In this document: one piece after another, positions 1-64,000 of the stretch
Layout of the letters: every line of letters begins with the position of its first letter
Position numbering within the stretch: the stretch's first letter is position 1
DNA from: an uncultured Arachnia sp.
Lineage (GTDB): Bacteria; Actinomycetota; Actinomycetes; Propionibacteriales; Propionibacteriaceae
DNA length: 64,000 nt
Assembly: GCA_947499145.1 (NCBI GenBank)
Contig: CANMNB010000012.1
Coordinates: 146,228-210,227 of the forward strand
Reading direction: 5' to 3'
Program-made: the position numbers and the translations under genes
Notes under the pieces: model-generated
Database searches by the model: none
Told to the model about the DNA's origin: nothing
What the model saw: the letters and a program-made list of their open reading frames with translations, nothing else

Positions 1-297
1 GACCATCTTGCGGGTCCCGATCTTCGGTGGCAGCACCATCCACACCAGACGTAGGAAGCCCGCTGACAGGCCCGGCATCGCGGCCATCCAGTAGAGCTGC
101 GCCTGCGTGAACGTGAAGCCGAGTGCGGTCAGTTTGGGAACGATCGCGCTGGGGAGGAACCAGGCGACGAATGCGAGCGTCAGCGTGAACGTCGTGACCG
201 TCAGCGTGTTCCAGGCGAGCTTCTTGTCCCACTTCTCCGGGTCCTCGGGGTCCCACGACTGCAGCCAGTCGCCCTTGGTCTCCAGCTTCGTGCTCAT
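1..297 (-). CDS. narK: NarK-type nitrate/nitrite MFS transporter, partial (N-terminus only)
   Basis: The reading frame starts at an ATG that overlaps the stop of the upstream narK in an ATGA junction and runs off the left edge of the window. It is too short for the ORF track. The visible product begins MSTKLETKGDWLQSW, and a first membrane helix (TVTTFTLTLAFVAWFL) is followed by the segment ALGFTFTQAQLYWMAAMPGL, which is typical of NarK-type major facilitator proteins. It is the last gene seen in the narGHJI-narK-narK run and would exchange or import nitrate/nitrite across the membrane. A second transporter next to a first suggests a NarK1/NarK2 division of labour, as in fused NarK proteins, but which one does proton symport and which one antiport cannot be read here. 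Confidence 0.85.
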   Translation of the reverse strand, partial: MSTKLETKGDWLQSWDPEDPEKWDKKLAWNTLTVTTFTLTLAFVAWFLPSAIVPKLTALGFTFTQAQLYWMAAMPGLSAGFLRLVWMVLPPKIGTRKMV

Positions 298-1634
298 GCG
301 CGGGCCTCCTCGAGTGGCAGTTCGATGGTGCCGGCAAGCTCGGGCGAGTTGTCGTGCAACATCTTGACGATGGTGAGGTGCATCCACACCGCGCAGACCA
401 CGGTGAGGAGGAAGATGACGAAGAAGGTGGAGGTCGGGAACCCGGACCAGACCTTCGTGTAGGCGAACAGCGGCGGTAGGATGAAGCCGCCCAGCCCGCC
501 GAGGGTGCCGACGAGGCCGCCGACCGAACCGACGTTGTCCGGGAAGTACTCCGGGATGTGCTTGAAAACGGCCGCCTTCCCGAGCCCCATGGCGCAGCCC
601 AACAGGAACACCAGCAGGGCGAAGAACCACACGTTCAACTGGTAGGCCAGGTGCTGGGTCTCGGAGCCGTCGGCGTGCGTGATGACGATGTAGCCGTTGG
701 GCATCATGAGGATGCCCGACGTCAGCAGCATCAGCCCGAACGTCCAGTACAGGACGCGGCGAGCGCCGTAGCGGTCCGCCATCCAGCCACCGACCGGCCG
801 CAGGAGCGAGGCGGGGAAGATGAACGTCGCGGTCAGCAGTCCTGCGGTCCCGAGGGGGACGTCGAAGTTGTCGACGTAGTACTTCGGCAGCCATGCGGAC
901 AGGGCGACGTAGGCCCCGAACACCGCCACGTAGTACAGGCTGAAGCGCCAGACACGCACGTGCTTCAGCGGGACGAGCATCTCCCGGATGGGCTTGGAGC
1001 CGCCGGGGGCCCGATCCTGCCGAGGGACGATGAGCCACGTGGCGACGCCGATCACCAGCAGCAGGACGGCGTAGATGACCGGCACCAGCCGCCAGCCGCC
1101 CTCGATCCCGAAGGCGTAGGTGGCGCCGGCGGTGCCCGCGATGAGCGGCGGCCCGATGAACTTGGTCACTGAGGCCCCGACGTTGCCGGCCCCGAACACG
1201 CCGAGGGCCAGGCCCTGCCGCCGCCGGGAGAACCACGCGGCGTTCCAGGTGGTGCCGACCGAGAAGAGGTTGCCGGCGAAGCCGACGAGGAAGGCCAGCA
1301 CGAGCAGGGTGGCGTAGCTGTCGGCCTTGGAGACGAAGAACGATGCGACGGCCGTGGAGAACACCAGGAACAGCGTGACGCGGCGGCCACCGAAGCGGTC
1401 GGCCAGGATGCCGGCCGGAAGCCGCCACATCGAACCGTTGAGCACCGCCAGGGCGGAGATCCACGACAGCTCGACGTCACTCAGCCCCAGCTCCTGCTGG
1501 AGCGGGACGCCGAGGATGCCGAACATCAGCCATACCGCGAACATCATCGTGAATGCGATGGTCGACATGGTCGCGACGCGACCGGCCCCCTTCCCGGTGT
1601 CGTGGACGGGGGCCACTTCGATCAGCCTGGCCAT
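294..1634 (-). CDS. narK: NarK-type nitrate/nitrite MFS transporter
   Basis: The 446-residue protein has about 12 hydrophobic helices and the MFS loop signature LPAGILADRFGGRR between helices 2 and 3, with a second copy GGWMADRYGARR at the start of the C-terminal half. The segment GNLFSVGTTWNAAWFSRRRQGLALGVFGAGNVGAS matches the nitrate signature region of the nitrate/nitrite porter family. It should move nitrate in, and possibly nitrite out, to feed the cytoplasm-facing NarG site. The gene starts 4 nt after the narI stop and overlaps the next transporter by 4 nt (ATGA), so it belongs to the nar operon. The start ATG (MARLIEVAP) was chosen because it is the first in the frame after narI. Confidence 0.92.
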   Translation of the reverse strand: MARLIEVAPVHDTGKGAGRVATMSTIAFTMMFAVWLMFGILGVPLQQELGLSDVELSWISALAVLNGSMWRLPAGILADRFGGRRVTLFLVFSTAVASFFVSKADSYATLLVLAFLVGFAGNLFSVGTTWNAAWFSRRRQGLALGVFGAGNVGASVTKFIGPPLIAGTAGATYAFGIEGGWRLVPVIYAVLLLVIGVATWLIVPRQDRAPGGSKPIREMLVPLKHVRVWRFSLYYVAVFGAYVALSAWLPKYYVDNFDVPLGTAGLLTATFIFPASLLRPVGGWMADRYGARRVLYWTFGLMLLTSGILMMPNGYIVITHADGSETQHLAYQLNVWFFALLVFLLGCAMGLGKAAVFKHIPEYFPDNVGSVGGLVGTLGGLGGFILPPLFAYTKVWSGFPTSTFFVIFLLTVVCAVWMHLTIVKMLHDNSPELAGTIELPLEEARA

Positions 1635-1637
1635 GGG

Positions 1638-2396
1638 CTAGCGACGGCCCCTCTCACGGTCGGGGGTGCCGATGGGATCCCAGCCGCGTCGCTGTCCGCT
1701 CGTGGACCGGGTGGGGACCTGGTCGCGGGAGCGGTAGACGATGTAGGGGCGGAACAGGTAGTGCAGCGGCGCGGTGAACGCGTGCACCAGACGCGTGAAC
1801 GGCGTGATCGCGAACAGCGCGAACCCGATGAGAACGTGCGTCTTGAACTGCCACGTCGAGGCGGCCATCGCGTCGACGTCGGGCTGCAGCACCAGGAGTG
1901 ATCGGAACCAGACCGACACGGTCTCCCGGTAGTTGTGATGCTCCCCGCTCGGCGTGGTGTCGCCCGTCAGCGTGGCGACCATGCCAGCGAGGATGACGGC
2001 CCCGAGGACCAGGTACATGAACTTGTCGTTGGCCGTCGTTGCGGCGAAGACCCGCCCGGTGCGGCGACGTCGCCAGATCAGCATCGCCAGGCCGGCGATC
2101 AGGGCCAACCCCGCCAAGCCACCGCCGTAGAGGGCGCCGGCGTGGTACATCTCCTGGCTCAGACCGATCCAGTCGGTGAACGCCTTGGGGATCAGGAGGC
2201 CGACGAGGTGGCCGATGAGGACGGCCAGGAGGGCGAAGTGGAAGACCGGCGAGGCGACCTTCAGCAGCTTTGACTCGTACAGCTGGGAGCTGCGGGTGGT
2301 CCAGCCGAACTGGTCGTACTTGTAGCGCCACACGAGTCCACCGACGAGGACGATGACGGTGAGGTAGGGAAGGATTCCCCACAGGAGGAAGTTCAT
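1638..2396 (-). CDS. narI: Respiratory nitrate reductase gamma subunit (cytochrome b)
   Basis: About 252 residues starting MNFLLWGILPYLTVIVLVGGLVWRYKYDQFGW, the typical NarI N-terminus. Five hydrophobic helices are visible. Histidines in VFHFALLAVLIGHLVG and in TWQFKTHVLIG lie where the two b-type haem ligands are expected in the family. NarI anchors NarGH to the membrane and passes electrons from quinol to NarH. The longer ORF in the track carries a false N-terminal extension: the ATG used here overlaps the narJ stop (ATGA), which implies translational coupling. The C-terminal tail after IVYRSRDQVPTRS is polar and variable. Confidence 0.95.
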   Translation of the reverse strand: MNFLLWGILPYLTVIVLVGGLVWRYKYDQFGWTTRSSQLYESKLLKVASPVFHFALLAVLIGHLVGLLIPKAFTDWIGLSQEMYHAGALYGGGLAGLALIAGLAMLIWRRRRTGRVFAATTANDKFMYLVLGAVILAGMVATLTGDTTPSGEHHNYRETVSVWFRSLLVLQPDVDAMAASTWQFKTHVLIGFALFAITPFTRLVHAFTAPLHYLFRPYIVYRSRDQVPTRSTSGQRRGWDPIGTPDRERGRR

Positions 2397-3016
2397 GCTG
2401 GCCTGCCTGTCTGGATCTGGTAGGTCTCGAGGCCGACCTGCTCGATCGGCGGGGCGTCCACGAACGTGGCGCCGTAGAGCTTCTGCACATCGGACCGGTC
2501 CTGGGCCAGGGGCCCGGGCAACGACCGGCACACGGCCTCGACGACTCCCTCGTGCGGCAGCTTGTCCTTCCGCAGCCCCAGGCGCAGCAACTCGAGGCTC
2601 GCCCGGTAACCGTTGAGCAGGCCCAGCCCCCGTTCCTCGTCGCCACGGGCGGCGAACTCGAGGACCATCGGCAGGTAGTCGGGCAGCTCGCCGTCGAGGT
2701 CGACCAGCAGCCCCGAGTCACGGTAGGTCTGCTTGATGGCTGCCAGCACCTCCCCGCGCCGGCGGGTGTCGCCGTCGGTCCAGTAGGTCAGGTGCAGGGC
2801 ATGACGACGGGACAGGTCGAATTCCTGCACGTGGAACTCCTGCAGCTCCCGCAGGGGCAGCGACCGCAGGTGCGCGATCGCCGGCGCGAACAGCGGTCCC
2901 GACGACGTCGCCGCCAGGGCTTCCTCCACGAGGTCCAGCGTGGCCAGCAGCTGCTCGTCCGGATAGCTCAGCAGCAGGCTTGCCGCCTGGAAACAGATCC
3001 GGGTCTCGGTGCTCAT
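2393..3016 (-). CDS. narJ: Nitrate reductase molybdenum-cofactor assembly chaperone
   Basis: The 207-residue protein beginning MSTETRICFQAASLLLSYPDEQLL is a TorD/NarJ-type chaperone. Such proteins bind apo-NarG in the cytoplasm and hold it until the Mo-bisMGD cofactor is inserted; they are not part of the final enzyme. Supporting motifs are the N-terminal ASLLLSYPDE helix and the central FDLSRRHALHLTYWTDGDTRRRG, which is strongly conserved in NarJ. The gene lies between narH (5-nt gap) and narI (4-nt overlap), the canonical narGHJI order. Length is normal for an actinobacterial NarJ. Confidence 0.95.
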   Translation of the reverse strand: MSTETRICFQAASLLLSYPDEQLLATLDLVEEALAATSSGPLFAPAIAHLRSLPLRELQEFHVQEFDLSRRHALHLTYWTDGDTRRRGEVLAAIKQTYRDSGLLVDLDGELPDYLPMVLEFAARGDEERGLGLLNGYRASLELLRLGLRKDKLPHEGVVEAVCRSLPGPLAQDRSDVQKLYGATFVDAPPIEQVGLETYQIQTGRPA

Positions 3017-3021
3017 GGTGA

Positions 3022-4593
3022 TCAGTCCATGCTCGTGTCGTGGGCCGCCGCCTGCCGATTCCGGTAACTCTCGATGGTGACCGGCACCGGGCGCCCGGAG
3101 GAGCTGCCGTAGGGGCCGTCGCCGTCGTACATCGGATCGCCGTCGAAGTCCACGGAGCAGCCCATCTCCTCGAGGTTGTGGGCCTGCTCGCGGTGGGCGG
3201 TGGGGATGACGTAGCGCTCGTCGTACTTGGCGATGGCCAGCAGGCGGTACATCTGCTCCATCGCGCCGCCCGTCATGCCGACGGCGGCCGCGAGCTCCTC
3301 GTCGCCGCCCCGACCGAGGGTGACATCGCGCATGTAGCTACGCATGGCGGCGAGCTTCTGCAGGACCTCGACGACGGGCTGCGTGTCACCGGCGGTGAAC
3401 AGCTCGGCCAGGTACTCCACCGGGATGCGGAGCGTGTCGATGGCACCGAACAGGTTGCCGGCGGCCTCGGCGTCGTGGCCCTGCTCCTTGAGGAGGTCCA
3501 CCACCGGGGACAGCGGCGGGATGTACCAGACCATCGGCATCGTGCGGTACTCCGGGTGCAGCGGGAGCGCCACCTTGAAGTACTTGCACAGCGCGTAGAT
3601 CGGGGACTTGGCGGCTGCGAGCAGCCAGTCCTCCGGGATGCCGCTCTCGCGTGCGGCCGCGACGACCTCGGGGTCACGCGGGTCGAGCATGAGGTCGAGC
3701 TGCGCCTCGTAGAGGTCCTTCGGGTCCTCGACGGCAGCGGCCTCGGTCACGCGGTCGGCGTCGTAGAGCACGATGCCGATGTAGCGCAGGCGGCCGACGC
3801 ACGTCTCCGAACACACCGTCGGCAGTCCGACCTCGATGCGCGGATAGCAGAAGTGGCACTTCTCGGCCTTGCCGGTGCGGTGGTTGAAGTAGATCTTCTT
3901 GTACGGGCACCCGGTGATGCACTGGCGCCAGCCGCGGCAGCGGTCCTGGTCCACCAGCACGATGCCGTCCTCCTCGCGCTTGTAGATCGCACCCGAGGGG
4001 CAGGCGGCCATGCAGGAGGGGTTGAGGCAGTGCTCGCAGATCCGCGGCACGAAGAACATGAACGTCTTCTCGTACTCCGCCTTGATCCGCATGTTCGACT
4101 CCTCGCGGAGCTTCGCGATGATCGGATCGTCCTGGATGGTCTCGTGGATGCCGCCCAGCGCGTCGTCCCAGTTGGCCGACGACGTGATGGCCATGTTGTC
4201 GCCGGTGATGAGCGACTTCGGCTGCGCCACGGGGAAGTCATCGATCAGGGGCGACTTGATGAGGTTCTCGTAGTCGTAGGTCCAGGGCTCGTAGTAGTCA
4301 TCCAGACCCGGCTGCACCGGCGAGGCGAAGATGCTGAGCAGCTTCTTGAACCGCCCGCCGGACTTGAGCTTGAGCCGCCCGTTGCGGGTGCGGACCCAGC
4401 CGCCCTGCCACTTCTCCTGGTCCTCGTACGTGCGGGGGTAGCCGAGACCGGGGCGGGTCTCGACGTTGTTGAACCACACGTACTCGATGCCGGCCCGGTT
4501 GGTCCAGGCCTGCTTGCACGTCACCGAACACGTGTGGCATCCGATGCACTTGTCGAGGTTCATCACCATCGACACCTGCGCCATGACTCGCAT
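3022..4593 (-). CDS. narH: Respiratory nitrate reductase beta subunit (iron-sulfur)
   Basis: About 523 residues. Four cysteine clusters carry the Fe-S centres that move electrons from NarI haem to NarG: CIGCHTCSVTC, CEHCLNPSCMAAC, CRGWRQCITGC (a Trp replaces one Cys, the hallmark of the [3Fe-4S] cluster in NarH) and CHFCYPRIEVGLPTVCSETC. The start chosen (MRVMAQVSMVMNLDKC) shares one base with the narG stop (TGATG) and has AGGAGG 10 nt upstream; the second ATG three codons later would be 19 nt from it. The ORF-track version is extended into narG and is not real upstream of this ATG. Confidence 0.97.
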   Translation of the reverse strand: MRVMAQVSMVMNLDKCIGCHTCSVTCKQAWTNRAGIEYVWFNNVETRPGLGYPRTYEDQEKWQGGWVRTRNGRLKLKSGGRFKKLLSIFASPVQPGLDDYYEPWTYDYENLIKSPLIDDFPVAQPKSLITGDNMAITSSANWDDALGGIHETIQDDPIIAKLREESNMRIKAEYEKTFMFFVPRICEHCLNPSCMAACPSGAIYKREEDGIVLVDQDRCRGWRQCITGCPYKKIYFNHRTGKAEKCHFCYPRIEVGLPTVCSETCVGRLRYIGIVLYDADRVTEAAAVEDPKDLYEAQLDLMLDPRDPEVVAAARESGIPEDWLLAAAKSPIYALCKYFKVALPLHPEYRTMPMVWYIPPLSPVVDLLKEQGHDAEAAGNLFGAIDTLRIPVEYLAELFTAGDTQPVVEVLQKLAAMRSYMRDVTLGRGGDEELAAAVGMTGGAMEQMYRLLAIAKYDERYVIPTAHREQAHNLEEMGCSVDFDGDPMYDGDGPYGSSSGRPVPVTIESYRNRQAAAHDTSMD

Positions 4594-7500
4594 CAGTACT
4601 GAACCTCCTGGGAGCGACGGCGCACCGTAGAGACGATGTCGCGCTGGACACCGGTGGGGCCGAGGTAGTTGAACGCATAGCTCAGGTGGGCGTAGCCACC
4701 GATGAGGTGCGTCGGTTTGAGCAGGATCCGCGTCACCGAGTTGTGGATGCCGCCGCGGCGACCCGTCGCCTCGGACTTCGGGACGTCGATGGTGCGCTCC
4801 TGTGCGTGCTGGACGTAGGCGACGCCGTCGGGCAGCTTCGGCGAGACAACCGCCCGGGCCACGAAGACGCCGTTGGCGTTGGTGAGCTCGATCCAGTCGT
4901 TGTCCTTCACGCCGATGGACTTCGCGTCCGCGACGCTCAGCCAGGCTTGCGGGCCGCCGCGCCCGAGGCTCAGCATGAACAGGTTGTCCTGGTACTCGGA
5001 GTGGATCGACCACTTGTTGTGCACCGTGAGGTAGCGCAGCGTGATGGTCTTCTCACCGTTGGGCCCGAGCTCCGGCTCGCCGAAGCCACGAGTCATGTCC
5101 AGCGGCGGCCGGAAGATCGGCAGGTTCTCTCCCGCGTCGGTGAGCCAGTCGTGGTCGAGGAAGAAGTGCATCCGGCCCGACAGCGTGTGCCACGGCTTCA
5201 GTCGCTCGACATTGATCGTGAAGGCGGCGTAGCGTCGGCCGCCGGTCTCGGAACCGGACCACTCGGGCGACGTGATCACGGGCTGCGGGGCCTGCTGGGT
5301 CTCGATGAACGTGATCTGCTTCTCCTCCAGCCCCTCGGACAGGTCGGCGAGCCTGCGGCCGGTCTTCTTCTCGAGGTCGTGGAAGCCCTGCGTGGCCAGC
5401 TCGCCGTTGGTGGTGCCGGAGAAGGTGAGGATGGCCTCGGCGAACCGCTTGTCGGTGTCGACGGCCGGCCGACCGGCGGCCACGCCGTCGGGGAAGACGC
5501 CGTGCTTCTTGGCCAGCTTCTCCACCTGGTGGGCGATGTCGTAGGTGATGTTCTTGACCGTGAACCCGAGGCGGTCCGCGAGGGGGCCGACGGAGACGAG
5601 CTTGTCGGCGATCGCGGTGTAGTCGCGCTCCACGAGCATCAGGCTCGGCATGTTGACGCCGGGCTGGGCCGGGATCTCGGGCTTCTTCCAATCCCGCTCG
5701 ATGCCGCCGGGCTGCTTCAGCTGGCCCGGGGTGTCGTGCTGGAGGGGGACGGCGACGACGTCGTAGCGCGTGTCGAGCCGGCCCTTGGCCATCCGGGAGA
5801 TGGCGCGGGCGAGGTCGACGAACACGTCGAAGTCGGTCTTGGTCTCCCACGGCGGGTTGATGGCCGGGGTGAACGCGTGCACGTAGGGGTGCATGTCGGT
5901 GCTGGAGAGGTCGTGCTTCTCGTACCAGGTGGCGGCCGGGAAGACGAGGTCGCTCAGCATCGTCGAGCTGGTCATGCGGAAGTCGGCGGTGATGAGCAGG
6001 TCGAGCTTGCCCTCGGGGGCCTCCTCGTGGAAAGCGACCTCCTTCGGGTGCATCCCGGCCCCGTGCTCGTTGGGCATCACGTTGTTGTGCGTGCCCAGCA
6101 GGTGCTTGAGGAAGTACTCGTTGCCCTTGGCGGAGGACCCGAACAGGTTGGAGCGCCACAGGATCATCGTGCGCGGCCAGTTCTCCGGCGCATCGACGTC
6201 CTCGATCGCCGAGCCCAGTTCCCCGGACTTGAGCTTGGCCGCCACCCAGGAGCTGACATCCGGGGCCTCCCCCGCCTCGACGGCGGCGCGGGCCTCGTCG
6301 GCGAGGTCCAGCGGGTTGCGGTCGAACTGGGGGTAGAACGGCATCCAACCCTGCCGCCACGACTTGGCCATGGCATCGGCGCTGTGCAGCCCGTCGAGCG
6401 AACCGGTCGACAGCGGGCTGGTGATCGCGTCGGCGGAGTAGCCGTCGGTGCGCCACTGGTCGGTGTGCATGTACCAGTACCCGGTGCCGATCATGGTGCG
6501 CGGCGGGCGCGACCAGTCGAGCGCGTTGGCCATGTTGAACCAGCCCGTCATGGGGCGGCACTTCTCCTGGCCGACGTAGTGGGCCCAGCCGCCGCCGTTG
6601 CGGCCGATGCAGCCGGTCATCATGAGCAGCGCCATGATCGCGCGATAGGTGGTGTCGGCGTGGTACCAGTGGCAGATGCCCGCGCCGATGATGATCATCG
6701 TGCGGCCCTGGGAGTCCTCGGAGTTCTTGGCGAACTCGCGGGCGATCCGGAGGCACGCCTCGGCCGGCACCGCCGTGATGGGCGCCTGCCAGGCGGGGGT
6801 GTAGGGGACGGTCTCGTCGTCGTAGCCGCTCGGCCACACACCTGGCAGTCCCTCACGACCCACGCCGTACTGGGCGAGCATCAGGTCGAAGACGGTGGTG
6901 ACGAGGTGGTCACCGACGCGCATCGTCGGCACGCCGCGCTGCAGGATCGAGCCCTTGCCGCGCGGGTCTTCGAAGCACGGCAGCGCGATCTCGGCGGCGT
7001 CCGCGCCGTCAGCCTCGAGCAGTGAGAGGGCCGGGTCGAGATCGCCGAGCTCCAGGTTCCACTTGCCCTGGCCGTCGTCGTTGTACCGGTAGCCGATGGA
7101 GCCGTTCGGGACCTGCGGGGTGGCCGTGGCCTTGTCCCAGAGCACGGTCTTCCAGGCGGCGTCGGGGACGTCCTGGCCGAGGTCGGCGGCCGTGAGGAAC
7201 TTGGCCGCGGTGAGGCCGTGGCCGTCGGGGTGCTCGACGAGGCGCACCAGCATGGTCATGTCGGTGTACTGCTTGACGTAGTCCTCGAAGAACGGGACGC
7301 GACGCTCGACGAAGTTCTCCTTGAGCATCACGTGGCCCATCGCCATGGCCAGCGCGCCATCGGTGCCGGCCTGGGCGGGCAGCCACTCGTCGGCGAACTT
7401 GACGTTGTCGGCGTAGTCGGGGGCGACGGTGACCACCTTGGTGCCGCGGTAGCGCACCTCGGCCATCCAGTGGGCGTCGGGGGTACGGGTGACCGGGACG

Positions 7501-8300
7501 TTGGAGCCCCACATCATGAGGTAGGTGGCGTCCCACCAGTCGCCGGACTCGGGGACGTCGGTCTGGTCGCCGAACACCTGCGGCGAGGCGACGGGCAGGT
7601 CCGCGTACCAGTCGTAGAAGCTCGTCATGGCGCCACCGAGCAGGTGGGTGAAGCGGGTGCCGATGGCGTGGCTCACCATGCTCATGGCCGGGATCGGGGA
7701 GAAGGAGACCAGCCGGTCGGGGCCGTACTCCTTGATGGTGTTGACGTAGCTGGCTGCCGCGATCTCGAGTGCCTCGTTCCAGGAGATCCGCACCAGGCCG
7801 CCCTTGCCGCGGGCCTGCTGGTAACGGCGGCGCTTGTCAGGATCAGTCGAGATCTCCTTGAAGGCGGCGACGGGGTCGCCAAGGCGCTTCTTGGCCTCGC
7901 GGTACATCTCGATGAGCACGCCACGCCCGTACGGGTAGCGGACCCGGGTGGGCGAGTAGGTGTACCAGGAGAAGGCCGCGCCGCGGGGGCAGCCGCGCGG
8001 CTCGTATTCGGGGCGGTCGTTGCCCGTCGTCGGATAGTCGGTCTGCTGCGCCTCCCACGTGATGATCCCGTCCTTGACGTAGACCTTCCACGAGCAGGAT
8101 CCGGTGCAGTTCACGCCGTGGGTGGAGCGGACCACCTTGTCGTGGCTCCAGCGGTCTCGGTAGAAGACGTCACCCTCGCGTCCGCCGTCGCGGAACACGG
8201 CGCGGTTGTCGTCGGTGGTGTCCCACTTGGAGAAGAACTTCCCCAGGTTCAGCAGGGCGTCGCTGGCCGGTCCGTCGAGGCGTGCTTGCTCGGTCGTCAT
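4593..8300 (-). CDS. narG: Respiratory nitrate reductase alpha subunit (Mo-bisMGD)
   Basis: About 1235 residues, normal for NarG, the cytoplasm-facing catalytic subunit that reduces nitrate to nitrite with quinol electrons. The N-terminal HGVNCTGSCSWKVYVKDGIITWE followed by PRGCPRG gives the His/Cys ligands of the FS0 [4Fe-4S] cluster. FYDWYADLPVASPQVFGDQTDVPES matches the segment holding the aspartate ligand of Mo in NarG. No twin-arginine signal is seen, as expected for NarG. The start at MTTEQARLDGP was preferred over the upstream MCPEWGLYT start of the ORF track because homologous NarG N-termini begin close to here and the extra 17 residues look like untranslated leader. It is the first gene of the nar operon. 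Confidence 0.96.
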   Translation of the reverse strand: MTTEQARLDGPASDALLNLGKFFSKWDTTDDNRAVFRDGGREGDVFYRDRWSHDKVVRSTHGVNCTGSCSWKVYVKDGIITWEAQQTDYPTTGNDRPEYEPRGCPRGAAFSWYTYSPTRVRYPYGRGVLIEMYREAKKRLGDPVAAFKEISTDPDKRRRYQQARGKGGLVRISWNEALEIAAASYVNTIKEYGPDRLVSFSPIPAMSMVSHAIGTRFTHLLGGAMTSFYDWYADLPVASPQVFGDQTDVPESGDWWDATYLMMWGSNVPVTRTPDAHWMAEVRYRGTKVVTVAPDYADNVKFADEWLPAQAGTDGALAMAMGHVMLKENFVERRVPFFEDYVKQYTDMTMLVRLVEHPDGHGLTAAKFLTAADLGQDVPDAAWKTVLWDKATATPQVPNGSIGYRYNDDGQGKWNLELGDLDPALSLLEADGADAAEIALPCFEDPRGKGSILQRGVPTMRVGDHLVTTVFDLMLAQYGVGREGLPGVWPSGYDDETVPYTPAWQAPITAVPAEACLRIAREFAKNSEDSQGRTMIIIGAGICHWYHADTTYRAIMALLMMTGCIGRNGGGWAHYVGQEKCRPMTGWFNMANALDWSRPPRTMIGTGYWYMHTDQWRTDGYSADAITSPLSTGSLDGLHSADAMAKSWRQGWMPFYPQFDRNPLDLADEARAAVEAGEAPDVSSWVAAKLKSGELGSAIEDVDAPENWPRTMILWRSNLFGSSAKGNEYFLKHLLGTHNNVMPNEHGAGMHPKEVAFHEEAPEGKLDLLITADFRMTSSTMLSDLVFPAATWYEKHDLSSTDMHPYVHAFTPAINPPWETKTDFDVFVDLARAISRMAKGRLDTRYDVVAVPLQHDTPGQLKQPGGIERDWKKPEIPAQPGVNMPSLMLVERDYTAIADKLVSVGPLADRLGFTVKNITYDIAHQVEKLAKKHGVFPDGVAAGRPAVDTDKRFAEAILTFSGTTNGELATQGFHDLEKKTGRRLADLSEGLEEKQITFIETQQAPQPVITSPEWSGSETGGRRYAAFTINVERLKPWHTLSGRMHFFLDHDWLTDAGENLPIFRPPLDMTRGFGEPELGPNGEKTITLRYLTVHNKWSIHSEYQDNLFMLSLGRGGPQAWLSVADAKSIGVKDNDWIELTNANGVFVARAVVSPKLPDGVAYVQHAQERTIDVPKSEATGRRGGIHNSVTRILLKPTHLIGGYAHLSYAFNYLGPTGVQRDIVSTVRRRSQEVQY

Positions 8301-8388
8301 GGACCCATCAAAGCAAATTCTGCCTGTGTATAAACCCCACTCAGGGCACATTTCGGCAACGAATTGGACTGCCTTTTCGCGACGTTTC

Positions 8389-8405
8389 CCTTGTCAATTT
8401 CAAGG
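8389..8405. promoter_or_regulatory. Candidate operator upstream of narG
   Basis: CCTTG-tcaattt-CAAGG is a 17-bp inverted repeat about 90 bp before the narG start. On the minus strand it embeds TTGACA, a -35-like hexamer. Its layout (TTG...CAA) loosely recalls CRP/FNR-family sites, which commonly control nar genes, but the match to the FNR consensus is poor and no good -10 is placed 17 nt away. This is a suggestion only. Confidence 0.3.
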
Positions 8406-8418
8406 CACGCGCTCTCCC

Positions 8419-8479
8419 GAAAATCGATCACTGATCGATCTTCCCCCGTCCGCTTCCGAGGATCGATCACTGACCCCCC
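8419..8479. repeat. Dispersed palindromic repeat, family A, copy 1
   Basis: GAAAATCGATCACTGATCGATC followed by TTCCCCCGTCCGCTTCCGAG and a distal CACTGACCCCC. The core is an inverted repeat (ATCGA-tcactga-TCGAT). Further copies lie at 8510, 27837 and 30357. This copy is 120 bp upstream of narG. Confidence 0.8.
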
Positions 8480-8509
8480 AAAACCGGGCCCCCGACTAGG
8501 CCCTCAGGT

Positions 8510-8569
8510 GAAAATCGACCACTGATCGATTTTCCCGAGGTCGGCGACGAGGAGCGTCACTGACCCCCG
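8510..8569. repeat. Dispersed palindromic repeat, family A, copy 2
   Basis: AAAATCGA-ccactga-TCGATTTT is the most perfect dyad of the family (8-bp arms, 7-nt spacer). The distal TCACTGACCCCC motif overlaps the stop codon of the upstream GH43 gene. The CCCTCAGG before the dyad is shared with copy 3. Confidence 0.8.
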
Positions 8570-9510
8570 AAGGCCGCCTCCAGACGCGCCCACTCGTCGC
8601 CGAGCAACGGGAGTACGGCGCCATGCTTGGTGTCCGGAGGCAGGTGGAAGTCGGCGTCGTCCACCGGCCGCCACTCCCCCGACGCCAGGTCCGTCGTGGT
8701 CAACGCGTGGTAGCCGTGTGGCATCCGGGAGTACTGGTCGACCCACAGGTACCAGCGCTGCTCCCGGTTGTCCTTGAACACCAGAGGCCCCTCGACGGTG
8801 TCGCCGAAGCACTGACCGAGGTTGCGCGCCAGCAGCGCGAAGTCATCGCTCCACACCCCCGTCCCCCGCTGGTGGAACACCTGCCAGGAGTCCGGAGCCC
8901 GGTCGTCCTGCTTCGCGAAGCGATGGATGCACCCGTCATCGACGGCGACCGTCATGTCGATCACCCCGACGGGGAGGCGCAAGTACGGCTCGGCGGGGCC
9001 AAAGCTCTGGAAGTCTGCGGTTCGGACGGTCATCAGCTGGGCCACCGCATCACCCTGGCGCGACGAATCCGCGTAGAGCTTGGACGCGAAGTGCACCACG
9101 TAGTCCCCGGTCTCGGGATCGTGGAACGACTCCGGCGCCCATGCCATCCCGGCCTCCGGGGGCGCAACCTCGACGGCGCGGGGCCCGTCCCAGTGCACCA
9201 GGTCACCGGAGTCCCACACCAGGATCGAGCGACTGCCGTGCCGTTGGAAGGCATCCCAGTCCTGGCCCTCCTCGCGCCAGACGCGCAGGTCCGAGGCGAC
9301 GATGTGGAACTGTCCGTCGCACGCCCGGATGATGTGCGGGTCCCGGACACCGGTGGTGCCGATCGTCGACGAAAGCACCGGTCGTCCACCGTTCAGACGA
9401 TGCCAGCGGAGTGGGTCGTCACCGTCGCTCAGCGAGAAGTAGATCTTCTCGGCGTGGCCGAGTGGGTCCTCGACGAAGTGCACCAGGAGGTAACCATGTG
9501 GGGATGCCAT
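8557..9510 (-). CDS. Glycoside hydrolase family 43-like protein (arabinanase/arabinofuranosidase fold)
   Basis: The 317-residue protein has the five-bladed beta-propeller look of GH43. RDPHI (Asp near residue 57) fits the general base and MAWAPESF (Glu near 127) fits the general acid; these assignments rest on motif resemblance. No signal peptide is present, so it should act in the cytoplasm on imported oligosaccharides, probably removing arabinose or xylose units. It is divergent from a LacI-family regulator, and the operator candidate between them suggests both are controlled by it. The exact GH43 subfamily and substrate are not readable. Confidence 0.75.
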   Translation of the reverse strand: MASPHGYLLVHFVEDPLGHAEKIYFSLSDGDDPLRWHRLNGGRPVLSSTIGTTGVRDPHIIRACDGQFHIVASDLRVWREEGQDWDAFQRHGSRSILVWDSGDLVHWDGPRAVEVAPPEAGMAWAPESFHDPETGDYVVHFASKLYADSSRQGDAVAQLMTVRTADFQSFGPAEPYLRLPVGVIDMTVAVDDGCIHRFAKQDDRAPDSWQVFHQRGTGVWSDDFALLARNLGQCFGDTVEGPLVFKDNREQRWYLWVDQYSRMPHGYHALTTTDLASGEWRPVDDADFHLPPDTKHGAVLPLLGDEWARLEAAFGGQ

Positions 9511-9517
9511 GCGCCCA

Positions 9518-9536
9518 TTATCGCGTATAACGATAA
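9518..9536. promoter_or_regulatory. LacI-type operator candidate
   Basis: TTATCG-cgtataa-CGATAA is a perfect 6-bp inverted repeat just upstream of the GH43 start and facing the divergent LacI gene. On the minus strand it contains ATCGTTA, the same core as two direct repeats ahead of the sugar-binding-protein gene at 10785. This shared core supports one regulator acting on both promoters. Confidence 0.55.
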
Positions 9537-9608
9537 ATGCGTATAGTCTGAGCCGAAAACGTGCCGCGACGACCCATCGCTGGGCACGACCAATCCTGTG
9601 GAGGCGCC

Positions 9609-10604
9609 ATGGTCACGATGAATGACGTGGCACGGGCGGCCGGCGTCTCCGTCATGACGGTCTCCAACGTGCTCAACGGGCGCCCCAACGTGAGTACCCC
9701 CACCCGGGACCGCGTGCTGGAGGTCGTGAGCGACCTGGGTTACCAGATGAACCTCACGGCCCGGCACCTCCGCGCCGGGCGCACCGACTCGATCGCCATG
9801 GTCGTCCCCAACTTCAACGGCTATTTCGGCGAACTGGCCGACGACCTGACCCACCTCCTGCAGGACTCCGGACGGCACCTCGTCCTGGAGAGCACCTCCG
9901 CCCGGCCCGACGCCGAGCTCCAGGCATTCTCGATGGCACGGCTCCGGATGCACGACGCCGCCATCATCTCCGTGTCGGGACTGAGCGCCGACGAGGTGGC
10001 CCGGCTGCGGCCGCTGGTACCCGTCGTGCTGCTCGGTGAGCGGGAGATGCCCGACGACCTGGACCACCTCCAACTCGACAACGTCACAGGCGCACGGATC
10101 GCGACGGAGCACCTCATCTCCCGGGGCGCCACGCGCATCGCCATGCTCGGAGGCTCCTCCAACCCCGAGCACGACATGTCGTACCGCCGACGCTGCGGCT
10201 GGCAGGAGGCGCTCGAAGCGGCCGGTTTGGAACACGACGCCGAGCTTGTCGCCACCCTCGAGCGCTTCTCGCCCAGCGAGGCACACGGTGCCCTCAAGGA
10301 GTTGCGCGCGCGCACGAACTTCGACGGCCTGTTCTGCGCCACCGACACGGCCGCCCAGGGCGCCGTAGCGGCGCTGCACGACGCCGGGCTGCGGGTGCCG
10401 GAGGACGTACAGGTGGTCGGCTTCGACAACCTGGCGTCGTCCCGATTCTCGCCTCCATGTGGCCTGACCTCCGTCGGGCCGGAACTGGGCGAACTCCCGC
10501 GCCGGGTGCTGGCGATGCTGGAACGCCGGATGAGCGACCCGGACGCGCCCCCACAGCACGTCGTGCTCCCACTGCACCTGTTTGCGCGCGGCACCACGCG
10601 CTGA
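9609..10604 (+). CDS. LacI-family transcriptional regulator
   Basis: About 331 residues. The N-terminal helix-turn-helix reads MNDVARAAGVSVMTVSNVLNGRPNVSTPTRDRVLEVVSDLGY, followed by the hinge helix TARHLRAGRTDSIAMVVP and a periplasmic-binding-protein-like effector domain ending in VVGFDNLASSRFSPPCGLTSV. It should repress the flanking GH43 and the ABC operon until a sugar inducer binds. Start: ATG at 9609 has GGAGG only 4 nt upstream, while the next ATG (MNDVA, 9618) is 13 nt away, so either is possible; the ORF-track start further upstream is rejected. Confidence 0.92.
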   Translation: MVTMNDVARAAGVSVMTVSNVLNGRPNVSTPTRDRVLEVVSDLGYQMNLTARHLRAGRTDSIAMVVPNFNGYFGELADDLTHLLQDSGRHLVLESTSARPDAELQAFSMARLRMHDAAIISVSGLSADEVARLRPLVPVVLLGEREMPDDLDHLQLDNVTGARIATEHLISRGATRIAMLGGSSNPEHDMSYRRRCGWQEALEAAGLEHDAELVATLERFSPSEAHGALKELRARTNFDGLFCATDTAAQGAVAALHDAGLRVPEDVQVVGFDNLASSRFSPPCGLTSVGPELGELPRRVLAMLERRMSDPDAPPQHVVLPLHLFARGTTR

Positions 10605-10647
10605 CCTCGCCACATTCCTTTTCGACCCCCTCTGGACATCCGCAATA

Positions 10648-10680
10648 TTGATCGTTACACTCGCTGTGGTTGATCGTTAC
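10648..10680. promoter_or_regulatory. Tandem operator-like repeats before the sugar-binding-protein gene
   Basis: TTGATCGTTAC occurs twice, starting at 10648 and 10670, a 22-bp period (about two helical turns). The core ATCGTTA matches the palindrome at 9518-9536, so these are likely binding sites of the LacI protein at 9609 or overlap the promoter. Confidence 0.5.
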
Positions 10681-10784
10681 AAACCGCGGGGCGCTGTCGC
10701 TCCAACCGCCCGTTCTCCCCAACGGACGGAGCTACAACAACCGGGTAGGCGAGCCGTTCGCCCCCACCTCACCGAGGAGGAAAT

Positions 10785-12455
10785 ATGCAACACACCACCC
10801 AGACGCGGCACGGGGTGCGCCGCCGGTTGGCAGCCACGGCAGCCGCCACGGCCCTCCTGGCGGTCGCGGCGTGCGGCGGCGACACCGAGGAGCCGAAGGA
10901 GGAGATCGACCTTGAGGAGAGCTCCACCGCCATGGCCGACTACGCGGCCGGGGACACGTTCAAGGCGCAGGAGCCGGTGACGTTCTCCATGCTGTGGACC
11001 GACTGGCCGGACTACCCGGTCGAGGACAGCTGGTTGCTCTTCGACGAGATCAAGAAGCGCACCAACGTCGACCTCGAACTCACCCACATCCCGTTCAGTG
11101 ACGCGGTGGAGAAGCGGAGCCTGCTGATCAGCGCCGGCGACGCCCCCTACATCATCCCGCTGACCTACACGGGCGATGAGCGCCAGTTCGCAGCGTCGAA
11201 GGCCCTCGTGCCGCTCAGCGACTACGAGGACATGATGCCCCACTTCCAGAAGTACGTGGAGGAGTGGGACCTGCGCGAGATGATCGACAACCTCCGCCAG
11301 GAGGACGGCAAGTACTACATGATGCCGGGCCTGCAGGAGGTCTCCGCACCGGTCTTCACCCTCATCATCCGCCAGGACATCTTCGACGAGGTCGGCGCGC
11401 CGGCCCCCGAGACGTGGGCGGACCTCGAGGAGGGCCTGAAGCTCATCAAGGAGAAGTACCCGGACAGCTACCCGCTGGCCGATGGCTTCGAGGGCCAGTC
11501 CATGCTCAACTACGCCGCCCACGCCTTCGGCACCGTCGCGGGCTGGGGCTACGGCCAGGGCATCTTCTGGAACGAGGAGGCCGGTGAGTTCGAGTACGCC
11601 GGCACGTCCGACGGCTACCGCGACATGGTCGAGTACTTCCGTGGCCTCGTGGACCAGGGCCTCCTGGACACCGAGTCCTTCACCGCCGCCAACGACGGCA
11701 TGGGCACGGTCCTGGAGAAGGTTGCGGCAGAGAAGGTCTTCGCCGCCTCCGGCGCCTCCGGCACCGTCCAGGAGTTCGGCACTGCCCTGAACGAGACCGT
11801 GGGCGAAGGCAACTACGAGCTGGTGCAGATCGCTCCCCCGGGCGGCCCGGCCGGTGACATCATCGAGCCGCGCAACTTCTGGCACGGGTTCATGCTGAGC
11901 GCCAAGGCCGAGGAGGACCCGAACTTCCCGGCACTCATCCAATTCCTCGACTGGCTGTACTACAGCCCCGAGGCGCGGGAGATGCTCCAGTGGGGCATCG
12001 AGGGCCAGACCTACACCAAGGCCGAGGACGGCACCATCACGATCGACGAGAACCATTCGCTGGACAACTTCAACATCAACCCCGACGGTGAGATCGACAT
12101 CAAGAAGGACCTCGGCTTCGCCAGCGACGTCCTCGCCGGTGCCACCGAGTCCCGCGAGCTGAAGGAGTCCTACAACCCGGACCAGTTCGTCGAGTACCTC
12201 GACGCCGTCCTGTCCAGCCGCACGCCCCGGGATCCCTTCCCGCCGGCTCCGCTGAACGAGTCCGAGCTGGAGCAGGCCTCCCTGCTGGGCACTCCGATCA
12301 AGGACACCGTCGACACCAACACCCTGGCCTTCATCCTGGGCCAGCGTGACATGAGTGAGTGGGACGCCTACGTGGCCGAGGTGGAGGGCAGTGGCCTCCA
12401 GCAGTACCTCGACATCATCAACGGCGCCCACGAGCGCTGGGCGTCGAACCAGTAG
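10785..12455 (+). CDS. ABC transporter substrate-binding lipoprotein (LplA-type, oligosaccharide)
   Basis: 556 residues with a positively charged N-terminus, a hydrophobic core and the lipobox LLAVAAC, so it is a membrane-anchored extracellular lipoprotein. The mature part (VTFSMLWTDWPDYPVEDSWLLFDEIKKRTNVDLEL) is the large family-1 type seen with LplB/YtcP permeases. A strong GAGGAGG precedes the ATG. It should capture oligosaccharides, by context from xylan or arabinoxylan, for the two permeases that follow. No ATPase gene is present; Actinobacteria often share an MsiK ATPase among such systems (inference). Confidence 0.9.
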   Translation: MQHTTQTRHGVRRRLAATAAATALLAVAACGGDTEEPKEEIDLEESSTAMADYAAGDTFKAQEPVTFSMLWTDWPDYPVEDSWLLFDEIKKRTNVDLELTHIPFSDAVEKRSLLISAGDAPYIIPLTYTGDERQFAASKALVPLSDYEDMMPHFQKYVEEWDLREMIDNLRQEDGKYYMMPGLQEVSAPVFTLIIRQDIFDEVGAPAPETWADLEEGLKLIKEKYPDSYPLADGFEGQSMLNYAAHAFGTVAGWGYGQGIFWNEEAGEFEYAGTSDGYRDMVEYFRGLVDQGLLDTESFTAANDGMGTVLEKVAAEKVFAASGASGTVQEFGTALNETVGEGNYELVQIAPPGGPAGDIIEPRNFWHGFMLSAKAEEDPNFPALIQFLDWLYYSPEAREMLQWGIEGQTYTKAEDGTITIDENHSLDNFNINPDGEIDIKKDLGFASDVLAGATESRELKESYNPDQFVEYLDAVLSSRTPRDPFPPAPLNESELEQASLLGTPIKDTVDTNTLAFILGQRDMSEWDAYVAEVEGSGLQQYLDIINGAHERWASNQ

Positions 12456-12473
12456 TCCACCTGACGGATCCGA

Positions 12474-12509
12474 GGGTGGCGGGCCGCGCCAACGTGCGGC
12501 CCGCCACCC
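12474..12509 (+). promoter_or_regulatory. Intercistronic hairpin between binding-protein and permease genes
   Basis: GGGTGGCGGGCCGC and GCGGCCCGCCACCC form a perfect 14-bp stem with an 8-nt loop, 18 nt after the binding-protein stop and just before the permease ribosome site. No T-run follows, so it is more likely an mRNA-stabilising or partial-attenuation structure that keeps binding protein in excess over permease. A similar stem occupies the same place in the second ABC operon (54758-54791). Confidence 0.7.
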
Positions 12510-12532
12510 TCCCCACACAAAGGAGTGGAGAG

Positions 12533-13516
12533 ATGGTGGCTGTCCTCGAAACCGAAGAATCCCCTCGCCAAAACAAGAAGGGCGTCGACCCCACGACGTC
12601 TGCCCGCATTCCCAAGGTGCCCTGGCGCAAGGCCCTGCGCCGTGACTGGCCCCTCTACGCCATGGCGGCCCTGCCGTTGCTGTTCCTGTTCGTCTTCCGC
12701 TACCTGCCCATGGCCGGCAACGCCATCGTGTTCCGACGCTTCCGGCCCGGTGGCAGCATCTTCGGCGAGGAATTCGTCGGGATGCAGTACATCGAGATGT
12801 TCATCAACGACCCGAAGTTCTGGAACGTCTTCGCCAACACCGCGATCATCGGCGGCCTGTCGCTGCTGTTCACCTTCCCTCTGCCGATCGTGCTGGCCCT
12901 CCTCCTCAACGAGGTGCGGGGCCGGGTGTTCAAGCGCACGGTGCAGTCGATCACGTACCTCCCGCACTTCCTGTCCATCGTGATCGTGGCAGGCATGGTG
13001 TTCCAGCTCCTCTCGCTACAGGGCACCGTGAACCAGGTCATCACGGCCGTCGGCGGAGAGGCCATCCCCTTCCTCCAGCGCGCCGAGTGGTTCCGCACCA
13101 TCTACGTCACCTCGGAGGTCTGGCAGACGGTCGGTTGGGGCACCATCCTCTACCTGGCCGCGCTGACGACCATTGATTCGTCGCTCTACGAGGCCGCGAA
13201 GATCGACGGCGCCGGTCGGCTGCGGCAGACCTGGCACGTGACCCTCCCCGGCATTCGCCCGACGATGGTCACGCTGCTGATCCTGAACATCGGAACGTTC
13301 CTCAACGTGGGCTTCGAGAAGGTCCTCCTGCTGTACAACCCCCTCACCTACTCGAACGCAGACGTCATCTCCACCTACCTGTACCGGGTGGGTCTGGTGT
13401 CCAACAACTTCAGCTACGCCGCTGCCATCGGCCTCTTCCAGGCCCTCATCGGCCTCGGCATGGTCATGGGCGCGAACTACATTTCCCGCCGAGTGGTAGG
13501 AGCAAGCCTGTGGTGA
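12533..13516 (+). CDS. ABC sugar transporter permease (LplB-type)
   Basis: About 327 residues beginning MVAVLETEESPRQNKKG, with AAAGGAG and a second GGAG upstream of the ATG. Six membrane helices are predictable, and the cytoplasmic EAA loop reads SSLYEAAKIDGAGRLRQTWHVTLPGI, the site that docks the ATPase. The C-terminus GLGMVMGANYISRRVVGASLW is the usual LplB ending. The ORF-track start at 12359 runs back into the binding-protein gene and is rejected. It overlaps the next permease by a few bases, so the two are coupled and likely form a heterodimer. Confidence 0.92.
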   Translation: MVAVLETEESPRQNKKGVDPTTSARIPKVPWRKALRRDWPLYAMAALPLLFLFVFRYLPMAGNAIVFRRFRPGGSIFGEEFVGMQYIEMFINDPKFWNVFANTAIIGGLSLLFTFPLPIVLALLLNEVRGRVFKRTVQSITYLPHFLSIVIVAGMVFQLLSLQGTVNQVITAVGGEAIPFLQRAEWFRTIYVTSEVWQTVGWGTILYLAALTTIDSSLYEAAKIDGAGRLRQTWHVTLPGIRPTMVTLLILNIGTFLNVGFEKVLLLYNPLTYSNADVISTYLYRVGLVSNNFSYAAAIGLFQALIGLGMVMGANYISRRVVGASLW

Positions 13517-14451
13517 CCACGCACGACAACGACATCATCGTCCCCCGCGCGGGCCGGGCCCCCAAGTCCGTGGGGCCCCGCGACTCCAACGCATACAAGG
13601 CGTTCACCGTGTTCAACACGGTCCTGCTGATCGTGATCTGCCTGATCACGCTCTACCCGTTCATCACGGTGATCGCCCAATCGTTCTCCAGCCCCGGGGC
13701 GGTCAAGGCGGGCCTGGTCAACTTCTGGCCGGTGGGCTTCAACGTCGACACGTACGAGGCGGTGGCCAAGAACGAGATGTTCTGGCGCAACTACCGCAAC
13801 ACGGTGGTCTACACGGTCGTCGGGACCACCATCGCCATGGTGCTGACCACCACGTACGCGTTCGTGATCTCCAAGCACCACCTGCGCGGCCGCGGCATCC
13901 TCATCGGCCTGGCCGTCTTCACGATGTTCTTCAACGGCGGCATCATCCCGAACTACGTGCTGATCTCGAACCTCGGGCTCAAGAACACGATGTGGTCCGT
14001 GGTGCTGCCGGGCGCGATCTCGGTCTTCAACCTGCTGGTCATGAAGTCCTTCTTCGAGAACCTTCCGAAGGAACTCGAGGAGGCGGCGCAGATCGACGGC
14101 CTGGGATGGTTCGGGATCTTCTTCCGCATCGTCCTCCCGCTGTCCAAGGCGGTCCTGGCGACGATGATCCTGTTCTACGCGGTGCAGTACTGGAACGACT
14201 GGTTCACGGCGTTCCTCTACATCGACCAGCGTGAGCTGTTCCCGGTGACGCTGTTCCTCCGGAACCTCATCGCGGGGGCGTCGACGACGGCGTCGGAGGG
14301 CGCTGCCGCCACCGGCATGTCCACCGAGGCTCTCTCGGCGAACATCGAGGCGGTCACCATGATCCTGACGATCCTGCCGATCCTCATGGTCTACCCGTTC
14401 GTGCAGCGCTACTTCGTCTCGGGCGTCATGCTCGGCTCGATCAAGGGCTGA
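13510..14451 (+). CDS. ABC sugar transporter permease (YtcP/LplC-type)
   Basis: 313 residues starting at one of two adjacent GTG codons that overlap the end of the upstream permease. It has six helices and the EAA loop KELEEAAQIDGLGWFGIFFRIVLPLSKA. The C-terminus VQRYFVSGVMLGSIKG is diagnostic for the CUT1 permease partner of LplB. Together with the upstream permease it forms the transmembrane channel for an oligosaccharide. A 50-residue polar N-terminal tail (TTHDNDIIVPRAGRAPKSVG) precedes the first helix. Confidence 0.92.
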   Translation: MVTTHDNDIIVPRAGRAPKSVGPRDSNAYKAFTVFNTVLLIVICLITLYPFITVIAQSFSSPGAVKAGLVNFWPVGFNVDTYEAVAKNEMFWRNYRNTVVYTVVGTTIAMVLTTTYAFVISKHHLRGRGILIGLAVFTMFFNGGIIPNYVLISNLGLKNTMWSVVLPGAISVFNLLVMKSFFENLPKELEEAAQIDGLGWFGIFFRIVLPLSKAVLATMILFYAVQYWNDWFTAFLYIDQRELFPVTLFLRNLIAGASTTASEGAAATGMSTEALSANIEAVTMILTILPILMVYPFVQRYFVSGVMLGSIKG

Positions 14452-14454
14452 GCG

Positions 14455-15159
14455 ATGTCGTCCACCTCCCACCCGATGGATGCCGGGGCCCTGCTCGGCT
14501 CCGGCATCCTGTCGCGGGTCACCTTCGCGGTCTACCGCCACCTGGCCCTCGCTCTCTGGCTGGCCCTCTGCTGCGCCCCGGCAGTGGTCGGCATGACACT
14601 GCTGGGCGGGCACGCCTCCAACGTGCTCCTCCTGGTCTGGCTCCAGCTCCCCGTGGCACCCTCCGTGGCCGCGGGCCTCTTCTCCGTCCGCGTGTGGCGC
14701 AAGGATGGCGACACCTCGCCGTTCGCGCTCTTCCTGCGCGGTCTGCGTCGCAACACGCTCGACGTGCTGCGCTGGTGGGTGCCGGCGCTGGCCGTGGCCT
14801 CGGTCCTGGCTGTCAACGTCGTCAATGCCGACGCGGTGCCGGGCGGTTCGGCGCTGAGGATCTGGAGCCTCGGGCTCGGACTGCTGCTCGTCCTGTGGAG
14901 CGGACATGCGCTGCTGCTGAGCTCCCACTTCTCCTTCCGCACCCGCGACACCGCGCGCATCGCCCTATACCTGGTGGCGGCCGAGTGGCGCACGACCGTG
15001 GCGTTCGTGTCCCTGCTCATCGTGGCGGCCGGCGTCACCTACCTGGCCTCCGAGGCGGTCCTCGTCCTGTTCGCCTGGGCCTTCATCTCCGTCCTTGAGC
15101 TGATCAGCCGCCCTGCGCTTGCCCACATCGAAGAGAGGTTCACCGTACGTGACAACTGA
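14455..15159 (+). CDS. DUF624 (YesL-like) membrane protein
   Basis: 234 residues with about five hydrophobic helices, placed 3 nt after the permease stop. Proteins of this family (YesL of Bacillus) accompany LplA/LplB/YtcP-type oligosaccharide transporters; their molecular role is unknown, and a transporter accessory function is usually assumed. The end of the gene overlaps the next one (GH43) by 11 bp. A second, diverged member sits in the same operon position at 56670, strengthening the functional link. Confidence 0.75.
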   Translation: MSSTSHPMDAGALLGSGILSRVTFAVYRHLALALWLALCCAPAVVGMTLLGGHASNVLLLVWLQLPVAPSVAAGLFSVRVWRKDGDTSPFALFLRGLRRNTLDVLRWWVPALAVASVLAVNVVNADAVPGGSALRIWSLGLGLLLVLWSGHALLLSSHFSFRTRDTARIALYLVAAEWRTTVAFVSLLIVAAGVTYLASEAVLVLFAWAFISVLELISRPALAHIEERFTVRDN

Positions 15160-16672
15160 CCAGGCGCTGCCTTTCGCGTCGGCCACCAACCCTGTGCTGT
15201 CCGGCTTCCACCCCGACCCGTCGATCTGTCGCGTCGACGGAGCTGACGGTACCTGGTACTACCTCGCGACCTCAACGTTCGAGTACCTTCCGGGGCTGCC
15301 GATCCACCGCTCCCGGGACCTCGTCGAGTGGGAACTGGTGGGGCACGCCATCCACCGCCCGGAGCAGCTGGACCTCAGCCGGGTGGCGGACTCCCAGGGT
15401 CTCTTCGCCCCCACCATCCGCCACGACGGCGAAAGGTTCCTCGTCGTCTGCACCGTCGTCGGCGGCACGGATGGTGCGAGCGGAAACTTCGTGGTGACCG
15501 CAGAGGATGCGGCTGGTCCCTGGTCGGACCCGATCTGGTGGGAGGGCGGCGGCATCGACCCGTCGCTGTTCCTCGACGACGGCAGCATCTGGGCCCACGG
15601 CACGCGTCCCGCCCGGAATCCCGAGTGGGACCAGCAGACCGAAGTGTGGGTGCGGGAGCTGGACCCGGTCACGCTGCAACTGAAGGGCGACGAGCACATC
15701 GTCTGGTCCGGGGCCGTCCGGGGGGCGGTCTGGGCCGAAGGCCCACACCTGTACCGGAAGGACGGCCGCGTCTACCTGCTGGCCTCCGAGGGCGGCACGA
15801 GCATCCATCACGCCCTGTCCGTGGCGCGCGCAGACCACCCGACGGGCCCCTACGAGGGCTGCAAGGGCAACCCGATCTTCACCCACCGTCATCTCGGCCG
15901 CAGCTACCCGGTGATCAACGTCGGTCACGCCGACCTCGTCGAGGCCCCCGACGGCAGCTGGTACTCCGTCGTGCTCGCGAGCCGGCCCGTGGAGGGGGTC
16001 GACGTGCTTGGCCGCGAGACCTTCCTCGTCCCCGTGGAGTGGGAGGACGGCTGGCCCGTCTTCGCCCCGGGCACGGGGACACTGGTCGCCGACCCGACGC
16101 ACCCGACACCCGAGGTGGGGGCTGCACCGGCCCCCGCAGCCTCAGCCTCGGACCTCCTGGCCGTCCGGCGCCTCCCCGAGGAGGTCTGCACCGTCGATGG
16201 TGACCGGCTCGTCGTGACGGCGGGCGACGGCCTCGGCGCCCTCCGTCCCGGCTTCGTCGGCCGCCGACTCTCCACCCTGCCAGCCACCGTCGGGGTGACG
16301 CTCCAGGAGGTTCCCGACGGAGTCCTCGCCGGCGTCGCGCTGCGCTACGACTCCACGGCCTGGGCCACCGCCCTGGTGGGTCCCGACCCGGACGGGTGCC
16401 GGATTCGGCTGCTCCAGGGCGGCTCGGACGGGGAACGGGTGGTGGCGGAACACACCGCGTCGTCTGCCCCGCGGGGCCGGGTTGAACTGGCCATCGAGGG
16501 GCTGGAGGCCCGCGCCTCCTGGATGCCGGAGGACGGGGAGCGCCAGGAACTGGGCAGCGTCAGCCTGGCGGAGATGGGCGCGATCCGGTCCGGTGGCTTC
16601 GTCGGCACCGCCTTCGGGATCCTCGCCATCGGCGACGGCACCGTGACCGCGGCCGAGCTCCGCCAGGACTGA
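15149..16672 (+). CDS. GH43 beta-xylosidase / alpha-L-arabinofuranosidase
   Basis: About 507 residues from a GTG start (MTTDQALPFASATNPVLSGFHPDPSICRV) preceded by AGAGAGG. The GH43 triad is clear: Asp in HPDPSI (near 23), Asp in GGIDPSLF (near 137) and Glu in VWAEGPHLY (near 197). After residue 320 a second beta-rich domain (VRRLPEEVCTVDGDRLVV to the end) matches the usual C-terminal beta-sandwich of beta-xylosidases. There is no signal peptide, so imported xylo- or arabino-xylo-oligosaccharides would be cleaved in the cytoplasm. It closes the LacI-ABC-DUF624 operon. Confidence 0.88.
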   Translation: MTTDQALPFASATNPVLSGFHPDPSICRVDGADGTWYYLATSTFEYLPGLPIHRSRDLVEWELVGHAIHRPEQLDLSRVADSQGLFAPTIRHDGERFLVVCTVVGGTDGASGNFVVTAEDAAGPWSDPIWWEGGGIDPSLFLDDGSIWAHGTRPARNPEWDQQTEVWVRELDPVTLQLKGDEHIVWSGAVRGAVWAEGPHLYRKDGRVYLLASEGGTSIHHALSVARADHPTGPYEGCKGNPIFTHRHLGRSYPVINVGHADLVEAPDGSWYSVVLASRPVEGVDVLGRETFLVPVEWEDGWPVFAPGTGTLVADPTHPTPEVGAAPAPAASASDLLAVRRLPEEVCTVDGDRLVVTAGDGLGALRPGFVGRRLSTLPATVGVTLQEVPDGVLAGVALRYDSTAWATALVGPDPDGCRIRLLQGGSDGERVVAEHTASSAPRGRVELAIEGLEARASWMPEDGERQELGSVSLAEMGAIRSGGFVGTAFGILAIGDGTVTAAELRQD

Positions 16673-16745
16673 GGCCGGGCCTCGAGCTCCGCATCGGACG
16701 ACGGCCGCTGTCCCCCAACTCACCCCACTGGCCGACCCACCTCCC

Positions 16746-16751
16746 TACACT
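16746..16751 (+). promoter_or_regulatory. -10 box of a leaderless mobA transcript
   Basis: TACACT ends 6 nt before the mobA ATG and there is no ribosome-binding site, the usual geometry of actinobacterial leaderless promoters. Confidence 0.5.
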
Positions 16752-16757
16752 CGGGGT

Positions 16758-17609
16758 ATGACAGTCGCAGTGATCATCGGCGGAGGGCGTTCCGAGCGCA
16801 TGGGCACCAACAAGGCTGAGCTGACCCTCGAGGGTCGCACCTTGATGGAACGGGCTGTCGACGCGGTGACCGACGCCGACGTCGTGGTCATCGTCGCGCC
16901 CGAGACGCCGCTCAACCCGGCGCGCAACTGGCCGCAGGTGATGTTCACGTTGGAGAACCCTCCCTTCGGAGGCCCCGTGGCGGGTCTCGCCGCCGGCGTC
17001 GCGAAGCTGTCCAACCGCGGTGACGAGGAGGAGGTCATCGTCCTGCCGGTGGACATGCCCGCCGTCAGTGATGCGGCCGGAGAACTGGCAGCCGGGACCC
17101 CGAAGCGCGACGGCGTCGTGTTGATGGACCAGTCGGGGCACGCCCAGTACCTCACCGCCCGCTATCGCCTGGGGTCCCTGCGACGTGCCCTCGGCGACCT
17201 CGGGACGGTGCGCAACGTCTCCATGAGGCGACTCGGCGACCTGCTGGAGGTGGGCCGGGTCAGCGTCCCCAATGACCTCGTGGCGGACCTCGACACCCCC
17301 GAGCAGGCGGCGGAGTTCGGCATCCAGGTGCGACCCCGCAAGCGACGCAACGATCCGGAGGAGCTGGCACGGGTGGAGCAGTGGCAGACGAGGCTGCGTG
17401 GGGAGCTCGGCGTCGACGCTGCGCCCTGCGACGTCGAGGAGATCCTCTCTCTGGCCGACGTGGTGGCGAAGAAGGTCGCACGACCGGGCGTCCCTGTCAC
17501 CGGCTACGTCGTCGGACTCGCCGTCGGCGCGGCCCTGGCCCGAGGCGAGGACCCCGAGGCAGCGGCCACGCGGGCGATCGCTCGCGCCAAGGAGCTGGCC
17601 GAAGGCTGA
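16758..17609 (+). CDS. mobA: Molybdenum cofactor guanylyltransferase with C-terminal DUF6457-like domain
   Basis: 283 residues. The N-terminal two thirds is a MobA nucleotidyltransferase: MTVAVIIGGGRSERMGTNKAEL carries the GGxSxRMGxxK nucleotide-binding motif, and FTLENPPFGGPVAGLAAGV and LPVDMPAVSD follow in order. It attaches GMP to molybdopterin to make the MGD form that NarG requires. The last ~80 residues (RVEQWQTRLRGELGVDAAPCDVEEILSLADVVAKKVARPGVPVTGYVVGLAVGAAL) form a small helical domain that Actinobacteria often fuse to MobA and that resembles DUF6457; its role is not known. The gene converges on moaD with no gap. Confidence 0.88.
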   Translation: MTVAVIIGGGRSERMGTNKAELTLEGRTLMERAVDAVTDADVVVIVAPETPLNPARNWPQVMFTLENPPFGGPVAGLAAGVAKLSNRGDEEEVIVLPVDMPAVSDAAGELAAGTPKRDGVVLMDQSGHAQYLTARYRLGSLRRALGDLGTVRNVSMRRLGDLLEVGRVSVPNDLVADLDTPEQAAEFGIQVRPRKRRNDPEELARVEQWQTRLRGELGVDAAPCDVEEILSLADVVAKKVARPGVPVTGYVVGLAVGAALARGEDPEAAATRAIARAKELAEG

Positions 17610-17852
17610 TCAGCCGCCGGCGAAGGGCGGCAGGACATCCAGCTGGGCGGCGTCCCCGACGGCCGAGCCGCGGTCGTCGACGCGCGCGCCGTCGAGCAGC
17701 AGCGAACTGACTTCCAGCACCCGCGCGAGGTGGTCGTCGTTGCCGGCCAGGGAGTCGACGACGTCAGCCACCGTCTGGGTGGGCTCGACGTCGATCGTGC
17801 GCAGGGTGGCACCGGCCGCCTCGGCGGCTCCGGCGAAGAACCTCACGTCCAT
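17610..17852 (-). CDS. moaD: Molybdopterin synthase sulfur carrier subunit (MoaD/ThiS family)
   Basis: 80 residues, hidden in the ORF track inside a long false frame. The product starts MDVRFFAGAAEAAG and ends LDVLPPFAGG: the C-terminal Gly-Gly is the thiocarboxylate carrier of this ubiquitin-like family. GGAGG lies 6 nt before this ATG. A second ATG two codons upstream overlaps the moaA stop (ATGA), so coupling to moaA is likely whichever start is used. It provides sulfur for the dithiolene of molybdopterin. Confidence 0.87.
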   Translation of the reverse strand: MDVRFFAGAAEAAGATLRTIDVEPTQTVADVVDSLAGNDDHLARVLEVSSLLLDGARVDDRGSAVGDAAQLDVLPPFAGG

Positions 17853-17854
17853 GG

Positions 17855-18889
17855 TCATCCTCCGATGGCACTCATCGTGCGTTGTGGTGGTTGGAAACCG
17901 GGCTCCCCGATCCCGTGCCCGGCCTTCTTCTGGTACTGCGCGCCCTGCCACAGGGCGGCGATCTCCTCGTCGCTCGCGCCGGCTCGCATCGGTCCCCGCA
18001 GGTCCGTCTCCGTGCGGGAGAACAAGCAGGTGCGCATCTGGCCGTCGGCGGTGATGCGGGTGCGGTCGCAGGCGCCGCAGAAGGGCGCCGTCACCGAGGC
18101 GATGACTCCGATCCTGCCTCCCGGCTGCTCGGCGTCGGGCGCCACCTCCCAGAGGCCGGCCGGGGCCGCACCGCGCGGCTCCGCCACCGGCGACAGGACG
18201 TAGCGCTCGGCCAGGGCGTCGAGGATCTCCTGCTGCGTGACGAGCTGCGTGCGATCCCACTCGTGCTTCGGGCCGAGCGGCATCTGCTCGATGTAGCGCA
18301 GCTGGTGGCCGCGGCTGAGGCAGTACTCGGCGAGCGGGACGATGTCGGCCTCGTTGGTGTCCCTCATGATGACGGAATTCACCTTGACGGGAGTGAGCCC
18401 CACCGCGGCGGCGGCGTCGATGGCCTCGAGGACGTCGGGGAGCCGGTCGCGCCGGGCCAGACGGGCGTAGCGCTCGCGGTCGAGCGAGTCGAGGGAGATG
18501 TTGACGCGGTCCAGACCGGCGTCGCGGAGCGCCCGGGCGCGGTGCGCGAGTCCCAACCCATTGGTGGTGAGCATCGTCTCGGGACGCCCGCCGTCGACGA
18601 TGGTCATGGCGGCCGTCGCCGCGACGATGCCCTCGAGCCCCTTGCGCAGCAACGGCTCCCCACCGGTGAAGCGGACCTTGGTGATGCCGAGCAGTTCGAC
18701 GGCGATCCGCACCAGTCTCACCACCTCGGCGTCGGTGAGGGCCTCGTCGGTGGGCAGCCACGGCAGTCCCTCCGCGGGCATGCAGTAGGTGCAGCGCAGA
18801 TTGCAGCGGTCGGTGAGGGAGACACGCAGGTCCCGCGCCGTGCGCCCGAAGGCGTCCACGAGCGGCGTTGCGACAGCGGTCCCCAGCAC
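17855..18889 (-). CDS. moaA: GTP 3',8-cyclase (radical SAM, molybdenum cofactor)
   Basis: 344 residues from a GTG start. The radical-SAM cluster CNLRCTYC (Cys 29, 33, 36) is followed by FTGGEPLLRKG. The C-terminal cluster CGACDRTRITADGQMRTC holds the second [4Fe-4S] that binds GTP, and the protein ends in Gly-Gly (SAIGG) as functional MoaA does. It performs the first step of molybdopterin synthesis. A TAGAGT -10 box lies 6 nt before the GTG with no ribosome site, so the transcript is probably leaderless. It overlaps moaD. Confidence 0.96.
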   Translation of the reverse strand: MLGTAVATPLVDAFGRTARDLRVSLTDRCNLRCTYCMPAEGLPWLPTDEALTDAEVVRLVRIAVELLGITKVRFTGGEPLLRKGLEGIVAATAAMTIVDGGRPETMLTTNGLGLAHRARALRDAGLDRVNISLDSLDRERYARLARRDRLPDVLEAIDAAAAVGLTPVKVNSVIMRDTNEADIVPLAEYCLSRGHQLRYIEQMPLGPKHEWDRTQLVTQQEILDALAERYVLSPVAEPRGAAPAGLWEVAPDAEQPGGRIGVIASVTAPFCGACDRTRITADGQMRTCLFSRTETDLRGPMRAGASDEEIAALWQGAQYQKKAGHGIGEPGFQPPQRTMSAIGG

Positions 18890-18967
18890 GGCTCAACTCT
18901 AACCGGCAGTTTCTCCACGGGGCAGCCTGATGATCGGCTCGCGAGCACGACGCCTAGCATGGGCGCC

Positions 18968-19699
18968 ATGGACGCCCCCCTCAGCCGCGTGTACTGCCCC
19001 GCCAGCCAGCGGGTCGACGACGAGGCGCGCTGCCGCGAGCTCTTGACCGACGTCGGGGCCGCCCTCTGGATCACCGGTACCGACGGTGTCCCGGACGTCA
19101 CGCTGCTGCCCACCACATGGGAGGGCGACCGCCTGACGGCCCACGCGTCGGGTCACAACCCGCAGTTCCAGCTGTCTGGCGGCGAACCCGTGGCGTGCCG
19201 CGTCGTGGTCCAGGGTCCGCACAGCTACGTCAGCCCGCGCTGGTACCCCAGCGTCCAGCCGCCCGCGGAGGGGGGTTCGGCCCGCGGCCGGGCCGAGGGC
19301 CGCGCCGTCGGCACGTGGGACTACTCACAGGTGCAGATCGCGGGCTGGCTGCGCGTCCACCACGACCTGGAGCGGCTCCGAGCGGAGGTGATGGGCCAGT
19401 CCACGGCCATCGACGCCGCCCGGCTGGCCGACGTCCCGCACGCACCCGACGCCCACCGCGGCCCGTGGACCGACGCCGAGGCTCCCGGCGACTTCATGGA
19501 CGCCATGCTGCTCGGCATCGTCGGCCTGGAACTGGAGATCACCGAGGTCGTCGGCCGGTTCAAGCTGTCGCGCAACCGCGCCGACGCCGACCGGGCGGGC
19601 ATCGTCGAGGGCCTGCGGGGTCGTGGACGGGAGCGGGATCGGCAGGTGGCCGACGCCGTCGAGGCGGTCGACCCCCTGCCGCGGGGCACCGGCTACTGA
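18968..19699 (+). CDS. PaiB-like FMN-binding protein
   Basis: About 243 residues. The segment SYVSPRWYPSVQ, then VGTWDYSQVQIAGWLRVHHD and GLELEITEVVGRFKLSRNR, matches the PaiB / FMN-binding negative transcriptional regulator family, which has a split-barrel flavin fold. Members bind FMN, and some affect gene expression or detoxify; the true reaction here is unknown. The start ATG is preceded by TAGCAT 7 nt upstream, suggesting a leaderless transcript; an ATG nine bases earlier is in frame but lies too close to this -10. The 3' end overlaps the convergent GH3 gene by 7 bp. Confidence 0.8.
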   Translation: MDAPLSRVYCPASQRVDDEARCRELLTDVGAALWITGTDGVPDVTLLPTTWEGDRLTAHASGHNPQFQLSGGEPVACRVVVQGPHSYVSPRWYPSVQPPAEGGSARGRAEGRAVGTWDYSQVQIAGWLRVHHDLERLRAEVMGQSTAIDAARLADVPHAPDAHRGPWTDAEAPGDFMDAMLLGIVGLELEITEVVGRFKLSRNRADADRAGIVEGLRGRGRERDRQVADAVEAVDPLPRGTGY

Positions 19700-22146
19700 G
19701 ACTGCCGCACCGTGAACGGCCGCGACATCATCACGAAGCGCAGCACCCGCGCCGCGACCTGCTGGACCTCCCCGAGCCGGACGCCGTTCGGCTTCGCCAG
19801 CGACTTCAGCAGGGAGCCGTCCTTGCCGCGCCGCAGCCCGTCGATCGTCGCCCCGGGCATGAGGACGTCGACCCCCGCGCGGACGCGATAGGCGGAGTCC
19901 TCGAGGTCGGGGAAGTCGGGATCCTTGTCGTGCTGCATCCACCAGTCGGTCATGACCATGCCGTCGTAGCCCCACTGGCCGCGCAGGATGGTGGTGACGA
20001 GCTCGTAGTTGTAGTGGGCCCAGACGCCGTTGACCTTGTTGTAGGAGGTCATAATCGTCTGCGGGCTGGACTCGGCGACACAGATCTCGAAGCCCTTGAG
20101 GTAGATCTCGCGGAGCGCACGCTCGGAGACCCGGGAGTCGTGCTTGTTGCGGTTGGTCTCCTGGTTGTTGGCCGCGAAGTGCTTCGGGCAGGCGGCGACG
20201 CCCTGGGACTGGACCCCGTTGACGACGGCGGCTGCCGCGCGGCCGGTGACCAGCGGATCCTCAGAAAAGTACTCGAAGTTCCGCCCGCACAGCGGGTCGC
20301 GGTGGATGTTCATGCCCGGGCTGAGCAGCACGTCGGAGCCCTTGGCGATCATCTCCTTGCCGTGCTCGGCAGCGAGCTGCTGCACGAGGGCGGGGTTCCA
20401 GGTGGACGCGAGCGCGGTGCCGCAGGGCAGCAGGGACGCGTAGGCGCTGAGCCGGATGCCGGACGGGCCGTCGGTGCAGGTGACCGGCGGCACCCCCTTG
20501 GCGCGGAGTGACTCGGTCAAGCCGCCGAAGACGCCCGCGTTGCCCGCGGCTCCGAGGGGGCTGTTCATGCGACGGTCACCCCGCGTCAGGGCCTCCAAGT
20601 CCTCGTTCCCGAGCTGGGCGACGAACTCCTCCAGCGTGTGACGACCGGCGGCGACGTCGTCGAGGGAGATCCCCCGGTCTCCGGTGGGCCGGATGTCGGC
20701 GGGAAGACCGGACTCGATCCGCTCCTTCAGAGCGACCGTGCGTGTCGGCACGGGCTCCCAGCCGATCTGGATGGCCTCGCCGTCGCGGGCGACGGTCATG
20801 CGCTCGAAGCGATGGGCGGGATCGACGGCGCAGGCCTCCTCCAGTTGCTCCACGACACGCAGCTCCGGGACCTCGTGGCGGCCGACGGGCTCGGCCGTGC
20901 GAACATCCGTACCGACGAGGAACTCGTAGGTGCCCGGCTGCAGCACCCACGCCGACTTGTGGCCGCTGGCACCCGAGTCGTCGTAGGACGCCACGGTGGC
21001 CAGGGGGAATTCCAGGTCCAGGAGCTGGGTCTCGCCAGGGGCGAGCTCCCGGGTCTTGGCGAAGGCGGCGAGGACCCGGGCGGGGGTGGCCAGCGGACCG
21101 TCGGGTTGGGCGACGTAGACCTGCACGACCTCCTGGCCTGCGTGGTGGTTTCCGGTGTTGGTGACGTCGACGGCCAGGCGGACCACGTCGTCGACCACCT
21201 CGACGGAGGTGGCGGTCAGCCGGAAGCTTGCGTAGCCGAGGCCGAATCCGAAGGGGAACTGGACGGCGTCGCGAGCGAAGGTCTCGAAGTAGCGGTAGCC
21301 GACGAAGATGTCCTCGGCGTAGTCGTTGTGGTCGTGGTGCCCGAAGTTCGGGGCGCTCGGGTAGTCCTCGTAGCGGCGGGCGATGGTGTCGGTGAGCCGT
21401 CCCGACGGCGCGACGGCCCCGGTAAGGACGTCCACCAGCGCGCGAGCACCCTCCATGCCGCCCTGCCAGGCGAGCACGAGCCCCTGCAGCCGGTCGCGGT
21501 ACTCCTCCACCCAAGACAGATCCATCACGTTGCCGGTGTTGACCACCGCCACCACGCGCTCGAAGCGTGCGACGACGGCGTCGAGCATGGCCCGCTCGGC
21601 GTCGGTCAGGTAGTAGGAGCCTGGCTCGAGTGCGCTCTCGCGGTCCTCACCGGCGGCGCGGCCGATCACGACGACGGCCACGTTGGCCTCGGCTGCTGCC
21701 TCGCGGAGCAGCGATGCCTCCAGCGGCATCTCCTCGAAATGTCGCGGCCAATGTCCCCAGAACCCCTGGTCCGGGGGGTTGGCTGCGGACCAGCGCTCGT
21801 ACGCGCCGGCGAGGCCGTCGACGAGGGGGACGTCCGCCTCGCGCAGGGCCTGGAGCAGCGATACCTCGTAGAGCGGCTTGACGTCGCCGCCGGATCCGTA
21901 GCCGACGGCGAACCAGTCGCACTGCACCCGCCCGAACACCGCCACCTTCTGCGTCGGCTCCAGCGGGAGGACGTCGTCGTGGTTGCGCAGCAGGACGACT
22001 CCTTCGGCCGCGGCACGCCGCGCGAGGTCGGCAAGCTCCTGCGGCACGGTCCGATCCGTGTTGACGATCTCGGTGGACGCCTGCGTCAGGCCGTTGAACG
22101 CGCGATGCATCAGCTTGTTGTAGACGCGCCAGAATTCTTGCTTCAT
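19693..22146 (-). CDS. Glycoside hydrolase family 3, domain-permuted
   Basis: About 817 residues from MKQEFWRVYNKLM, with GAGG just upstream. The domain order is reversed compared with classical GH3 enzymes: the alpha/beta sandwich (EGVVLLRNHDDVLPLEPTQKVAVFG, then GRAAGEDRE with the likely acid/base Glu) comes first, a fibronectin-III-like module (VTNTGNHHAGQEVVQVYV) follows near residue 390, and the TIM barrel is last (DGPSGIR, KHFAANNQE, GYDGMVMTDWWM with the nucleophile Asp). Permuted GH3 proteins are known as beta-glucosidases and arabinopyranosidases. No signal peptide is present, so it is intracellular. It cleaves terminal beta-linked sugars; the exact one is unknown. Confidence 0.88.
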   Translation of the reverse strand: MKQEFWRVYNKLMHRAFNGLTQASTEIVNTDRTVPQELADLARRAAAEGVVLLRNHDDVLPLEPTQKVAVFGRVQCDWFAVGYGSGGDVKPLYEVSLLQALREADVPLVDGLAGAYERWSAANPPDQGFWGHWPRHFEEMPLEASLLREAAAEANVAVVVIGRAAGEDRESALEPGSYYLTDAERAMLDAVVARFERVVAVVNTGNVMDLSWVEEYRDRLQGLVLAWQGGMEGARALVDVLTGAVAPSGRLTDTIARRYEDYPSAPNFGHHDHNDYAEDIFVGYRYFETFARDAVQFPFGFGLGYASFRLTATSVEVVDDVVRLAVDVTNTGNHHAGQEVVQVYVAQPDGPLATPARVLAAFAKTRELAPGETQLLDLEFPLATVASYDDSGASGHKSAWVLQPGTYEFLVGTDVRTAEPVGRHEVPELRVVEQLEEACAVDPAHRFERMTVARDGEAIQIGWEPVPTRTVALKERIESGLPADIRPTGDRGISLDDVAAGRHTLEEFVAQLGNEDLEALTRGDRRMNSPLGAAGNAGVFGGLTESLRAKGVPPVTCTDGPSGIRLSAYASLLPCGTALASTWNPALVQQLAAEHGKEMIAKGSDVLLSPGMNIHRDPLCGRNFEYFSEDPLVTGRAAAAVVNGVQSQGVAACPKHFAANNQETNRNKHDSRVSERALREIYLKGFEICVAESSPQTIMTSYNKVNGVWAHYNYELVTTILRGQWGYDGMVMTDWWMQHDKDPDFPDLEDSAYRVRAGVDVLMPGATIDGLRRGKDGSLLKSLAKPNGVRLGEVQQVAARVLRFVMMSRPFTVRQSQ

Positions 22147-22283
22147 GTTGTCCTCGCGGTGATGGTCGGGCGTGCCGCCGACTGTGGCGAGGTTACGCCG
22201 ACATCCTCGACTGGCACGAACCCAGTGTAGGCGAAACGCTTCGACGATGGCACGCTCGGGGAACGAGGAGCACCACAACTGAC

Positions 22284-22321
22284 TGTCACATCTGTGCTGG
22301 TCTTCCGTCACAGATGTGACA
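22284..22321. repeat. Perfect 13-bp inverted repeat, family B copy 1 (probable terminator)
   Basis: TGTCACATCTGTG and CACAGATGTGACA flank a 12-nt loop. It lies 11 nt beyond the stop of the minus-strand kinase gene, so it can act as its transcription end. A degraded copy sits at 42237-42278, also right after a minus-strand gene. Confidence 0.7.
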
Positions 22322-22332
22322 CCTAGTGCCTC

Positions 22333-23136
22333 CTACGTCAGGCGCGCGGCCACGTCGATGGCCTGTCGCACGTAGCCGCCGCCGAAGAGGGCCACGTGTA
22401 CCAGCAGCATGTGGAACTGGTGCAGCTCGACGCGGTCCCGCCAACCGTCGGCGAGCGGACTCACCTCGCGGTAGCCCGCAAGGGTCTCCGCGAGGTGCGG
22501 CGACCCGAAGAGGGCCAACTCGGCAAGGTCGGTCTCGGCGTGCCCACCGTGCGCGCTGGGATCGATGAGGGTGCCGACGACCTCGTCACCCGTCGCAGCC
22601 CACACGACGTTCCCACCCCAGAGGTCGCCGTGGATCCGAGCGACACCATCCCTGGCCACGAGCGCCGGCTGCGGGGCGTCGTGGGTGCCGGCGGCGATCA
22701 CCTCGATGGCCCGCTCCACCGTGGAGGTCTGGGCGCGTGCCAGGTTGCCGTTGTCGGCGGCGATGCGGACGTACGGCGCCAGCCGCGTGTCAGCGTAGAA
22801 CTCACCCCATGTCGCGTACCGGGGCTCCGCGACGGCGTGGGCCGGCAGCTCGGCGAGCCGGGCGTCGGCGACGTCGAGTCCTGGCGGCGGCTCCCCCCAC
22901 CATCCAGCGCCTGACGCATGGGTGCGGGCGAGCCGTCGGCCGAACTCCGCGGCCTGCGTGGCGCTGGGCGCGGTGGGGACGAGCATGCGGGTGGAGAGGT
23001 GCTGCTCCCCCACGTCGACGACCTCGGCCACCGCCGCTCCCCCTTCGACCTCGGCCTCGGCGAGCCAGGCCAAGCTCGCAACCTCCGTGGCCACGCCCGC
23101 ACGGGATCCGGTCTTGCGGAAGACCTCCCCGATCAT
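22333..23136 (-). CDS. Fructosamine kinase family protein
   Basis: 267 residues. The signature ARIHGDLWGGNVVW, followed by LIDPSAHGGHAETDLAELALFG, is that of the fructosamine-3-kinase/ketosamine kinase family: HGDLW holds the catalytic Asp and DPSAHGGHAETD the metal-binding Asp. The N-terminus begins MIGEVFRKTGSRAGVATEVASLAWL. Such enzymes phosphorylate sugars attached to amines, so that glycated proteins or small molecules can be repaired or used. The start overlaps the stop of the upstream HAD gene (ATGA), so the two are co-translated; a kinase paired with a phosphatase suggests one deglycation or carbohydrate task. Confidence 0.9.
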   Translation of the reverse strand: MIGEVFRKTGSRAGVATEVASLAWLAEAEVEGGAAVAEVVDVGEQHLSTRMLVPTAPSATQAAEFGRRLARTHASGAGWWGEPPPGLDVADARLAELPAHAVAEPRYATWGEFYADTRLAPYVRIAADNGNLARAQTSTVERAIEVIAAGTHDAPQPALVARDGVARIHGDLWGGNVVWAATGDEVVGTLIDPSAHGGHAETDLAELALFGSPHLAETLAGYREVSPLADGWRDRVELHQFHMLLVHVALFGGGYVRQAIDVAARLT

Positions 23137-23927
23137 CCCGGGGCCGCCCCCGGCATGTCGAGGAGTTGGTGCACGCCGTCGAGGATCTCGGAGGGGCGGA
23201 ACGGGAAGCGCTCGACCTGCGTCCGCGTCGCGATTCCCGTGAGGACGAGGACGGTGTGCAGGCCGGCCTCCATCCCGGCGATGATGTCGGTGTCCATGCG
23301 GTCGCCGATCATGCCGGTCTCCTCGGAGTGGGCGCCGATCCGGTTCAGGGCGGAGCGGAACATCATCGGGTTCGGCTTGCCGACGACGTACGGCTTGCGG
23401 TTGGTGGCCTCGGAGATCATCGCCGCGATGGCGCCCGTCGCGGGCAGGATCCCCTCGGCGCTGGGGCCCGTGGGGTCCGGGTTCGTGATGATGAAGCGCG
23501 CGCCCTTGGCGATCAGTCGAACAGCCGTGGTGATGGACTCGAAGGAGTAGGTCCGGGTCTCGCCCACCACGACGAAGTCCGGGTCACGCTCGGTCATGAC
23601 GAAGCCCGCATCGTGAAGGGCGGTGATCAGGCCGGCCTCGCCGATGACGTACGCCGAGGCGCCGGGCAACTGGGACTGCAGGAAGTCGGCCGTGGCCATG
23701 GCGGAGGTCCAGAGCCGTTCCTCGGGGACCTCGAGCCCGGAGTCGCGCAGCCGCGCGGCGAGGTCGCGGGGGGTGAAGATGGAGTTGTTCGTCAGGACGA
23801 GGTACTCCGTGCCCTCTGTCCTCCACTTCTCGAGGAGTTCCTGGGCGCCCGGGAGGGCACTGTTCTCGTGGACGAGGACGCCGTCCATGTCGGTGAGCCA
23901 GCACCGGATGTCCTTACGCGTACGCAT
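23133..23927 (-). CDS. HAD-superfamily IIA sugar phosphatase (NagD-like)
   Basis: About 264 residues. Motif I is CWLTDMDGVLVHEN (DxDG), motif II VLTNNS, and motif IV GDRMDTDIIAGMEAGLHTVLVLTG; the large C2a cap lies between. This is the NagD/4-nitrophenylphosphatase branch of HAD hydrolases, which remove phosphate from sugar phosphates or nucleotides. The MRTRKDIRC start was preferred to the longer ORF-track start because a TACGGT -10 box lies 6 nt before it, giving a leaderless mRNA. It is the first gene of a two-gene unit with the fructosamine kinase. Confidence 0.88.
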   Translation of the reverse strand: MRTRKDIRCWLTDMDGVLVHENSALPGAQELLEKWRTEGTEYLVLTNNSIFTPRDLAARLRDSGLEVPEERLWTSAMATADFLQSQLPGASAYVIGEAGLITALHDAGFVMTERDPDFVVVGETRTYSFESITTAVRLIAKGARFIITNPDPTGPSAEGILPATGAIAAMISEATNRKPYVVGKPNPMMFRSALNRIGAHSEETGMIGDRMDTDIIAGMEAGLHTVLVLTGIATRTQVERFPFRPSEILDGVHQLLDMPGAAPG

Positions 23928-23960
23928 GGCCCAACCGTATCCCGCCTGCCCGGATCCCAC

Positions 23961-24905
23961 TCAGGAGAGTTCGACGACCCACGTCTGCAGGATGTCCTCC
24001 AGACGACCGTGCAGGCGGATGTTCGCGAGGTCGTCGCCACGGGTGGCGCCGTCGTTGACGATCACGACCTCCTTGCCGTCGCGCGCCGCCCGGCGCACGA
24101 AGCGCAGGCCGCTCATCACCGTCAGGCTCGAGCCCAGCACGACGAGCGCGTCGGCGGCGTCCAGCGCGGCGAACGCCTCGTCGACGACGCGACGATCCGC
24201 GTTCTCGCCGAAGAACACCACGTCCGGCTTGAGGATTCCGGTGCAGCGCGGGCAGGCGGGCACCCGGAACTCGTCGGTGCGGTCCACCTCGGCGTCGCCG
24301 TCGGGCAGGGTCATGGCCTCACGGGCGAGGTCGTCGAGGCGGCGGGCGACCTCCGGGTTGCGGGCCAGCAGGTCGTCCTGGAAGTCGTCGCGGTCGATGA
24401 GGAGGCCGCAACCCAGGCACACGACCCGCGACAGGGCGCCGTGGAGGTCGATCACCGGGTCCGAGCCGGCCTCCTGGTGCAGCTGGTCCACGTTCTGCGT
24501 GACCACGGCGCGGACGGACAGGCGGCGCTGGAGGCTGGCCAGCCTGAGGTGGTTGTCGTTGGGTTCGGCTGCCTGGAAGGCCTGCCAGCCGACGACGCTG
24601 CGAGCCCAGTAGCGGCGTCGCGATGTCTCCGAACCGACGAACTCCTGGAACGTCATGGGCGAGCGGGGCCGGGCGTCGGGACCGCGATAGTCCGGCAACC
24701 CGGACGCCGTCGACATGCCCGCCCCGGTGAGGAACGTGACCGTGCTCCCGGCGATCCGACGGGCGGCCGCCACGACGTCCTCCTCCGGCGAGGTCCTCCC
24801 GAAGCCCCCGGTGCCAGGGCCCCAGGCACCCGTCGATGGCAGGGTGACGCCCCCGTCGACGGCCGTGCGGAACCATCCGCCGACGTCCGGCATGCGCTCG
24901 CTCAC
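23961..24905 (-). CDS. Sir2-family NAD-dependent protein deacylase
   Basis: About 314 residues. Sirtuin motifs in order: FLTGAGMSTASGLPDYRG (NAD site), VVTQNVDQLHQEAG, the catalytic His in DLHGALSRVVC, a zinc ribbon CLGC...CPRC, then PDVVFFGE and VVLGSSLTVMSG. GMSTASGLPDYRG departs from the usual GISTxSGIPDFRG. The start is taken as GTG at 24905 because TACGGT lies 6 nt upstream; the ATG four codons later is also possible, and the ORF-track start 69 nt upstream lies before this -10. It is divergent from the PadR gene. It would remove acyl groups from lysines of metabolic enzymes. Confidence 0.9.
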   Translation of the reverse strand: MSERMPDVGGWFRTAVDGGVTLPSTGAWGPGTGGFGRTSPEEDVVAAARRIAGSTVTFLTGAGMSTASGLPDYRGPDARPRSPMTFQEFVGSETSRRRYWARSVVGWQAFQAAEPNDNHLRLASLQRRLSVRAVVTQNVDQLHQEAGSDPVIDLHGALSRVVCLGCGLLIDRDDFQDDLLARNPEVARRLDDLAREAMTLPDGDAEVDRTDEFRVPACPRCTGILKPDVVFFGENADRRVVDEAFAALDAADALVVLGSSLTVMSGLRFVRRAARDGKEVVIVNDGATRGDDLANIRLHGRLEDILQTWVVELS

Positions 24906-24936
24906 GCTGTCACCGTACCCGGCTTGACCGATGCGC

Positions 24937-24948
24937 ATATCGTGATAT
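24937..24948. promoter_or_regulatory. Operator candidate between sir2 and padR
   Basis: ATATC-gt-GATAT is a short perfect dyad in an AT-rich stretch (GATATATC follows at once) about 40 bp before the PadR start. PadR repressors usually bind AT-rich dyads in their own promoter, so autoregulation is plausible. Confidence 0.35.
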
Positions 24949-24987
24949 ATCTTTAGCGCATCGATACATGACACTGAAGGAGAATCG

Positions 24988-25539
24988 ATGACCTACGACA
25001 TGCACCCTGAACGCCGCGGAGGACGCGGACATCGCCGAGGCCCCGGGCCGGAGGGTCGCCGGCATGGCGGACCCGACACCGGCCATGGGCGGGGCCAGGG
25101 CAGGCGCCGGCACCGCGGACACGTCCGCGTCGCCGTCCTGACCCTGCTCTCCGAGGAGCCCATGCACGGCTACCAGCTCATGCAGACCATCTCCGAGCGC
25201 ACCAACGGCGCCTGGGCACCGAGCCCCGGGGCCATCTACCCCACGCTGGCACTGCTGGAGGACGAAGGCTTGGTCAGCGTCGTCGAGAGCGACGGACGCA
25301 AGCTGGCGACCCTCACGGATGCCGGCCGCGCCTACGTGGCCGAGCACCAGACCACCTGGCCCGACCCGTTCCCGAGCGACGAGACCCGGGCGGAGAACCT
25401 GCGCGAGCTCGTGCAGCAGGTCGCCGAGGCCACGCGCCAGGTGGGGCGCAGCGGAAGCCCCGACCAGCACAGCGCCGCAGCACAGGTGCTGCGCGACGCC
25501 CGCAAGGCGCTGTACCTCCTGCTGGCCGAGCAGGACTGA
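24988..25539 (+). CDS. PadR-family transcriptional regulator
   Basis: 183 residues. After a 45-residue tail very rich in Gly, His and Arg (GGRGHRRGPGPEGRRHGGPDTGHGRGQGRRRHRGH), the winged helix begins: VRVAVLTLLSEEPMHGYQLMQTISERTNGAWAPSPGAIYPTLALLEDEGLV, which is diagnostic for PadR. AAGGAG precedes the ATG. The His/Arg/Gly N-tail is unusual and could bind metal or nucleic acid, but similar tails occur in other actinobacterial PadR proteins. Its target is unknown. Its stop is 1 nt from the convergent GH35 stop. Confidence 0.9.
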   Translation: MTYDMHPERRGGRGHRRGPGPEGRRHGGPDTGHGRGQGRRRHRGHVRVAVLTLLSEEPMHGYQLMQTISERTNGAWAPSPGAIYPTLALLEDEGLVSVVESDGRKLATLTDAGRAYVAEHQTTWPDPFPSDETRAENLRELVQQVAEATRQVGRSGSPDQHSAAAQVLRDARKALYLLLAEQD

Positions 25540-25540
25540 C

Positions 25541-27772
25541 CTACCCGACCACCACCGACCGGGTGTGGCGGACCGCCACCTGGTCGAGGGCCAACAGCGG
25601 CCCCGCGGTGGCATCGCGACGATCGGCCGCGGCGGGAGGCAACCAGACGAGCGCCTCCGGATGCAGCGGGAGGATCTCGAGCACGAGCTCGTCCCCGGTC
25701 CCCGGCAGGGCCTCGACGTCGAGCAGCCAGGGCGTCTGGTCGTAGAAGCGATCGGCCACCACCTCGCCACCGCGCACGAGTCGCGCGACGTCGCCCGCCC
25801 AGCTGATCTCCAGTAGTCGCTCGCCGCCGTCCAGCGGGTCAGGCAGCTTGAACCCCCAGCGAGCGGCCGCGTCCCAGTCACCCCCGGTCGGCGCCGCTGC
25901 GCGCCCCCCGGAGGATCCGTACGACGCGGGCGCCTCACCCGCGTCCCGCACGAGCCCCGTCGCCAGCACCACCGGCGAGGGGGCTCTCGTCGTTCCTGCG
26001 TCGAGCCCCACCCAGGCGCCGTCGCGCCATGCGTCGACGCGCGGGCGTCCCGATGTGCGCACCACGAGCCTGCCCCCGTCTATCCACACCGGTTCATCGG
26101 AGCGGACCACTCGGCGCTCGGCACCGAGCACCCAGAGCCGGGCAGCATCGTGGGCGGCGATGACGTGCACGTCGACGGCGGCGTCGCCGTCGCGGATGTG
26201 GAGGCGACCGCCGTCGGTGAGTTCCCAGACGCCCTGCTCGAGTTCCAGCCCGTCCCCGGTCACCTGCGCCCCCGCCGCGAACGCGACCTGCGCGGGGATG
26301 CCCGGTTCCGCCACCAGGAACAGGCCGTCGCCGTTACGGGTGAGCAGCGACGCCGTCGCCCAGCGCACGGTCACGCCGTCGACGTCGACGTTCACCGGCC
26401 AGCGGGCGACGGTGCCGGGTGGAATGTCGAGTGGCGCGTGGCCGAGCACGACGGTCTCCCCGTCCAGCCCGACCTCCAGCCTGACTCCGGGGATCGCGGG
26501 AAGCGGGATGTGCGGTTGGTGCCAGTTGACGAACACCACCCCGGAGCGGCCATCGCTACGAAGGCTCCAGCGGGGAGCGTCGTCCGGCGAGATGGCGGCC
26601 GGCATGGGCGCGAACCACTCGTCGAACGCCTCGACGAAGGCATGCTGCAGTCGTAGGCCGGCCATCGCCGGCCCCGGGCTCCCGGCGGCGCCGATCGGCG
26701 CCTGGAAGTCGTAGTCGAACTCCGGCAGGTCGTTGGGGTAGCCAGTGGCCTGCGACTCCTGCATGCCCGGCTCCGGGTTCGTGCCTCCGACGTACATGTA
26801 GTAGCCCTGCCACGCTGATCCGCTGCCCAGCTTGGCGTTCGCGACGGCTGGGACGTCGAGGGGCAGCAGCACCGGTCGGCGATGGTAGGCCGTCGCCATT
26901 CCCCCACCCAGCTCGCACGTGGCGACGGGGAACGTGGGGTCCACGTCCTTGGTTGCGACGCTGTCGATGTCGACGCCGCGGACGTCCGCGCCGGTACCCG
27001 GGTCGTCCCACTCGTGCGACATCCGAAAGTGCGCCCTGAACGTCGGATGCCAGGGCGAGTCGTGATCCACCCAGAACCCGTCGCCGTAGCCCGACCACAC
27101 CGGCAGGACCTCGTCGGGGGGCAGGTCTGCACCGCCCCACGCCGTCGCGGTCCAGATGGGGGTGCTGAGGCCCGCCTCACGGGCCAGTGATTTGAGGGTG
27201 GCAAGGTGCTGCGGCTGGTCGTAAAGCTCGTTCTCGAGCTGGATCGCGACGATCGGCGAGGTGGGCCCGCACAGGTCTCCGACCGCGTCCGCGACGTGGG
27301 CGTACCAGCCGCGCACGACGTCGAGGTAGGCCGGGTCGTCGGTGCGGTGCTGAACCGGCAGCTCCTGGACCCAGTCCGGGAAGCCGCCGTTGCGGGCCTC
27401 GGAATGGACCCAGGGCCCGATGCGCAGGGCGACGAGGAGCTCCAGCTCGGCGCAGAGCTCGATGAAGGCGCGGAGGTCGAGCTCACCGTCGAACGTGGCC
27501 CGGCCACGGACGGGCTCGTGGTGCAGCCAGATGACGTAGGTGGACACGACGTCGACTCCGCTGGCCTTCAGAAGCAAGAGCCGTTCGCGCCAGTCGCGAC
27601 GGGGCACGCGCGAGTAGTGCATCTCGCCCGAGATGGGCAGCCACGGCCGACCGTCGAGCGTGAGGTGCCGACTGGTCATGGCGACACGCTCGTGACGGTC
27701 GACCTCGTTGGACATGCGGGGCCGGGTCAGTGGCGTCTGCCAGGCGGCTGCGGTGAGGCGGGACACGGGCAT
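25541..27772 (-). CDS. GH35 beta-galactosidase
   Basis: About 743 residues. The GH35 barrel is clear: LPISGEMHYSRVPRRDWRERLLLLKASGVDVVSTYVIWLHHEP at residues 46-88, the acid/base Glu in AIQLENELY (near 182) and the nucleophile Glu in VATCELGGGM. Several beta-sandwich domains follow. There is no signal peptide, so it is intracellular and removes beta-galactosyl (or beta-GlcN) residues from oligosaccharides. Start: ATG at 27772 has GGGGGAAG upstream; the ORF-track GTG at 27805 overlaps a TAGGGT -10 box and is rejected. A later ATG (MSNEV) is also possible. Confidence 0.85.
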   Translation of the reverse strand: MPVSRLTAAAWQTPLTRPRMSNEVDRHERVAMTSRHLTLDGRPWLPISGEMHYSRVPRRDWRERLLLLKASGVDVVSTYVIWLHHEPVRGRATFDGELDLRAFIELCAELELLVALRIGPWVHSEARNGGFPDWVQELPVQHRTDDPAYLDVVRGWYAHVADAVGDLCGPTSPIVAIQLENELYDQPQHLATLKSLAREAGLSTPIWTATAWGGADLPPDEVLPVWSGYGDGFWVDHDSPWHPTFRAHFRMSHEWDDPGTGADVRGVDIDSVATKDVDPTFPVATCELGGGMATAYHRRPVLLPLDVPAVANAKLGSGSAWQGYYMYVGGTNPEPGMQESQATGYPNDLPEFDYDFQAPIGAAGSPGPAMAGLRLQHAFVEAFDEWFAPMPAAISPDDAPRWSLRSDGRSGVVFVNWHQPHIPLPAIPGVRLEVGLDGETVVLGHAPLDIPPGTVARWPVNVDVDGVTVRWATASLLTRNGDGLFLVAEPGIPAQVAFAAGAQVTGDGLELEQGVWELTDGGRLHIRDGDAAVDVHVIAAHDAARLWVLGAERRVVRSDEPVWIDGGRLVVRTSGRPRVDAWRDGAWVGLDAGTTRAPSPVVLATGLVRDAGEAPASYGSSGGRAAAPTGGDWDAAARWGFKLPDPLDGGERLLEISWAGDVARLVRGGEVVADRFYDQTPWLLDVEALPGTGDELVLEILPLHPEALVWLPPAAADRRDATAGPLLALDQVAVRHTRSVVVG

Positions 27773-27836
27773 GGGCTTCCCCCAAACTGGACGATGACCC
27801 CACACCCTAGAGCAGGTAGTCCCCCTGCGCCCTCAG

Positions 27837-27895
27837 GAAAATCGAACACTGATCGATTCTCCCCCGTCCGCGTCCGAGACTGCTTCACTGACCCC
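27837..27895. repeat. Dispersed palindromic repeat, family A, copy 3
   Basis: GAAAATCGAACACTGATCGATTC, then TCCCCCGTCCGCGTCCGAG and TCACTGACCCC: the same three blocks as copies 1 and 2. It lies about 65 bp upstream of the GH35 start. Confidence 0.8.
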
Positions 27896-27908
27896 AACGG
27901 TTCCGGCC

Positions 27909-28367
27909 TCAGCCCACCTCGGAGACGGCCAACAACTGTCCCAACACCGAGCGGTACCCCAACTTCAACACCTGCGCCGCCGGGCGCTGCAGGAACCCGG
28001 GCAGCCACGGGAGTTGGACCTCGTGGTGCCAGCGGACGAAGCTGCCCCCGGGCATGGGCGTGACCAGGAGGCGGATGCTGCCGCGGATGGCGCGGCTGTG
28101 CTTGCTGATGCGTGCGCTGGCGGTGGGACTGTCGTCGCCGAGCCGCAGTTCCTCGACCCGCATGACGTCGTTGAAGCCCACGGGCCCCAGACCCGTGCGC
28201 GCGACGAACTGCGAACCGACCCTGAGCTCGTCCGCGGCGACGGCGGGGGTCACCGTCGTCAGCGGGATCACCCGCGAGTGCTCGCGCAGGTCGAGGATGC
28301 GCCGGATCGCCTCCGGCGGCCGGCAGCCACACTCGATCTCGATCGTGAACGACGCCCGCTCAGCCAC
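27909..28367 (-). CDS. SRPBCC-family protein (polyketide cyclase/START-like)
   Basis: 152 residues with the alternating pattern of the SRPBCC helix-grip fold: an N-terminal strand MAERASFTIEIECGCRPPEAIRRILDLREHSRVIPLT, a middle GSFVRWHHEVQLPW, and the long C-terminal helix RPAAQVLKLGYRSVLGQLL. Such proteins bind hydrophobic ligands, and some cyclise or hydrolyse them. It overlaps the methyltransferase by 8 bp and follows a P450, so it may bind or process their product. Function not known. Confidence 0.75.
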   Translation of the reverse strand: MAERASFTIEIECGCRPPEAIRRILDLREHSRVIPLTTVTPAVAADELRVGSQFVARTGLGPVGFNDVMRVEELRLGDDSPTASARISKHSRAIRGSIRLLVTPMPGGSFVRWHHEVQLPWLPGFLQRPAAQVLKLGYRSVLGQLLAVSEVG

Positions 28368-29091
28368 GGCGTCCCCTGACGAGATGGAGGATGTCGCGTT
28401 GCCAGCCGTCGACGGTGCGCGCCTCCAAGCGCCTGAACCCCGCGTCGGCCATCTGGTCCATGAGCACCGGGATGGAGGCGAAGTCGTCGACGGAGCGGTG
28501 CAGGTAGTCGTACAACTCGCGCTGCCGGGCGACCACGGCGGAGAGCGGTGTGATGACCAGCTTGTTCACCCAGCTCCAGCGACGCTGCGCGTGGCCAGCT
28601 CCGGCCACCGAGTAGTCCATCGCCACGAACGGCGCGTCGTCCGCCATCGCCGTCGCGATCGCGGTGAGCGTGCCGGGCACGTCCGGGACGTTGCGCAGCA
28701 GGTAACAGGCGAGCGCGCCGTCGACCCTCGGGAGATCCAGCTCGGCGAGTTGCTCGGCGCGGGCGTGGCGGAACGTCACCTCGGCAGGCCAGTCGCGGCG
28801 GCGGGCCTGTTCCAGCATCCCGGCCGACGCGTCGACCCCCACAATGGTGGGCTCCATGCCACGCTCGCGGGCGGCAGCCAGGAGGGCTGCCGTCGAGAGG
28901 CCGGTGCCGCACCCCAGGTCGAGGAGGAGCGGCCGGGGCTCGTCGACGAGGTCGAGCAGTGCCTCGGCAGCGGTGCGCAGGTGGCGGTGGTACCCGGGGT
29001 TGAGGCCGACCATGACGTCGTAGGTGTCGGCGACGGCGTCGAAGCCGTGGGCGACGGAGCGGCGGGTGAGCGGTCGGCGGGCGTCGTGCAT
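28360..29091 (-). CDS. SAM-dependent class I methyltransferase (UbiE-like)
   Basis: 243 residues. Motif I LLLDLGCGTGLSTAALL binds SAM, followed by VGVDASAGMLEQAR (motif post-I) and CYLLRNVPDVPGTL. The N-terminal FDAVADTYDVMVGLNPGYHRHLR resembles the UbiE/MenG type. It methylates an unknown acceptor. It is 39 nt after the P450 stop and overlaps the SRPBCC gene. TAGCGT ending 7 nt before the ATG suggests an additional own leaderless promoter. Confidence 0.83.
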   Translation of the reverse strand: MHDARRPLTRRSVAHGFDAVADTYDVMVGLNPGYHRHLRTAAEALLDLVDEPRPLLLDLGCGTGLSTAALLAAARERGMEPTIVGVDASAGMLEQARRRDWPAEVTFRHARAEQLAELDLPRVDGALACYLLRNVPDVPGTLTAIATAMADDAPFVAMDYSVAGAGHAQRRWSWVNKLVITPLSAVVARQRELYDYLHRSVDDFASIPVLMDQMADAGFRRLEARTVDGWQRDILHLVRGRRG

Positions 29092-29130
29092 GACGGCAAC
29101 GCTACTGGCGACGCGTGCCCTGCGCGGGGA

Positions 29131-30315
29131 TCAGCGACCGAGTCTCAGTGTGAAGCCCCGCAGCCAGTAGCCCGCGATGAGGTCATCCCAGCCCAGCTGG
29201 GGCTCCGCGATGATCTCGGGCTCGCGGGCGAGCAGCCGCGTCAGCAGGATGTCGGACTCCAGGATCGCCAGCGGATGACCCGGGCACTTGTGCGCCCCGT
29301 CGCCGAAGCTGAGCCCGGTCCCGTCGACGCCGCGCGGCAGCTCGCGTCCCGGGCACAGGGCGAGCGGATCCGCGCCGACGGCGTCGGGGTCCGCGTTGGT
29401 CTGGCGGATGTGGACGTCGACCAGCTCCCCCGGGTGGAGCGTGTAGGCGTCGTCGCCGTCGGTGACGTCGATGGATTCCTGGACGCGCCGGTAGATGTGG
29501 CCGACGACGGGCTCGAGCCGCATGATCTCCTCGAGAATCGCGTGGCGCTCGGGTTGGCCCGCGACGAGGTAGCGGGCCCGGAGGACGTCGTCGTCGAGGA
29601 GGTGGCGGGCGGCCATGCAGATGAACTCGCGGGTGGTGACCATGCCAGCGGTGCCGTAGGTGACGCACTCGACGAGGATGTCGACGTCGGTGTAGTCCTC
29701 GGCGATCAGGTGGCTGATGATGTCGTCCTGCGGCTCCTTGCGACGGGCACGGATGGCGGGCCGGACGTCGCGGAGGTGGAACTTGAGGATCGGCGCCAGT
29801 CCGTTGAACGCGGCCTGCATCCACTGCCGATTGGTGCGTCCGAGTCCCGGCTTGGTGATGTCGAAGGGCGGCTGGTTGAAGAAGCTCACCAGCCGCCTGG
29901 ACATGCGCTCGACCGGCGAGTTGGTGAGCCCGACGACCTCCGCGGTGACCTCGACGGTGTAGTGCAACGCGAGCTCGTCGAGGTCGAAGGTGTCGCCGGC
30001 CTCACGCAGCAGCCTGTCGGCGCAGGCCTCCATGTTGTGCGTGTACTTGCGCGCCACGACGGCGGGCGCGAAGAAGCGTGCGACCTTCTTGCGCTGCTCG
30101 TCGTGCAGCGGCCCGTCGGACATGAGGATCGGGTGGTGCTTGAGGTAGCCCTTGGGGATGGCCTCGGCGGTGAAGCCCGCCTGCGTCGTCGCGTGCCGGG
30201 CCCTGAGCACCTGTCTGGCCGCCTCGAGCGACCGGATCCGCCACAGCTGCCCGGACTTCTCCACCCGGGGAGTGTCGCGCTCGCCGTCGCGCACAGCCCG
30301 TCGCTGGTTCGCCAC
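29131..30315 (-). CDS. Cytochrome P450
   Basis: About 394 residues from GTG (MANQRRAVRDGERD), with GGAGG 7 nt upstream; the track ORF extended this to 453. Family marks: I-helix TYGTAGMVTTREF with an unusual Gly-Met-Val in place of the common GxxT, the EEIMR ExxR motif, RRVQESIDV, and the haem loop FGDGAHKCPGHPLA with the Cys thiolate. It needs ferredoxin/reductase partners, none of which is nearby. With the methyltransferase and SRPBCC protein downstream it forms a compact tailoring unit whose substrate cannot be read. Confidence 0.9.
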   Translation of the reverse strand: MANQRRAVRDGERDTPRVEKSGQLWRIRSLEAARQVLRARHATTQAGFTAEAIPKGYLKHHPILMSDGPLHDEQRKKVARFFAPAVVARKYTHNMEACADRLLREAGDTFDLDELALHYTVEVTAEVVGLTNSPVERMSRRLVSFFNQPPFDITKPGLGRTNRQWMQAAFNGLAPILKFHLRDVRPAIRARRKEPQDDIISHLIAEDYTDVDILVECVTYGTAGMVTTREFICMAARHLLDDDVLRARYLVAGQPERHAILEEIMRLEPVVGHIYRRVQESIDVTDGDDAYTLHPGELVDVHIRQTNADPDAVGADPLALCPGRELPRGVDGTGLSFGDGAHKCPGHPLAILESDILLTRLLAREPEIIAEPQLGWDDLIAGYWLRGFTLRLGR

Positions 30316-30356
30316 TGTCCCACCTCCGGCCCCCAGTATCCCGCGCGCCACCCTCC

Positions 30357-30420
30357 GAAAATCGATCAGTGGTCGATCTTCCCCCGTCCGCTTCCGAAAA
30401 TAAACCGCCAACCCCGCCGA
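30357..30420. repeat. Dispersed palindromic repeat, family A, copy 4
   Basis: GAAAATCGATCAGTGGTCGATC, then TTCCCCCGTCCGCTTCCGA; the distal CACTGACCCC block is degraded. It sits between the divergent P450 and esterase genes, 42 bp before the P450 start. Confidence 0.75.
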
Positions 30421-30448
30421 AACGTCACGTGGCCGGAATACTGGCCCC

Positions 30449-31438
30449 ATGCAGATCCGCACCCACAGCGTCGGCCACGACGCCACCCTCACCGCCTACG
30501 TCCAGGAACCCAGCGCGGAGCTCGGCAACGCCGCGACCCGACCGGCCGTCCTCGTGCTGCCAGGCGGCGGATACTTCTACACCTCCGACCGCGAAGCCGA
30601 GCCCATCGCGCTGGCCTACCTCGCCGAGGGGTTCAACGCCTTCGTTCTCCGCTACGCCGTCGGCGCGGAGTCGCCGTTCGAGAAGTCCTTCGACGACGCC
30701 AAGGCGGCGCTCGCCTGGATCCGCGGGAACGCGGCCGACCTGCTCATCGACCCGACGAAGGTGGCAGCCGTCGGCTTCTCGGCCGGCGGGCACCTGGCCG
30801 CCAGCCTCGCCACGGCCGCGGAGGACAAGCCCGACGCCCTCGTCGTCGGCTACCCCGTCACACTCGAGGAGTTCGGCCCGCCCGTGGGCAAGGAACTGCT
30901 CGACGTCCCCAGCCACGTCACCGCCGACACGCCTCCCACGTTCCTGTTCAGCACCTGCGACGACACGGTGGTGCCGATCCGCAACTCCCTCGCCTTCCTC
31001 AGCGCCCTCGCCGAGGCGGGGGTGCCGTTCGAGTCCCACATCTATCTCCTCGGCCCCCACGGCCTCAGCCTGTCCACGGCGGCGACGGCGAACGGTCGGG
31101 GCGAGATGGTGGAGCGCTCCGTCGCCCAGTGGTTCCGCGACTCCGTCCGCTTCCTCCTCACCGTGTTCGGGGACTTCGCCGTCGACGGCGCCCCGGAGAC
31201 CTTCGACACCCTGCTCCGGCGCCGCCGGCCCGGCCTCGACATGCCCATCGGACGACTCCTCGACGACGACCGCGCGGCCGAGGTGCTGCGTCGCCATGCC
31301 CCCGACGTCGTCGCCGCTGCGGAGAGCGACCGGTTCACCCGGGGAATCTCCATCCGGCAGGTAATGGATTACCGTCCCAATGCGCTGGCCCCGGAGGCCG
31401 TCGCTTCCCTGGAGCGAGAACTGGCCAACTTGGCCTGA
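30449..31438 (+). CDS. Alpha/beta-hydrolase (acetylxylan-esterase-like) with C-terminal extension
   Basis: 329 residues. The esterase core runs to about residue 215: oxyanion-hole HGGG-like LPGGGYFYTSDREAEP, nucleophile elbow VGFSAGGHLA, acid Asp in STCDDTVVP, and His in LLGPHGLSLS. It resembles BD-FAE/AXE carbohydrate esterases that strip acetyl groups from xylan pieces. The last ~80 residues (ETFDTLLRRRRPGLDMPIGRLLDDDRAAEVLRRHAPDVV) form a helical module not needed for the fold and of unknown use. AATACT lies 6 nt before the ATG, suggesting a leaderless transcript. No signal peptide. Confidence 0.8.
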   Translation: MQIRTHSVGHDATLTAYVQEPSAELGNAATRPAVLVLPGGGYFYTSDREAEPIALAYLAEGFNAFVLRYAVGAESPFEKSFDDAKAALAWIRGNAADLLIDPTKVAAVGFSAGGHLAASLATAAEDKPDALVVGYPVTLEEFGPPVGKELLDVPSHVTADTPPTFLFSTCDDTVVPIRNSLAFLSALAEAGVPFESHIYLLGPHGLSLSTAATANGRGEMVERSVAQWFRDSVRFLLTVFGDFAVDGAPETFDTLLRRRRPGLDMPIGRLLDDDRAAEVLRRHAPDVVAAAESDRFTRGISIRQVMDYRPNALAPEAVASLERELANLA

Positions 31439-31448
31439 CAAGCAGCGC

Positions 31449-31856
31449 AAGACTGGGCTGGCGCGCGGCACCGGCCTGGCCGTCCCCGCCGCGTCCGAGC
31501 ATGCCGAGCTCGCGGCCGAGTTCAACGCCTTCGCCAAGCTCTCCCTCCCCGCGAACGTCGCGGTCTGGGAAGTTCTCGGCTTCGATCCGGTCAACATGTC
31601 GGTCTGGGAGGACAAGGAAGTCACTCACAACGAGGACAACAAGTTCAACCAGTACTTCACGACCAACCTGTTCGACGTCCTCAACGAGGTCAAGGGCGGC
31701 ATCGGGCACTTCCAGTCCTTCGCCAACCCCAACCTGCCCCCCGTGGACAACTGGTTCCGCACCGTCACTCTCAACGAGATCTACGAGAACGGCACCCCGG
31801 TCCAGGAGGCCCTCGACCAGGCCCAGTCGGACCTGGAGAACGAGATCGGCGAGTGA
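31449..31856 (+). pseudogene. C-terminal remnant of an AraN-like sugar-binding protein
   Basis: The open frame encodes TGLAVPAASEHAELAAEFNAFAKLSLPANVAVWEVLGFDPVNMSVWEDKEV and ends ALDQAQSDLENEIGE. This matches the last ~130 residues of family-1 extracellular sugar-binding proteins of the AraN type (the WEVLGFDP segment is characteristic). Signal peptide, lipobox and the N-terminal 300 residues are missing, and there is no start with a ribosome site. Partner permeases are absent. The remnant begins right behind the esterase stop, so a deletion has fused the two ends of a former ABC locus. Confidence 0.75.
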
Positions 31857-31889
31857 TCCTGGGCTGACCCAGCCCGCGTAGCAACAAGG

Positions 31890-31922
31890 GCGGCCGAGAC
31901 GGGCTCAACTCGTCTCGGCCGC
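31890..31922. terminator. Bidirectional terminator between remnant and tail-sheath gene
   Basis: GCGGCCGAGACG and CGTCTCGGCCGC pair in a perfect 12-bp stem (9-nt loop) followed by TCTCTCTG on the plus side. It lies between converging genes. Confidence 0.75.
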
Positions 31923-31941
31923 TCTCTCTGTCCCCCGACTC

Positions 31942-33099
31942 TTACCGGCCCCACGGGAGGTTGCGGCGCCAGCGCAGGAGGAACGGTCTGGTGACGTCCT
32001 CGTGCTCCGCGCCCGTGAGCGTCTGGACGCGGACGGTGAGGACGTCGAACTCGGCGGGCTTCAGGGTCGCGACGAAGACGGTGAGCACCAGGCGTCCGGC
32101 TTCGAGGTCGGCCTGGGTCATCGTCTCGCCGAGCCCACAGCGCACGCCGAAGGCCTCCTCCGGTGTGGCCCCCTGCAGGGCTCCGCGCCGCCAAAGGTCG
32201 AGAAGGAAGTTCCCGGCGAGCATCCGCACCCGGGCCCACAACGGCGCCTCGTTGGGCTCGAAGACCGCGAACTCCAGTCCGGCCGCCAGGGATCCGCTGA
32301 TGTGGTCGACGAGCCGTCGCATGGCCAGATACCGGCGTGGGGGCTCCGCACTGTCGACAGCGGCGAGCGTCCGCGCCCCCCACACCCTCAGGCCCCGGCC
32401 GGGGAACTCCCGGATCGGGTTGACCCCGTGCTCGGTCAGAAGTTGGCCCGCCGCCTCGTCGATGGTCTCGGTCAGTGCGTCAATTCCGTGCAACGCAACG
32501 TTCGCGGGCGCCTTCCACACGCCACGCGTCGCGTCGGTGTGAGCGATGCTCCCCGCGACAGCTCCCGACGGCGGGATTTCCACCCCACCCATCACCAGCC
32601 AGGGATGGTAGACAGCGGCCCGCTCCCGATGGGGACCCGCCTGCGCGGCCGCGGCGCGCGCGTCGTTGCCCCACGGCCCAAGGGGCAGATCCAGGAGCAG
32701 CACGGCTCGACGCTCCGCACACCAGTTCAGCGCATGGGCCACGGGGAGGGAGTGGACGGCTGTCAGGCCGGGGACTACCAGGACCGTCACGCCGGCCCCG
32801 TCGAGGGCGTGCAGCCCGCCCACACCGGCGGTGGGGACGAGCAGCTCCGGCGCCGGTCCGGCGGCGCGGACCACCGTCGCGCTGGTGCCGCCGTTGGCGA
32901 AGAACAGATCCACGGCGTGCCCCAGGGGCTGGTCCCCATCCAGGCTGGGTCCGAACGTGGCGTGGTACTCCGACGGGCTGGTCACCACCACCGGCGTGTC
33001 CACCGGCCCCTGACTGCAGGCGCCGACGAAGCCCGTCACGGACGTGGGCAACGGCTGGATCGCCGCGCCCGCAGACAACACCTCCTCGATGTACGGCAT
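31942..33099 (-). CDS. Orphan phage tail sheath family protein
   Basis: 385 residues. VGACSQGPVDTPVVVTSPSEYHATFG near the N-terminus, then GVEIPPSGAVAGSIAHTDATRGVWKAPANVALHGIDAL, INPIREFPGRGLRVWGARTL (here VNPIREF) and FEPNEAPLWARVRMLAGNFLLDLWRRGALQGATPEEAFGVRC are the standard conserved blocks of contractile tail sheaths (phages, T6SS-like and extracellular injection systems). No tube, baseplate, ATPase or other structural gene is nearby; neighbours are an ABC remnant and GH36. It could be a leftover of a prophage or injection cluster, or a domesticated sheath. It is shorter than typical sheaths but keeps both terminal blocks. Confidence 0.85.
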   Translation of the reverse strand: MPYIEEVLSAGAAIQPLPTSVTGFVGACSQGPVDTPVVVTSPSEYHATFGPSLDGDQPLGHAVDLFFANGGTSATVVRAAGPAPELLVPTAGVGGLHALDGAGVTVLVVPGLTAVHSLPVAHALNWCAERRAVLLLDLPLGPWGNDARAAAAQAGPHRERAAVYHPWLVMGGVEIPPSGAVAGSIAHTDATRGVWKAPANVALHGIDALTETIDEAAGQLLTEHGVNPIREFPGRGLRVWGARTLAAVDSAEPPRRYLAMRRLVDHISGSLAAGLEFAVFEPNEAPLWARVRMLAGNFLLDLWRRGALQGATPEEAFGVRCGLGETMTQADLEAGRLVLTVFVATLKPAEFDVLTVRVQTLTGAEHEDVTRPFLLRWRRNLPWGR

Positions 33100-33228
33100 C
33101 TCCTCACCTTGTCCGAGGCGGCGGACGTCCGCAAGGCCTTGGGACGTCCGATCTCGACGGGCGTCCGAGTTCCGCTACCCACCACCACTAGGGTCGGTCC
33201 CGACGCACCACAGCCACCGGAGGCCGCC

Positions 33229-35373
33229 ATGTCCACCACCTGCATCTCGTTCGGCGCCAGCGGCGTCGGCATCGTCCTCGCCAGCATCGACGGGCGACTG
33301 CCCCAGGTCCTGCACTGGGGCCCGCGGGTCGCCGTCGAACCGGGCGACGTCGACGCCCTCACGCTGACTGACACGTGGGGTGTCGCCCCCAGCTCGCTGG
33401 ACCACCCTCTGGTCCTCGGCATCGTCCCCGAGGCCAGGTTCGGCTGGACGGGGACACCCGGCCTCATCGGCTCCCGCGACGGGGAGGACTGGTCACCGGA
33501 GTGGCAGGTGACCGGAGTCACGGTGGACGGCGACGCCGTCGGGGAGGGCCTCACCAGCCGCGACTCCGGCATCGCCGAGTTCCACGCCACGGCTGAGCAC
33601 AGCCGCCTCACGCTCGCGATCCGCATCGAGATGCTCCCGACGGGGCTGGTCCGGGCCCGCGCCACCCTGACGAACGACGACGATGCGACCTACGACGTGC
33701 AGGAACTGACGCTGCGGTTCCCGGTCCCGTCCGAAGCCCGCGAGATCCTCGACTTCGCTGGCCGCTGGGGCAACGAGCGCGCGCCCCAGCGCGGTGTGCT
33801 CAACGTCGGCGCGCACCGGCGCGAGGGCCGTCACGGCCGCACCGGGGCCGACGCCGCCTACGTCCTCACGCTCGGCGAGGCGGGCTTCCGCTACGAACGG
33901 GGCCAGACCTGGGCGGTCCACACCGCCTGGAGCGGCAATCACCTGCACATCGCGGAGCGTGACTACCTTGGCGCGCACGTCGTCGGCGGTGGCGAACTCC
34001 TCTTGCCCGGCGAGGGTCGACTCGACCGGGGACAGGCCTACGAGTCCCCGTGGGTCTACTTCAACTACGCCGACGGTCTCGACGAGCAGGCCGCCCGCTT
34101 CCATGACCACCTGCGCGGGCTGCCCGTCCATCCCGACAGCCCACGACCGGTGAGCCTCAACGTGTGGGAGGCCGTCTACTTCGACCACGATGCCGCACGG
34201 CTGATCGACCTGGCCGAGCGTGCGGCCCGCTTGGGCGTCGAGCGCTACGTCCTCGACGACGGGTGGTTCGGTGCCCGTCGCGACGACAAGGCGGGCCTGG
34301 GCGACTGGGTGGTCAGCGCTGACGTCTGGCCAGACGGCCTGCACCCGCTCGTGGACCGGGTCAAGGAGCTCGGCATGGAGTTCGGGTTGTGGTTCGAGCC
34401 CGAGATGGTGAATCTCGACTCCGACGCGGCCCGCGCGCACCCCGACTGGGTGATGCAGCCCGGCGGGCGTTTGCCGATCCCGGCCCGGACCCAGTACGTC
34501 CTGAACCTGACCGTCCCGGGAGCCTTCGACCACGTCCTGGGCCAGATGTCGGCGATCCTCAACGACTACGCCATCGACTACGTGAAGTGGGACCACAACC
34601 GCGACCTCGTCGACGCCGGTACCGCGCCGCACGGCCAGCCGGCCGTCGCCGCGCAGACCCGGGCGTTCTACCGCCTCCTGGACGAACTTCGCACCCGGTT
34701 CCCGCACGTGGAGTTCGAGTCCTGCTCCTCCGGCGGCGGCCGCATCGACCTCGAGGTGATGGAGCGCGCCGAGCGGGTCTGGGTCTCCGACAACATCGAC
34801 CCCGAGGAGCGCCAGCGCATGCTCTGGTGGACCGGCCAGCTCCTGCCGCTGGAGCTGATGGGCAGCCACATCGCCTCCGGCCGCTCCCACACCACCGCCA
34901 GGTTGCACGACCTCCACTTCCGGGCAGCCACCGCCGTCTTCGGGCACCTCGGTATCGAGTTGGACCTGGCCCAGGCCACCGAGGAGGAGCTGGAGCAGCT
35001 CGGTTGGTGGATCGACTGGTACAAGACCCACCGCCGCACCCTGACCACCGGCCGGCTCCATCGCGTGACCCTGTCGGACCCGGAGGTGTACTTCAAGGGC
35101 GTCGTCGCGGATGACGCGGCGATCTTCTCGCTGAGCATGCTGCGCGTCACGCCGTCGTTCAGCCTGGGCAAGCTCCGTTTCCCCGGCCTCGACCCCGATG
35201 CCCGGTACCGCCTCACCGTCATCGACCGGCAGCACATCTTCGAGGGCATCCGCACGCCGTGGCAGCGGCACGACGGCGTGGTGCTGACCGGCGCGCAACT
35301 CACCCACGTCGGGGTGCGCGCGCCGGCCATGCATCCGTCGACGGCGGTCCTGTTCACCCTGGAGCGCGTCTGA
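33229..35373 (+). CDS. GH36 alpha-galactosidase
   Basis: About 714 residues from ATG with GGAGG 5 nt upstream (the ORF track extended it falsely by 400 codons). The N-terminal beta-supersandwich is followed by the barrel: RYVLDDGWFGARRDD, LWFEPEMVNLDSD, the nucleophile Asp in DYVKWDHNRD, ESCSSGGGRIDL, and the acid/base Asp in VWVSDNIDPEERQ. A C-terminal beta domain ends the protein. It removes alpha-galactose from raffinose-type sugars or galactomannan. No signal peptide, so it is cytoplasmic. It is a single gene, with no transporter next to it. Confidence 0.93.
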   Translation: MSTTCISFGASGVGIVLASIDGRLPQVLHWGPRVAVEPGDVDALTLTDTWGVAPSSLDHPLVLGIVPEARFGWTGTPGLIGSRDGEDWSPEWQVTGVTVDGDAVGEGLTSRDSGIAEFHATAEHSRLTLAIRIEMLPTGLVRARATLTNDDDATYDVQELTLRFPVPSEAREILDFAGRWGNERAPQRGVLNVGAHRREGRHGRTGADAAYVLTLGEAGFRYERGQTWAVHTAWSGNHLHIAERDYLGAHVVGGGELLLPGEGRLDRGQAYESPWVYFNYADGLDEQAARFHDHLRGLPVHPDSPRPVSLNVWEAVYFDHDAARLIDLAERAARLGVERYVLDDGWFGARRDDKAGLGDWVVSADVWPDGLHPLVDRVKELGMEFGLWFEPEMVNLDSDAARAHPDWVMQPGGRLPIPARTQYVLNLTVPGAFDHVLGQMSAILNDYAIDYVKWDHNRDLVDAGTAPHGQPAVAAQTRAFYRLLDELRTRFPHVEFESCSSGGGRIDLEVMERAERVWVSDNIDPEERQRMLWWTGQLLPLELMGSHIASGRSHTTARLHDLHFRAATAVFGHLGIELDLAQATEEELEQLGWWIDWYKTHRRTLTTGRLHRVTLSDPEVYFKGVVADDAAIFSLSMLRVTPSFSLGKLRFPGLDPDARYRLTVIDRQHIFEGIRTPWQRHDGVVLTGAQLTHVGVRAPAMHPSTAVLFTLERV

Positions 35374-35382
35374 ACCCGAGCG

Positions 35383-35931
35383 TCAGGCGTGAGCGTGCGG
35401 CGTCGGGGTGTGGTGCTTGGCCGCTGCAGCCGCCAGGAACAGGAGGGCGGCCAACAGCAGCGGAACCGCGATCGCCGACGCGGGGCCGCCGAAGCTGCGG
35501 AACTCACCGCTGGAGAACATGATCAGCAGGCGGGGCAGGACCATCCAGACGAGCGTGCCGAGGAGGAGCCAGCCCGCCGGCGTTGCTCGCTTGAGACCCA
35601 GGAACCCGGTCGCGACGGCGAACCCGACGGCCACCACCTCGCGCGCCGGCCCCCAGGCCTCGGGCAGGAACTGCACCGCGCCATTGACCAGGAAGGCCAC
35701 GACGATGACGGCGGCGACGCCCACCAGCACCCACAGCGCCGTGTCGGGGCGGGCCAGGGCGAGCCAACCCAGGACTCCGACGGGCACGATCCACGCGGCG
35801 GCGAGCGCCGCAGCCACGGAACTCCCCAGGTCCGCGAAGGCGTACCCGAAGAAGAACATTGCCGTCACGATCCCGAGCAGGATCACGAGGCCGAACGCCA
35901 CAAACCTCAACCAACCAGCGGTGCGTGTCAT
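35383..35931 (-). CDS. Multi-pass membrane protein of unknown function
   Basis: About 182 residues from MTRTAGWLRFVAFGLVILLGIVTAMFFFGYAF, with five or six hydrophobic helices and a His-rich end (KHHTPTPHAHA). GGAG precedes the ATG; the 30 residues that the ORF track adds upstream are polar and lack a ribosome site. The gene converges on GH36 with a 9-nt gap. I do not recognise the family. Confidence 0.65.
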   Translation of the reverse strand: MTRTAGWLRFVAFGLVILLGIVTAMFFFGYAFADLGSSVAAALAAAWIVPVGVLGWLALARPDTALWVLVGVAAVIVVAFLVNGAVQFLPEAWGPAREVVAVGFAVATGFLGLKRATPAGWLLLGTLVWMVLPRLLIMFSSGEFRSFGGPASAIAVPLLLAALLFLAAAAAKHHTPTPHAHA

Positions 35932-36090
35932 CGCCCCACTCCGTTCACGAGCCGCGGCACGTGCGGGACGCCATCCGCGTTCCGCCTTGTGCTGGATCCC
36001 AGCAGGGTTGCTGCTCTTCACTCCAGATTACGCCGGTCGTGAGCGATGGGGGGCAGATCGTTCCTCGATGGGGCGCGCAACTGCTCTTCC

Positions 36091-36228
36091 GTTCCCCGAG
36101 CAAGGCACGAAGCGCCCGTGTCGAGGGGACGCCTCGACACGCCGCCTCCAGCGGCTACTCGGCGACCGTTGCGGAGGCTACTCAGCGACCGTTCTCCGAG
36201 TAAGCGCGAAGCGCCGTGTCGAGGAGAG
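36091..36228. repeat. Cluster of intergenic repeats (family C)
   Basis: Two copies of GTTCCCCGAGCAAGGCACGAAGCGCCCGTGTCGAGGGG-like sequence (36091-36128 and 36191-36224) flank TCGACACGCCGCCTCCAGCGGCTACTCGGCGACCGTT. The same units recur at 37769-37882 and 41284-41316. They are GC-rich, partly self-complementary and non-coding, filling the gap to the next gene. Confidence 0.7.
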
Positions 36229-36229
36229 A

Positions 36230-37720
36230 TCAGCCGAGCTGCTCGAGGTCCTCCACCGCCGGGCCCTCGAGGCGCGTCCCGTCGGCCCCGAAACGCGAGC
36301 CGTGCAGCGGGCAGTCCCACGTGCGCTCGGCGTCGTTCCAGCGGAGCACTCCGCCCAGGTGGGTGCAGACGCCGGTGACCTTGCAGGTCTGGCCGTCGAC
36401 CGTTGAGACGCCCACCGGTCGACCACTCTCGCCGCGGCCGACCACGCCGTCGCCGTCGGACGGGATCTCCGACGGTACGGGCCGCAGTTCGGCTGTCACC
36501 CAGTCCTTCACCAGTTCGCCCGCCACCCCGGCGTTCTCCTTGATGGCCGACAAGACACCGGCGGGCTTGGTCACCCGGTTGCCGAGCGTCTCGGCCCACG
36601 GCATGGAGCCGCCGAGGATCTGGCCACTCAGGTTGAGTGCGGCGGCCACGCCGTTGGTCATACCCCACTTGTTGTAGCCGGTGGCGACGTAGATCGACCC
36701 GCCGCCGCGAGGGAGCTTGCCGACGAACGGCACACGGTTGACCGACTGGTAGTCCTGCGCCGACCAGGCGTGCGTGCGTTCCGCGCCGGGGAACTGCAGG
36801 CGGGTCCAGTCCTCGAGGTCCTGGACGGCCGCAGCCTCCGAGTCGGCGCGACCGGTGATGTGGCCGTTGCCCCCCACCATCAGCAGGTCGCCGTCGGGGG
36901 TCGGGACGGTGCGCAGCGAGCGCGTCGGCTGGTCGATGCTGAGGTACATGCCCTGCGGGATGGCGATCGGCACCCGGTACGTGGACGCGTAGGAGCGCTG
37001 CGGCACCAGCTTGGCGAAGTAACCGCCGCGGTCGAGGATCGGCGTGCCCGTCGCGAGCACCAGCCGGTCGGCGACGACCTTGCCGCGCGTGGTCGTGATC
37101 GTGACCGGGTTGTCGGACGTGGCGTTTGTCACGCGCGTGCCCTCCACCAGCCGGCCGCCGTGGGCGAGGAACTCGCTGCGCAGCAGGTCCAGGACCGCCA
37201 GCGGGTCGATCTGCGCCTGGTCGGGAAGCATGAGTGCGCCCTCGACGCGGTACGGCAGCTCGGTGTCGGTGGACCACTGGACGTCGACGTCGACCGCCCG
37301 GCAGGCCTCAAACTCCTTACGCAAGTCTTCGTAGCCGAGCCGGGTCGTCGCGTAGGTCCAGGCGGTGCGCCGCTCGTAGGCGACGCCGTGCTCGTCCAGC
37401 AGACGCGTCAGCCACGCCTGCCCCTCGCGATTGCCCTCGGCGTAGGCGTGCAGGACGCCGCGGGAGTGGTGCTTCAGGATCTCGGCGTAGACGTTGCCCT
37501 GGAGCAGCGAGACCTTGGCGGTGGTGTGGCCGGTGGTGACGGCGCCGACGTGGCGGTCCTCCAGCAGAAGGACGTCCTGCCCGGATCGGGCGAGCAGGAG
37601 GGCGGTGGTCAGGCCCGTGATACCGGCTCCGGCGACGACGGTGTCGGCGCGCTCGCCCTCGATGGGCGCTGCGCTCGGGGCTTCCAGGTCAGGGTGCAGG
37701 TCAAACCAGATGGACTCCAT
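36230..37720 (-). CDS. FAD-dependent oxidoreductase with C-terminal Rieske [2Fe-2S] domain
   Basis: 496 residues. The N-terminal FAD domain has ADTVVAGAGITGLTTALLLARSGQDVLLLE (GxGxxG plus acidic end) and belongs to the DAO/glycine-oxidase fold; VATGYNKWGMTNGVAAAL is the FAD-closing motif. The last ~90 residues carry a Rieske centre: CTHLGGVLRWNDAERTWDCPLHGSRF supplies Cys-x-His and Cys-x2-His ligands. The same fusion is widespread in bacteria, but the substrate is undefined. The gene is isolated between two blocks of intergenic repeats. Confidence 0.88.
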   Translation of the reverse strand: MESIWFDLHPDLEAPSAAPIEGERADTVVAGAGITGLTTALLLARSGQDVLLLEDRHVGAVTTGHTTAKVSLLQGNVYAEILKHHSRGVLHAYAEGNREGQAWLTRLLDEHGVAYERRTAWTYATTRLGYEDLRKEFEACRAVDVDVQWSTDTELPYRVEGALMLPDQAQIDPLAVLDLLRSEFLAHGGRLVEGTRVTNATSDNPVTITTTRGKVVADRLVLATGTPILDRGGYFAKLVPQRSYASTYRVPIAIPQGMYLSIDQPTRSLRTVPTPDGDLLMVGGNGHITGRADSEAAAVQDLEDWTRLQFPGAERTHAWSAQDYQSVNRVPFVGKLPRGGGSIYVATGYNKWGMTNGVAAALNLSGQILGGSMPWAETLGNRVTKPAGVLSAIKENAGVAGELVKDWVTAELRPVPSEIPSDGDGVVGRGESGRPVGVSTVDGQTCKVTGVCTHLGGVLRWNDAERTWDCPLHGSRFGADGTRLEGPAVEDLEQLG

Positions 37721-37768
37721 GCCCCATCATCGCTTGTCAGGGGTTCGCCTGCCGGGCTTCGGGCACTT

Positions 37769-37882
37769 CACCCCTCGACACGGGCGCTCCGCGCTCTACT
37801 CCGGGAACGGGGGACAAACAGCTCCGCACCCTACTCCGGGAACAGTTGCCGAGTGGCCGCCGAAGGCGGCGTGTCGAGGCGC
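37769..37882. repeat. Family C repeats upstream of the FAD/Rieske gene
   Basis: CCCTCGACACGGGCGCTCCGCGCTCTACTCCGGGAAC is an inverted copy of the unit at 36091 and 36191; CCGAGTGGCCGCCGAAGGCGGCGTGTCGAGGC (from about 37850) is a hairpin-forming unit matched at 36132 and 41284. With the element at 37894 they fill the 321-bp gap 37721-38041. Confidence 0.7.
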
Positions 37883-37893
37883 AGTTACCAGAC

Positions 37894-37968
37894 GGCCACA
37901 GATCTGCCCAGGCGTCGCGATGTCGTCCTATCCCAGACTTCGTCACCCATACGCAGATCTGTGTACCG
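37894..37968. repeat. 75-bp element with 11-bp terminal inverted repeats, copy 1
   Basis: CACAGATCTGC (37897) and GCAGATCTGTG (37953) are perfect inverted ends around about 45 bp. The outer bases GGC/GTACC continue partly. A second copy lies at 41366-41440. It encodes nothing and could be a MITE-like element or a large operator. Confidence 0.65.
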
Positions 37969-38041
37969 GCCGCGCGACGATGACGCCTAGGCTGGGCGCG
38001 ACAGGCACAGCCCACCCCACTGACAACTGACAGGATTCCCC

Positions 38042-38761
38042 ATGGCCACCACCGAGGAGCGCGAGGAACGGCTCGCCGTCCTCATCGACGCCGACAACGC
38101 CCGCGCCGACTTCATCGAGCCGCTGCTGGTGGAGGTCGCCAAGCACGGCAGGGCCAGCGTGCGGCGCGCCTACGGCGACTGGACCTCCACGCAGCTGAAT
38201 TCCTGGAAGACGCAGCTGCTGCAGCACTCGATCCAGCCGATCCAGCAGTTCAGCTACACCACGGGCAAGAACGCGACGGACAGCTCACTGATCATCGACG
38301 CCATGGACCTCCTGCACGCGGGCAACCTCGACGGCATCTGCATCGTCTCGAGCGACAGCGACTTCACCCGGTTGGCAGCCCGTATCCGGGAGGAGGGCCT
38401 CACGGTGTACGGGTTCGGGGAGCGCAAGACGCCCAAGCCGTTCGTGGCCGCCTGCGACACCTTCATCTACGTCGAGAACCTCACGACCACCCGCGACTCC
38501 TCCCAGCCGTCGGAGTCCAAGAGCTCCCGGTTGAAGGGCGACGTGGGCCTCGACAAGCTACTCGCCGAGGCCGTCGATGCGGCCGCCGGGAACGACGCCT
38601 GGGCCGAGCTGGGCGCCGTCGGCAGCAACCTCTCGCGGATCGCGTCCGACTTCGACTCCCGCACCTGGGGGTTCAGCAAGCTGAAGGACCTGTTCGCGGC
38701 CCACCCGGGGTACACCGTGGAGTCGCGTGCCAACGGCGTCCGGGTCAAGCCCAAGGACTGA
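38042..38761 (+). CDS. NYN-domain (LabA/DUF88-like) protein with OST-HTH/LOTUS-like C-terminus
   Basis: 239 residues. The N-terminal PIN-like NYN fold shows LAVLIDADNARADFIEPLLVEV, DSSLIIDAMDLLHAGNLDGICIVSSDSDFTRLAARIREEGLTVYGFG and TPKPFVAACDTFIYVENL; the Asp residues form the likely metal site of an RNase. The last ~75 residues (VGSNLSRIASDFDSRTWGFSKLKDLFAAHPGYTVESRANGVRVKPKD) resemble the OST-HTH/LOTUS domain, an RNA-binding winged helix. So it probably acts on RNA. ACAGGA lies before the ATG. It converges on the CNNM gene. Confidence 0.85.
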   Translation: MATTEEREERLAVLIDADNARADFIEPLLVEVAKHGRASVRRAYGDWTSTQLNSWKTQLLQHSIQPIQQFSYTTGKNATDSSLIIDAMDLLHAGNLDGICIVSSDSDFTRLAARIREEGLTVYGFGERKTPKPFVAACDTFIYVENLTTTRDSSQPSESKSSRLKGDVGLDKLLAEAVDAAAGNDAWAELGAVGSNLSRIASDFDSRTWGFSKLKDLFAAHPGYTVESRANGVRVKPKD

Positions 38762-38767
38762 CCAACT

Positions 38768-39814
38768 TCAGGCCTCGCGCGGGACCTGGGCGGCGTCCTC
38801 GACCTCGCCGATCAGGCGCTCGACGACGTCCTCCAGCATCGCGGCACCCACGAGTTCGTCGTCGTCGGTCACCACTGCGAAGTGGGTTCCGCCGGCCTGC
38901 ATCGACGCCAGGGCCGACTCGAGCGTCGCGTCCTTGTCGATGGTGGCGAGCGGCCGAATGGAGCGTTCGTCGAGGGGCTTGGTATGCGCCTCCTCATCGA
39001 TCCTCAGGAAGTCCTTGAGGTGGACGTAGCCGCGCAACTCGCCACGCTCGCCCACGACAGGGAAGCGGGAGTAGCCGGTGCGGGCGAACTCGGCCTGCAC
39101 CTGCTCGGGCGTGGCGTCGTGGGCCAGGGTGACGAGCTCGTCGCGGGGCACCAGGACGGCCTCGACGGTCTCGTTGCCCATGGTCACGGATCCGTGCAGG
39201 AGCTGGTGCTGTTCCTCCTCCAGGAGACCCTCCTCGTGCGACTCGGCGATGAAGGCGGCCACCTCCTCGGCGGTGAACACCGACGCCACCTCCTCCTTCG
39301 GCTCGACGCGGAGCAGCTTCAGCACGGCGTTGGCCACCCAGTTGAGGAACCAGATGAGAGGCCGCAGCACGAGCACGATCCCGTAGAGGATGGGCCCGAG
39401 CACAATGGCGGAGCGTTCCGGGCCCGCGATGGCGATGTTCTTCGGGACCATCTCGCCCAGCACCATGTGGAGGAACACCACGATGGCAAGGGCGATCGTG
39501 AAGGAGATCGTGTGCAGCAGTGTCCCGGTGATGCCGATGGCTGCCAAGGGCACCTCGAGGGCGTGAGCGACGGCGGGCTCACCGATGGCGCCGAGGCCGA
39601 GCGAGCACATTGTGATGCCGAGTTGGGCGCCGGCCATCATGAGGGAGACGCGCTCCATGGCACGCAAGGTGATGCGGGCCGGCCGCGAGCCGGCGGCGGC
39701 CCGGGGCTCGATCTGGGTGCGGCGGGCGGCGATGAGCGCGAACTCCGCACCGACGAAGAACGCATTGCCGATCAGCAGGACGACGGCGATGAGGATGGCG
39801 GTGAGATCAAACAT
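38768..39814 (-). CDS. CNNM/CBS-domain membrane protein (hemolysin/CorC-type)
   Basis: 348 residues. The first ~190 residues are the DUF21/CNNM membrane domain (ILIAVVLLIGNAFFVGAEFALIAARRTQIE; MVLGEMVPKNIAI), then a pair of CBS motifs (AVLVPRDELVTLAHDATPEQVQAEFARTGYSRFPVVGERGELRGYVHLKDFL). It lacks the C-terminal CorC/HlyC domain that its neighbour has. Family members move Mg2+ or related ions; the old name hemolysin is misleading. It overlaps the upstream paralogue by 8 bp, so the two probably work as a heteromer. Confidence 0.88.
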   Translation of the reverse strand: MFDLTAILIAVVLLIGNAFFVGAEFALIAARRTQIEPRAAAGSRPARITLRAMERVSLMMAGAQLGITMCSLGLGAIGEPAVAHALEVPLAAIGITGTLLHTISFTIALAIVVFLHMVLGEMVPKNIAIAGPERSAIVLGPILYGIVLVLRPLIWFLNWVANAVLKLLRVEPKEEVASVFTAEEVAAFIAESHEEGLLEEEQHQLLHGSVTMGNETVEAVLVPRDELVTLAHDATPEQVQAEFARTGYSRFPVVGERGELRGYVHLKDFLRIDEEAHTKPLDERSIRPLATIDKDATLESALASMQAGGTHFAVVTDDDELVGAAMLEDVVERLIGEVEDAAQVPREA

Positions 39815-41168
39815 CGTCGTCCTCCTCCTGGTCCTCGACCTCGAGGACCAGGCGGTCGACCCGCCAGCCGTCGAGTCGTGTGACCTTCAGCCGGGCCTGG
39901 GCGGGCCGCGGGAGACCGTCCCCGTCGGGTCGGTTCTCGTCGCGGACCTCGAGGACCACCTCGTCGCCCACCTGCGGGAAGCGTTCCAGCAGCTCAGTCA
40001 TGAGGCCTCCGAGGGTGTCGGACTCCTTGGCCTCCGGGATCTCGAGACCGAGGATCTCGCCCGCCTCGTCGGGGCGCAGGAGGCCCGACAGGGACCACCG
40101 GCGCTCGTCGAGCTGGCGGTGGGCACGCGTGGGGAGGTCCTGCTCGTCGTCGATCTCGCCGACGATCTCCTCCACGACGTCCTCGAGCGTGATGATGCCG
40201 TCCGTGCCCCCGTACTCGTCGACGACGACGGCCATCTGGACGCCGGCCCGCAGGATCCGCAGGACGGAGCCGAGCGGCATCGTCGAGGGGACGGCGCGGA
40301 CCTCGTGGAGGAAGTCGGTGACCGGTGTCGTCGCGCGGCGGTCCGCATCGATCGCGAGGGCGTCCTTGAAGTGGACCACCCCCACGACGGTGTCCACGTT
40401 CTCGCCGATCACGGGGAACCGGGCATGGCCGGTGGCGGCCGCGTCGTCGAGGACGGTGGCGGCCGTGTCGTCGGAGTCCAGGAACCGCACGCGTGGGCGC
40501 GGGGTCATGGCGTCGGATGCGGTGCGTTCGGAGAGGGCGACGGAGTGCTCGAGCCGCCTTGCCAGGCCCTCGCCCAGAGTGCCCTGCTGGGCCGACCTGG
40601 CGGCGAGGGAGCCGAGCTCCTGGGCCGAGCGCGCGGAGGCCAGTTCCTCCTGGGGCTCGATGCCCAGCGCGCACACGATGGCGTTGGCGGAACCGTTCAG
40701 GAACGTGATGAGCGGCCGGGTGATGAAGGTGAAGCCACGCTGGAAGTTGGTGACGGCCCGCCCCACCTTGAGCGGCTCGGCGATGGCCCAGTTCTTGGGC
40801 ACGAGCTCTCCGAAGACCATCTGCACCGCCGTGGCGATGAGGAACGCCACCGTGAACGCAACCACCGACGCCGTCTCGTCCGGGAGCCCCAGCGCCTCGA
40901 CCGGGACGCGGAGCAGCGCGGCCAGCGACGGCTCGGCGATGAAACCGACCACGAGGCTGGTCACGGTGATGCCGAGCTGGGCGCCGGAGAGCTGCGTCGA
41001 CAGCGTCTTCAGCGCCTTGCGCACGGACGCGGCCTTGGGATCGGTCTCCGCCAGCCGGGCGACCGTCGGGCGGTCCACCGTCACGAGAGCGAACTCGGCA
41101 GCCACAAACATGGCGTTGGCGGCGATCAGCAGCACCGCGACCAGCAGCAGCAACCACTCAACGATCAC
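39807..41168 (-). CDS. CNNM/CBS/CorC-HlyC-domain membrane protein
   Basis: 453 residues from GTG, with GGAGG 7 nt upstream. It has the same plan as its downstream paralogue (NAMFVAAEFALVTVDRPTVARL; MVFGELVPKNWAI) plus CBS pair (VVDEYGGTDGIITLEDVVEEIVGEI is the classic second CBS end) and a CorC/HlyC transporter-associated domain (RRWSLSGLLRPDEAGEILGLEIPEAKESDTLGGLMTELLERFPQVGDEV). Likely a Mg2+/Co2+ efflux or sensing protein; the ion cannot be told from sequence. The adjacent tandem pair is common in Actinobacteria. Confidence 0.9.
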   Translation of the reverse strand: MIVEWLLLLVAVLLIAANAMFVAAEFALVTVDRPTVARLAETDPKAASVRKALKTLSTQLSGAQLGITVTSLVVGFIAEPSLAALLRVPVEALGLPDETASVVAFTVAFLIATAVQMVFGELVPKNWAIAEPLKVGRAVTNFQRGFTFITRPLITFLNGSANAIVCALGIEPQEELASARSAQELGSLAARSAQQGTLGEGLARRLEHSVALSERTASDAMTPRPRVRFLDSDDTAATVLDDAAATGHARFPVIGENVDTVVGVVHFKDALAIDADRRATTPVTDFLHEVRAVPSTMPLGSVLRILRAGVQMAVVVDEYGGTDGIITLEDVVEEIVGEIDDEQDLPTRAHRQLDERRWSLSGLLRPDEAGEILGLEIPEAKESDTLGGLMTELLERFPQVGDEVVLEVRDENRPDGDGLPRPAQARLKVTRLDGWRVDRLVLEVEDQEEDDDV

Positions 41169-41283
41169 GACGGCACCTCCCCCGTCGCGTGCGGCAGGAT
41201 GTCAGCGGCCCCGAGGGGCCAGGTACTTTGACCGTCGTCCATCCCGAAAGCCTAGACGCCCAGCAGGGCCGCCCCGTCGATCG

Positions 41284-41316
41284 CCGAGTAGCCGCCGCAG
41301 GCGGCCTGTCGAGGCG
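41284..41316. repeat. Family C hairpin repeat near 41.3 kb
   Basis: CCGAGTAGCCGCCGCAGGCGGCCTGTCGAGGCG matches the unit near 37850 and 36132. It lies 50 bp from a 75-bp inverted-end element, the same pairing as at 37.8-38.0 kb. Confidence 0.7.
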
Positions 41317-41365
41317 AGTGCGTGCCAGCGGAACTAGCTCGCTCTCCCGGCGCAAGCCGACGGAG

Positions 41366-41440
41366 GGCCACAGATCTGCGCAGAGGTGGCGATGACCGGA
41401 TATGCACGACATCGCGGCGCATGTGCAGATTTGTGTCCCG
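41366..41440. repeat. 75-bp element with 11-bp terminal inverted repeats, copy 2
   Basis: CACAGATCTGC (41369) and GCAGATTTGTG (41425) bound about 45 bp; GGCCACAGATCTGC and GTGTCCCGG flanks match copy 1. The remaining gap 41169-41514 holds only repeats and the promoter region of the next gene. Confidence 0.65.
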
Positions 41441-41514
41441 GGGTTTGGTCGATGCGCCAGGCCTTGGAAATATGAGGGGTTTGGTCCTACCAAGGTCCGT
41501 GAAAGGAACCCCTT

Positions 41515-42192
41515 GTGAAGAAGGCATTCGCCCTCGCCTCCGTCCTGCTGCTCAGCGCCTGCGGCGGCTCCACCGTCCCAGCCGACGCACCCGCGCCGGA
41601 GACGGCCGACGACACCGCCGCGATCTCGCTCCCCTCCGAGCGGAGCACCTCGACGTCGCAATGCCGCACCTCCCTGCGGCGCGCTGGGATCCAGGCCGAC
41701 GCACCGTTCGTCTCGCTGTCGGCCTGCGACAACCTCGTCGACTGGATGTCGTCGTTGGAGCAGTACCCTGGCGCCCTGCAGCTCGCGGGCGACGAGCAGG
41801 TGACGGCCGACGAGGTCGCCGCGCTCTGTGAGGGACGTGACTCGGCCCCCGTCTGCGCCGACGCCATCGAACGCGGCATCGTGGAATCCACGGGCGACGA
41901 CCAGCCCCGCGGGACGCTCGCCGTGGCTGCCATCTCCTGCCAGGCCGAGGTGGGACTTGCCGATCAGGGGCTTGCCCTGACCCTCTCCACCCCAGGAGGA
42001 GAGCCCGCCGAGGGCCAGTTCGACACTGTGAACTGCGTGCTCGACGCCACCCAGGCGCCCGAGGACGTGCGGAGCGGCATCACCTCGCCCGCAGATGGCG
42101 AGCAGACGACCACCTGGGAGAACCTCCAGGCGGACTGGACGCACACCGTCGACGAAGGTCTCAACCTGACACTGACCGAAGTCGGCGCCTGA
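41515..42192 (+). CDS. Hypothetical lipoprotein
   Basis: 225 residues from GTG with AAAGGAA 8 nt upstream. The N-terminus MKKAFALASVLLLSACGGS is a short lipoprotein signal with lipobox LLSAC. The mature part is acidic and has several scattered Cys residues (TSQCRTSL, SACDNL, ALCEGRDSAPVC, ISCQAE, VNCVLD) that could form disulfides outside the cell. I do not recognise a family. Confidence 0.7.
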   Translation: MKKAFALASVLLLSACGGSTVPADAPAPETADDTAAISLPSERSTSTSQCRTSLRRAGIQADAPFVSLSACDNLVDWMSSLEQYPGALQLAGDEQVTADEVAALCEGRDSAPVCADAIERGIVESTGDDQPRGTLAVAAISCQAEVGLADQGLALTLSTPGGEPAEGQFDTVNCVLDATQAPEDVRSGITSPADGEQTTTWENLQADWTHTVDEGLNLTLTEVGA

Positions 42193-42205
42193 GCCAACGT
42201 CCTGT

Positions 42206-42234
42206 TCCCGGGGGATCCATCCGGACCCCCGGGA
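42206..42234 (+). terminator. Hairpin terminator after the lipoprotein gene
   Basis: TCCCGGGGG and CCCCCGGGA form a perfect 9-bp GC stem 14 nt after the stop. No T-run is seen, so it is a probable but not certain terminator. Confidence 0.6.
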
Positions 42235-42236
42235 CA

Positions 42237-42278
42237 CTGGCACATTTGTGCTGGTCTTTCGTCCACGAAGTGACAGCC
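42237..42278. repeat. Family B repeat, copy 2 (degraded)
   Basis: CTGGCACATTTGTGCTGGTCTTTCGTC matches CTGTCACATCTGTGCTGGTCTTCCGTC at 22283 with few changes; the right arm is eroded. It lies 5 nt past the stop of the HNH gene on the minus strand. Confidence 0.6.
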
Positions 42279-42283
42279 AAGCG

Positions 42284-42643
42284 TTAGTCCTCGGTGCTTT
42301 GCGCGGACGTGAGGCGAGCCCCCATCTGCCAGTGGCGGAGCAGGAACGCCTGCTCGTCGAGTCGCTTGCGGCGCAGCCAGCCGATGACCTCGTGGTCGCA
42401 CTTGCTGGTGTTGCAGCTGCGGCAGGCGGGCACGACATTGTCGAGGGTGTACCGGCCGCCGCGGGAGATGGGGATGACGCAGTCCTTCTGCAGCGGGACC
42501 CCCACGGCGCCGCAGTAGGCGCATCCACCCCAGCCTTCACGGATGGCGGCCCACTGGGCCGGCGTGAGGTCCTGGACCTTGCCGCCCAGCCGCCGCTTGC
42601 GACGTCGCGCGGCGCGCTGCTTCATCGTCCGGGGAGCAGCCAT
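42284..42643 (-). CDS. HNH endonuclease-like protein
   Basis: 119 residues: a very basic N-terminus (MKQRAARRRKRRLGGKV), then the HNH module with two zinc knuckles, CAYCGAVGVPLQKDCVIPISRGGRYTLDNVVPACRSCNTSKCD. The first His of the usual HNH triad is replaced: DCVIPIS stands where DHIIPxS or DHVxP is normal, so nuclease activity is doubtful; the distal N (DNVVPAC) is present. Some HNH proteins of this size nick DNA or work with phage terminases; here it stands alone between a lipoprotein and carbamate kinase. Confidence 0.8.
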   Translation of the reverse strand: MAAPRTMKQRAARRRKRRLGGKVQDLTPAQWAAIREGWGGCAYCGAVGVPLQKDCVIPISRGGRYTLDNVVPACRSCNTSKCDHEVIGWLRRKRLDEQAFLLRHWQMGARLTSAQSTED

Positions 42644-42815
42644 GGAAACAGCCTAGGCAGAAGCGCTGACCGGCATCGTCCGGACACGCTCCATTCCGCT
42701 TCTGAGACCGGCGAGCCGAGCAGAGGGCGCGCCGCTTGGGGTACCCCACGAGCTTGTCGTCGTCGAAGACGGGCAATCGCCTCTCGGCGGCACGCGAATC
42801 TGGTAATCCGGATAC

Positions 42816-43748
42816 ATGCGCATCGTCCTGGCCCTCGGAGGGAACGCGCTCACCGGAGTCAATGAATCGGTCAGCGAGGAGCACCAGATCGCGGCTGTGG
42901 AGGCCGCGGCCACCCAGGTGGCCGAGCTCGTCGCCCACGGACACCAGGTGCTGCTGTCCCACGGAAACGGTCCCCAGGTCGGCGACATCCTGGCGAGGAA
43001 CGACACCACCGCCCATTCCCTCTCCCCCATCCCTCTCGACTGGTGCGTCGCGAACACACAGGGCTCCATGGGTTTCATTCTCCTCAACGCCCTCGACGGG
43101 GCGCTCAACGAGCGCGGCCTCGACATCTCCCCCACCGTGGTCGTCTCGCGCACGGTCGTCGAACCCGACGACCCAGCCTTCAGTGCCCCCACCAAGCCGA
43201 TTGGTCGGCACGTCGACGTCGAGACCGCGGAGCGACTGATCAGACACGGCCAGACGTGGGTGGACGATGGCAAGGCGGGATGGCGACGCGTCGTCCCCAG
43301 CCCGCGGCCGCTGCGAATCATCGAGGCACCCGCCATTTCCGCACTCCTCGACGCCGGGTTCCTCGTCGTCAGCGGCGGCGGCGGAGGCATCCCCGTCGTC
43401 GAGCAATCGGCCGGCCACTACGTCGGCGTCGAGGCGGTCATCGACAAGGACCTGAACTCGGTCCTCCTGGCTAACCAGATCTCTGCCGACGCCCTTGTCC
43501 TCGCCACCAACGTCGACAACGCGTGGCTGGACTGGGGTACCGACGACGCCCGAGCGATCGGCGAGGTCGACGTGCGCACCATGCGGCAGTACCAGGCCGA
43601 CGGCCAGTTCCCCGCCGGCTCGATGGGCCCGAAGGTCGACGCGGTCTGCTCCTTCGTCGAGTCGACGGGTGGTCGCGGCATCATCACGCGCCTGGAGAAG
43701 ATCACCAACGCGGTTGCCGGCAACGCCGGGACGATCGTCACGCCCTAG
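42816..43748 (+). CDS. arcC: Carbamate kinase
   Basis: 310 residues with the family order: MRIVLALGGNALTG, LLSHGNGPQVGDILARND, LDWCVANTQGSMGF, GWRRVVPSPRPLRIIEAPAI, VVSGGGGGIPVVEQ, EAVIDKDLNSVLLAN, and FPAGSMGPKVDAVCSFVE. It makes ATP from carbamoyl phosphate and ADP, usually in the arginine deiminase pathway; arcA/arcB are not in the window. No ribosome site is visible; TAATCC lies just before, so a leaderless start is possible but weak. Its TAG stop shares CTAG with the convergent GH2 stop. Confidence 0.92.
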   Translation: MRIVLALGGNALTGVNESVSEEHQIAAVEAAATQVAELVAHGHQVLLSHGNGPQVGDILARNDTTAHSLSPIPLDWCVANTQGSMGFILLNALDGALNERGLDISPTVVVSRTVVEPDDPAFSAPTKPIGRHVDVETAERLIRHGQTWVDDGKAGWRRVVPSPRPLRIIEAPAISALLDAGFLVVSGGGGGIPVVEQSAGHYVGVEAVIDKDLNSVLLANQISADALVLATNVDNAWLDWGTDDARAIGEVDVRTMRQYQADGQFPAGSMGPKVDAVCSFVESTGGRGIITRLEKITNAVAGNAGTIVTP

Positions 43749-46729
43749 GAGTCCACCTCCAGCGTGAACCCGAAGCTCGCCATCCTCGGCCACAGCTGGT
43801 ACTGCGGCATGACGTCGGAACCGCAGGACCGGCTGCCCAGGCCGTGCTGGAACGCGTCGAGGTACAGGTGCAGCCCCCGGCTCTCCGGCAGTTCGTGCTG
43901 GTGCAGGGCCGCCGTGAGCTCGTGGGCGTCGTGGCGCAGTAGCGAGAAGCCCGGGAGGTCCGGCCCGAAGGCGCCGACCCGAAGACCGTTCCCCGAGCCG
44001 CTGATCTCGAGCCGTCGCAGCGCCTCCCGATGTCCCGTCTCCTGCGGCACCGCGTAGGGGAACGCCAGGTCGTCGATCGCGGACTCGTGAGCACCGACCA
44101 TCGACGCGGACCGGGAGTCGGCGTACGCTTCCCCCGGGCCGCCGCCTAACCAGCTGGCCCGGGGGAAGTCCCCCGGCAGCATGAGGTGGAACCCGATCCG
44201 CGGCCATGTGACGTCGGTTCGGGGACGGATGGGCGCGACCAGCACCTGACAACCAGCCCCGTCGCCAACGCGCCGCCAGCGGTAGGTGACCTCCGCGCCG
44301 TGGCGCCCCTGCGCCGCGATGAGCCGCTCCACGACGACGAACTCGTCGCCCTCGACGTCGGCCCGCACCGTGCGGCGCATGAGCCGGTCGAGGCCCTGCG
44401 CCCGCCACCGGGCCGCCGAGCTCGGGCCGTCGACGCCGTAGCCGCGGGTGGCGGTGTAGTCGCCGATCTCGAGCGAGCCGAAGCCGGTCAGCGAGTCGTT
44501 CTCCGTGGGGGCGCGCCACAGCTCGACGCCGGACTCCCCCACCTCGAGACCGCCGATGGACAGCACCCGCCCGGATCGGGAGAGCCGCACCGGACCCACC
44601 TCGACGACGTCGCCCACCGTCGGGGCGCCTGCCGCGGGCGGCAGCAACGGGGTGGCGTGGTCGTCGAGGCGCACCTGCGCCGTCGTGACCGCGAAGCCCG
44701 CCTCGCACCAGGGGCGTGGCTCGCGCTCCCGGACGGTGACGGTGAGCCAGGAGTCGCGCTCGGTGGACGCGTCGGCCGGGAGATCCGGCAGAGGGACGGT
44801 CGTCTCATCACCGGCCGCGACGGCCGGGACAGGGAGCTCGCCGCTCGCGCGCTGGACGCCGTCGACCTCCCAGCTCCAGGTGAACGCGTAGGCGGAGGTT
44901 TCGACGTCGTGTTGGCGGTTGCGCACGGCGACGCCGTCGCGGGTCACGGTGAGGACCACGGGGCTGTAGACCTGCTTGACCTCGGCCATCGCGGGCGACG
45001 GGCGGCCGTCGGAGTGGACCAGACCGTCCATGATGAAGCTGCCGTCGTGCGGGTTCTCCCCGAAGTCGCCGCCGTAGGCGAAGAAGGGCGTGCCGTCCGG
45101 CGTCGTGGTGCGGATCCCGTGGTCGCGCCACTCCCAGATGAAGCCGCCGTGCCAGTCGTCGAGCCGCTCGAACTCGGCGACGTAGTCGGCCAGCGCGCCG
45201 GGACCGTTGCCCATGGCGTGCGCGTACTCGCACAGCACCTTGGGCTTGTCGAGGAAGCGGGTGGACTGAGACGGTCGCGGGCTGAGCGACGCCGACGTCC
45301 CGGCGGAGATGTCCCCCAGGTCCGGGATCGGGGCGTACATGCGGGAGACGATGTCGGAGTAGGACGCCTCATAGTCGCCCTCGTAGTGGACGGGCCTCGA
45401 CGGGTCGAGCGTGTGGGCCGCCTCCGCCATCGCTGCCAGGTTGGCGCCGGTCCCCGACTCGTTGCCGAGGCTCCAGCAGATCACCGACGGGTGGTTCTTG
45501 TCGCGATCGATGGTGCGGCGCATCCGGTCCACCAGGTTGCCCCGCCACTCCGGGTCCTCGGAGGGGTTGCCCTCCCAGCCGTAGCGCTCGAAGGCGTGGG
45601 TCTCGAGGTCGCACTCGTCCATCACCCAGAAGCCCAGCTCGTCGGTCAGCTCCAAGAGGCGGGGGTGGGGCGGGTAGTGGCTGGTGCGGATGGCGTTGAT
45701 GTTGTGCTGCTTCATCAGCAGCAGACCCGCCCGTGCGGCGTCCTCGTCGAAGACGCGTCCGCGGTCGGGGTCGTACTCGTGGCGGTTGACACCGGCGATG
45801 CGGATCTGGCGGCCGTTGACGAGCCAGCGGTTGCCGTCGATGCGCACGGTGCGGTAGCCCACGCGCGACTCGATCGTCTCCGCGACGTTGCTCAGCCGCA
45901 GGTCGTACAGGTGGGGCCGGTCGGGGCTCCACGGGGTGACGTCGTCGATGGTGATGGGGGCGACGTCGTCGGCCGTCTCCCAGGTGACCGCCACTCCTGC
46001 GTCGGGCAGCTCCAGCGTGACCGGGAAGGAGGCGTCGCGCAGCCGCACGTCCAGGGTGCCACGGCCGGTGGTGTGGTCGAAGTCCGCCAGGACGGTGTAG
46101 TCCTCGATGCCGTTCACCGGTCGCCCGACCAACGTCACCTCACGGTAGATGCCCGGCAGCCACCACTGGTCCTGGTCCTCGACGTAGGTCTGCGCGGACC
46201 ACTGGGCGACGCGCACGTGGACGACGTTGCGGCCGGGCCGCACGACGTCGGTGACGTCCAGCTCGGTGGCCAGGCGGGAGCCCCGGACCACTCCGACGTG
46301 CTGACCGTTGAGGGTGACGATGCCGAGGGACTCGACGCCGTCGAAGCGCAGGCGGATGGAGCGGAGGTCGGCCCAGTCGGCGGGGAGGTCGAACTCGCGG
46401 CGGTAGTCGCCGATCCCGTTCTCGTCCGGCACCGCGGGCGGGTCCATCGGGATGGGCAGCTGGACGTTGGTGTAGATCGGGCGGCCATAACGGCCCTGCT
46501 CGTCCAGCACCCAGTGGGCGGGGACCTGCTGCGTGTCCCAGCCGCTGTCGTCGAAGTCCTCGACGTCGCAGCCGTCCGGGGCGTCCGCCAGCCGGGAGGC
46601 GTGGTGGAAGCGCCACGCGCCGTTGAGGTCCAGCCGCCACTCCTCCCGGCGACGCCAGGAGCGCGGCCGGACGCCGTCGCCCGGCGCGACGTCGGTGAGA
46701 GCGTGGAGCGTGAGGTCACGAAGAGACAT
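43745..46729 (-). CDS. lacZ: GH2 beta-galactosidase (LacZ-type)
   Basis: 994 residues, the LacZ size. Five domains: jelly-roll (LNGAWRFHHASRL... YTNVQLPIPMDPP), Ig-like, TIM barrel with acid/base Glu in CWSLGNESGTG and nucleophile Glu in VLCEYAHAMGNGPG, a second Ig-like domain, and the C-terminal supersandwich (VELWRAPTENDSLTG; WLGGGPGEAYADSRSAS). It hydrolyses lactose or beta-galactosides in the cytoplasm. Nothing near it imports lactose. It is divergent from the CaCA gene across a structured intergenic region. Confidence 0.93.
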   Translation of the reverse strand: MSLRDLTLHALTDVAPGDGVRPRSWRRREEWRLDLNGAWRFHHASRLADAPDGCDVEDFDDSGWDTQQVPAHWVLDEQGRYGRPIYTNVQLPIPMDPPAVPDENGIGDYRREFDLPADWADLRSIRLRFDGVESLGIVTLNGQHVGVVRGSRLATELDVTDVVRPGRNVVHVRVAQWSAQTYVEDQDQWWLPGIYREVTLVGRPVNGIEDYTVLADFDHTTGRGTLDVRLRDASFPVTLELPDAGVAVTWETADDVAPITIDDVTPWSPDRPHLYDLRLSNVAETIESRVGYRTVRIDGNRWLVNGRQIRIAGVNRHEYDPDRGRVFDEDAARAGLLLMKQHNINAIRTSHYPPHPRLLELTDELGFWVMDECDLETHAFERYGWEGNPSEDPEWRGNLVDRMRRTIDRDKNHPSVICWSLGNESGTGANLAAMAEAAHTLDPSRPVHYEGDYEASYSDIVSRMYAPIPDLGDISAGTSASLSPRPSQSTRFLDKPKVLCEYAHAMGNGPGALADYVAEFERLDDWHGGFIWEWRDHGIRTTTPDGTPFFAYGGDFGENPHDGSFIMDGLVHSDGRPSPAMAEVKQVYSPVVLTVTRDGVAVRNRQHDVETSAYAFTWSWEVDGVQRASGELPVPAVAAGDETTVPLPDLPADASTERDSWLTVTVREREPRPWCEAGFAVTTAQVRLDDHATPLLPPAAGAPTVGDVVEVGPVRLSRSGRVLSIGGLEVGESGVELWRAPTENDSLTGFGSLEIGDYTATRGYGVDGPSSAARWRAQGLDRLMRRTVRADVEGDEFVVVERLIAAQGRHGAEVTYRWRRVGDGAGCQVLVAPIRPRTDVTWPRIGFHLMLPGDFPRASWLGGGPGEAYADSRSASMVGAHESAIDDLAFPYAVPQETGHREALRRLEISGSGNGLRVGAFGPDLPGFSLLRHDAHELTAALHQHELPESRGLHLYLDAFQHGLGSRSCGSDVMPQYQLWPRMASFGFTLEVDS

Positions 46730-46794
46730 GCCAGCGATTTCCTATCGGTCGGCCCAGTTCCCTCAGCACCGTATCCCACCCCGATCCGCCGGGT

Positions 46795-46875
46795 GCGTAC
46801 ACGAAGGGGGCCGAATGGAGCCAGGCATGGACGCATCGTCCGCGCCGGTGCGAATCCGGCCCCTTTCGTGCACGC
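46795..46875. ncRNA. Structured 81-nt intergenic element (long hairpin with inner stem)
   Basis: GCGTACACGAAGGGGGCCG and CGGCCCCTTTCGTGCACGC pair over 19 positions with one mismatch and one G-U. Inside, GGACG-cat-CGTCC makes a second hairpin, and GCCGG-tgcgaat-CCGGC resembles a tRNA T arm. It lies between the divergent GH2 and CaCA genes; a riboswitch, small RNA or mobile repeat are all possible. Part of it recurs at 48969-49003. I could not match it to a known RNA family. Confidence 0.45.
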
Positions 46876-46961
46876 CACCACCGCCAAGACGAGCTCAGTC
46901 ACGCCTGTGAGGCCGGCGACGCCGGAGTAACGTCGGCACCACACGCATTGGTAGGTGCCCC

Positions 46962-47999
46962 ATGCCTGACGCCGCCGCCATCCTGGCGTTCATCGCGTGT
47001 GCCGTCGCGATCTTCTACGCCGGCGGGCGGCTGTCCCACTACGGAGATCGCATCGCCGACCTGAGCGGCTGGGGCCGTGCATGGGTGGGCCTCATCCTCA
47101 TGGCATCGGTGACGTCCCTGCCCGAGCTCATCGTCGGCATCAGCTCCGCTGCCATCGTGGGATCACCCGACCTCGCCGTCGGCGACGTCCTCGGCAGCTG
47201 TGCGCTCAACCTGCTCATCCTGGCCACCCTGGACGCCTTCGTGCCGCGCCGCCGGCTCTTCGGGCTGGCCTCCCACTCCCACGTCATGGCCGCCGCCCTC
47301 GGGATCGTGCTGCTCGCCACCGTCGGGGTGGGCATCCTCACCGGCGACGCCTTCGCGCTCACCCCGTGGCTCGGTCTCTCGTCGGTGGTGTTCCTCACCC
47401 TCTACGTGGGGTCCGTGCGACTGATCTTCCGGCATGGTCGGGGGATCCCACCGTCGTTGGAGGTCCAGCCGCCCCTCGACGAGGCCCTCGACCCGCGCGA
47501 CGCCGACACCGCCGGACTGAGCCTGCGCCAGGCCGCCGTTCGCTACGCGGGGTTCGCCGCGGTCGTCGTCGTGGCGGCCGTGATCCTGCCACAGGCTGCC
47601 GAAGTCATCGCTCGTATGACGGGTCTGCAGGAGTCATTCGTCGGGACGGTGTTCCTGGCGCTGTCGACGTCGCTGCCAGAGGTGGCGGTGTCGCTGGCCG
47701 CGATCCGAATGGGCGCCTTCGACTTGGCCGTGGGCAACATCCTGGGATCCAACCTCTTCAACATCCTCATCCTCGCCATCGACGACCTGGCCTACACCGA
47801 CGGCCTCCTGCTCGCCGACGCATCACCCAATCACCTCTTGACCGTGCTGGCGACCGTCTCCATGTCGGCCATCGCGATCATTGGGCTCACGTACTCGACG
47901 GCCACGCACAAGCGCTTCCTGCTGGCCGGCGACGCGGCACTGATGCTGCTCGTCTACGGCGGCAACGCGGTGATGCTGTTCACGCTCCAGCTCGCGTGA
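46962..47999 (+). CDS. CaCA-family sodium/calcium-type cation exchanger
   Basis: 345 residues with about ten helices and the duplicated alpha-repeats of the family: SVTSLPELIVGISSAAIVGSPDLAVGDVLGSCALNLLIL in the first half and LSTSLPEVAVSLAAIRMGAFDLAVGNILGSNLFNILIL in the second. The acidic residues in SLPE of both repeats are the cation ligands. It should export Ca2+ or a similar cation against Na+ or H+. TAGGTG is a weak ribosome site. The preceding structured element might control it. Confidence 0.88.
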   Translation: MPDAAAILAFIACAVAIFYAGGRLSHYGDRIADLSGWGRAWVGLILMASVTSLPELIVGISSAAIVGSPDLAVGDVLGSCALNLLILATLDAFVPRRRLFGLASHSHVMAAALGIVLLATVGVGILTGDAFALTPWLGLSSVVFLTLYVGSVRLIFRHGRGIPPSLEVQPPLDEALDPRDADTAGLSLRQAAVRYAGFAAVVVVAAVILPQAAEVIARMTGLQESFVGTVFLALSTSLPEVAVSLAAIRMGAFDLAVGNILGSNLFNILILAIDDLAYTDGLLLADASPNHLLTVLATVSMSAIAIIGLTYSTATHKRFLLAGDAALMLLVYGGNAVMLFTLQLA

Positions 48000-48141
48000 T
48001 TCGCACTGGGCCTCGTCGCCGGCGAAGGGTGTGGCGAGCGCAACCGGACGCCGTGCGTTTGCATGACCACAGCGAATGAGGGAGTGTGGAGATTGTTCGA
48101 GGCGCGTGCGCACCCGCCCTCCGGGGTGGCCGTGGGCGTCA

Positions 48142-48162
48142 CGACCGGCCCCGAGCCGGTCG
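48142..48162 (+). promoter_or_regulatory. Leader hairpin before the HesB-like gene
   Basis: CGACCGGC and GCCGGTCG form a perfect 8-bp stem with a 5-nt loop, 25 nt upstream of the ATG at 48188. It could protect or regulate the short mRNA. The rest of the 188-bp gap shows nothing clear. Confidence 0.4.
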
Positions 48163-48187
48163 CCGCATCGACGAATGGAGAAGACCC

Positions 48188-48475
48188 ATGCTGAACGTCA
48201 CCGAGGAAGCCCAGGCCGTCGTCAAGGGCCTGACATCCCAGGAGGGCATGCCCGAGACCGCTGGTCTCCGGCTTTCCCTGGCCGATGACCAGTCCGAGCT
48301 CCGGTTGGCCCTCGTGCCGCAACCAGAGCCGACCGATCAGGCCGTTCCCAGCACCCAGGCGCCGGTCTACCTGGCCGAGGAAACCGTCCCAGTGCTGGCC
48401 GACCAGACCCTGGACGCGGCGCAGACCCCCGAGGGTGTCGGCTTCACGCTGCAGCCGCAGCAGCCGACCGTCTGA
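48188..48475 (+). CDS. Small HesB/IscA-like protein lacking cysteines
   Basis: 95 residues, from ATG with TGGAGAAG upstream. MLNVTEEAQAVVKGLTSQEGMPETAGLRLSLADDQSELRLALVPQPEPTDQAVPS has the strand order of the HesB/IscA fold (compare LTxxAxxxI and the GLRL strand), as in small actinobacterial proteins often misnamed adhesin. No Cys is present at all, so it cannot carry an Fe-S cluster in the A-type manner. Function unknown. Confidence 0.6.
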   Translation: MLNVTEEAQAVVKGLTSQEGMPETAGLRLSLADDQSELRLALVPQPEPTDQAVPSTQAPVYLAEETVPVLADQTLDAAQTPEGVGFTLQPQQPTV

Positions 48476-48493
48476 GAAGACGCAACGCAGCAC

Positions 48494-48530
48494 CGACGGC
48501 TGTCAGACCCACAGGGTCCGGCGGCCGTCG
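48494..48530 (+). terminator. Hairpin terminator after the HesB-like gene
   Basis: CGACGGC and GCCGTCG enclose an inner stem GACCC-aca-GGGTC. It starts 18 nt after the stop and precedes the minus-strand remnant. Confidence 0.55.
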
Positions 48531-48584
48531 TCGCGTCCAGGGGGCCTTGGCCTTCCTCGACGGTGTGTCGACCCCAACGTGCCT

Positions 48585-48965
48585 CTACGACTGATCAGCG
48601 GGGGTCCGTCCGAATCGAGCGTCGATGGTTTCCAGCAGCACCCGATCCACCTCCAGCTCGGCCGCACGCGGGCCGTCGCTGGATCGGAACCAGGATTGAG
48701 CAGCCCCGATGATCCGTTGCGCGGCATCATCCTCCGACAGGTCGGACGTGTCGACGACGAGGTCGTAGCTGCCCTCGTCGCCCCAGTTCTCTCCGTAGTA
48801 GCGGCGGACGAAACGCGTCTTTGTGTCCGCGTCGCGCTCCACCATCTCCCGGGCGACGCCCTGGGAGACCTTGTTGTCCTCCATGACCCGCTTGACCCTG
48901 AGCTCCTCGGGCGCCGTCACCAGCACGTTGAAGACATCCGAATACCCCTTCAGGGCGGCGAATCT
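48585..48965 (-). pseudogene. Truncated cytidylate-kinase-like gene (C-terminal half)
   Basis: The frame encodes LKGYSDVFNVLVTAPEELRVKRVMEDNKVSQGVAREMVERDADTKTRFVRRYYGENWGDEGSYDLVVDTSDL, the C-terminal half of the cytidylate-kinase-like family. The P-loop half (usually starting ITISRQYGSGG) is missing: upstream of LKGYSD the frame is replaced by repeat sequence and then by the LacI gene on the other strand. The fragment cannot bind ATP, so it is counted as a remnant of insertion or deletion. Confidence 0.75.
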
Positions 48966-49003
48966 GCACCGGTGTGGATGCGGCCCCCTTCGAGCACGCC
49001 GTC
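48966..49003. repeat. Partial copy of the 46.8-kb structured element at a gene truncation point
   Basis: GCACCGGTGTGGATGCGGCCCCCTTCGAGCACGCC aligns with GCGCCGGTGCGAATCCGGCCCCTTTCGTGCACGCC at 46842-46876 (about 80% identical). It begins exactly where the cytidylate-kinase-like homology stops. Confidence 0.65.
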
Positions 49004-49116
49004 CCGTCCAGATGGACTTCCGCCACGTCGGTGGGGCCGGTGTCGTCGCCGTCGTCGGCATCCCGGCACGGTCGGTGCTTCTCCAGGGAATAGACTGCCC
49101 GACTATCCTGTCGGCC

Positions 49117-50121
49117 ATGGCTACGATGCGTGACGTGGCGGCACTCGCCGGCGTGTCGATCAAGACGGTGTCACGCGTCGTCAATGGGGAGCCCCACACG
49201 AGTCGCGCAGTCATCGACAAGGTCCATGCCGCCGCAGACCAGCTGGGCTGGACCCCCAACTCCAACGCCCGCAATCTGCGCACAGGGCGCACCGGCGTGA
49301 TCGCCATCGCCGCCACGGGGTTGCGCCGCCCCACCACGGCTCAGCTCGTGGAAGTCCTCGTGGAGGAGATTCGCCGCCGCGGGCTCGAGGCGACCGTCGA
49401 GCCGACGGAGCAGGACCCTCGTCGCATCGAGGAGATCCTCACCGCCATTGGAACCCACCACGACGGGGCCGTGCTCGTCCAACCGCCGGAGGTCCCCTTC
49501 ATGACGGGCCGCAGCCAACTCCCGGTGGTGGTGCTGCAGGGCTACGGCGCGGCTGTTCCCTTCGATCGAGTCGACGAGGATGTCGAGACGGCAGCGACCC
49601 TGGTCGCGCGACACCTCTCGCTCATGGGGCGCAGCAGGCCTGCCGTATTGGGTCGGGATCGTGGGACTGCCTTCGAGGAAGGTTCCAACGAAGGCGCTTC
49701 ACGCCTGCTGCTGGCGGCCCTGCAGAACTCGGGGATTCGAGTCCCTCATTTCGTGCCCATAGTCGACCAGCCCGACCGCCGTGCAGGACTGGCGGCGGCG
49801 GCCAGCGTGCTGAAGCAGTACCCGGACACCGACTCACTGATCTGCGCCAACGACGAAGTTGGCTTGGGTGCCTTGACGGCGTTGGAGTTGCGGGGAATTG
49901 CCTGCCCGGACCAGGTGGCAGTGGTGGGTCACGGCAACCTGATCGACAGCCGATTCGCTGTTCGGTCCCTCACCACGCTGGACCATCACCCACTCGACCT
50001 TGCTCGTGCAACACTTGACCTGCTTGCCGAGCGAATCTCGGGATCTGCCCCGACCACCGCCCGTGCTGTAACAATCCCCGTGACACTGTTGCGTCGCGAG
50101 TCGACCATGGGCAGGCGGTGA
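49117..50121 (+). CDS. LacI-family transcriptional regulator (first of a coupled pair)
   Basis: About 334 residues: MATMRDVAALAGVSIKTVSRVVNGEPHTSRAVIDKVHAAADQLGWTPNSNARNLRTGRTG is the LacI HTH plus hinge, then the sugar-binding domain (ICANDEVGLGALTALELRGIACPDQVAVVGHGNL). TATCCT lies 7 nt before the ATG without a ribosome site, so it is probably leaderless. The stop overlaps the next LacI gene (GTGA). Expected to repress the arabinoside locus downstream. Confidence 0.92.
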   Translation: MATMRDVAALAGVSIKTVSRVVNGEPHTSRAVIDKVHAAADQLGWTPNSNARNLRTGRTGVIAIAATGLRRPTTAQLVEVLVEEIRRRGLEATVEPTEQDPRRIEEILTAIGTHHDGAVLVQPPEVPFMTGRSQLPVVVLQGYGAAVPFDRVDEDVETAATLVARHLSLMGRSRPAVLGRDRGTAFEEGSNEGASRLLLAALQNSGIRVPHFVPIVDQPDRRAGLAAAASVLKQYPDTDSLICANDEVGLGALTALELRGIACPDQVAVVGHGNLIDSRFAVRSLTTLDHHPLDLARATLDLLAERISGSAPTTARAVTIPVTLLRRESTMGRR

Positions 50122-51125
50122 ATGTGACGAAGCGCCCCACCCTGCAGGATGTGGCAACCGTTGCGGGGGTCTCTGCCAAAACGGTGTCGAACGTCCTCCT
50201 CGATCGTGCAGGCGTGTCGGACGCGACGCGCTCCAGAGTGCGAGCCGCGATTGACGCGGTCGGGTACGTGGTGAACACCGCGGGTCGCGGCTTGGCGTCG
50301 GGCCGGACGGGCCGAGTCGCCCTCGCAGTACCCAACCTGCACCAGCCCTACTTCGCCGAGATGGCGGAGCGTGTCATGTCCGAGCTGGCGAAGTACGGAT
50401 TGTCCGCGACCCTTGTCATCACCCGGTCGGGACTGGATGAACGACGCGTCGTGACCGGCGAGACGGCGCGCGAGGTGGATGGTGTCGTCGTCCTTCCGCA
50501 CATCCTGAACTGGGACGACGACGAGCAGCCCCTCCTGCCGCGCCCCGTCGTGCAGCTCGGAGGCGCTTGGACCGGGCGACTGGACTGGGTCGCCATGGGC
50601 GAGCGCACCGGCATGCGAGCCGCCACCGAGCACCTCCTCGGATTGGGGCGCCGCCGCTTCGCCATCCTGTGGAACGAAGACATTGGAGACGCACCCACGG
50701 ACCGATTCGCGGGCATCCTCGACGCCCTCGACGGCGCCGGCCTGAGTCGCGACGACGTCGCGGTCGTCACCGGATCCGACTGGGACCGGAGGGAGTCCGG
50801 GTACGAGGCGATGGCCGGGCTTCTCAGGCGCAGGACGGAGTTCGACGCCCTCGTCTGCGTCAACGACGCGCTGGCGGTCGGTGCGCTCCGGGCTCTGAAT
50901 GATGCTGGACTCCGCGTTCCGGAAGACGTCGCGGTCACGGGATTCGACGACACTGAGGAGGGTACGTTCACGCACCCGCCGCTCACCTCTGTCTCTCCTG
51001 AAGCCGAGGTCATGGCCAGCGTCGCGGTACGCATGCTGATCGAGCGCCTGGAGGGGTACTCCGGGCCACCTCGACAGGTCCACACGAGCGCGCATCTGGT
51101 ACCGCGGGCGTCCACCGGCTCCTGA
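50118..51125 (+). CDS. LacI-family transcriptional regulator (second of a coupled pair)
   Basis: 335 residues from GTG overlapping the previous stop. HTH: KRPTLQDVATVAGVSAKTVSNVLLDRAGVSDATRSRVRAAIDAVGYVVN, hinge GRGLASGRTGRVALAVP, effector domain with VCVNDALAVGALRALNDAGLRVPEDVAVTGFDDTEEGTFTHPPLTSV. The recognition helix (SAKTVSNVLLD) differs from that of the first (SIKTVSRVVNG), so the two may read different or composite operators. They are different in sequence, not a recent duplication. Confidence 0.93.
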   Translation: MNVTKRPTLQDVATVAGVSAKTVSNVLLDRAGVSDATRSRVRAAIDAVGYVVNTAGRGLASGRTGRVALAVPNLHQPYFAEMAERVMSELAKYGLSATLVITRSGLDERRVVTGETAREVDGVVVLPHILNWDDDEQPLLPRPVVQLGGAWTGRLDWVAMGERTGMRAATEHLLGLGRRRFAILWNEDIGDAPTDRFAGILDALDGAGLSRDDVAVVTGSDWDRRESGYEAMAGLLRRRTEFDALVCVNDALAVGALRALNDAGLRVPEDVAVTGFDDTEEGTFTHPPLTSVSPEAEVMASVAVRMLIERLEGYSGPPRQVHTSAHLVPRASTGS

Positions 51126-51225
51126 ACGAACAAGATCCGCGCCACAGCGCTGGCGTTCGGCGAGCGGACCGAGCCCTTTCTTCGACCCGTTACGAATCTG
51201 TGACCTACCGATTCCTGTCCACTTA

Positions 51226-51255
51226 TTGACAACGCTGAATCACACGGAGCATGAT
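51226..51255 (+). promoter_or_regulatory. Promoter of the GH127-ABC-GH31 operon
   Basis: TTGACA (51226-51231) and CATGAT (51250-51255) are 18 bp apart. It lies between the second LacI stop and the GH127 start. The ATG used by the ORF track (51251) falls inside this -10, which supports the later GTG start. Confidence 0.5.
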
Positions 51256-51289
51256 CCTCTCGAGACACTTCACCGTCGAAAGGCTCGCC

Positions 51290-53170
51290 GTGGTTTCGAC
51301 CGCCCCCCTGCCATCGCCCGCCGTCCCCCGCACGCCGTCGCCCCGACGCCCGCTGGGTGTTGCAGAGGTCCGGCTCCGGCCTGAGGACCAGCTGGGCGGC
51401 TGGCAGGTTCGCAACGCCTCGGCCACCATTCCCCACTGCATCTCGCAGTTGGAGGAGGCCGGGAACTTGGACAATTTCCGACGCGTGATCGGGGAGTCGG
51501 ACGCTGATTGGCGAGGCTTCTGGTTCGCCGACTCGGACGTCTACAAGACGATCGAGGCCGTGGCCTGGGAGATCGGCCGGAGCGGAACCAGCGAGTTCAA
51601 CGCCTGGCTCGACGACGTCATCGGTCTGGTGGCCCGGGTTCAAGAACCCGACGGCTACGTCATGACGTGGATCCAAGGGGTTCACCCCGAGAAGAAGTTC
51701 GTCGAGCTCGACTGGACGCACGAGATGTACGTCCTCGGGCACATGGTCCAGGCCGCCGTCGCCCTGGATCGGGCCGCCTCCCGGTCCGACCTCCTGGAGA
51801 TCGCGACCCGATTCGTCGATCTCGTTGACGCCACCTTCGGACCGGGCGCCGACGCCGTGGGGTACTGCGGCCATCCCGAACTGGAGACGGCTCTTGTGGA
51901 GCTCTACCGCCACACGGGTGAGCGACGCTACCTCGACCTGGCCCGCTACCAGGTGGACCAGCGCGGGTCCGGCCTCCTGAAGGTGGGAGCGCTCGGCCCC
52001 CACTACTTCCAGGACCACGCCCCGGTCCGCGAGTCGAGGAGCGCCGTCGGGCATGCAGTCCGGCAGCTGTACCTGAACGCCGGTGTCACGGACCTGGTGC
52101 TGGAGAACGGCGATGAGGAACTGCTGGAGGCCATGCGCGCCCAGTGGTCCAGTGCCCACGACCGCAAGATGTATATCACCGGGGCGTTCGGTTCCCGCCA
52201 CCGCGACGAAGCCTTCGGTGATGACTACGAACTCCCGTCGGATCGTGCCTACGCGGAAACCTGCGCCACCATCGCCGACATCCACTGGAACTGGCGGATG
52301 TACCTCGCCGAGGGTGGCTCACGCTACGGCGAGACCATCGAGCGGGAGATCTACAACGCACTTGCCGCCTCACTGGACGAGACCGGGACTCGCTTCTTCT
52401 ACTCCAACCCCCTGCAGCTGCGCCCCGACCGGTACTCGCAGGAGAACTCGCCGCGGGAGCGGACGCCTTGGTACGCCTGCGCGTGCTGTCCCCCCAACAT
52501 CGCCCGTGTGTTCGCGCAACTGGCCGCTTACGTCGCTTCCGTCGAGGAGGACGCACTCGCCATCCACCAGTTCACCGGCGCGGACATCGACGTGCCCGAG
52601 GAACTCGGGGGCGGTGTCGTCGAGATGCGGACCAACTACCCCAACGATGGTCGGGTTATGATCTCCGGCCCGTCAGGCCTGCATGTTCGGGTGCGCGTTC
52701 CGTCCTGGGCACCGGACACGACGGTGGACGGCCGGGCCACTGTCACAGCGGACGACGGATACGTCGACATCACGCTCTCCGAGTCCCCAGCGCTGATCAA
52801 CATCCCGATGGCGCCGCGTTGGACCACCGCGCATCACCGGGTCGATGCCACCCGAGGGTGCGTGGCCCTTGAGCGGGGACCCATCGTCTACTGCATCGAG
52901 CAGGTGGACGCCCCCGAGGACGTCCGTGTGGATGACGTCCTCGTCGATGTCTCGCACGAGCCCGTGCAGGTCCAGGACTCGCTGGAAATCGCCTGCACCA
53001 CCATCACCGAGTCCACCGGTCTCTACGGGCCGGCCATCCACACACCCACAACGGGACATCGCGCGAAGTTGCGCGCCGTCCCGTTCCACACCTGGGGCAA
53101 CCGTGCCTCCGGTGCCATGCGCGTCTGGCTCCCAGCGCGCGACCTTGAGGAGAGAGGAACCCTGAAGTGA
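51290..53170 (+). CDS. GH127 beta-L-arabinofuranosidase
   Basis: About 626 residues from GTG with GAAAGG 6 nt upstream. The (alpha/alpha) barrel begins VAEVRLRPEDQLGGWQVRN. YAETCATIADIHWNWRM supplies the Glu and Cys, and WYACACCPPNIARVFAQLA the Cys pair, that in the family bind zinc and give the Cys nucleophile. A C-terminal beta domain starts near EDALAIHQFTGADIDV. It releases beta-L-arabinofuranose from plant hydroxyproline-rich glycoproteins or related glycans, inside the cell since no signal peptide exists. The TGA stop overlaps the next GTG (GTGA). Confidence 0.9.
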   Translation: MVSTAPLPSPAVPRTPSPRRPLGVAEVRLRPEDQLGGWQVRNASATIPHCISQLEEAGNLDNFRRVIGESDADWRGFWFADSDVYKTIEAVAWEIGRSGTSEFNAWLDDVIGLVARVQEPDGYVMTWIQGVHPEKKFVELDWTHEMYVLGHMVQAAVALDRAASRSDLLEIATRFVDLVDATFGPGADAVGYCGHPELETALVELYRHTGERRYLDLARYQVDQRGSGLLKVGALGPHYFQDHAPVRESRSAVGHAVRQLYLNAGVTDLVLENGDEELLEAMRAQWSSAHDRKMYITGAFGSRHRDEAFGDDYELPSDRAYAETCATIADIHWNWRMYLAEGGSRYGETIEREIYNALAASLDETGTRFFYSNPLQLRPDRYSQENSPRERTPWYACACCPPNIARVFAQLAAYVASVEEDALAIHQFTGADIDVPEELGGGVVEMRTNYPNDGRVMISGPSGLHVRVRVPSWAPDTTVDGRATVTADDGYVDITLSESPALINIPMAPRWTTAHHRVDATRGCVALERGPIVYCIEQVDAPEDVRVDDVLVDVSHEPVQVQDSLEIACTTITESTGLYGPAIHTPTTGHRAKLRAVPFHTWGNRASGAMRVWLPARDLEERGTLK

Positions 53171-54750
53171 AAATGACGAGAGCAGTCGCTGCGGCGGCCA
53201 CACTGGCGCTGAGCGCCACCCTGCTGGCCGGATGCGGTGGAGAGCAGCAAGAGGAGGGGACGCTGCGCATCCTTGCGGTGAAGCATGCGCTCACCAAGCC
53301 CATGGCTGACATGGCGTGGGTGGACAAGATCGAGGAAGCGACCGGCGCGACCATCGAGTGGGAGGAGGTGTCCGCGGACTGGGAGGAGAAGAAAGCCACG
53401 ATGCTCGCCGCCGGTGACGTCCCGGACATCATTGTCGGTGGCAACGCCGTGACCGACACCGATCTGGCCACGTACAACTCGCTCTTCCTCAACCTGGCCG
53501 AGCACATGGATGCGCTGCCGAACGTGTCCGCCATGTTCGAGGAGAACCCCCGCCTCGAGGCGTTGGCGACGCTCCCCACCGGTGAGGTCTACAGCCTGCC
53601 GTCCTACAAGCGCTTCTGGCCCCTGGCCATCACGCGGATGTACATCAACCAGAATTGGCTGGACAACCTCGGCCTGCAGGCACCCACCACCTGGGATGAG
53701 CTGTTCGAGGTCCTCTCGGCCTTCAAGGCCGAGGACGCCAACGGCAACGGCGATCCCAATGACGAGATCCCGTGGGACTGGTCCCCCGTGGGCACCGGTG
53801 GCTTCGGCTACTTCCAGCCGTCCGCATTGCTCGGATCCACCGGTCTGCCGATCAACAACGGCGGCGGGCAGGGCTACTTCGTCGAGGACGGCGAGGTCTC
53901 CAACTTCATGGTGGACGAGCGCTACCGCGACCTCGTCGCCTTCCTTCACAAGGCATGGGCCGCAGGCCTCATCAGTGAGCAGGCCTTCACACAGGACTAC
54001 TCCGCCTACCAGTCCGTCGGCCGCGGCAATGGCGATGAGGCTGCCGTGGGATTCTCCTGGGGTTGGACGGCGTCCGACCGGTTCGGCGCTCAGCTCGCAC
54101 CCCAGTACACGTCGATCGCCCAGCTGGAGGCTGAGGCCGGGCAGTCCGAACCCGTGACGTGGAGCTATGACGACGAGAACTACACCGGCAACCACATCAT
54201 CGTGTCCTCCGAGTCGAACAACCAGGACCTGGCACTCGCCGTGGTCAACGAGTTCTACGACCAGACGCGCTCCGTGGAGGTCCTCTTCGGCGACATCGGC
54301 GAGTACGTCGAGGAGACTGGGGACAACGCCTACAAGGTCCTGCCCCCTGCGGACGGCCAGTCGGACCCGTCCACGTGGAAGTGGACCAACACCTTGGCGG
54401 ATTTTGGCCCGTTCTGGATCCGCGAGTCCATTGAACTCGAGTTGCCGACAGACGTGGCCGAGGCCGTCGAGCAGTCCGAGCCCCTGCAACCGGCGCTGGA
54501 CAACGTCGATCCCGAGACCGACGTCTATCCGTTCAAGTTCGTCAAGATGACGGCGGATGACCTCAACACGCTCAACCTCAACAACACCAACGTCCTGGCC
54601 CTGACGATGGCGAAGTTCGCCGAGTGGGTGACCGAGGGTGGGGTCGAGGAACAGTGGGATGACTACGTGACGCAGCTCGAGGGTCTCGGAATGCCCGAGA
54701 ACATCGAGATCTACCAGCGCTACTACGACGGATACGTCGCCAACCAGTGA
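53167..54750 (+). CDS. ABC transporter substrate-binding lipoprotein (LplA-type)
   Basis: 527 residues. Signal MKMTRAVAAAATLALSATLLAGCGG has lipobox LLAGC. The mature protein (LRILAVKHALTKPMADMAWVDKIEEATGATIEWEEV) is the same type as the protein at 10785, but clearly diverged. The GTG start overlaps the GH127 stop; an ATG two codons later would also serve. It probably binds short arabinosides for the two downstream permeases, as the neighbouring GH127 suggests. Confidence 0.9.
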   Translation: MKMTRAVAAAATLALSATLLAGCGGEQQEEGTLRILAVKHALTKPMADMAWVDKIEEATGATIEWEEVSADWEEKKATMLAAGDVPDIIVGGNAVTDTDLATYNSLFLNLAEHMDALPNVSAMFEENPRLEALATLPTGEVYSLPSYKRFWPLAITRMYINQNWLDNLGLQAPTTWDELFEVLSAFKAEDANGNGDPNDEIPWDWSPVGTGGFGYFQPSALLGSTGLPINNGGGQGYFVEDGEVSNFMVDERYRDLVAFLHKAWAAGLISEQAFTQDYSAYQSVGRGNGDEAAVGFSWGWTASDRFGAQLAPQYTSIAQLEAEAGQSEPVTWSYDDENYTGNHIIVSSESNNQDLALAVVNEFYDQTRSVEVLFGDIGEYVEETGDNAYKVLPPADGQSDPSTWKWTNTLADFGPFWIRESIELELPTDVAEAVEQSEPLQPALDNVDPETDVYPFKFVKMTADDLNTLNLNNTNVLALTMAKFAEWVTEGGVEEQWDDYVTQLEGLGMPENIEIYQRYYDGYVANQ

Positions 54751-54757
54751 TCCGCGA

Positions 54758-54791
54758 GCGGTGGACGCCGGCCTCCCCCGGCGTCCACCGC
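54758..54791 (+). promoter_or_regulatory. Intercistronic hairpin between binding-protein and permease genes
   Basis: GCGGTGGACGCCGG and CCGGCGTCCACCGC form a perfect 14-bp stem with a 6-nt loop, starting 7 nt after the binding-protein stop and ending before the permease AGGAG. There is no T-run. Same position and stem length as 12474-12509 but unrelated sequence. Confidence 0.7.
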
Positions 54792-54809
54792 CTCACACAG
54801 GAGCAGTCA

Positions 54810-55754
54810 ATGACGACTCAATCCGTCGCAACACGCCCCAAGCTGCCGCTGCAGGCTCGCCTGGGGCGCCACTTCTCGCGGCAGTGGCAGCTGTGGGTAA
54901 TGCTTCTCCCAGCCGTCCTCTTCGTCGCCCTGTTCTCCTACGTGCCCATGTACGGGATCCAGCTCGCGTTCCGGGAGTTCGACTTCCGCGCGGGGCTGAC
55001 CGGTGGGGACTGGGTGGGCACCAAGTACTTCCGGCAGTTCTTCGAGAGTCCGTTGTTCTGGACCCTGATGCGCAACACCTTCGTCATCAGCTTCACGACG
55101 CTGGTGTTCGGATTCCTGGCACCCATCGTCCTGGCCCTGGTCGTCAACCAGATCATGGGGCCGGGCCGGAAGCGCTTCATGCAGACCGCCACCTACCTGC
55201 CACACTTCATCTCCGTCGTGGTCCTGGTCGGGATGCTGCAGGTGTTCCTCAACCCGACGTCCGGCGTCATCGCCAGGCTCCTGTACTTCTTCGGCATGGA
55301 GGGCAACTTCCTGGGTGACCGGGCGGCCTTCGTGCCCGTCTACGTCATCTCGGAGGTATGGCAGCACGCCGGGTGGAACTCGATCATCTACCTTGCGGCC
55401 CTGTCATCCATCGATCCCCAGCTCTACGAGGCCGCCCGCGTCGACGGCGCCAACCGGTGGCGGATCATCCGTCACATCGACGTCCCGGCCCTCGTTCCGA
55501 CCATGATCGTGCTGCTCATTCTCACCATGGGCGGGATCCTGGCGACCGGCTTCGAGAAGATCTTCCTGATGCAGAACACGCTGAACCTCCCGGTCTCGGA
55601 GGTCATCGCGACCTACGTGTACAAGATCGGCATCATCAGCAACCAGTTCAGTTACGGAACGGCGATCGGCCTGTTCAACACCGTCATCAACTTCGCGTTC
55701 CTCGTGGGAGCCAACTGGCTCGCGAAGCGCTACTCCAACACGAGTTTGTGGTGA
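54810..55754 (+). CDS. ABC sugar transporter permease (LplB-type)
   Basis: About 314 residues from ATG with AGGAG upstream; the ORF-track start lies in the hairpin and is rejected. Six helices; EAA loop PQLYEAARVDGANRWRIIRHIDVPAL; C-terminus LVGANWLAKRYSNTSLW like the first operon's permease. Partner of the YtcP-type permease 7 nt downstream. Confidence 0.92.
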   Translation: MTTQSVATRPKLPLQARLGRHFSRQWQLWVMLLPAVLFVALFSYVPMYGIQLAFREFDFRAGLTGGDWVGTKYFRQFFESPLFWTLMRNTFVISFTTLVFGFLAPIVLALVVNQIMGPGRKRFMQTATYLPHFISVVVLVGMLQVFLNPTSGVIARLLYFFGMEGNFLGDRAAFVPVYVISEVWQHAGWNSIIYLAALSSIDPQLYEAARVDGANRWRIIRHIDVPALVPTMIVLLILTMGGILATGFEKIFLMQNTLNLPVSEVIATYVYKIGIISNQFSYGTAIGLFNTVINFAFLVGANWLAKRYSNTSLW

Positions 55755-55761
55755 GGACATC

Positions 55762-56670
55762 ATGACTACGTTCACACGATTCAAGAACCAGTCGTTCGGC
55801 GACAAGACGTTCACCATCACCCTCGCCGTGGTCAGCGTCGCGATCCTGGTGGCAATCATCTACCCCGTCTACTTCGTCCTGATCGCATCAGTGAGCGAAC
55901 CACGACTCGTCTCCACGGGGCGCGTGGTCCTGTTCCCTGAGGGCATCAACCTCTTCGGGTACAAGCAGGTGCTGGACGACGGCCGCATCTGGACCGGCTA
56001 CCGCAACACGATCATCTACTCGGTGGTGGGCACGGCGCTCAACCTGCTGGTGACGCTTCCGGCGGCCTACGCCCTGTCCCGCCCGGAGTTCCGACCCCGT
56101 CGGTTCCTGATGATCTTCTTCGCGTTCACGATGTTCTTCAACGGCGGCCTGATCCCCACCTACCTGCTGTACCGGGACCTGGGACTCATCGACAACTGGC
56201 TGGTGTTCATCCTCCCGGGCGCGATCAACGTCTACAACCTGATCATCGCGCGCGCGTTCTTCGAGCACTCCCTGCCCAACGAGCTCTACGAGGCCGGCAT
56301 GCTGGATGGGCTGGACCACTTCCAGTACTTCACCCGCGTCGCCCTGCCGTTGAGCAAGGCCATCATCTCGGTGATCGGTCTCTATTACCTCGTGGCCAGG
56401 TGGAACGACTTCTTCACGGGCCTCGTCTTCGTCAGGACGTACGACAAACAGCCGTTGATGATCGTCCTGCGCGACATCCTCCTGCAGAACCAGGCGTTCG
56501 CCGGAGGAGCAGGCACGGCCGGCGGCACGGGTGGGGCGTACGGACAGGACTACGCGGACCAGATCAAGTACGCGGTGATCGTGGTGGCGACCCTTCCTGT
56601 CATCGTCGTGTACCCGTTCATCCAGAAGTACTTCGAGAAGGGCGTGATGATCGGCTCGGTGAAGGGCTGA
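55762..56670 (+). CDS. ABC sugar transporter permease (YtcP-type)
   Basis: 302 residues. FAFTMFFNGGLIPTYLLYRDLGLIDNWLVFILPGAINVYNLIIARAFFEHSLPNELYEAGMLDGLDHFQYFTRVALPLSKA includes the EAA loop; note EAGMLDG in place of the common EAAxxDG. A Gly-rich loop (GGAGTAGGTGGAYG) precedes the last helix. It ends FEKGVMIGSVKG. The TGA stop shares a base with the next ATG. Confidence 0.92.
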   Translation: MTTFTRFKNQSFGDKTFTITLAVVSVAILVAIIYPVYFVLIASVSEPRLVSTGRVVLFPEGINLFGYKQVLDDGRIWTGYRNTIIYSVVGTALNLLVTLPAAYALSRPEFRPRRFLMIFFAFTMFFNGGLIPTYLLYRDLGLIDNWLVFILPGAINVYNLIIARAFFEHSLPNELYEAGMLDGLDHFQYFTRVALPLSKAIISVIGLYYLVARWNDFFTGLVFVRTYDKQPLMIVLRDILLQNQAFAGGAGTAGGTGGAYGQDYADQIKYAVIVVATLPVIVVYPFIQKYFEKGVMIGSVKG

Positions 56671-57338
56671 TGCGACGCATTGCGGCGTGGCACACCAGCC
56701 TGGGCGAGCTGGCGCTCAGGCTCTTCCTCCTCCACCTCCTCTGGATCGGGGGCGCCTTGGCGGGCGGTGTCGTCCTCGGGATCTTCCCGGCCACCGCAGC
56801 CGCGATGGGGGTCCTGCGGCGGGATGCCATGGACCACCGCGCCGAGGAAGCGGGAGCGGCGGCGGAACCCCGCTCGTCCCTGCTCCGGGAGTACGTGACC
56901 CTCTGGCGACGTGAGTTCCGGTCGGCCAACATCCTGGGATGGCTGCTGACGACGGCGTGGGCGGTCCTCCTGTACGAGTACTGGCTCCTCGGCGCAAACC
57001 GGATCGGGATCCCCGGGAGCGCCGTGGCTGCCGGAATCCTGGTCCTGCTGGTCCTGGTGTTCGTCATGACCGCGAACGTCTGGCCGCTGCAGGCGCACTT
57101 CGACGAAGGGCCGCTCGCGCTCCTGCGTCGAAGCCTGATCTTGACCCTGGGACGGCCAGTCCACTCCCTGTTGCTCGCCGCCGGCGTGGGCGCCGTCGCG
57201 GGGGCTTACTACATGCTGCCGGGATTGGGCGCCGTCTTCGGTGTCTCTCTGGCAGCCTTTCTGACGACCCAACTCCTATGGGGGGCCGGAATCCTCGCCC
57301 CCGCCACCATCCGCACCGAGGAGGCTGCACATGTTTGA
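56670..57338 (+). CDS. DUF624 (YesL-like) membrane protein
   Basis: About 222 residues from ATG overlapping the permease stop (TGATG). LALRLFLLHLLWIGGALAGGVVLGIFPATAAAMGVLRR is a strong YesL-family N-terminus, better conserved than the copy at 14455. Five helices. It overlaps GH31 by 8 bp, so the whole operon is translationally coupled. Accessory role in oligosaccharide uptake assumed from context only. Confidence 0.8.
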   Translation: MRRIAAWHTSLGELALRLFLLHLLWIGGALAGGVVLGIFPATAAAMGVLRRDAMDHRAEEAGAAAEPRSSLLREYVTLWRREFRSANILGWLLTTAWAVLLYEYWLLGANRIGIPGSAVAAGILVLLVLVFVMTANVWPLQAHFDEGPLALLRRSLILTLGRPVHSLLLAAGVGAVAGAYYMLPGLGAVFGVSLAAFLTTQLLWGAGILAPATIRTEEAAHV

Positions 57339-59343
57339 CGCCCAGCAGGACGCCATCGTCTGGCGAGGGGGCGGAGAGACCCTGGTGGTCCAGGCCTGGG
57401 GCGAGGGCGCCGTCCGGGTGCGATCCAGCCTCGGGGACGTCGAGGACACCGACTGGGCGCTCCTCCCCCAGTCCGATCACACGGCAGCCGTCACCATCGA
57501 CGGTGACGTCGCCACCCTGACCACCGGCGGTCTGACCGTCGTCGCGCGCCAGACGTCCGGATATGACTGGCAGGGTGGGCAGGACCGTTTCGACTGCCGC
57601 CTGGAGTTCCGCGACGCCGACGGCCGACTCCTCTTCCGTGAGCTCACCTCCGGTGGTGCGCTCAAGCGCGACGCCAGGCGCTACGAGCCGCTGCCGGGCG
57701 GCGGGTACCGGATCACCCTTGCCTTGGAGGCGCCCGCCGAAGAGCGGCTGTGGGGGATGGGCCAGTACCAGGACGGCGTCGGCGACCTCAAGGGTTCCAC
57801 CTTGGAACTGGCGCACCGCAACTCGCAGGCCAGCGTTCCGTTCCTGCTCTCCAGCGCCGGGTACGGGTTCCTGTGGCACTGCCCGGCCATCGGGCGGGCC
57901 ACGTTCGCCGCGAACCGCACCGAGTGGGTCGCCGAGGCGGCCGACCAGATCGACTACTGGGTCACCGCGGACCGCACCCCCGCGGGGATCCACCGGAACT
58001 ACGCCGGGGCCACCGGGCACGCGCCGATGATGCCGGAGCTCGGGCTCGGATACTGGCAGTGCAAGCTCCGCTACAGCACCCAGGAGGAGCTCCTCGAGGT
58101 GGCCCGGGAGCACAAGCGCCGCGGCCTGCCGCTCGACGTCATCGTCGCCGACTTCTTCCACTGGCCCAAGATGGGCGACTACCGCTTCGACGACGAGTTC
58201 TGGCCCGACGTCCGGGCGATGACGGACGAGCTGAAGTCGCTGGGCGTCGAGCTGATGGTCTCGGTGTGGCCGCAGGTCTCGCTGGAGTCGGAGAACTTCA
58301 CCGAGCTCGCCGAGCGGGGACTGCTGGCCCGCACCAACGCCGGCATCGACGTCCAGATGTGGTTCCAGGGTCCCAGCCGCTTCCTCGACGTCACGAACCC
58401 GCGCGGGCGGCAGTGGCTCTGGGACACCTGCCGGAAGAACTACGCCGACCACGGCGTGCGGCTCTACTGGCTCGACGAGGCCGAGCCCGAGTGGGGGCTG
58501 TACCACCCGTCGGCGTACCGCTTCCACGCCGGCCAGGCGCTCGCCGTCGGCAACCTCTACCCGCAGCACTTCTCCCGCGCGTTCCATGACGGCCAGGTCG
58601 AGGCCGGGACCGACGGCGTCGTGAACCTGGTGCGCTGCGCCTGGGCGGGGTCGCAGCGCTACGGGGCCCTGGTCTGGTCCGGCGACATCGCGTCGACGTG
58701 GGAGTCGCTCCGGGCGCAGATCACCGCGGGCATCCACATCGGCGTTGCCGGCATCCCCTGGTTCACCACCGACATCGGCGGCTTCTACGGTGGCCGCGTC
58801 GACGACCCGGCGTTCCACGAACTCCTGGTCCGGTGGTTCCAGGTCGGGACCTTCCTGCCCGTGATGCGGATGCACGGGGACCGCGCGCCGTCGCACCCGG
58901 TGGTGGCCGCCGACGGCTCCGAGCGGCAGCCGTCCGGCGCGCCGAACGAGGTGTGGAGTTACGGCGACGAGGTCTACGACATCCTCCGCGACCACCTGTT
59001 CCTCCGCGAGTCCCTCCGCGACTACACGCGTCAGGCGATGGCCCAGGCCCACGAGGACGGCCAGCCGGTGATGCGCGGGCTCTTCCACGGCTTCCCCGAC
59101 GATCCCGTGGCGTGGACGATCACGGACCAGTACCTCTACGGCGGCGACCTCCTGGTGGCGCCGGTGGTCGAACCGGGGGCGCGGTCGCGTCGGGTGTACT
59201 TGCCGGCCGGGGCGCGCTGGACCGATCTCACCACGGGCACCGAGTACGAGGGCGGTGCGTGGGCCGAGGTGGACGCTCCGCTCGAGGTGATCCCCGTGTT
59301 CGCCCGCGACGACGCGTGCCGGGAGCTCATCCGGGCGCGCTGA
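57331..59343 (+). CDS. GH31 alpha-glycosidase (alpha-xylosidase-like)
   Basis: 670 residues. The GH31 barrel has LDVIVADFFHWPKMGDYRFDDEFWPDVRAM, the nucleophile Asp in RLYWLDEAEPEW, and the acid/base Asp in LVWSGDIASTWESL. WLDEAEP, in place of the WxDMNE of alpha-glucosidases, is a form seen in alpha-xylosidase-like and related enzymes. Likely removes alpha-xylosyl or alpha-galactosyl-type units inside the cell; the specificity is not settled. It ends the operon and is followed by a strong hairpin. Confidence 0.88.
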   Translation: MFDAQQDAIVWRGGGETLVVQAWGEGAVRVRSSLGDVEDTDWALLPQSDHTAAVTIDGDVATLTTGGLTVVARQTSGYDWQGGQDRFDCRLEFRDADGRLLFRELTSGGALKRDARRYEPLPGGGYRITLALEAPAEERLWGMGQYQDGVGDLKGSTLELAHRNSQASVPFLLSSAGYGFLWHCPAIGRATFAANRTEWVAEAADQIDYWVTADRTPAGIHRNYAGATGHAPMMPELGLGYWQCKLRYSTQEELLEVAREHKRRGLPLDVIVADFFHWPKMGDYRFDDEFWPDVRAMTDELKSLGVELMVSVWPQVSLESENFTELAERGLLARTNAGIDVQMWFQGPSRFLDVTNPRGRQWLWDTCRKNYADHGVRLYWLDEAEPEWGLYHPSAYRFHAGQALAVGNLYPQHFSRAFHDGQVEAGTDGVVNLVRCAWAGSQRYGALVWSGDIASTWESLRAQITAGIHIGVAGIPWFTTDIGGFYGGRVDDPAFHELLVRWFQVGTFLPVMRMHGDRAPSHPVVAADGSERQPSGAPNEVWSYGDEVYDILRDHLFLRESLRDYTRQAMAQAHEDGQPVMRGLFHGFPDDPVAWTITDQYLYGGDLLVAPVVEPGARSRRVYLPAGARWTDLTTGTEYEGGAWAEVDAPLEVIPVFARDDACRELIRAR

Positions 59344-59383
59344 ACTCTTGGTCACGGCTTGGCCGAGCGACTCGCGGGTGCCC

Positions 59384-59413
59384 GCCGGGTCCTCGAAGTT
59401 TTCGGGACCCGGC
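59384..59413. terminator. Bidirectional terminator between GH31 and the RIO kinase gene
   Basis: GCCGGGTCC and GGACCCGGC pair perfectly, and the loop adds CGAA-gtt-TTCG. It fills the space between two converging genes, 40 nt after the GH31 stop and abutting the kinase stop. Confidence 0.75.
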
Positions 59414-60268
59414 TCACCAGGCGTGGGCCAGCACCTGCGCCAGGACGTCGTCGCCGTCCACCTCCAATCCGGTGCGGGTGAACCAGGCGGCCATGTTGGT
59501 GCAGTCGCGGTGGAGGTACTCGTAGGCGTAGGGGTTCGAGGCCAGGTCCACCAGCTGCGGCACGTCGATGATCACCAGCCGCGGCTCGACGTCGTCCAGC
59601 CCGGTCACCAGCGTGTTGTAGGGGCTGAGGTCGCCGTGGACGAGCCCGAGGCGGGCCATCGTCTGCATCGCGGTGAGGAGCTGCGCGAAGAGCGACTGCA
59701 GCTGCGACGGCGACGGTCGGGTCTGGTGGAGGCGCGGGGCCGCGGCGTCGCCGTCGGCGATGAACTCCATGAGGATCTCCGTCCCGTCGATCTGCACCGG
59801 ATACGGCACGGGAACCCCGGCCGCATACAGGGTCACGAGCGCGGCCCACTCCGCATGCGCCCAGAGGCCCGACTCGAAGCCGCGGCCGTAGCCGGACTTC
59901 CGTGCCATCGCCCGGGTGTCGCGGCTGTTGCGGACGCGGCGGCCCTCGGTGTAGCCGGTGTCGCGGTGGAACAGGCGACGCTCGCTCGAGCGGTAGCGCT
60001 CGGCGGCCATGACGCAGGACCGCGAGGGGTCGCCCGGCACGGCGCGCTCGAGCAGGGAGACGTCGGCCTCCTTCCCGGATTTGAGAAGGCCGAGGTCGGT
60101 GTCGACGGCGGCCGCGGCGGTCACCAGCCAGTCGGGCCAGGGTTGGGGTCCGCGACAGAGTCGCTCGACGGAGTCCCAGGTGGACCAACGTTGGTCGTCG
60201 GCGAGTTCGTCGAGGTAGGGGGTGTGTGGGGCGTCGCTCCAACTGAACGACGACAGAAGGTTGGGCAA
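59414..60268 (-). CDS. RIO1-family protein kinase
   Basis: 284 residues. LGLLKSGKEADVSLLER is the RIO phosphate-binding loop with invariant Lys/Ser; GLVHGDLSPYNTLV is the catalytic loop (Asp), and LVIIDVPQLVDL the metal-binding loop (Asp). RIO proteins in bacteria are poorly studied; in archaea and eukaryotes they mature ribosomes. The start is TTG (MPNLLSSFSW) with AGGAG about 7 nt upstream, and no ATG/GTG fits. A structured leader with a small upstream ORF precedes it. Confidence 0.9.
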   Translation of the reverse strand: MPNLLSSFSWSDAPHTPYLDELADDQRWSTWDSVERLCRGPQPWPDWLVTAAAAVDTDLGLLKSGKEADVSLLERAVPGDPSRSCVMAAERYRSSERRLFHRDTGYTEGRRVRNSRDTRAMARKSGYGRGFESGLWAHAEWAALVTLYAAGVPVPYPVQIDGTEILMEFIADGDAAAPRLHQTRPSPSQLQSLFAQLLTAMQTMARLGLVHGDLSPYNTLVTGLDDVEPRLVIIDVPQLVDLASNPYAYEYLHRDCTNMAAWFTRTGLEVDGDDVLAQVLAHAW

Positions 60269-60306
60269 GGGTGTTCTCCTGAGGAGGAGGCACCCAGGCG
60301 CGAGTG

Positions 60307-60369
60307 TCAGGCGGCGGGAGCCTCAAGTGAAGGGGGGTTCGAGCATGGGTACACAGCAATGGGTGTCAT
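60307..60369 (-). CDS. Possible 20-codon upstream ORF in the RIO kinase leader
   Basis: ATG with GGGAG about 7 nt upstream encodes MTPIAVYPCSNPPSLEAPAA and stops 38 nt before the TTG of the kinase. It lies inside a folded leader (CAGCCTCGTGAAGGG against CCCTTCACTTGAGGCT). The peptide is Pro-rich, which could stall ribosomes. It is a prediction with no homology support. Confidence 0.3.
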   Translation of the reverse strand: MTPIAVYPCSNPPSLEAPAA

Positions 60370-60504
60370 CTCTCACTCCCTTCACGAGGCTGCCGGACGC
60401 GGGTGCGACCTGAGTTCAGAGTAACGCGACGATCGCCGGACGGATAGAGCCAACGAGACGGCGATCGCGATTGGACAGCGGCCAGCGACCCGCAGGAATA
60501 GCAT

Positions 60505-60534
60505 GGGAAGTAGCCCGAAAGGGCGGTGAATCCC
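60505..60534 (+). promoter_or_regulatory. Compact leader structure before the 133-aa membrane protein
   Basis: GGGA-n4-GCCC-GAAA-GGGC-n6-TCCC: a GAAA-tetraloop hairpin nested in a second short helix, ending 2 nt before the GGGAGGGG ribosome site. Farther upstream, CGATCGCCG and CGGCGATCG (60430-60467) form another stem. It could sequester or time translation. No known riboswitch recognised. Confidence 0.35.
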
Positions 60535-60544
60535 GGGAGGGGTC

Positions 60545-60946
60545 ATGCTCGTCACACTTGTGGGTGTCGTGCTCGCCATCATCATCGTCGGGGTGATTGT
60601 CACCATCGACCGTAGAAGACCAGCTGCCTCCGGTCCCCCACCACGTCCCACGCTCCCGGCGTGGTCCTCCCTCGGCTTCGGCTTGGTGTCGCTCGTCGCG
60701 CTGGTCTGGCCGCTGCTGCTGAGCCGCACCGCGCCGTCGGGCGACGAGGGCGCCGTGACGGTGTCCAATTCGCAGCTGGTGCCGCTGGCGTCGATCTCGT
60801 TCTCGCTGGTCGGGTTCGCGCTCGGCGTGTATGCCCTCCGGCGCGGGGATCGGCACTGGCCGACGTGGGTGGGGATCGTCGCGAGCGGCCTGACCGTCGC
60901 GTTCTGGCTGTTCTTCCTGATCGGGAACATCGTCTCCCCGGCATAG
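60545..60946 (+). CDS. Small membrane protein of unknown function
   Basis: 133 residues with GGGAGGGG upstream. Four hydrophobic segments: MLVTLVGVVLAIIIVGVIVTI, SSLGFGLVSLVALVWPLLL, LVPLASISFSLVGFALGVYAL, and WVGIVASGLTVAFWLFFLIG. The topology is that of small actinobacterial membrane proteins; I do not recognise a family. It precedes the DUF262 gene by 86 nt but has different base composition, so a shared function is not implied. Confidence 0.65.
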   Translation: MLVTLVGVVLAIIIVGVIVTIDRRRPAASGPPPRPTLPAWSSLGFGLVSLVALVWPLLLSRTAPSGDEGAVTVSNSQLVPLASISFSLVGFALGVYALRRGDRHWPTWVGIVASGLTVAFWLFFLIGNIVSPA

Positions 60947-61032
60947 GAGTGTCGAAGGGTGATCTGACCACCAAGCCTGCTCGATGTGTGTGTTTCCAGC
61001 TAGCGTTCAGTGGAACGACAAGGAGACAACGC

Positions 61033-62823
61033 ATGGCGAAGTACTCAGTTACACAGTCCGCAGTCACGCAGCTACTGACCGACGTCAAGAGCGACCGCAT
61101 CGCCATACCCGAACTTCAACGCCCTTTCGTTTGGGACAGCATCAAGGTCCGTGACCTGATGGACTCCCTGTACAAGGGCTATCCCGTTGGGTACCTGATC
61201 ACTTGGCAATCTGTAGGTGCCAAACTCAAAGGCGGCCAGATCGCGGCCCACCAGCAGATCCTCATCGACGGGCAGCAGCGCATCACCGCACTCCGCGCTG
61301 CAGTAGCTGGCCTCAAAGTCATCAACAAGAGGTACAAGCCAGTACGAATCGTCATCGCCTTCAATCCGCTTACGGAGGAATTCGCGACGGCGACTCCGGT
61401 GATTCGCAAGAACCCCCAGTGGATCGCCGATATCAGCGAGTACTTCAACTCCGAGTCACCCCTGTCCTTTGCACGTGAGTACCTGGAACGAAACCCAAAC
61501 GTCGACGCCAAGGTCTTTGAGACCAACCTCGGGCGCCTCGGGAGGATCCAGAACGCACAGATCGGCATCATTGGGTTGGCGGATGATCTCGACGTCGAGA
61601 CGGTCTCGGAGATCTTCATCAGGATCAACTCGAAGGGCGTGCCACTGAGTAGTGCGGACTTCGCCATGAGCAAGATCGCGACCTACGGCGATCGCGGACG
61701 AAACCTGCGCAAACTCATCGACTACTTCTGCCATCTCGCCGTCGCGCCACACGCCTTCGCCGACATCCAGGAGAACGACCACGAGTTCGCCGTCACCTCG
61801 TACATGAAGGCGATCAGTTGGCTCAAGGACGAGGCAGAGGACCTCTACGACCCGGAATACAGCGACATCATCCGCGTCGCCGGGCTCGTTGGATTCAGCC
61901 GCGGCAAGGCGTCCAGCATCGTCAGCGAACTGTCGGGGCGAGACCCGGAGACACGACGAATCGACGAGGGGCGTATCCCCGTCTCGTACGACAGGCTCGA
62001 ACGGGCGCTCCTCCAGATCGTGAGCAACTACCACTTCGACAACTTCCTCATGCTCATCAAGTCCGCGGGATTCATCTCGTCCGGGATGGTGAACTCACGA
62101 AACGCGCTCAACTTCGCGTACGCGTTCTATCTCCGCCTCCGGGAGGACAAGGAGATGAGCGAGGGAGAACGCAAGCGAATCGTGAAGCGCTGGTTCGTGA
62201 TGTCGATGTTGACTGCCCGGCACTCAGGGAGCTTCGAGTCCACGTGGGAGCAGGACATCCGTCGCATCGATGAACAGGGCGCGGCCAACTATCTCAAACA
62301 GGTTGAGGAGTCTGAGCTCTCTGACGCGTTCTGGGCTGTCACGCTGCCCTCGGCACTGGAAACGACAAGCACCGTCAGTCCGTTCTTCCAGACCTTCCTC
62401 GCCGCACAGGTCGCCAACAACTCCCGCGGATTCCTATCAAGAGGAATCACGGTGGCAGCCATGACTCAGCAGTCCGGCGACATCCATCACATCGTCCCCA
62501 AGGACTACCTGCAGAAGAACGGCTACCCTGACCGCGGAGACTACAACCAGGTCGCCAACTTCGCGCTGACCGAGACGTCCATCAACATCAGCATCAGCAA
62601 CAAGCCGCCCGTGGAGTACATGGCCCAACTGGAGGTACAGATCCGCTCCGGGCACTTGACTCTGGGCGAGATCACGGATTTCGATGATCTGGCCACGAAT
62701 CTTTCCGAGAATGCAGTCCCCACTAATCTGTTCGAGGTCACGGCCGAAAGCTACAAAGCGTTCCTCGCTCAGCGGCGAAAGTTGATGGCTGCCACGATCC
62801 GGGACTACTACCACTCGCTATGA
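61033..62823 (+). CDS. GmrSD-like DUF262/DUF1524 nuclease (type IV restriction-like)
   Basis: 596 residues, from ATG with AAGGAGA upstream. The DUF262 (GmrS/ParB-like NTPase) part shows IPELQRPFVWDSIKVRDLMDSLYKGYPVGYL and ILIDGQQRITALRA, the DGQQR motif being the nucleotide site; LGIIGL...SEIFIRINSKGVPLSSADFAMSKI follows. The C-terminal DUF1524 HNH part has DIHHIVPKDYLQKNGY and GDYNQVANFALTETSIN. Such proteins cut glucosylated or otherwise modified phage DNA. The codon use and lower GC than its neighbours suggest transfer. It stands alone, without methylase. Confidence 0.88.
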   Translation: MAKYSVTQSAVTQLLTDVKSDRIAIPELQRPFVWDSIKVRDLMDSLYKGYPVGYLITWQSVGAKLKGGQIAAHQQILIDGQQRITALRAAVAGLKVINKRYKPVRIVIAFNPLTEEFATATPVIRKNPQWIADISEYFNSESPLSFAREYLERNPNVDAKVFETNLGRLGRIQNAQIGIIGLADDLDVETVSEIFIRINSKGVPLSSADFAMSKIATYGDRGRNLRKLIDYFCHLAVAPHAFADIQENDHEFAVTSYMKAISWLKDEAEDLYDPEYSDIIRVAGLVGFSRGKASSIVSELSGRDPETRRIDEGRIPVSYDRLERALLQIVSNYHFDNFLMLIKSAGFISSGMVNSRNALNFAYAFYLRLREDKEMSEGERKRIVKRWFVMSMLTARHSGSFESTWEQDIRRIDEQGAANYLKQVEESELSDAFWAVTLPSALETTSTVSPFFQTFLAAQVANNSRGFLSRGITVAAMTQQSGDIHHIVPKDYLQKNGYPDRGDYNQVANFALTETSINISISNKPPVEYMAQLEVQIRSGHLTLGEITDFDDLATNLSENAVPTNLFEVTAESYKAFLAQRRKLMAATIRDYYHSL

Positions 62824-62946
62824 ACACGCTCTGACACCTACACGAGCCTGCGTCGCGAGATCCCTCGGGCTGCGACCCGGCGGGGGCCAACCGAGCCAGC
62901 ACTCACTCGACCAAGACGGGATCAGCCTGCGCACTTCAGAGACCGG

Positions 62947-62981
62947 GCGGGGGCGGCCGTCGTCGTCCGGTCAGCCCCCGC
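62947..62981 (+). terminator. Hairpin downstream of the DUF262 gene
   Basis: GCGGGGGC and GCCCCCGC with a 19-nt loop, 120 nt after the stop. The rest of the 307-bp gap 62824-63130 shows no gene or repeat I can support. Confidence 0.4.
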
Positions 62982-63130
62982 TGGACCTGCCAGCAGACTC
63001 CATGGGGTCCCGGACGCAGCGCGCTGAGCGCGACATGCCCCGTGCGTTCGTGATGACACCGCTGTCCATCAGTGGTCGACCAAGGACGATGTCGGTCTTC
63101 GCTGCCCGATAGGCCGCTACCTTGTCCATC

Positions 63131-63322
63131 ATGGTTGAGGAACCCGCATCGACTGGGGACGTGAAGCGGATGCGGCTGCGCTACGCCGGCACCTGCGCGA
63201 GTTGTGGCGCGAAACTAGATCCAGGCACAACGGCGGACTACGACCGGGTGAGCAAGACGGTGGCGTGCGTGACGTGCCCGCCCGAGTTCCGGGATAGAGC
63301 CCCGCTGGGTGGTGGGCTTTGA
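63131..63322 (+). CDS. 63-residue zinc-ribbon protein, possibly a truncated gene
   Basis: MVEEPASTGDVKRMRLRYAGTCASCGAKLDPGTTADYDRVSKTVACVTCPPEFRDRAPLGGGL: two CxxC knuckles (CASC, CVTC) form a zinc ribbon. This block is the N-terminal module of larger actinobacterial proteins, some with nuclease (NERD-like) domains, so it may be the front end of a gene cut by the neighbouring IS256 element. TACCTT lies 7 nt before the ATG (leaderless); the TTG start of the ORF track overlaps it and is rejected. Confidence 0.55.
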   Translation: MVEEPASTGDVKRMRLRYAGTCASCGAKLDPGTTADYDRVSKTVACVTCPPEFRDRAPLGGGL

Positions 63323-63337
63323 GGTGGTCCTCGGTGC

Positions 63338-64000
63338 TCACTTGCCGCCTTCGATGGCGGCTCGGTCATCACCAGTATCCATGGTTTCGGTGAGTATGGT
63401 CATGGATTCTTCGGAGGGGTAGCGGCGGTCGTCGGCGATCCATTCGTCGTGGGTGTCGATGAGGACGGCGCCGACGAGGCGCTCGAGCGGGTTGGTGGCC
63501 CAGATCTTGCGCCAATGGGCTTTGGGAAAGCCGGTGAACGCGAGGACCTCGGCCTTCGCCTCGTCCATCACTCCTGCGATCTTGGGGAAGCTGGCGGCGA
63601 GTTGGTCACGGACCTCGTCCCAGGCCGCGGAGGCGGCTTCGGTGTTGGGTTGGGCGAAGATGGTGCGGGACACCGCCGCGACCATGTCGGCGTGGGATTT
63701 CGGGACGTGGGCGAGCAGGTTGCGGGCGAAGTGGACCCGGCATCGCTGGTGGGCTGAGCCCTGGAAGGCCCGCTTCAGTGCCGCTACCAGCCCGGAGTGT
63801 TGGTCGGAGATCACCAGCCTCACTCCCGTCAGGCCGCGCTGTTTGAGGCTGAGCAGGAAGCTGCGCCAGAACGTCTCGTCCTCGCTGTCGCCGACGTCAA
63901 GGCCGAGGACCTCACGTGATCCGTCGGCAGCGATCCCGGTCGCGACCACGACCGCCATCGACACCACCTGCCCGCCCTTGCCGGGCTTGTTACGAACGTG
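63338..64000 (-). mobile_element. IS256 (Mutator)-family transposase, partial at the right edge
   Basis: The open frame runs off the window and continues upstream of the ORF-track start (HVRNKPGKGGQVVSMAVVVATGIAADGSREVLGL). GLTGVRLVISDQHSGLVAALKRAFQGSAHQRCRVHFARNLLAHVPK holds the second catalytic Asp and the CxxH zinc-like motif of the family, and WRKIWATNPLERL the Glu. Here NPLERL is followed directly by VGAVLIDTHDEW; in intact members about 20 residues (NKEIKRRxxVVGIFPN type) lie between, so an in-frame deletion has removed them. The element is probably inactive. Its left end must lie close to 63323-63337, but no terminal repeat could be checked. Confidence 0.85.

Follow-up and report, generated by a model that had tools for sequence, protein, structure and literature searches.

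Isorenieratene is an orange aromatic carotenoid and a pigment of cheese rinds. According to the title of a 2005 paper by Dufosse and de Echanove (cited in PMC6579920), a P450 monooxygenase takes part in the final aryl-carotenoid step in Brevibacterium aurantiacum ATCC 9175, a strain formerly placed in B. linens; a review that also cites the paper describes this enzyme as hydroxylating isorenieratene (PMC12096840). No gene for P450-dependent isorenieratene hydroxylation is named in the open literature searched. Hydroxylation of a carotenoid end ring as a last step, as proposed below for the P450 of the present locus, is also carried out by CYP287A1 (DR2473) of Deinococcus radiodurans, a carotenoid 2-beta-hydroxylase that adds the 2-hydroxyl to 2-deoxydeinoxanthin (PMC11306087), the likeness being one of function. 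The isorenieratene clusters of Streptomyces are arranged as crtEIBV / crtYTU, with crtT between crtY and crtU (PMC8539372).

The window analysed here, the whole stretch of 64,000 nucleotides from an uncultured Arachnia sp., contains three minus-strand genes which an earlier note on this DNA had delineated, and both the genes and their coordinates were borne out:

29131-30315, minus strand: P450 of 394 amino acids, candidate aryl-carotenoid (isorenieratene) 3-hydroxylase (p450 Pfam match; heme, ExxR and I-helix motifs; crtU linkage)
28360-29091, minus strand: UbiE-like SAM methyltransferase of 243 amino acids, CrtT-like (Ubie_methyltran Pfam match; clade adjoining crtU; Streptomyces homologue)
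27909-28367, minus strand: SRPBCC / START-like lipid-pocket protein of 152 amino acids (AF2 model; Foldseek; overlap with the methyltransferase gene)

The P450 gene starts at 30315 with GTG, preceded by GGAGG. The gap between the P450 and methyltransferase genes is 39 nt and the SRPBCC and methyltransferase reading frames share 8 nt at the methyltransferase stop, so that the three genes look like one transcript. An esterase gene (30449-31438) diverges from the P450 gene, and the SRPBCC gene is followed on the same strand by a gene for a GH35 glycosidase, as assigned by Pfam. Glycosidase genes surround the mini-cluster (window 19693-35373), with GH35 assigned by Pfam and GH3-like and GH36-like members recognised by eye only. 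A lone phage-type tail-sheath-like protein (31942-33099) and, adjoining its gene, the apparent 3' end of a solute-binding protein gene (31380-31856) were likewise noted by eye.

The same genome has its own crt cluster on another contig (C18, locus L090), with the following genes in L090 coordinates:

8253-9860: crtU
10076-11506: crtE
11506-12984: crtI
12981-13844: crtB
13847-14947: crtY

As in the Streptomyces isorenieratene clusters, crtU, E, I, B and Y are accompanied in this genome by a CrtT-like methyltransferase. On the basis of sequence comparison, the mini-cluster is probably (at about 0.78) a detached arm of an isorenieratene-type pathway, serving carotenoid ring hydroxylation after CrtU. 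In the proposed scheme the L090 genes would make an aromatic C40 carotenoid, whose aromatic end rings would be hydroxylated by the window P450 with redox partners encoded elsewhere. C-3 would be the most likely site of isorenieratene hydroxylation, with 3-hydroxy- and 3,3'-dihydroxyisorenieratene as the products. The methyltransferase would be the CrtT of the genome, probably acting in the CrtU branch, and the SRPBCC protein may hold or pass on the hydrophobic substrate. Gene content, family membership, crt linkage and co-occurrence are the established basis for the carotenoid reading of the P450; its reaction, the position of the hydroxyl and any joint action of the three genes are what we infer. 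Counting against a place in this pathway is the location of the P450 gene outside the crt cluster, both in the window genome and in its closest sister clade.

Neither a P450 nor a methyltransferase is present in the L090 crt cluster, and no close full-length second copy of either was found elsewhere in the window genome. The only close P450 paralogue (L048:9604-10590, on contig C2 of G000) has an in-frame deletion from the middle of the I-helix through the ExxR region, while the copies in congeners (L049-L054) are intact. Having lost the latter half of the I-helix along with the ExxR region, this paralogue is very probably inactive, and the functional P450 and the sole methyltransferase of its clade would therefore be the window copies. 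The earlier suggestion that an available lipid, quinone or terpene is tailored holds in kind, the predicted substrate class being an aromatic C40 carotenoid from a crt cluster on another contig. The product, then called unknown, is now pointed to as an aromatic carotenoid by the crtU-linked P450 family and the genome's own L090 cluster, which leaves the SRPBCC part of the locus unaccounted for.

The P450 matches the p450 Pfam model (E 3.5e-14), with heme ligand Cys344 in FGDGAHKCPG, EIMR as ExxR and the I-helix TYGTAGMVTTREF. Thus the FxxGxxxCxG cysteine, the ExxR motif and the I-helix of the superfamily are all in place, and the acidic I-helix residue alone is replaced, by Val (AGMVTT), a family-wide feature. 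AGM(V/A)TTRE was found in 92/92 intact family members, and the longer motif TYG(T/A)AGM(V/A)TTRE(F/Y) in 93 members, barring two single substitutions and one truncated paralogue. AGM(V/I/A)TTRE also occurs in relatives of 43-46% identity from Deinococcus, Nonomuraea and Sphingobium, so that the acid-less I-helix appears to be an old family trait and no peculiarity of the window P450. The claim that AGMVTT departs from AGxxT was mistaken, since the motif fits AGxxT and differs only in having Val in place of the acid preceding the Thr, invariantly in the family; the unusual oxygen chemistry deduced from it is unsupported as stated. The best solved-structure match by sequence, CYP164A2 (3r9b; profile E 3e-22), is a remote homologue whose own I-helix has the usual AGHETT, in contrast to the AGMVTT of the window P450's family. 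The family constitutes a natural set in which the acidic I-helix residue is uniformly replaced.

A family scan with one genome per species yielded 80 named genome loci with P450s at 55-79% identity, from hosts including Brevibacterium, Isoptericola, Ornithinimicrobium, Serinicoccus, Kocuria, Acidipropionibacterium and many Propionibacteriaceae. Within 10 kb of the P450, crtU was present in 54/80 loci, at least three crt genes in 51/80 and the methyltransferase family in 31/80. In B. aurantiacum ATCC 9175 (L179) a P450 58% identical to that of the window, with the same I-helix and heme motifs, lies directly before crtYd-crtYc-crtU, and the gene order crtE-like, P450, crtYd, crtYc, crtU is shared with B. 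linens ATCC 9172 (L184). The window P450 is nested in the tree of this crtU-linked actinobacterial family and has the identical motif TYG(T/A)AGM(V/A)TTREF; to judge from its sequence, it is a further member of the aryl-carotenoid P450 family of the Brevibacterium type. Unlike the ATCC 9175 gene, that of the window is detached from crt genes and stands in an operon with the CrtT-like methyltransferase and SRPBCC genes. Such detachment is also seen in the closest sister clade (L112-L114, L182), suggesting that the P450 left the crt cluster before the window species formed. Since linkage to crtU is common and not universal, position in a crt cluster is no strict defining feature of the family. 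This family is likely to be the one responsible for P450-dependent isorenieratene 3-hydroxylation, a reported step which seems to have no gene assigned to it. What had been a cluster of unknown product thereby becomes a specific prediction, directly testable on the ATCC 9175 gene beside crtYd-crtYc-crtU.

The distribution of the P450 follows that of the carotenoid genes. Among 25 genomes of the genus, including that of the window, P450 and CrtI occur together in 13 and are jointly missing from the other 12 (Fisher 1.9e-7, ignoring kinship of the genomes), some of the CrtI calls being matches of only 34-37% identity. Across 148 genomes of the family, P450 occurs in 53 and CrtU in 59, with 46 having both, 7 P450 only, 13 CrtU only and 82 neither (Fisher 5e-19, ignoring phylogeny). 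In near-complete genomes the corresponding counts are 39, 2, 12 and 64, and five of the seven P450-only genomes are less than 90% complete. CrtU without P450 is therefore common and P450 without CrtU rare, suggesting that the P450 acts after CrtU.

It has to be considered whether the P450 instead hydroxylates a beta-ring carotenoid before aromatisation, or some other crt intermediate, as CYP287A1 (DR2473) does with 2-deoxydeinoxanthin. That example shows that carotenoid beta-rings can be hydroxylated by P450s (PMC11306087), and Deinococcus has relatives of the window P450 (41-46% identity) that share its I-helix. This order of events is nevertheless unlikely, because the P450 follows the aromatising CrtU both phyletically (46/53) and in position, and because the hydroxyl of the Brevibacterium product is, according to the review (PMC12096840), carried by the aromatic ring. 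The D. radiodurans P450 found by homology, 43% identical to that of the window, is encoded at a distance from crt genes on a replicon of 412 kb. The Deinococcus and Sphingobium relatives at 41-46% identity have no crt genes close by, suggesting that the wider P450 family also serves other ends. Plasmid-borne Deinococcus and Sphingobium P450s of 43-46% identity, with an acid-less I-helix and not near crt, were observed at L223, L224, L226, L227, L229 and L230.

The methyltransferase matches the Ubie_methyltran Pfam model (E 2e-19). Its membership of the UbiE superfamily, together with the tight spacing, common orientation and 8-nt overlap of the genes and the position of the P450 outside the crt cluster, would fit a self-contained operon tailoring menaquinone or another lipid, to which carotenoids are linked by ancestry only. 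Against this, the protein scores 62-87 bits with the best-scoring UbiE/MenG equivalog models, far below their curated cut-offs of 216-420, and identity as a UbiE/MenG quinone methyltransferase was rejected for this reason. Moreover, the P450 and the methyltransferase each belong to a crt-linked clade, and both genes are missing from 12/12 crt-negative members of the genus, making a separate menaquinone or lipid operon highly improbable.

The detached arm of a carotenoid pathway agrees with the relationships of the methyltransferase, which falls in a clade with 100% support and four relatives. Three of these, from three genomes, adjoin crtU (L067 (/L096), L068 (/L097) and L214), and the fourth (L208) accompanies glycosyltransferase genes and an SRPBCC gene. 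A Streptomyces anulatus plasmid encodes a homologue 38% identical to the window methyltransferase in the order crtY-MT-crtU, that is, where crtT lies in the crtYTU cluster, with no P450 within the 16.7 kb examined. By homology and by placement with crtY and crtU elsewhere, the window methyltransferase is classed as CrtT-like. Six genomes (G028, G030, G033, G036, G039, G040) have the methyltransferase and crtI without a close P450 homologue, and the P450 is also found in genomes without the methyltransferase. Action on the P450-made hydroxyl is accordingly disfavoured, and the methyltransferase probably acts in the CrtU branch. It is doubtful that the methyltransferase and SRPBCC protein act on a phenolic carotenoid from the P450 to give an undescribed methylated aryl carotenoid. 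In one relative such a product might also be glycosylated, given the glycosyltransferase-like ORF between the methyltransferase and SRPBCC genes of L208.

The SRPBCC protein scored below the cut-off with Polyketide_cyc2 (Pfam E 1.4e-4). Its AlphaFold (AF2) model has a pLDDT of 93.1 and in Foldseek matched START, COXG and Bet v 1 proteins of the PDB (E ~1e-6), confirming a helix-grip fold at the level of the predicted structure. Homologues of 49-70% identity occur in a minority of P450-bearing genomes, none of them near crt genes or P450. Presence of the SRPBCC gene tracks that of the P450 in 15/19 genomes (Fisher 5e-5), an association that genome relatedness may explain. As no crt locus or further P450 locus has this gene in its vicinity, it was rejected as a member of the crt cluster, and any role given to the protein is held with low confidence. 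Rarity of the three genes as neighbours in other genomes, which the earlier note had named as speaking against its grouping, was found for the trio, the SRPBCC gene being within 10 kb of the P450 at 0/80 other named loci. It was not found for the P450 and methyltransferase, which have crt clusters in common in many genomes. In some relatives (L099, L102) the SRPBCC homologue adjoins a FAD/Rieske oxidoreductase gene, which has a homologue in the window at 36230-37720, and this locus may be the former neighbourhood of the SRPBCC gene. The only other methyltransferase and SRPBCC neighbourhood found was that of L208, from another genus, in which the SRPBCC homologue is 35% identical and the methyltransferase is of the same clade. 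There, on one strand (L208:9478-11891), lie a methyltransferase, a GT28-like ORF and an SRPBCC domain, adjoined by GT4, GT2 and PIG-L/methyltransferase genes.

A dispersed, near-perfect 25-bp palindrome, GAAAATCGATCA-C-TGATCGATTTTC, flanks the three genes with one copy on each side, the two in direct orientation:

30357-30381: palindrome copy, 42 bp upstream of the P450 start
27837-27861: second, direct copy, just past the SRPBCC stop and before the next gene

Two further copies lie at 8419-8443 and 8510-8534, making four in the window where 0.01 would be expected by chance. The degree of palindromy, the excess over chance and the position of one copy just before the P450 start raise the speculation that the flanking copies are operators of a regulon including the P450 operon and the GH35 gene. 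However, the window genome has 57-62 copies where two congeners have 5-6 and 37 other genomes have none, the similarity extends over about 60-70 bp, past the palindrome itself, and the crt cluster at L090 has no copy. A recently spread repeat fits these observations better than a conserved regulon, so that a shared operator is very unlikely and was set aside as the main reading in favour of a species-limited dispersed repeat. A REP/REPIN element driven by a RAYT was ruled out, since no match to the RAYT-type transposase domain (Y1_Tnp, PF01797) was obtained in the window genome, in which controls matched. Recombination between repeat copies may possibly have moved the three-gene unit or held it together; this is left as a bare possibility because close pairs of the repeat are not rare in the genome, the copies often being paired about 91 bp apart. 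Repeats of a second family (CGCCTCGACACGCCGCC...), both inverted and direct, with arms of 40-49 nt that are 84-88% complementary, are present in the window at 36089-36178, 37771-37881 and 41268-41316.
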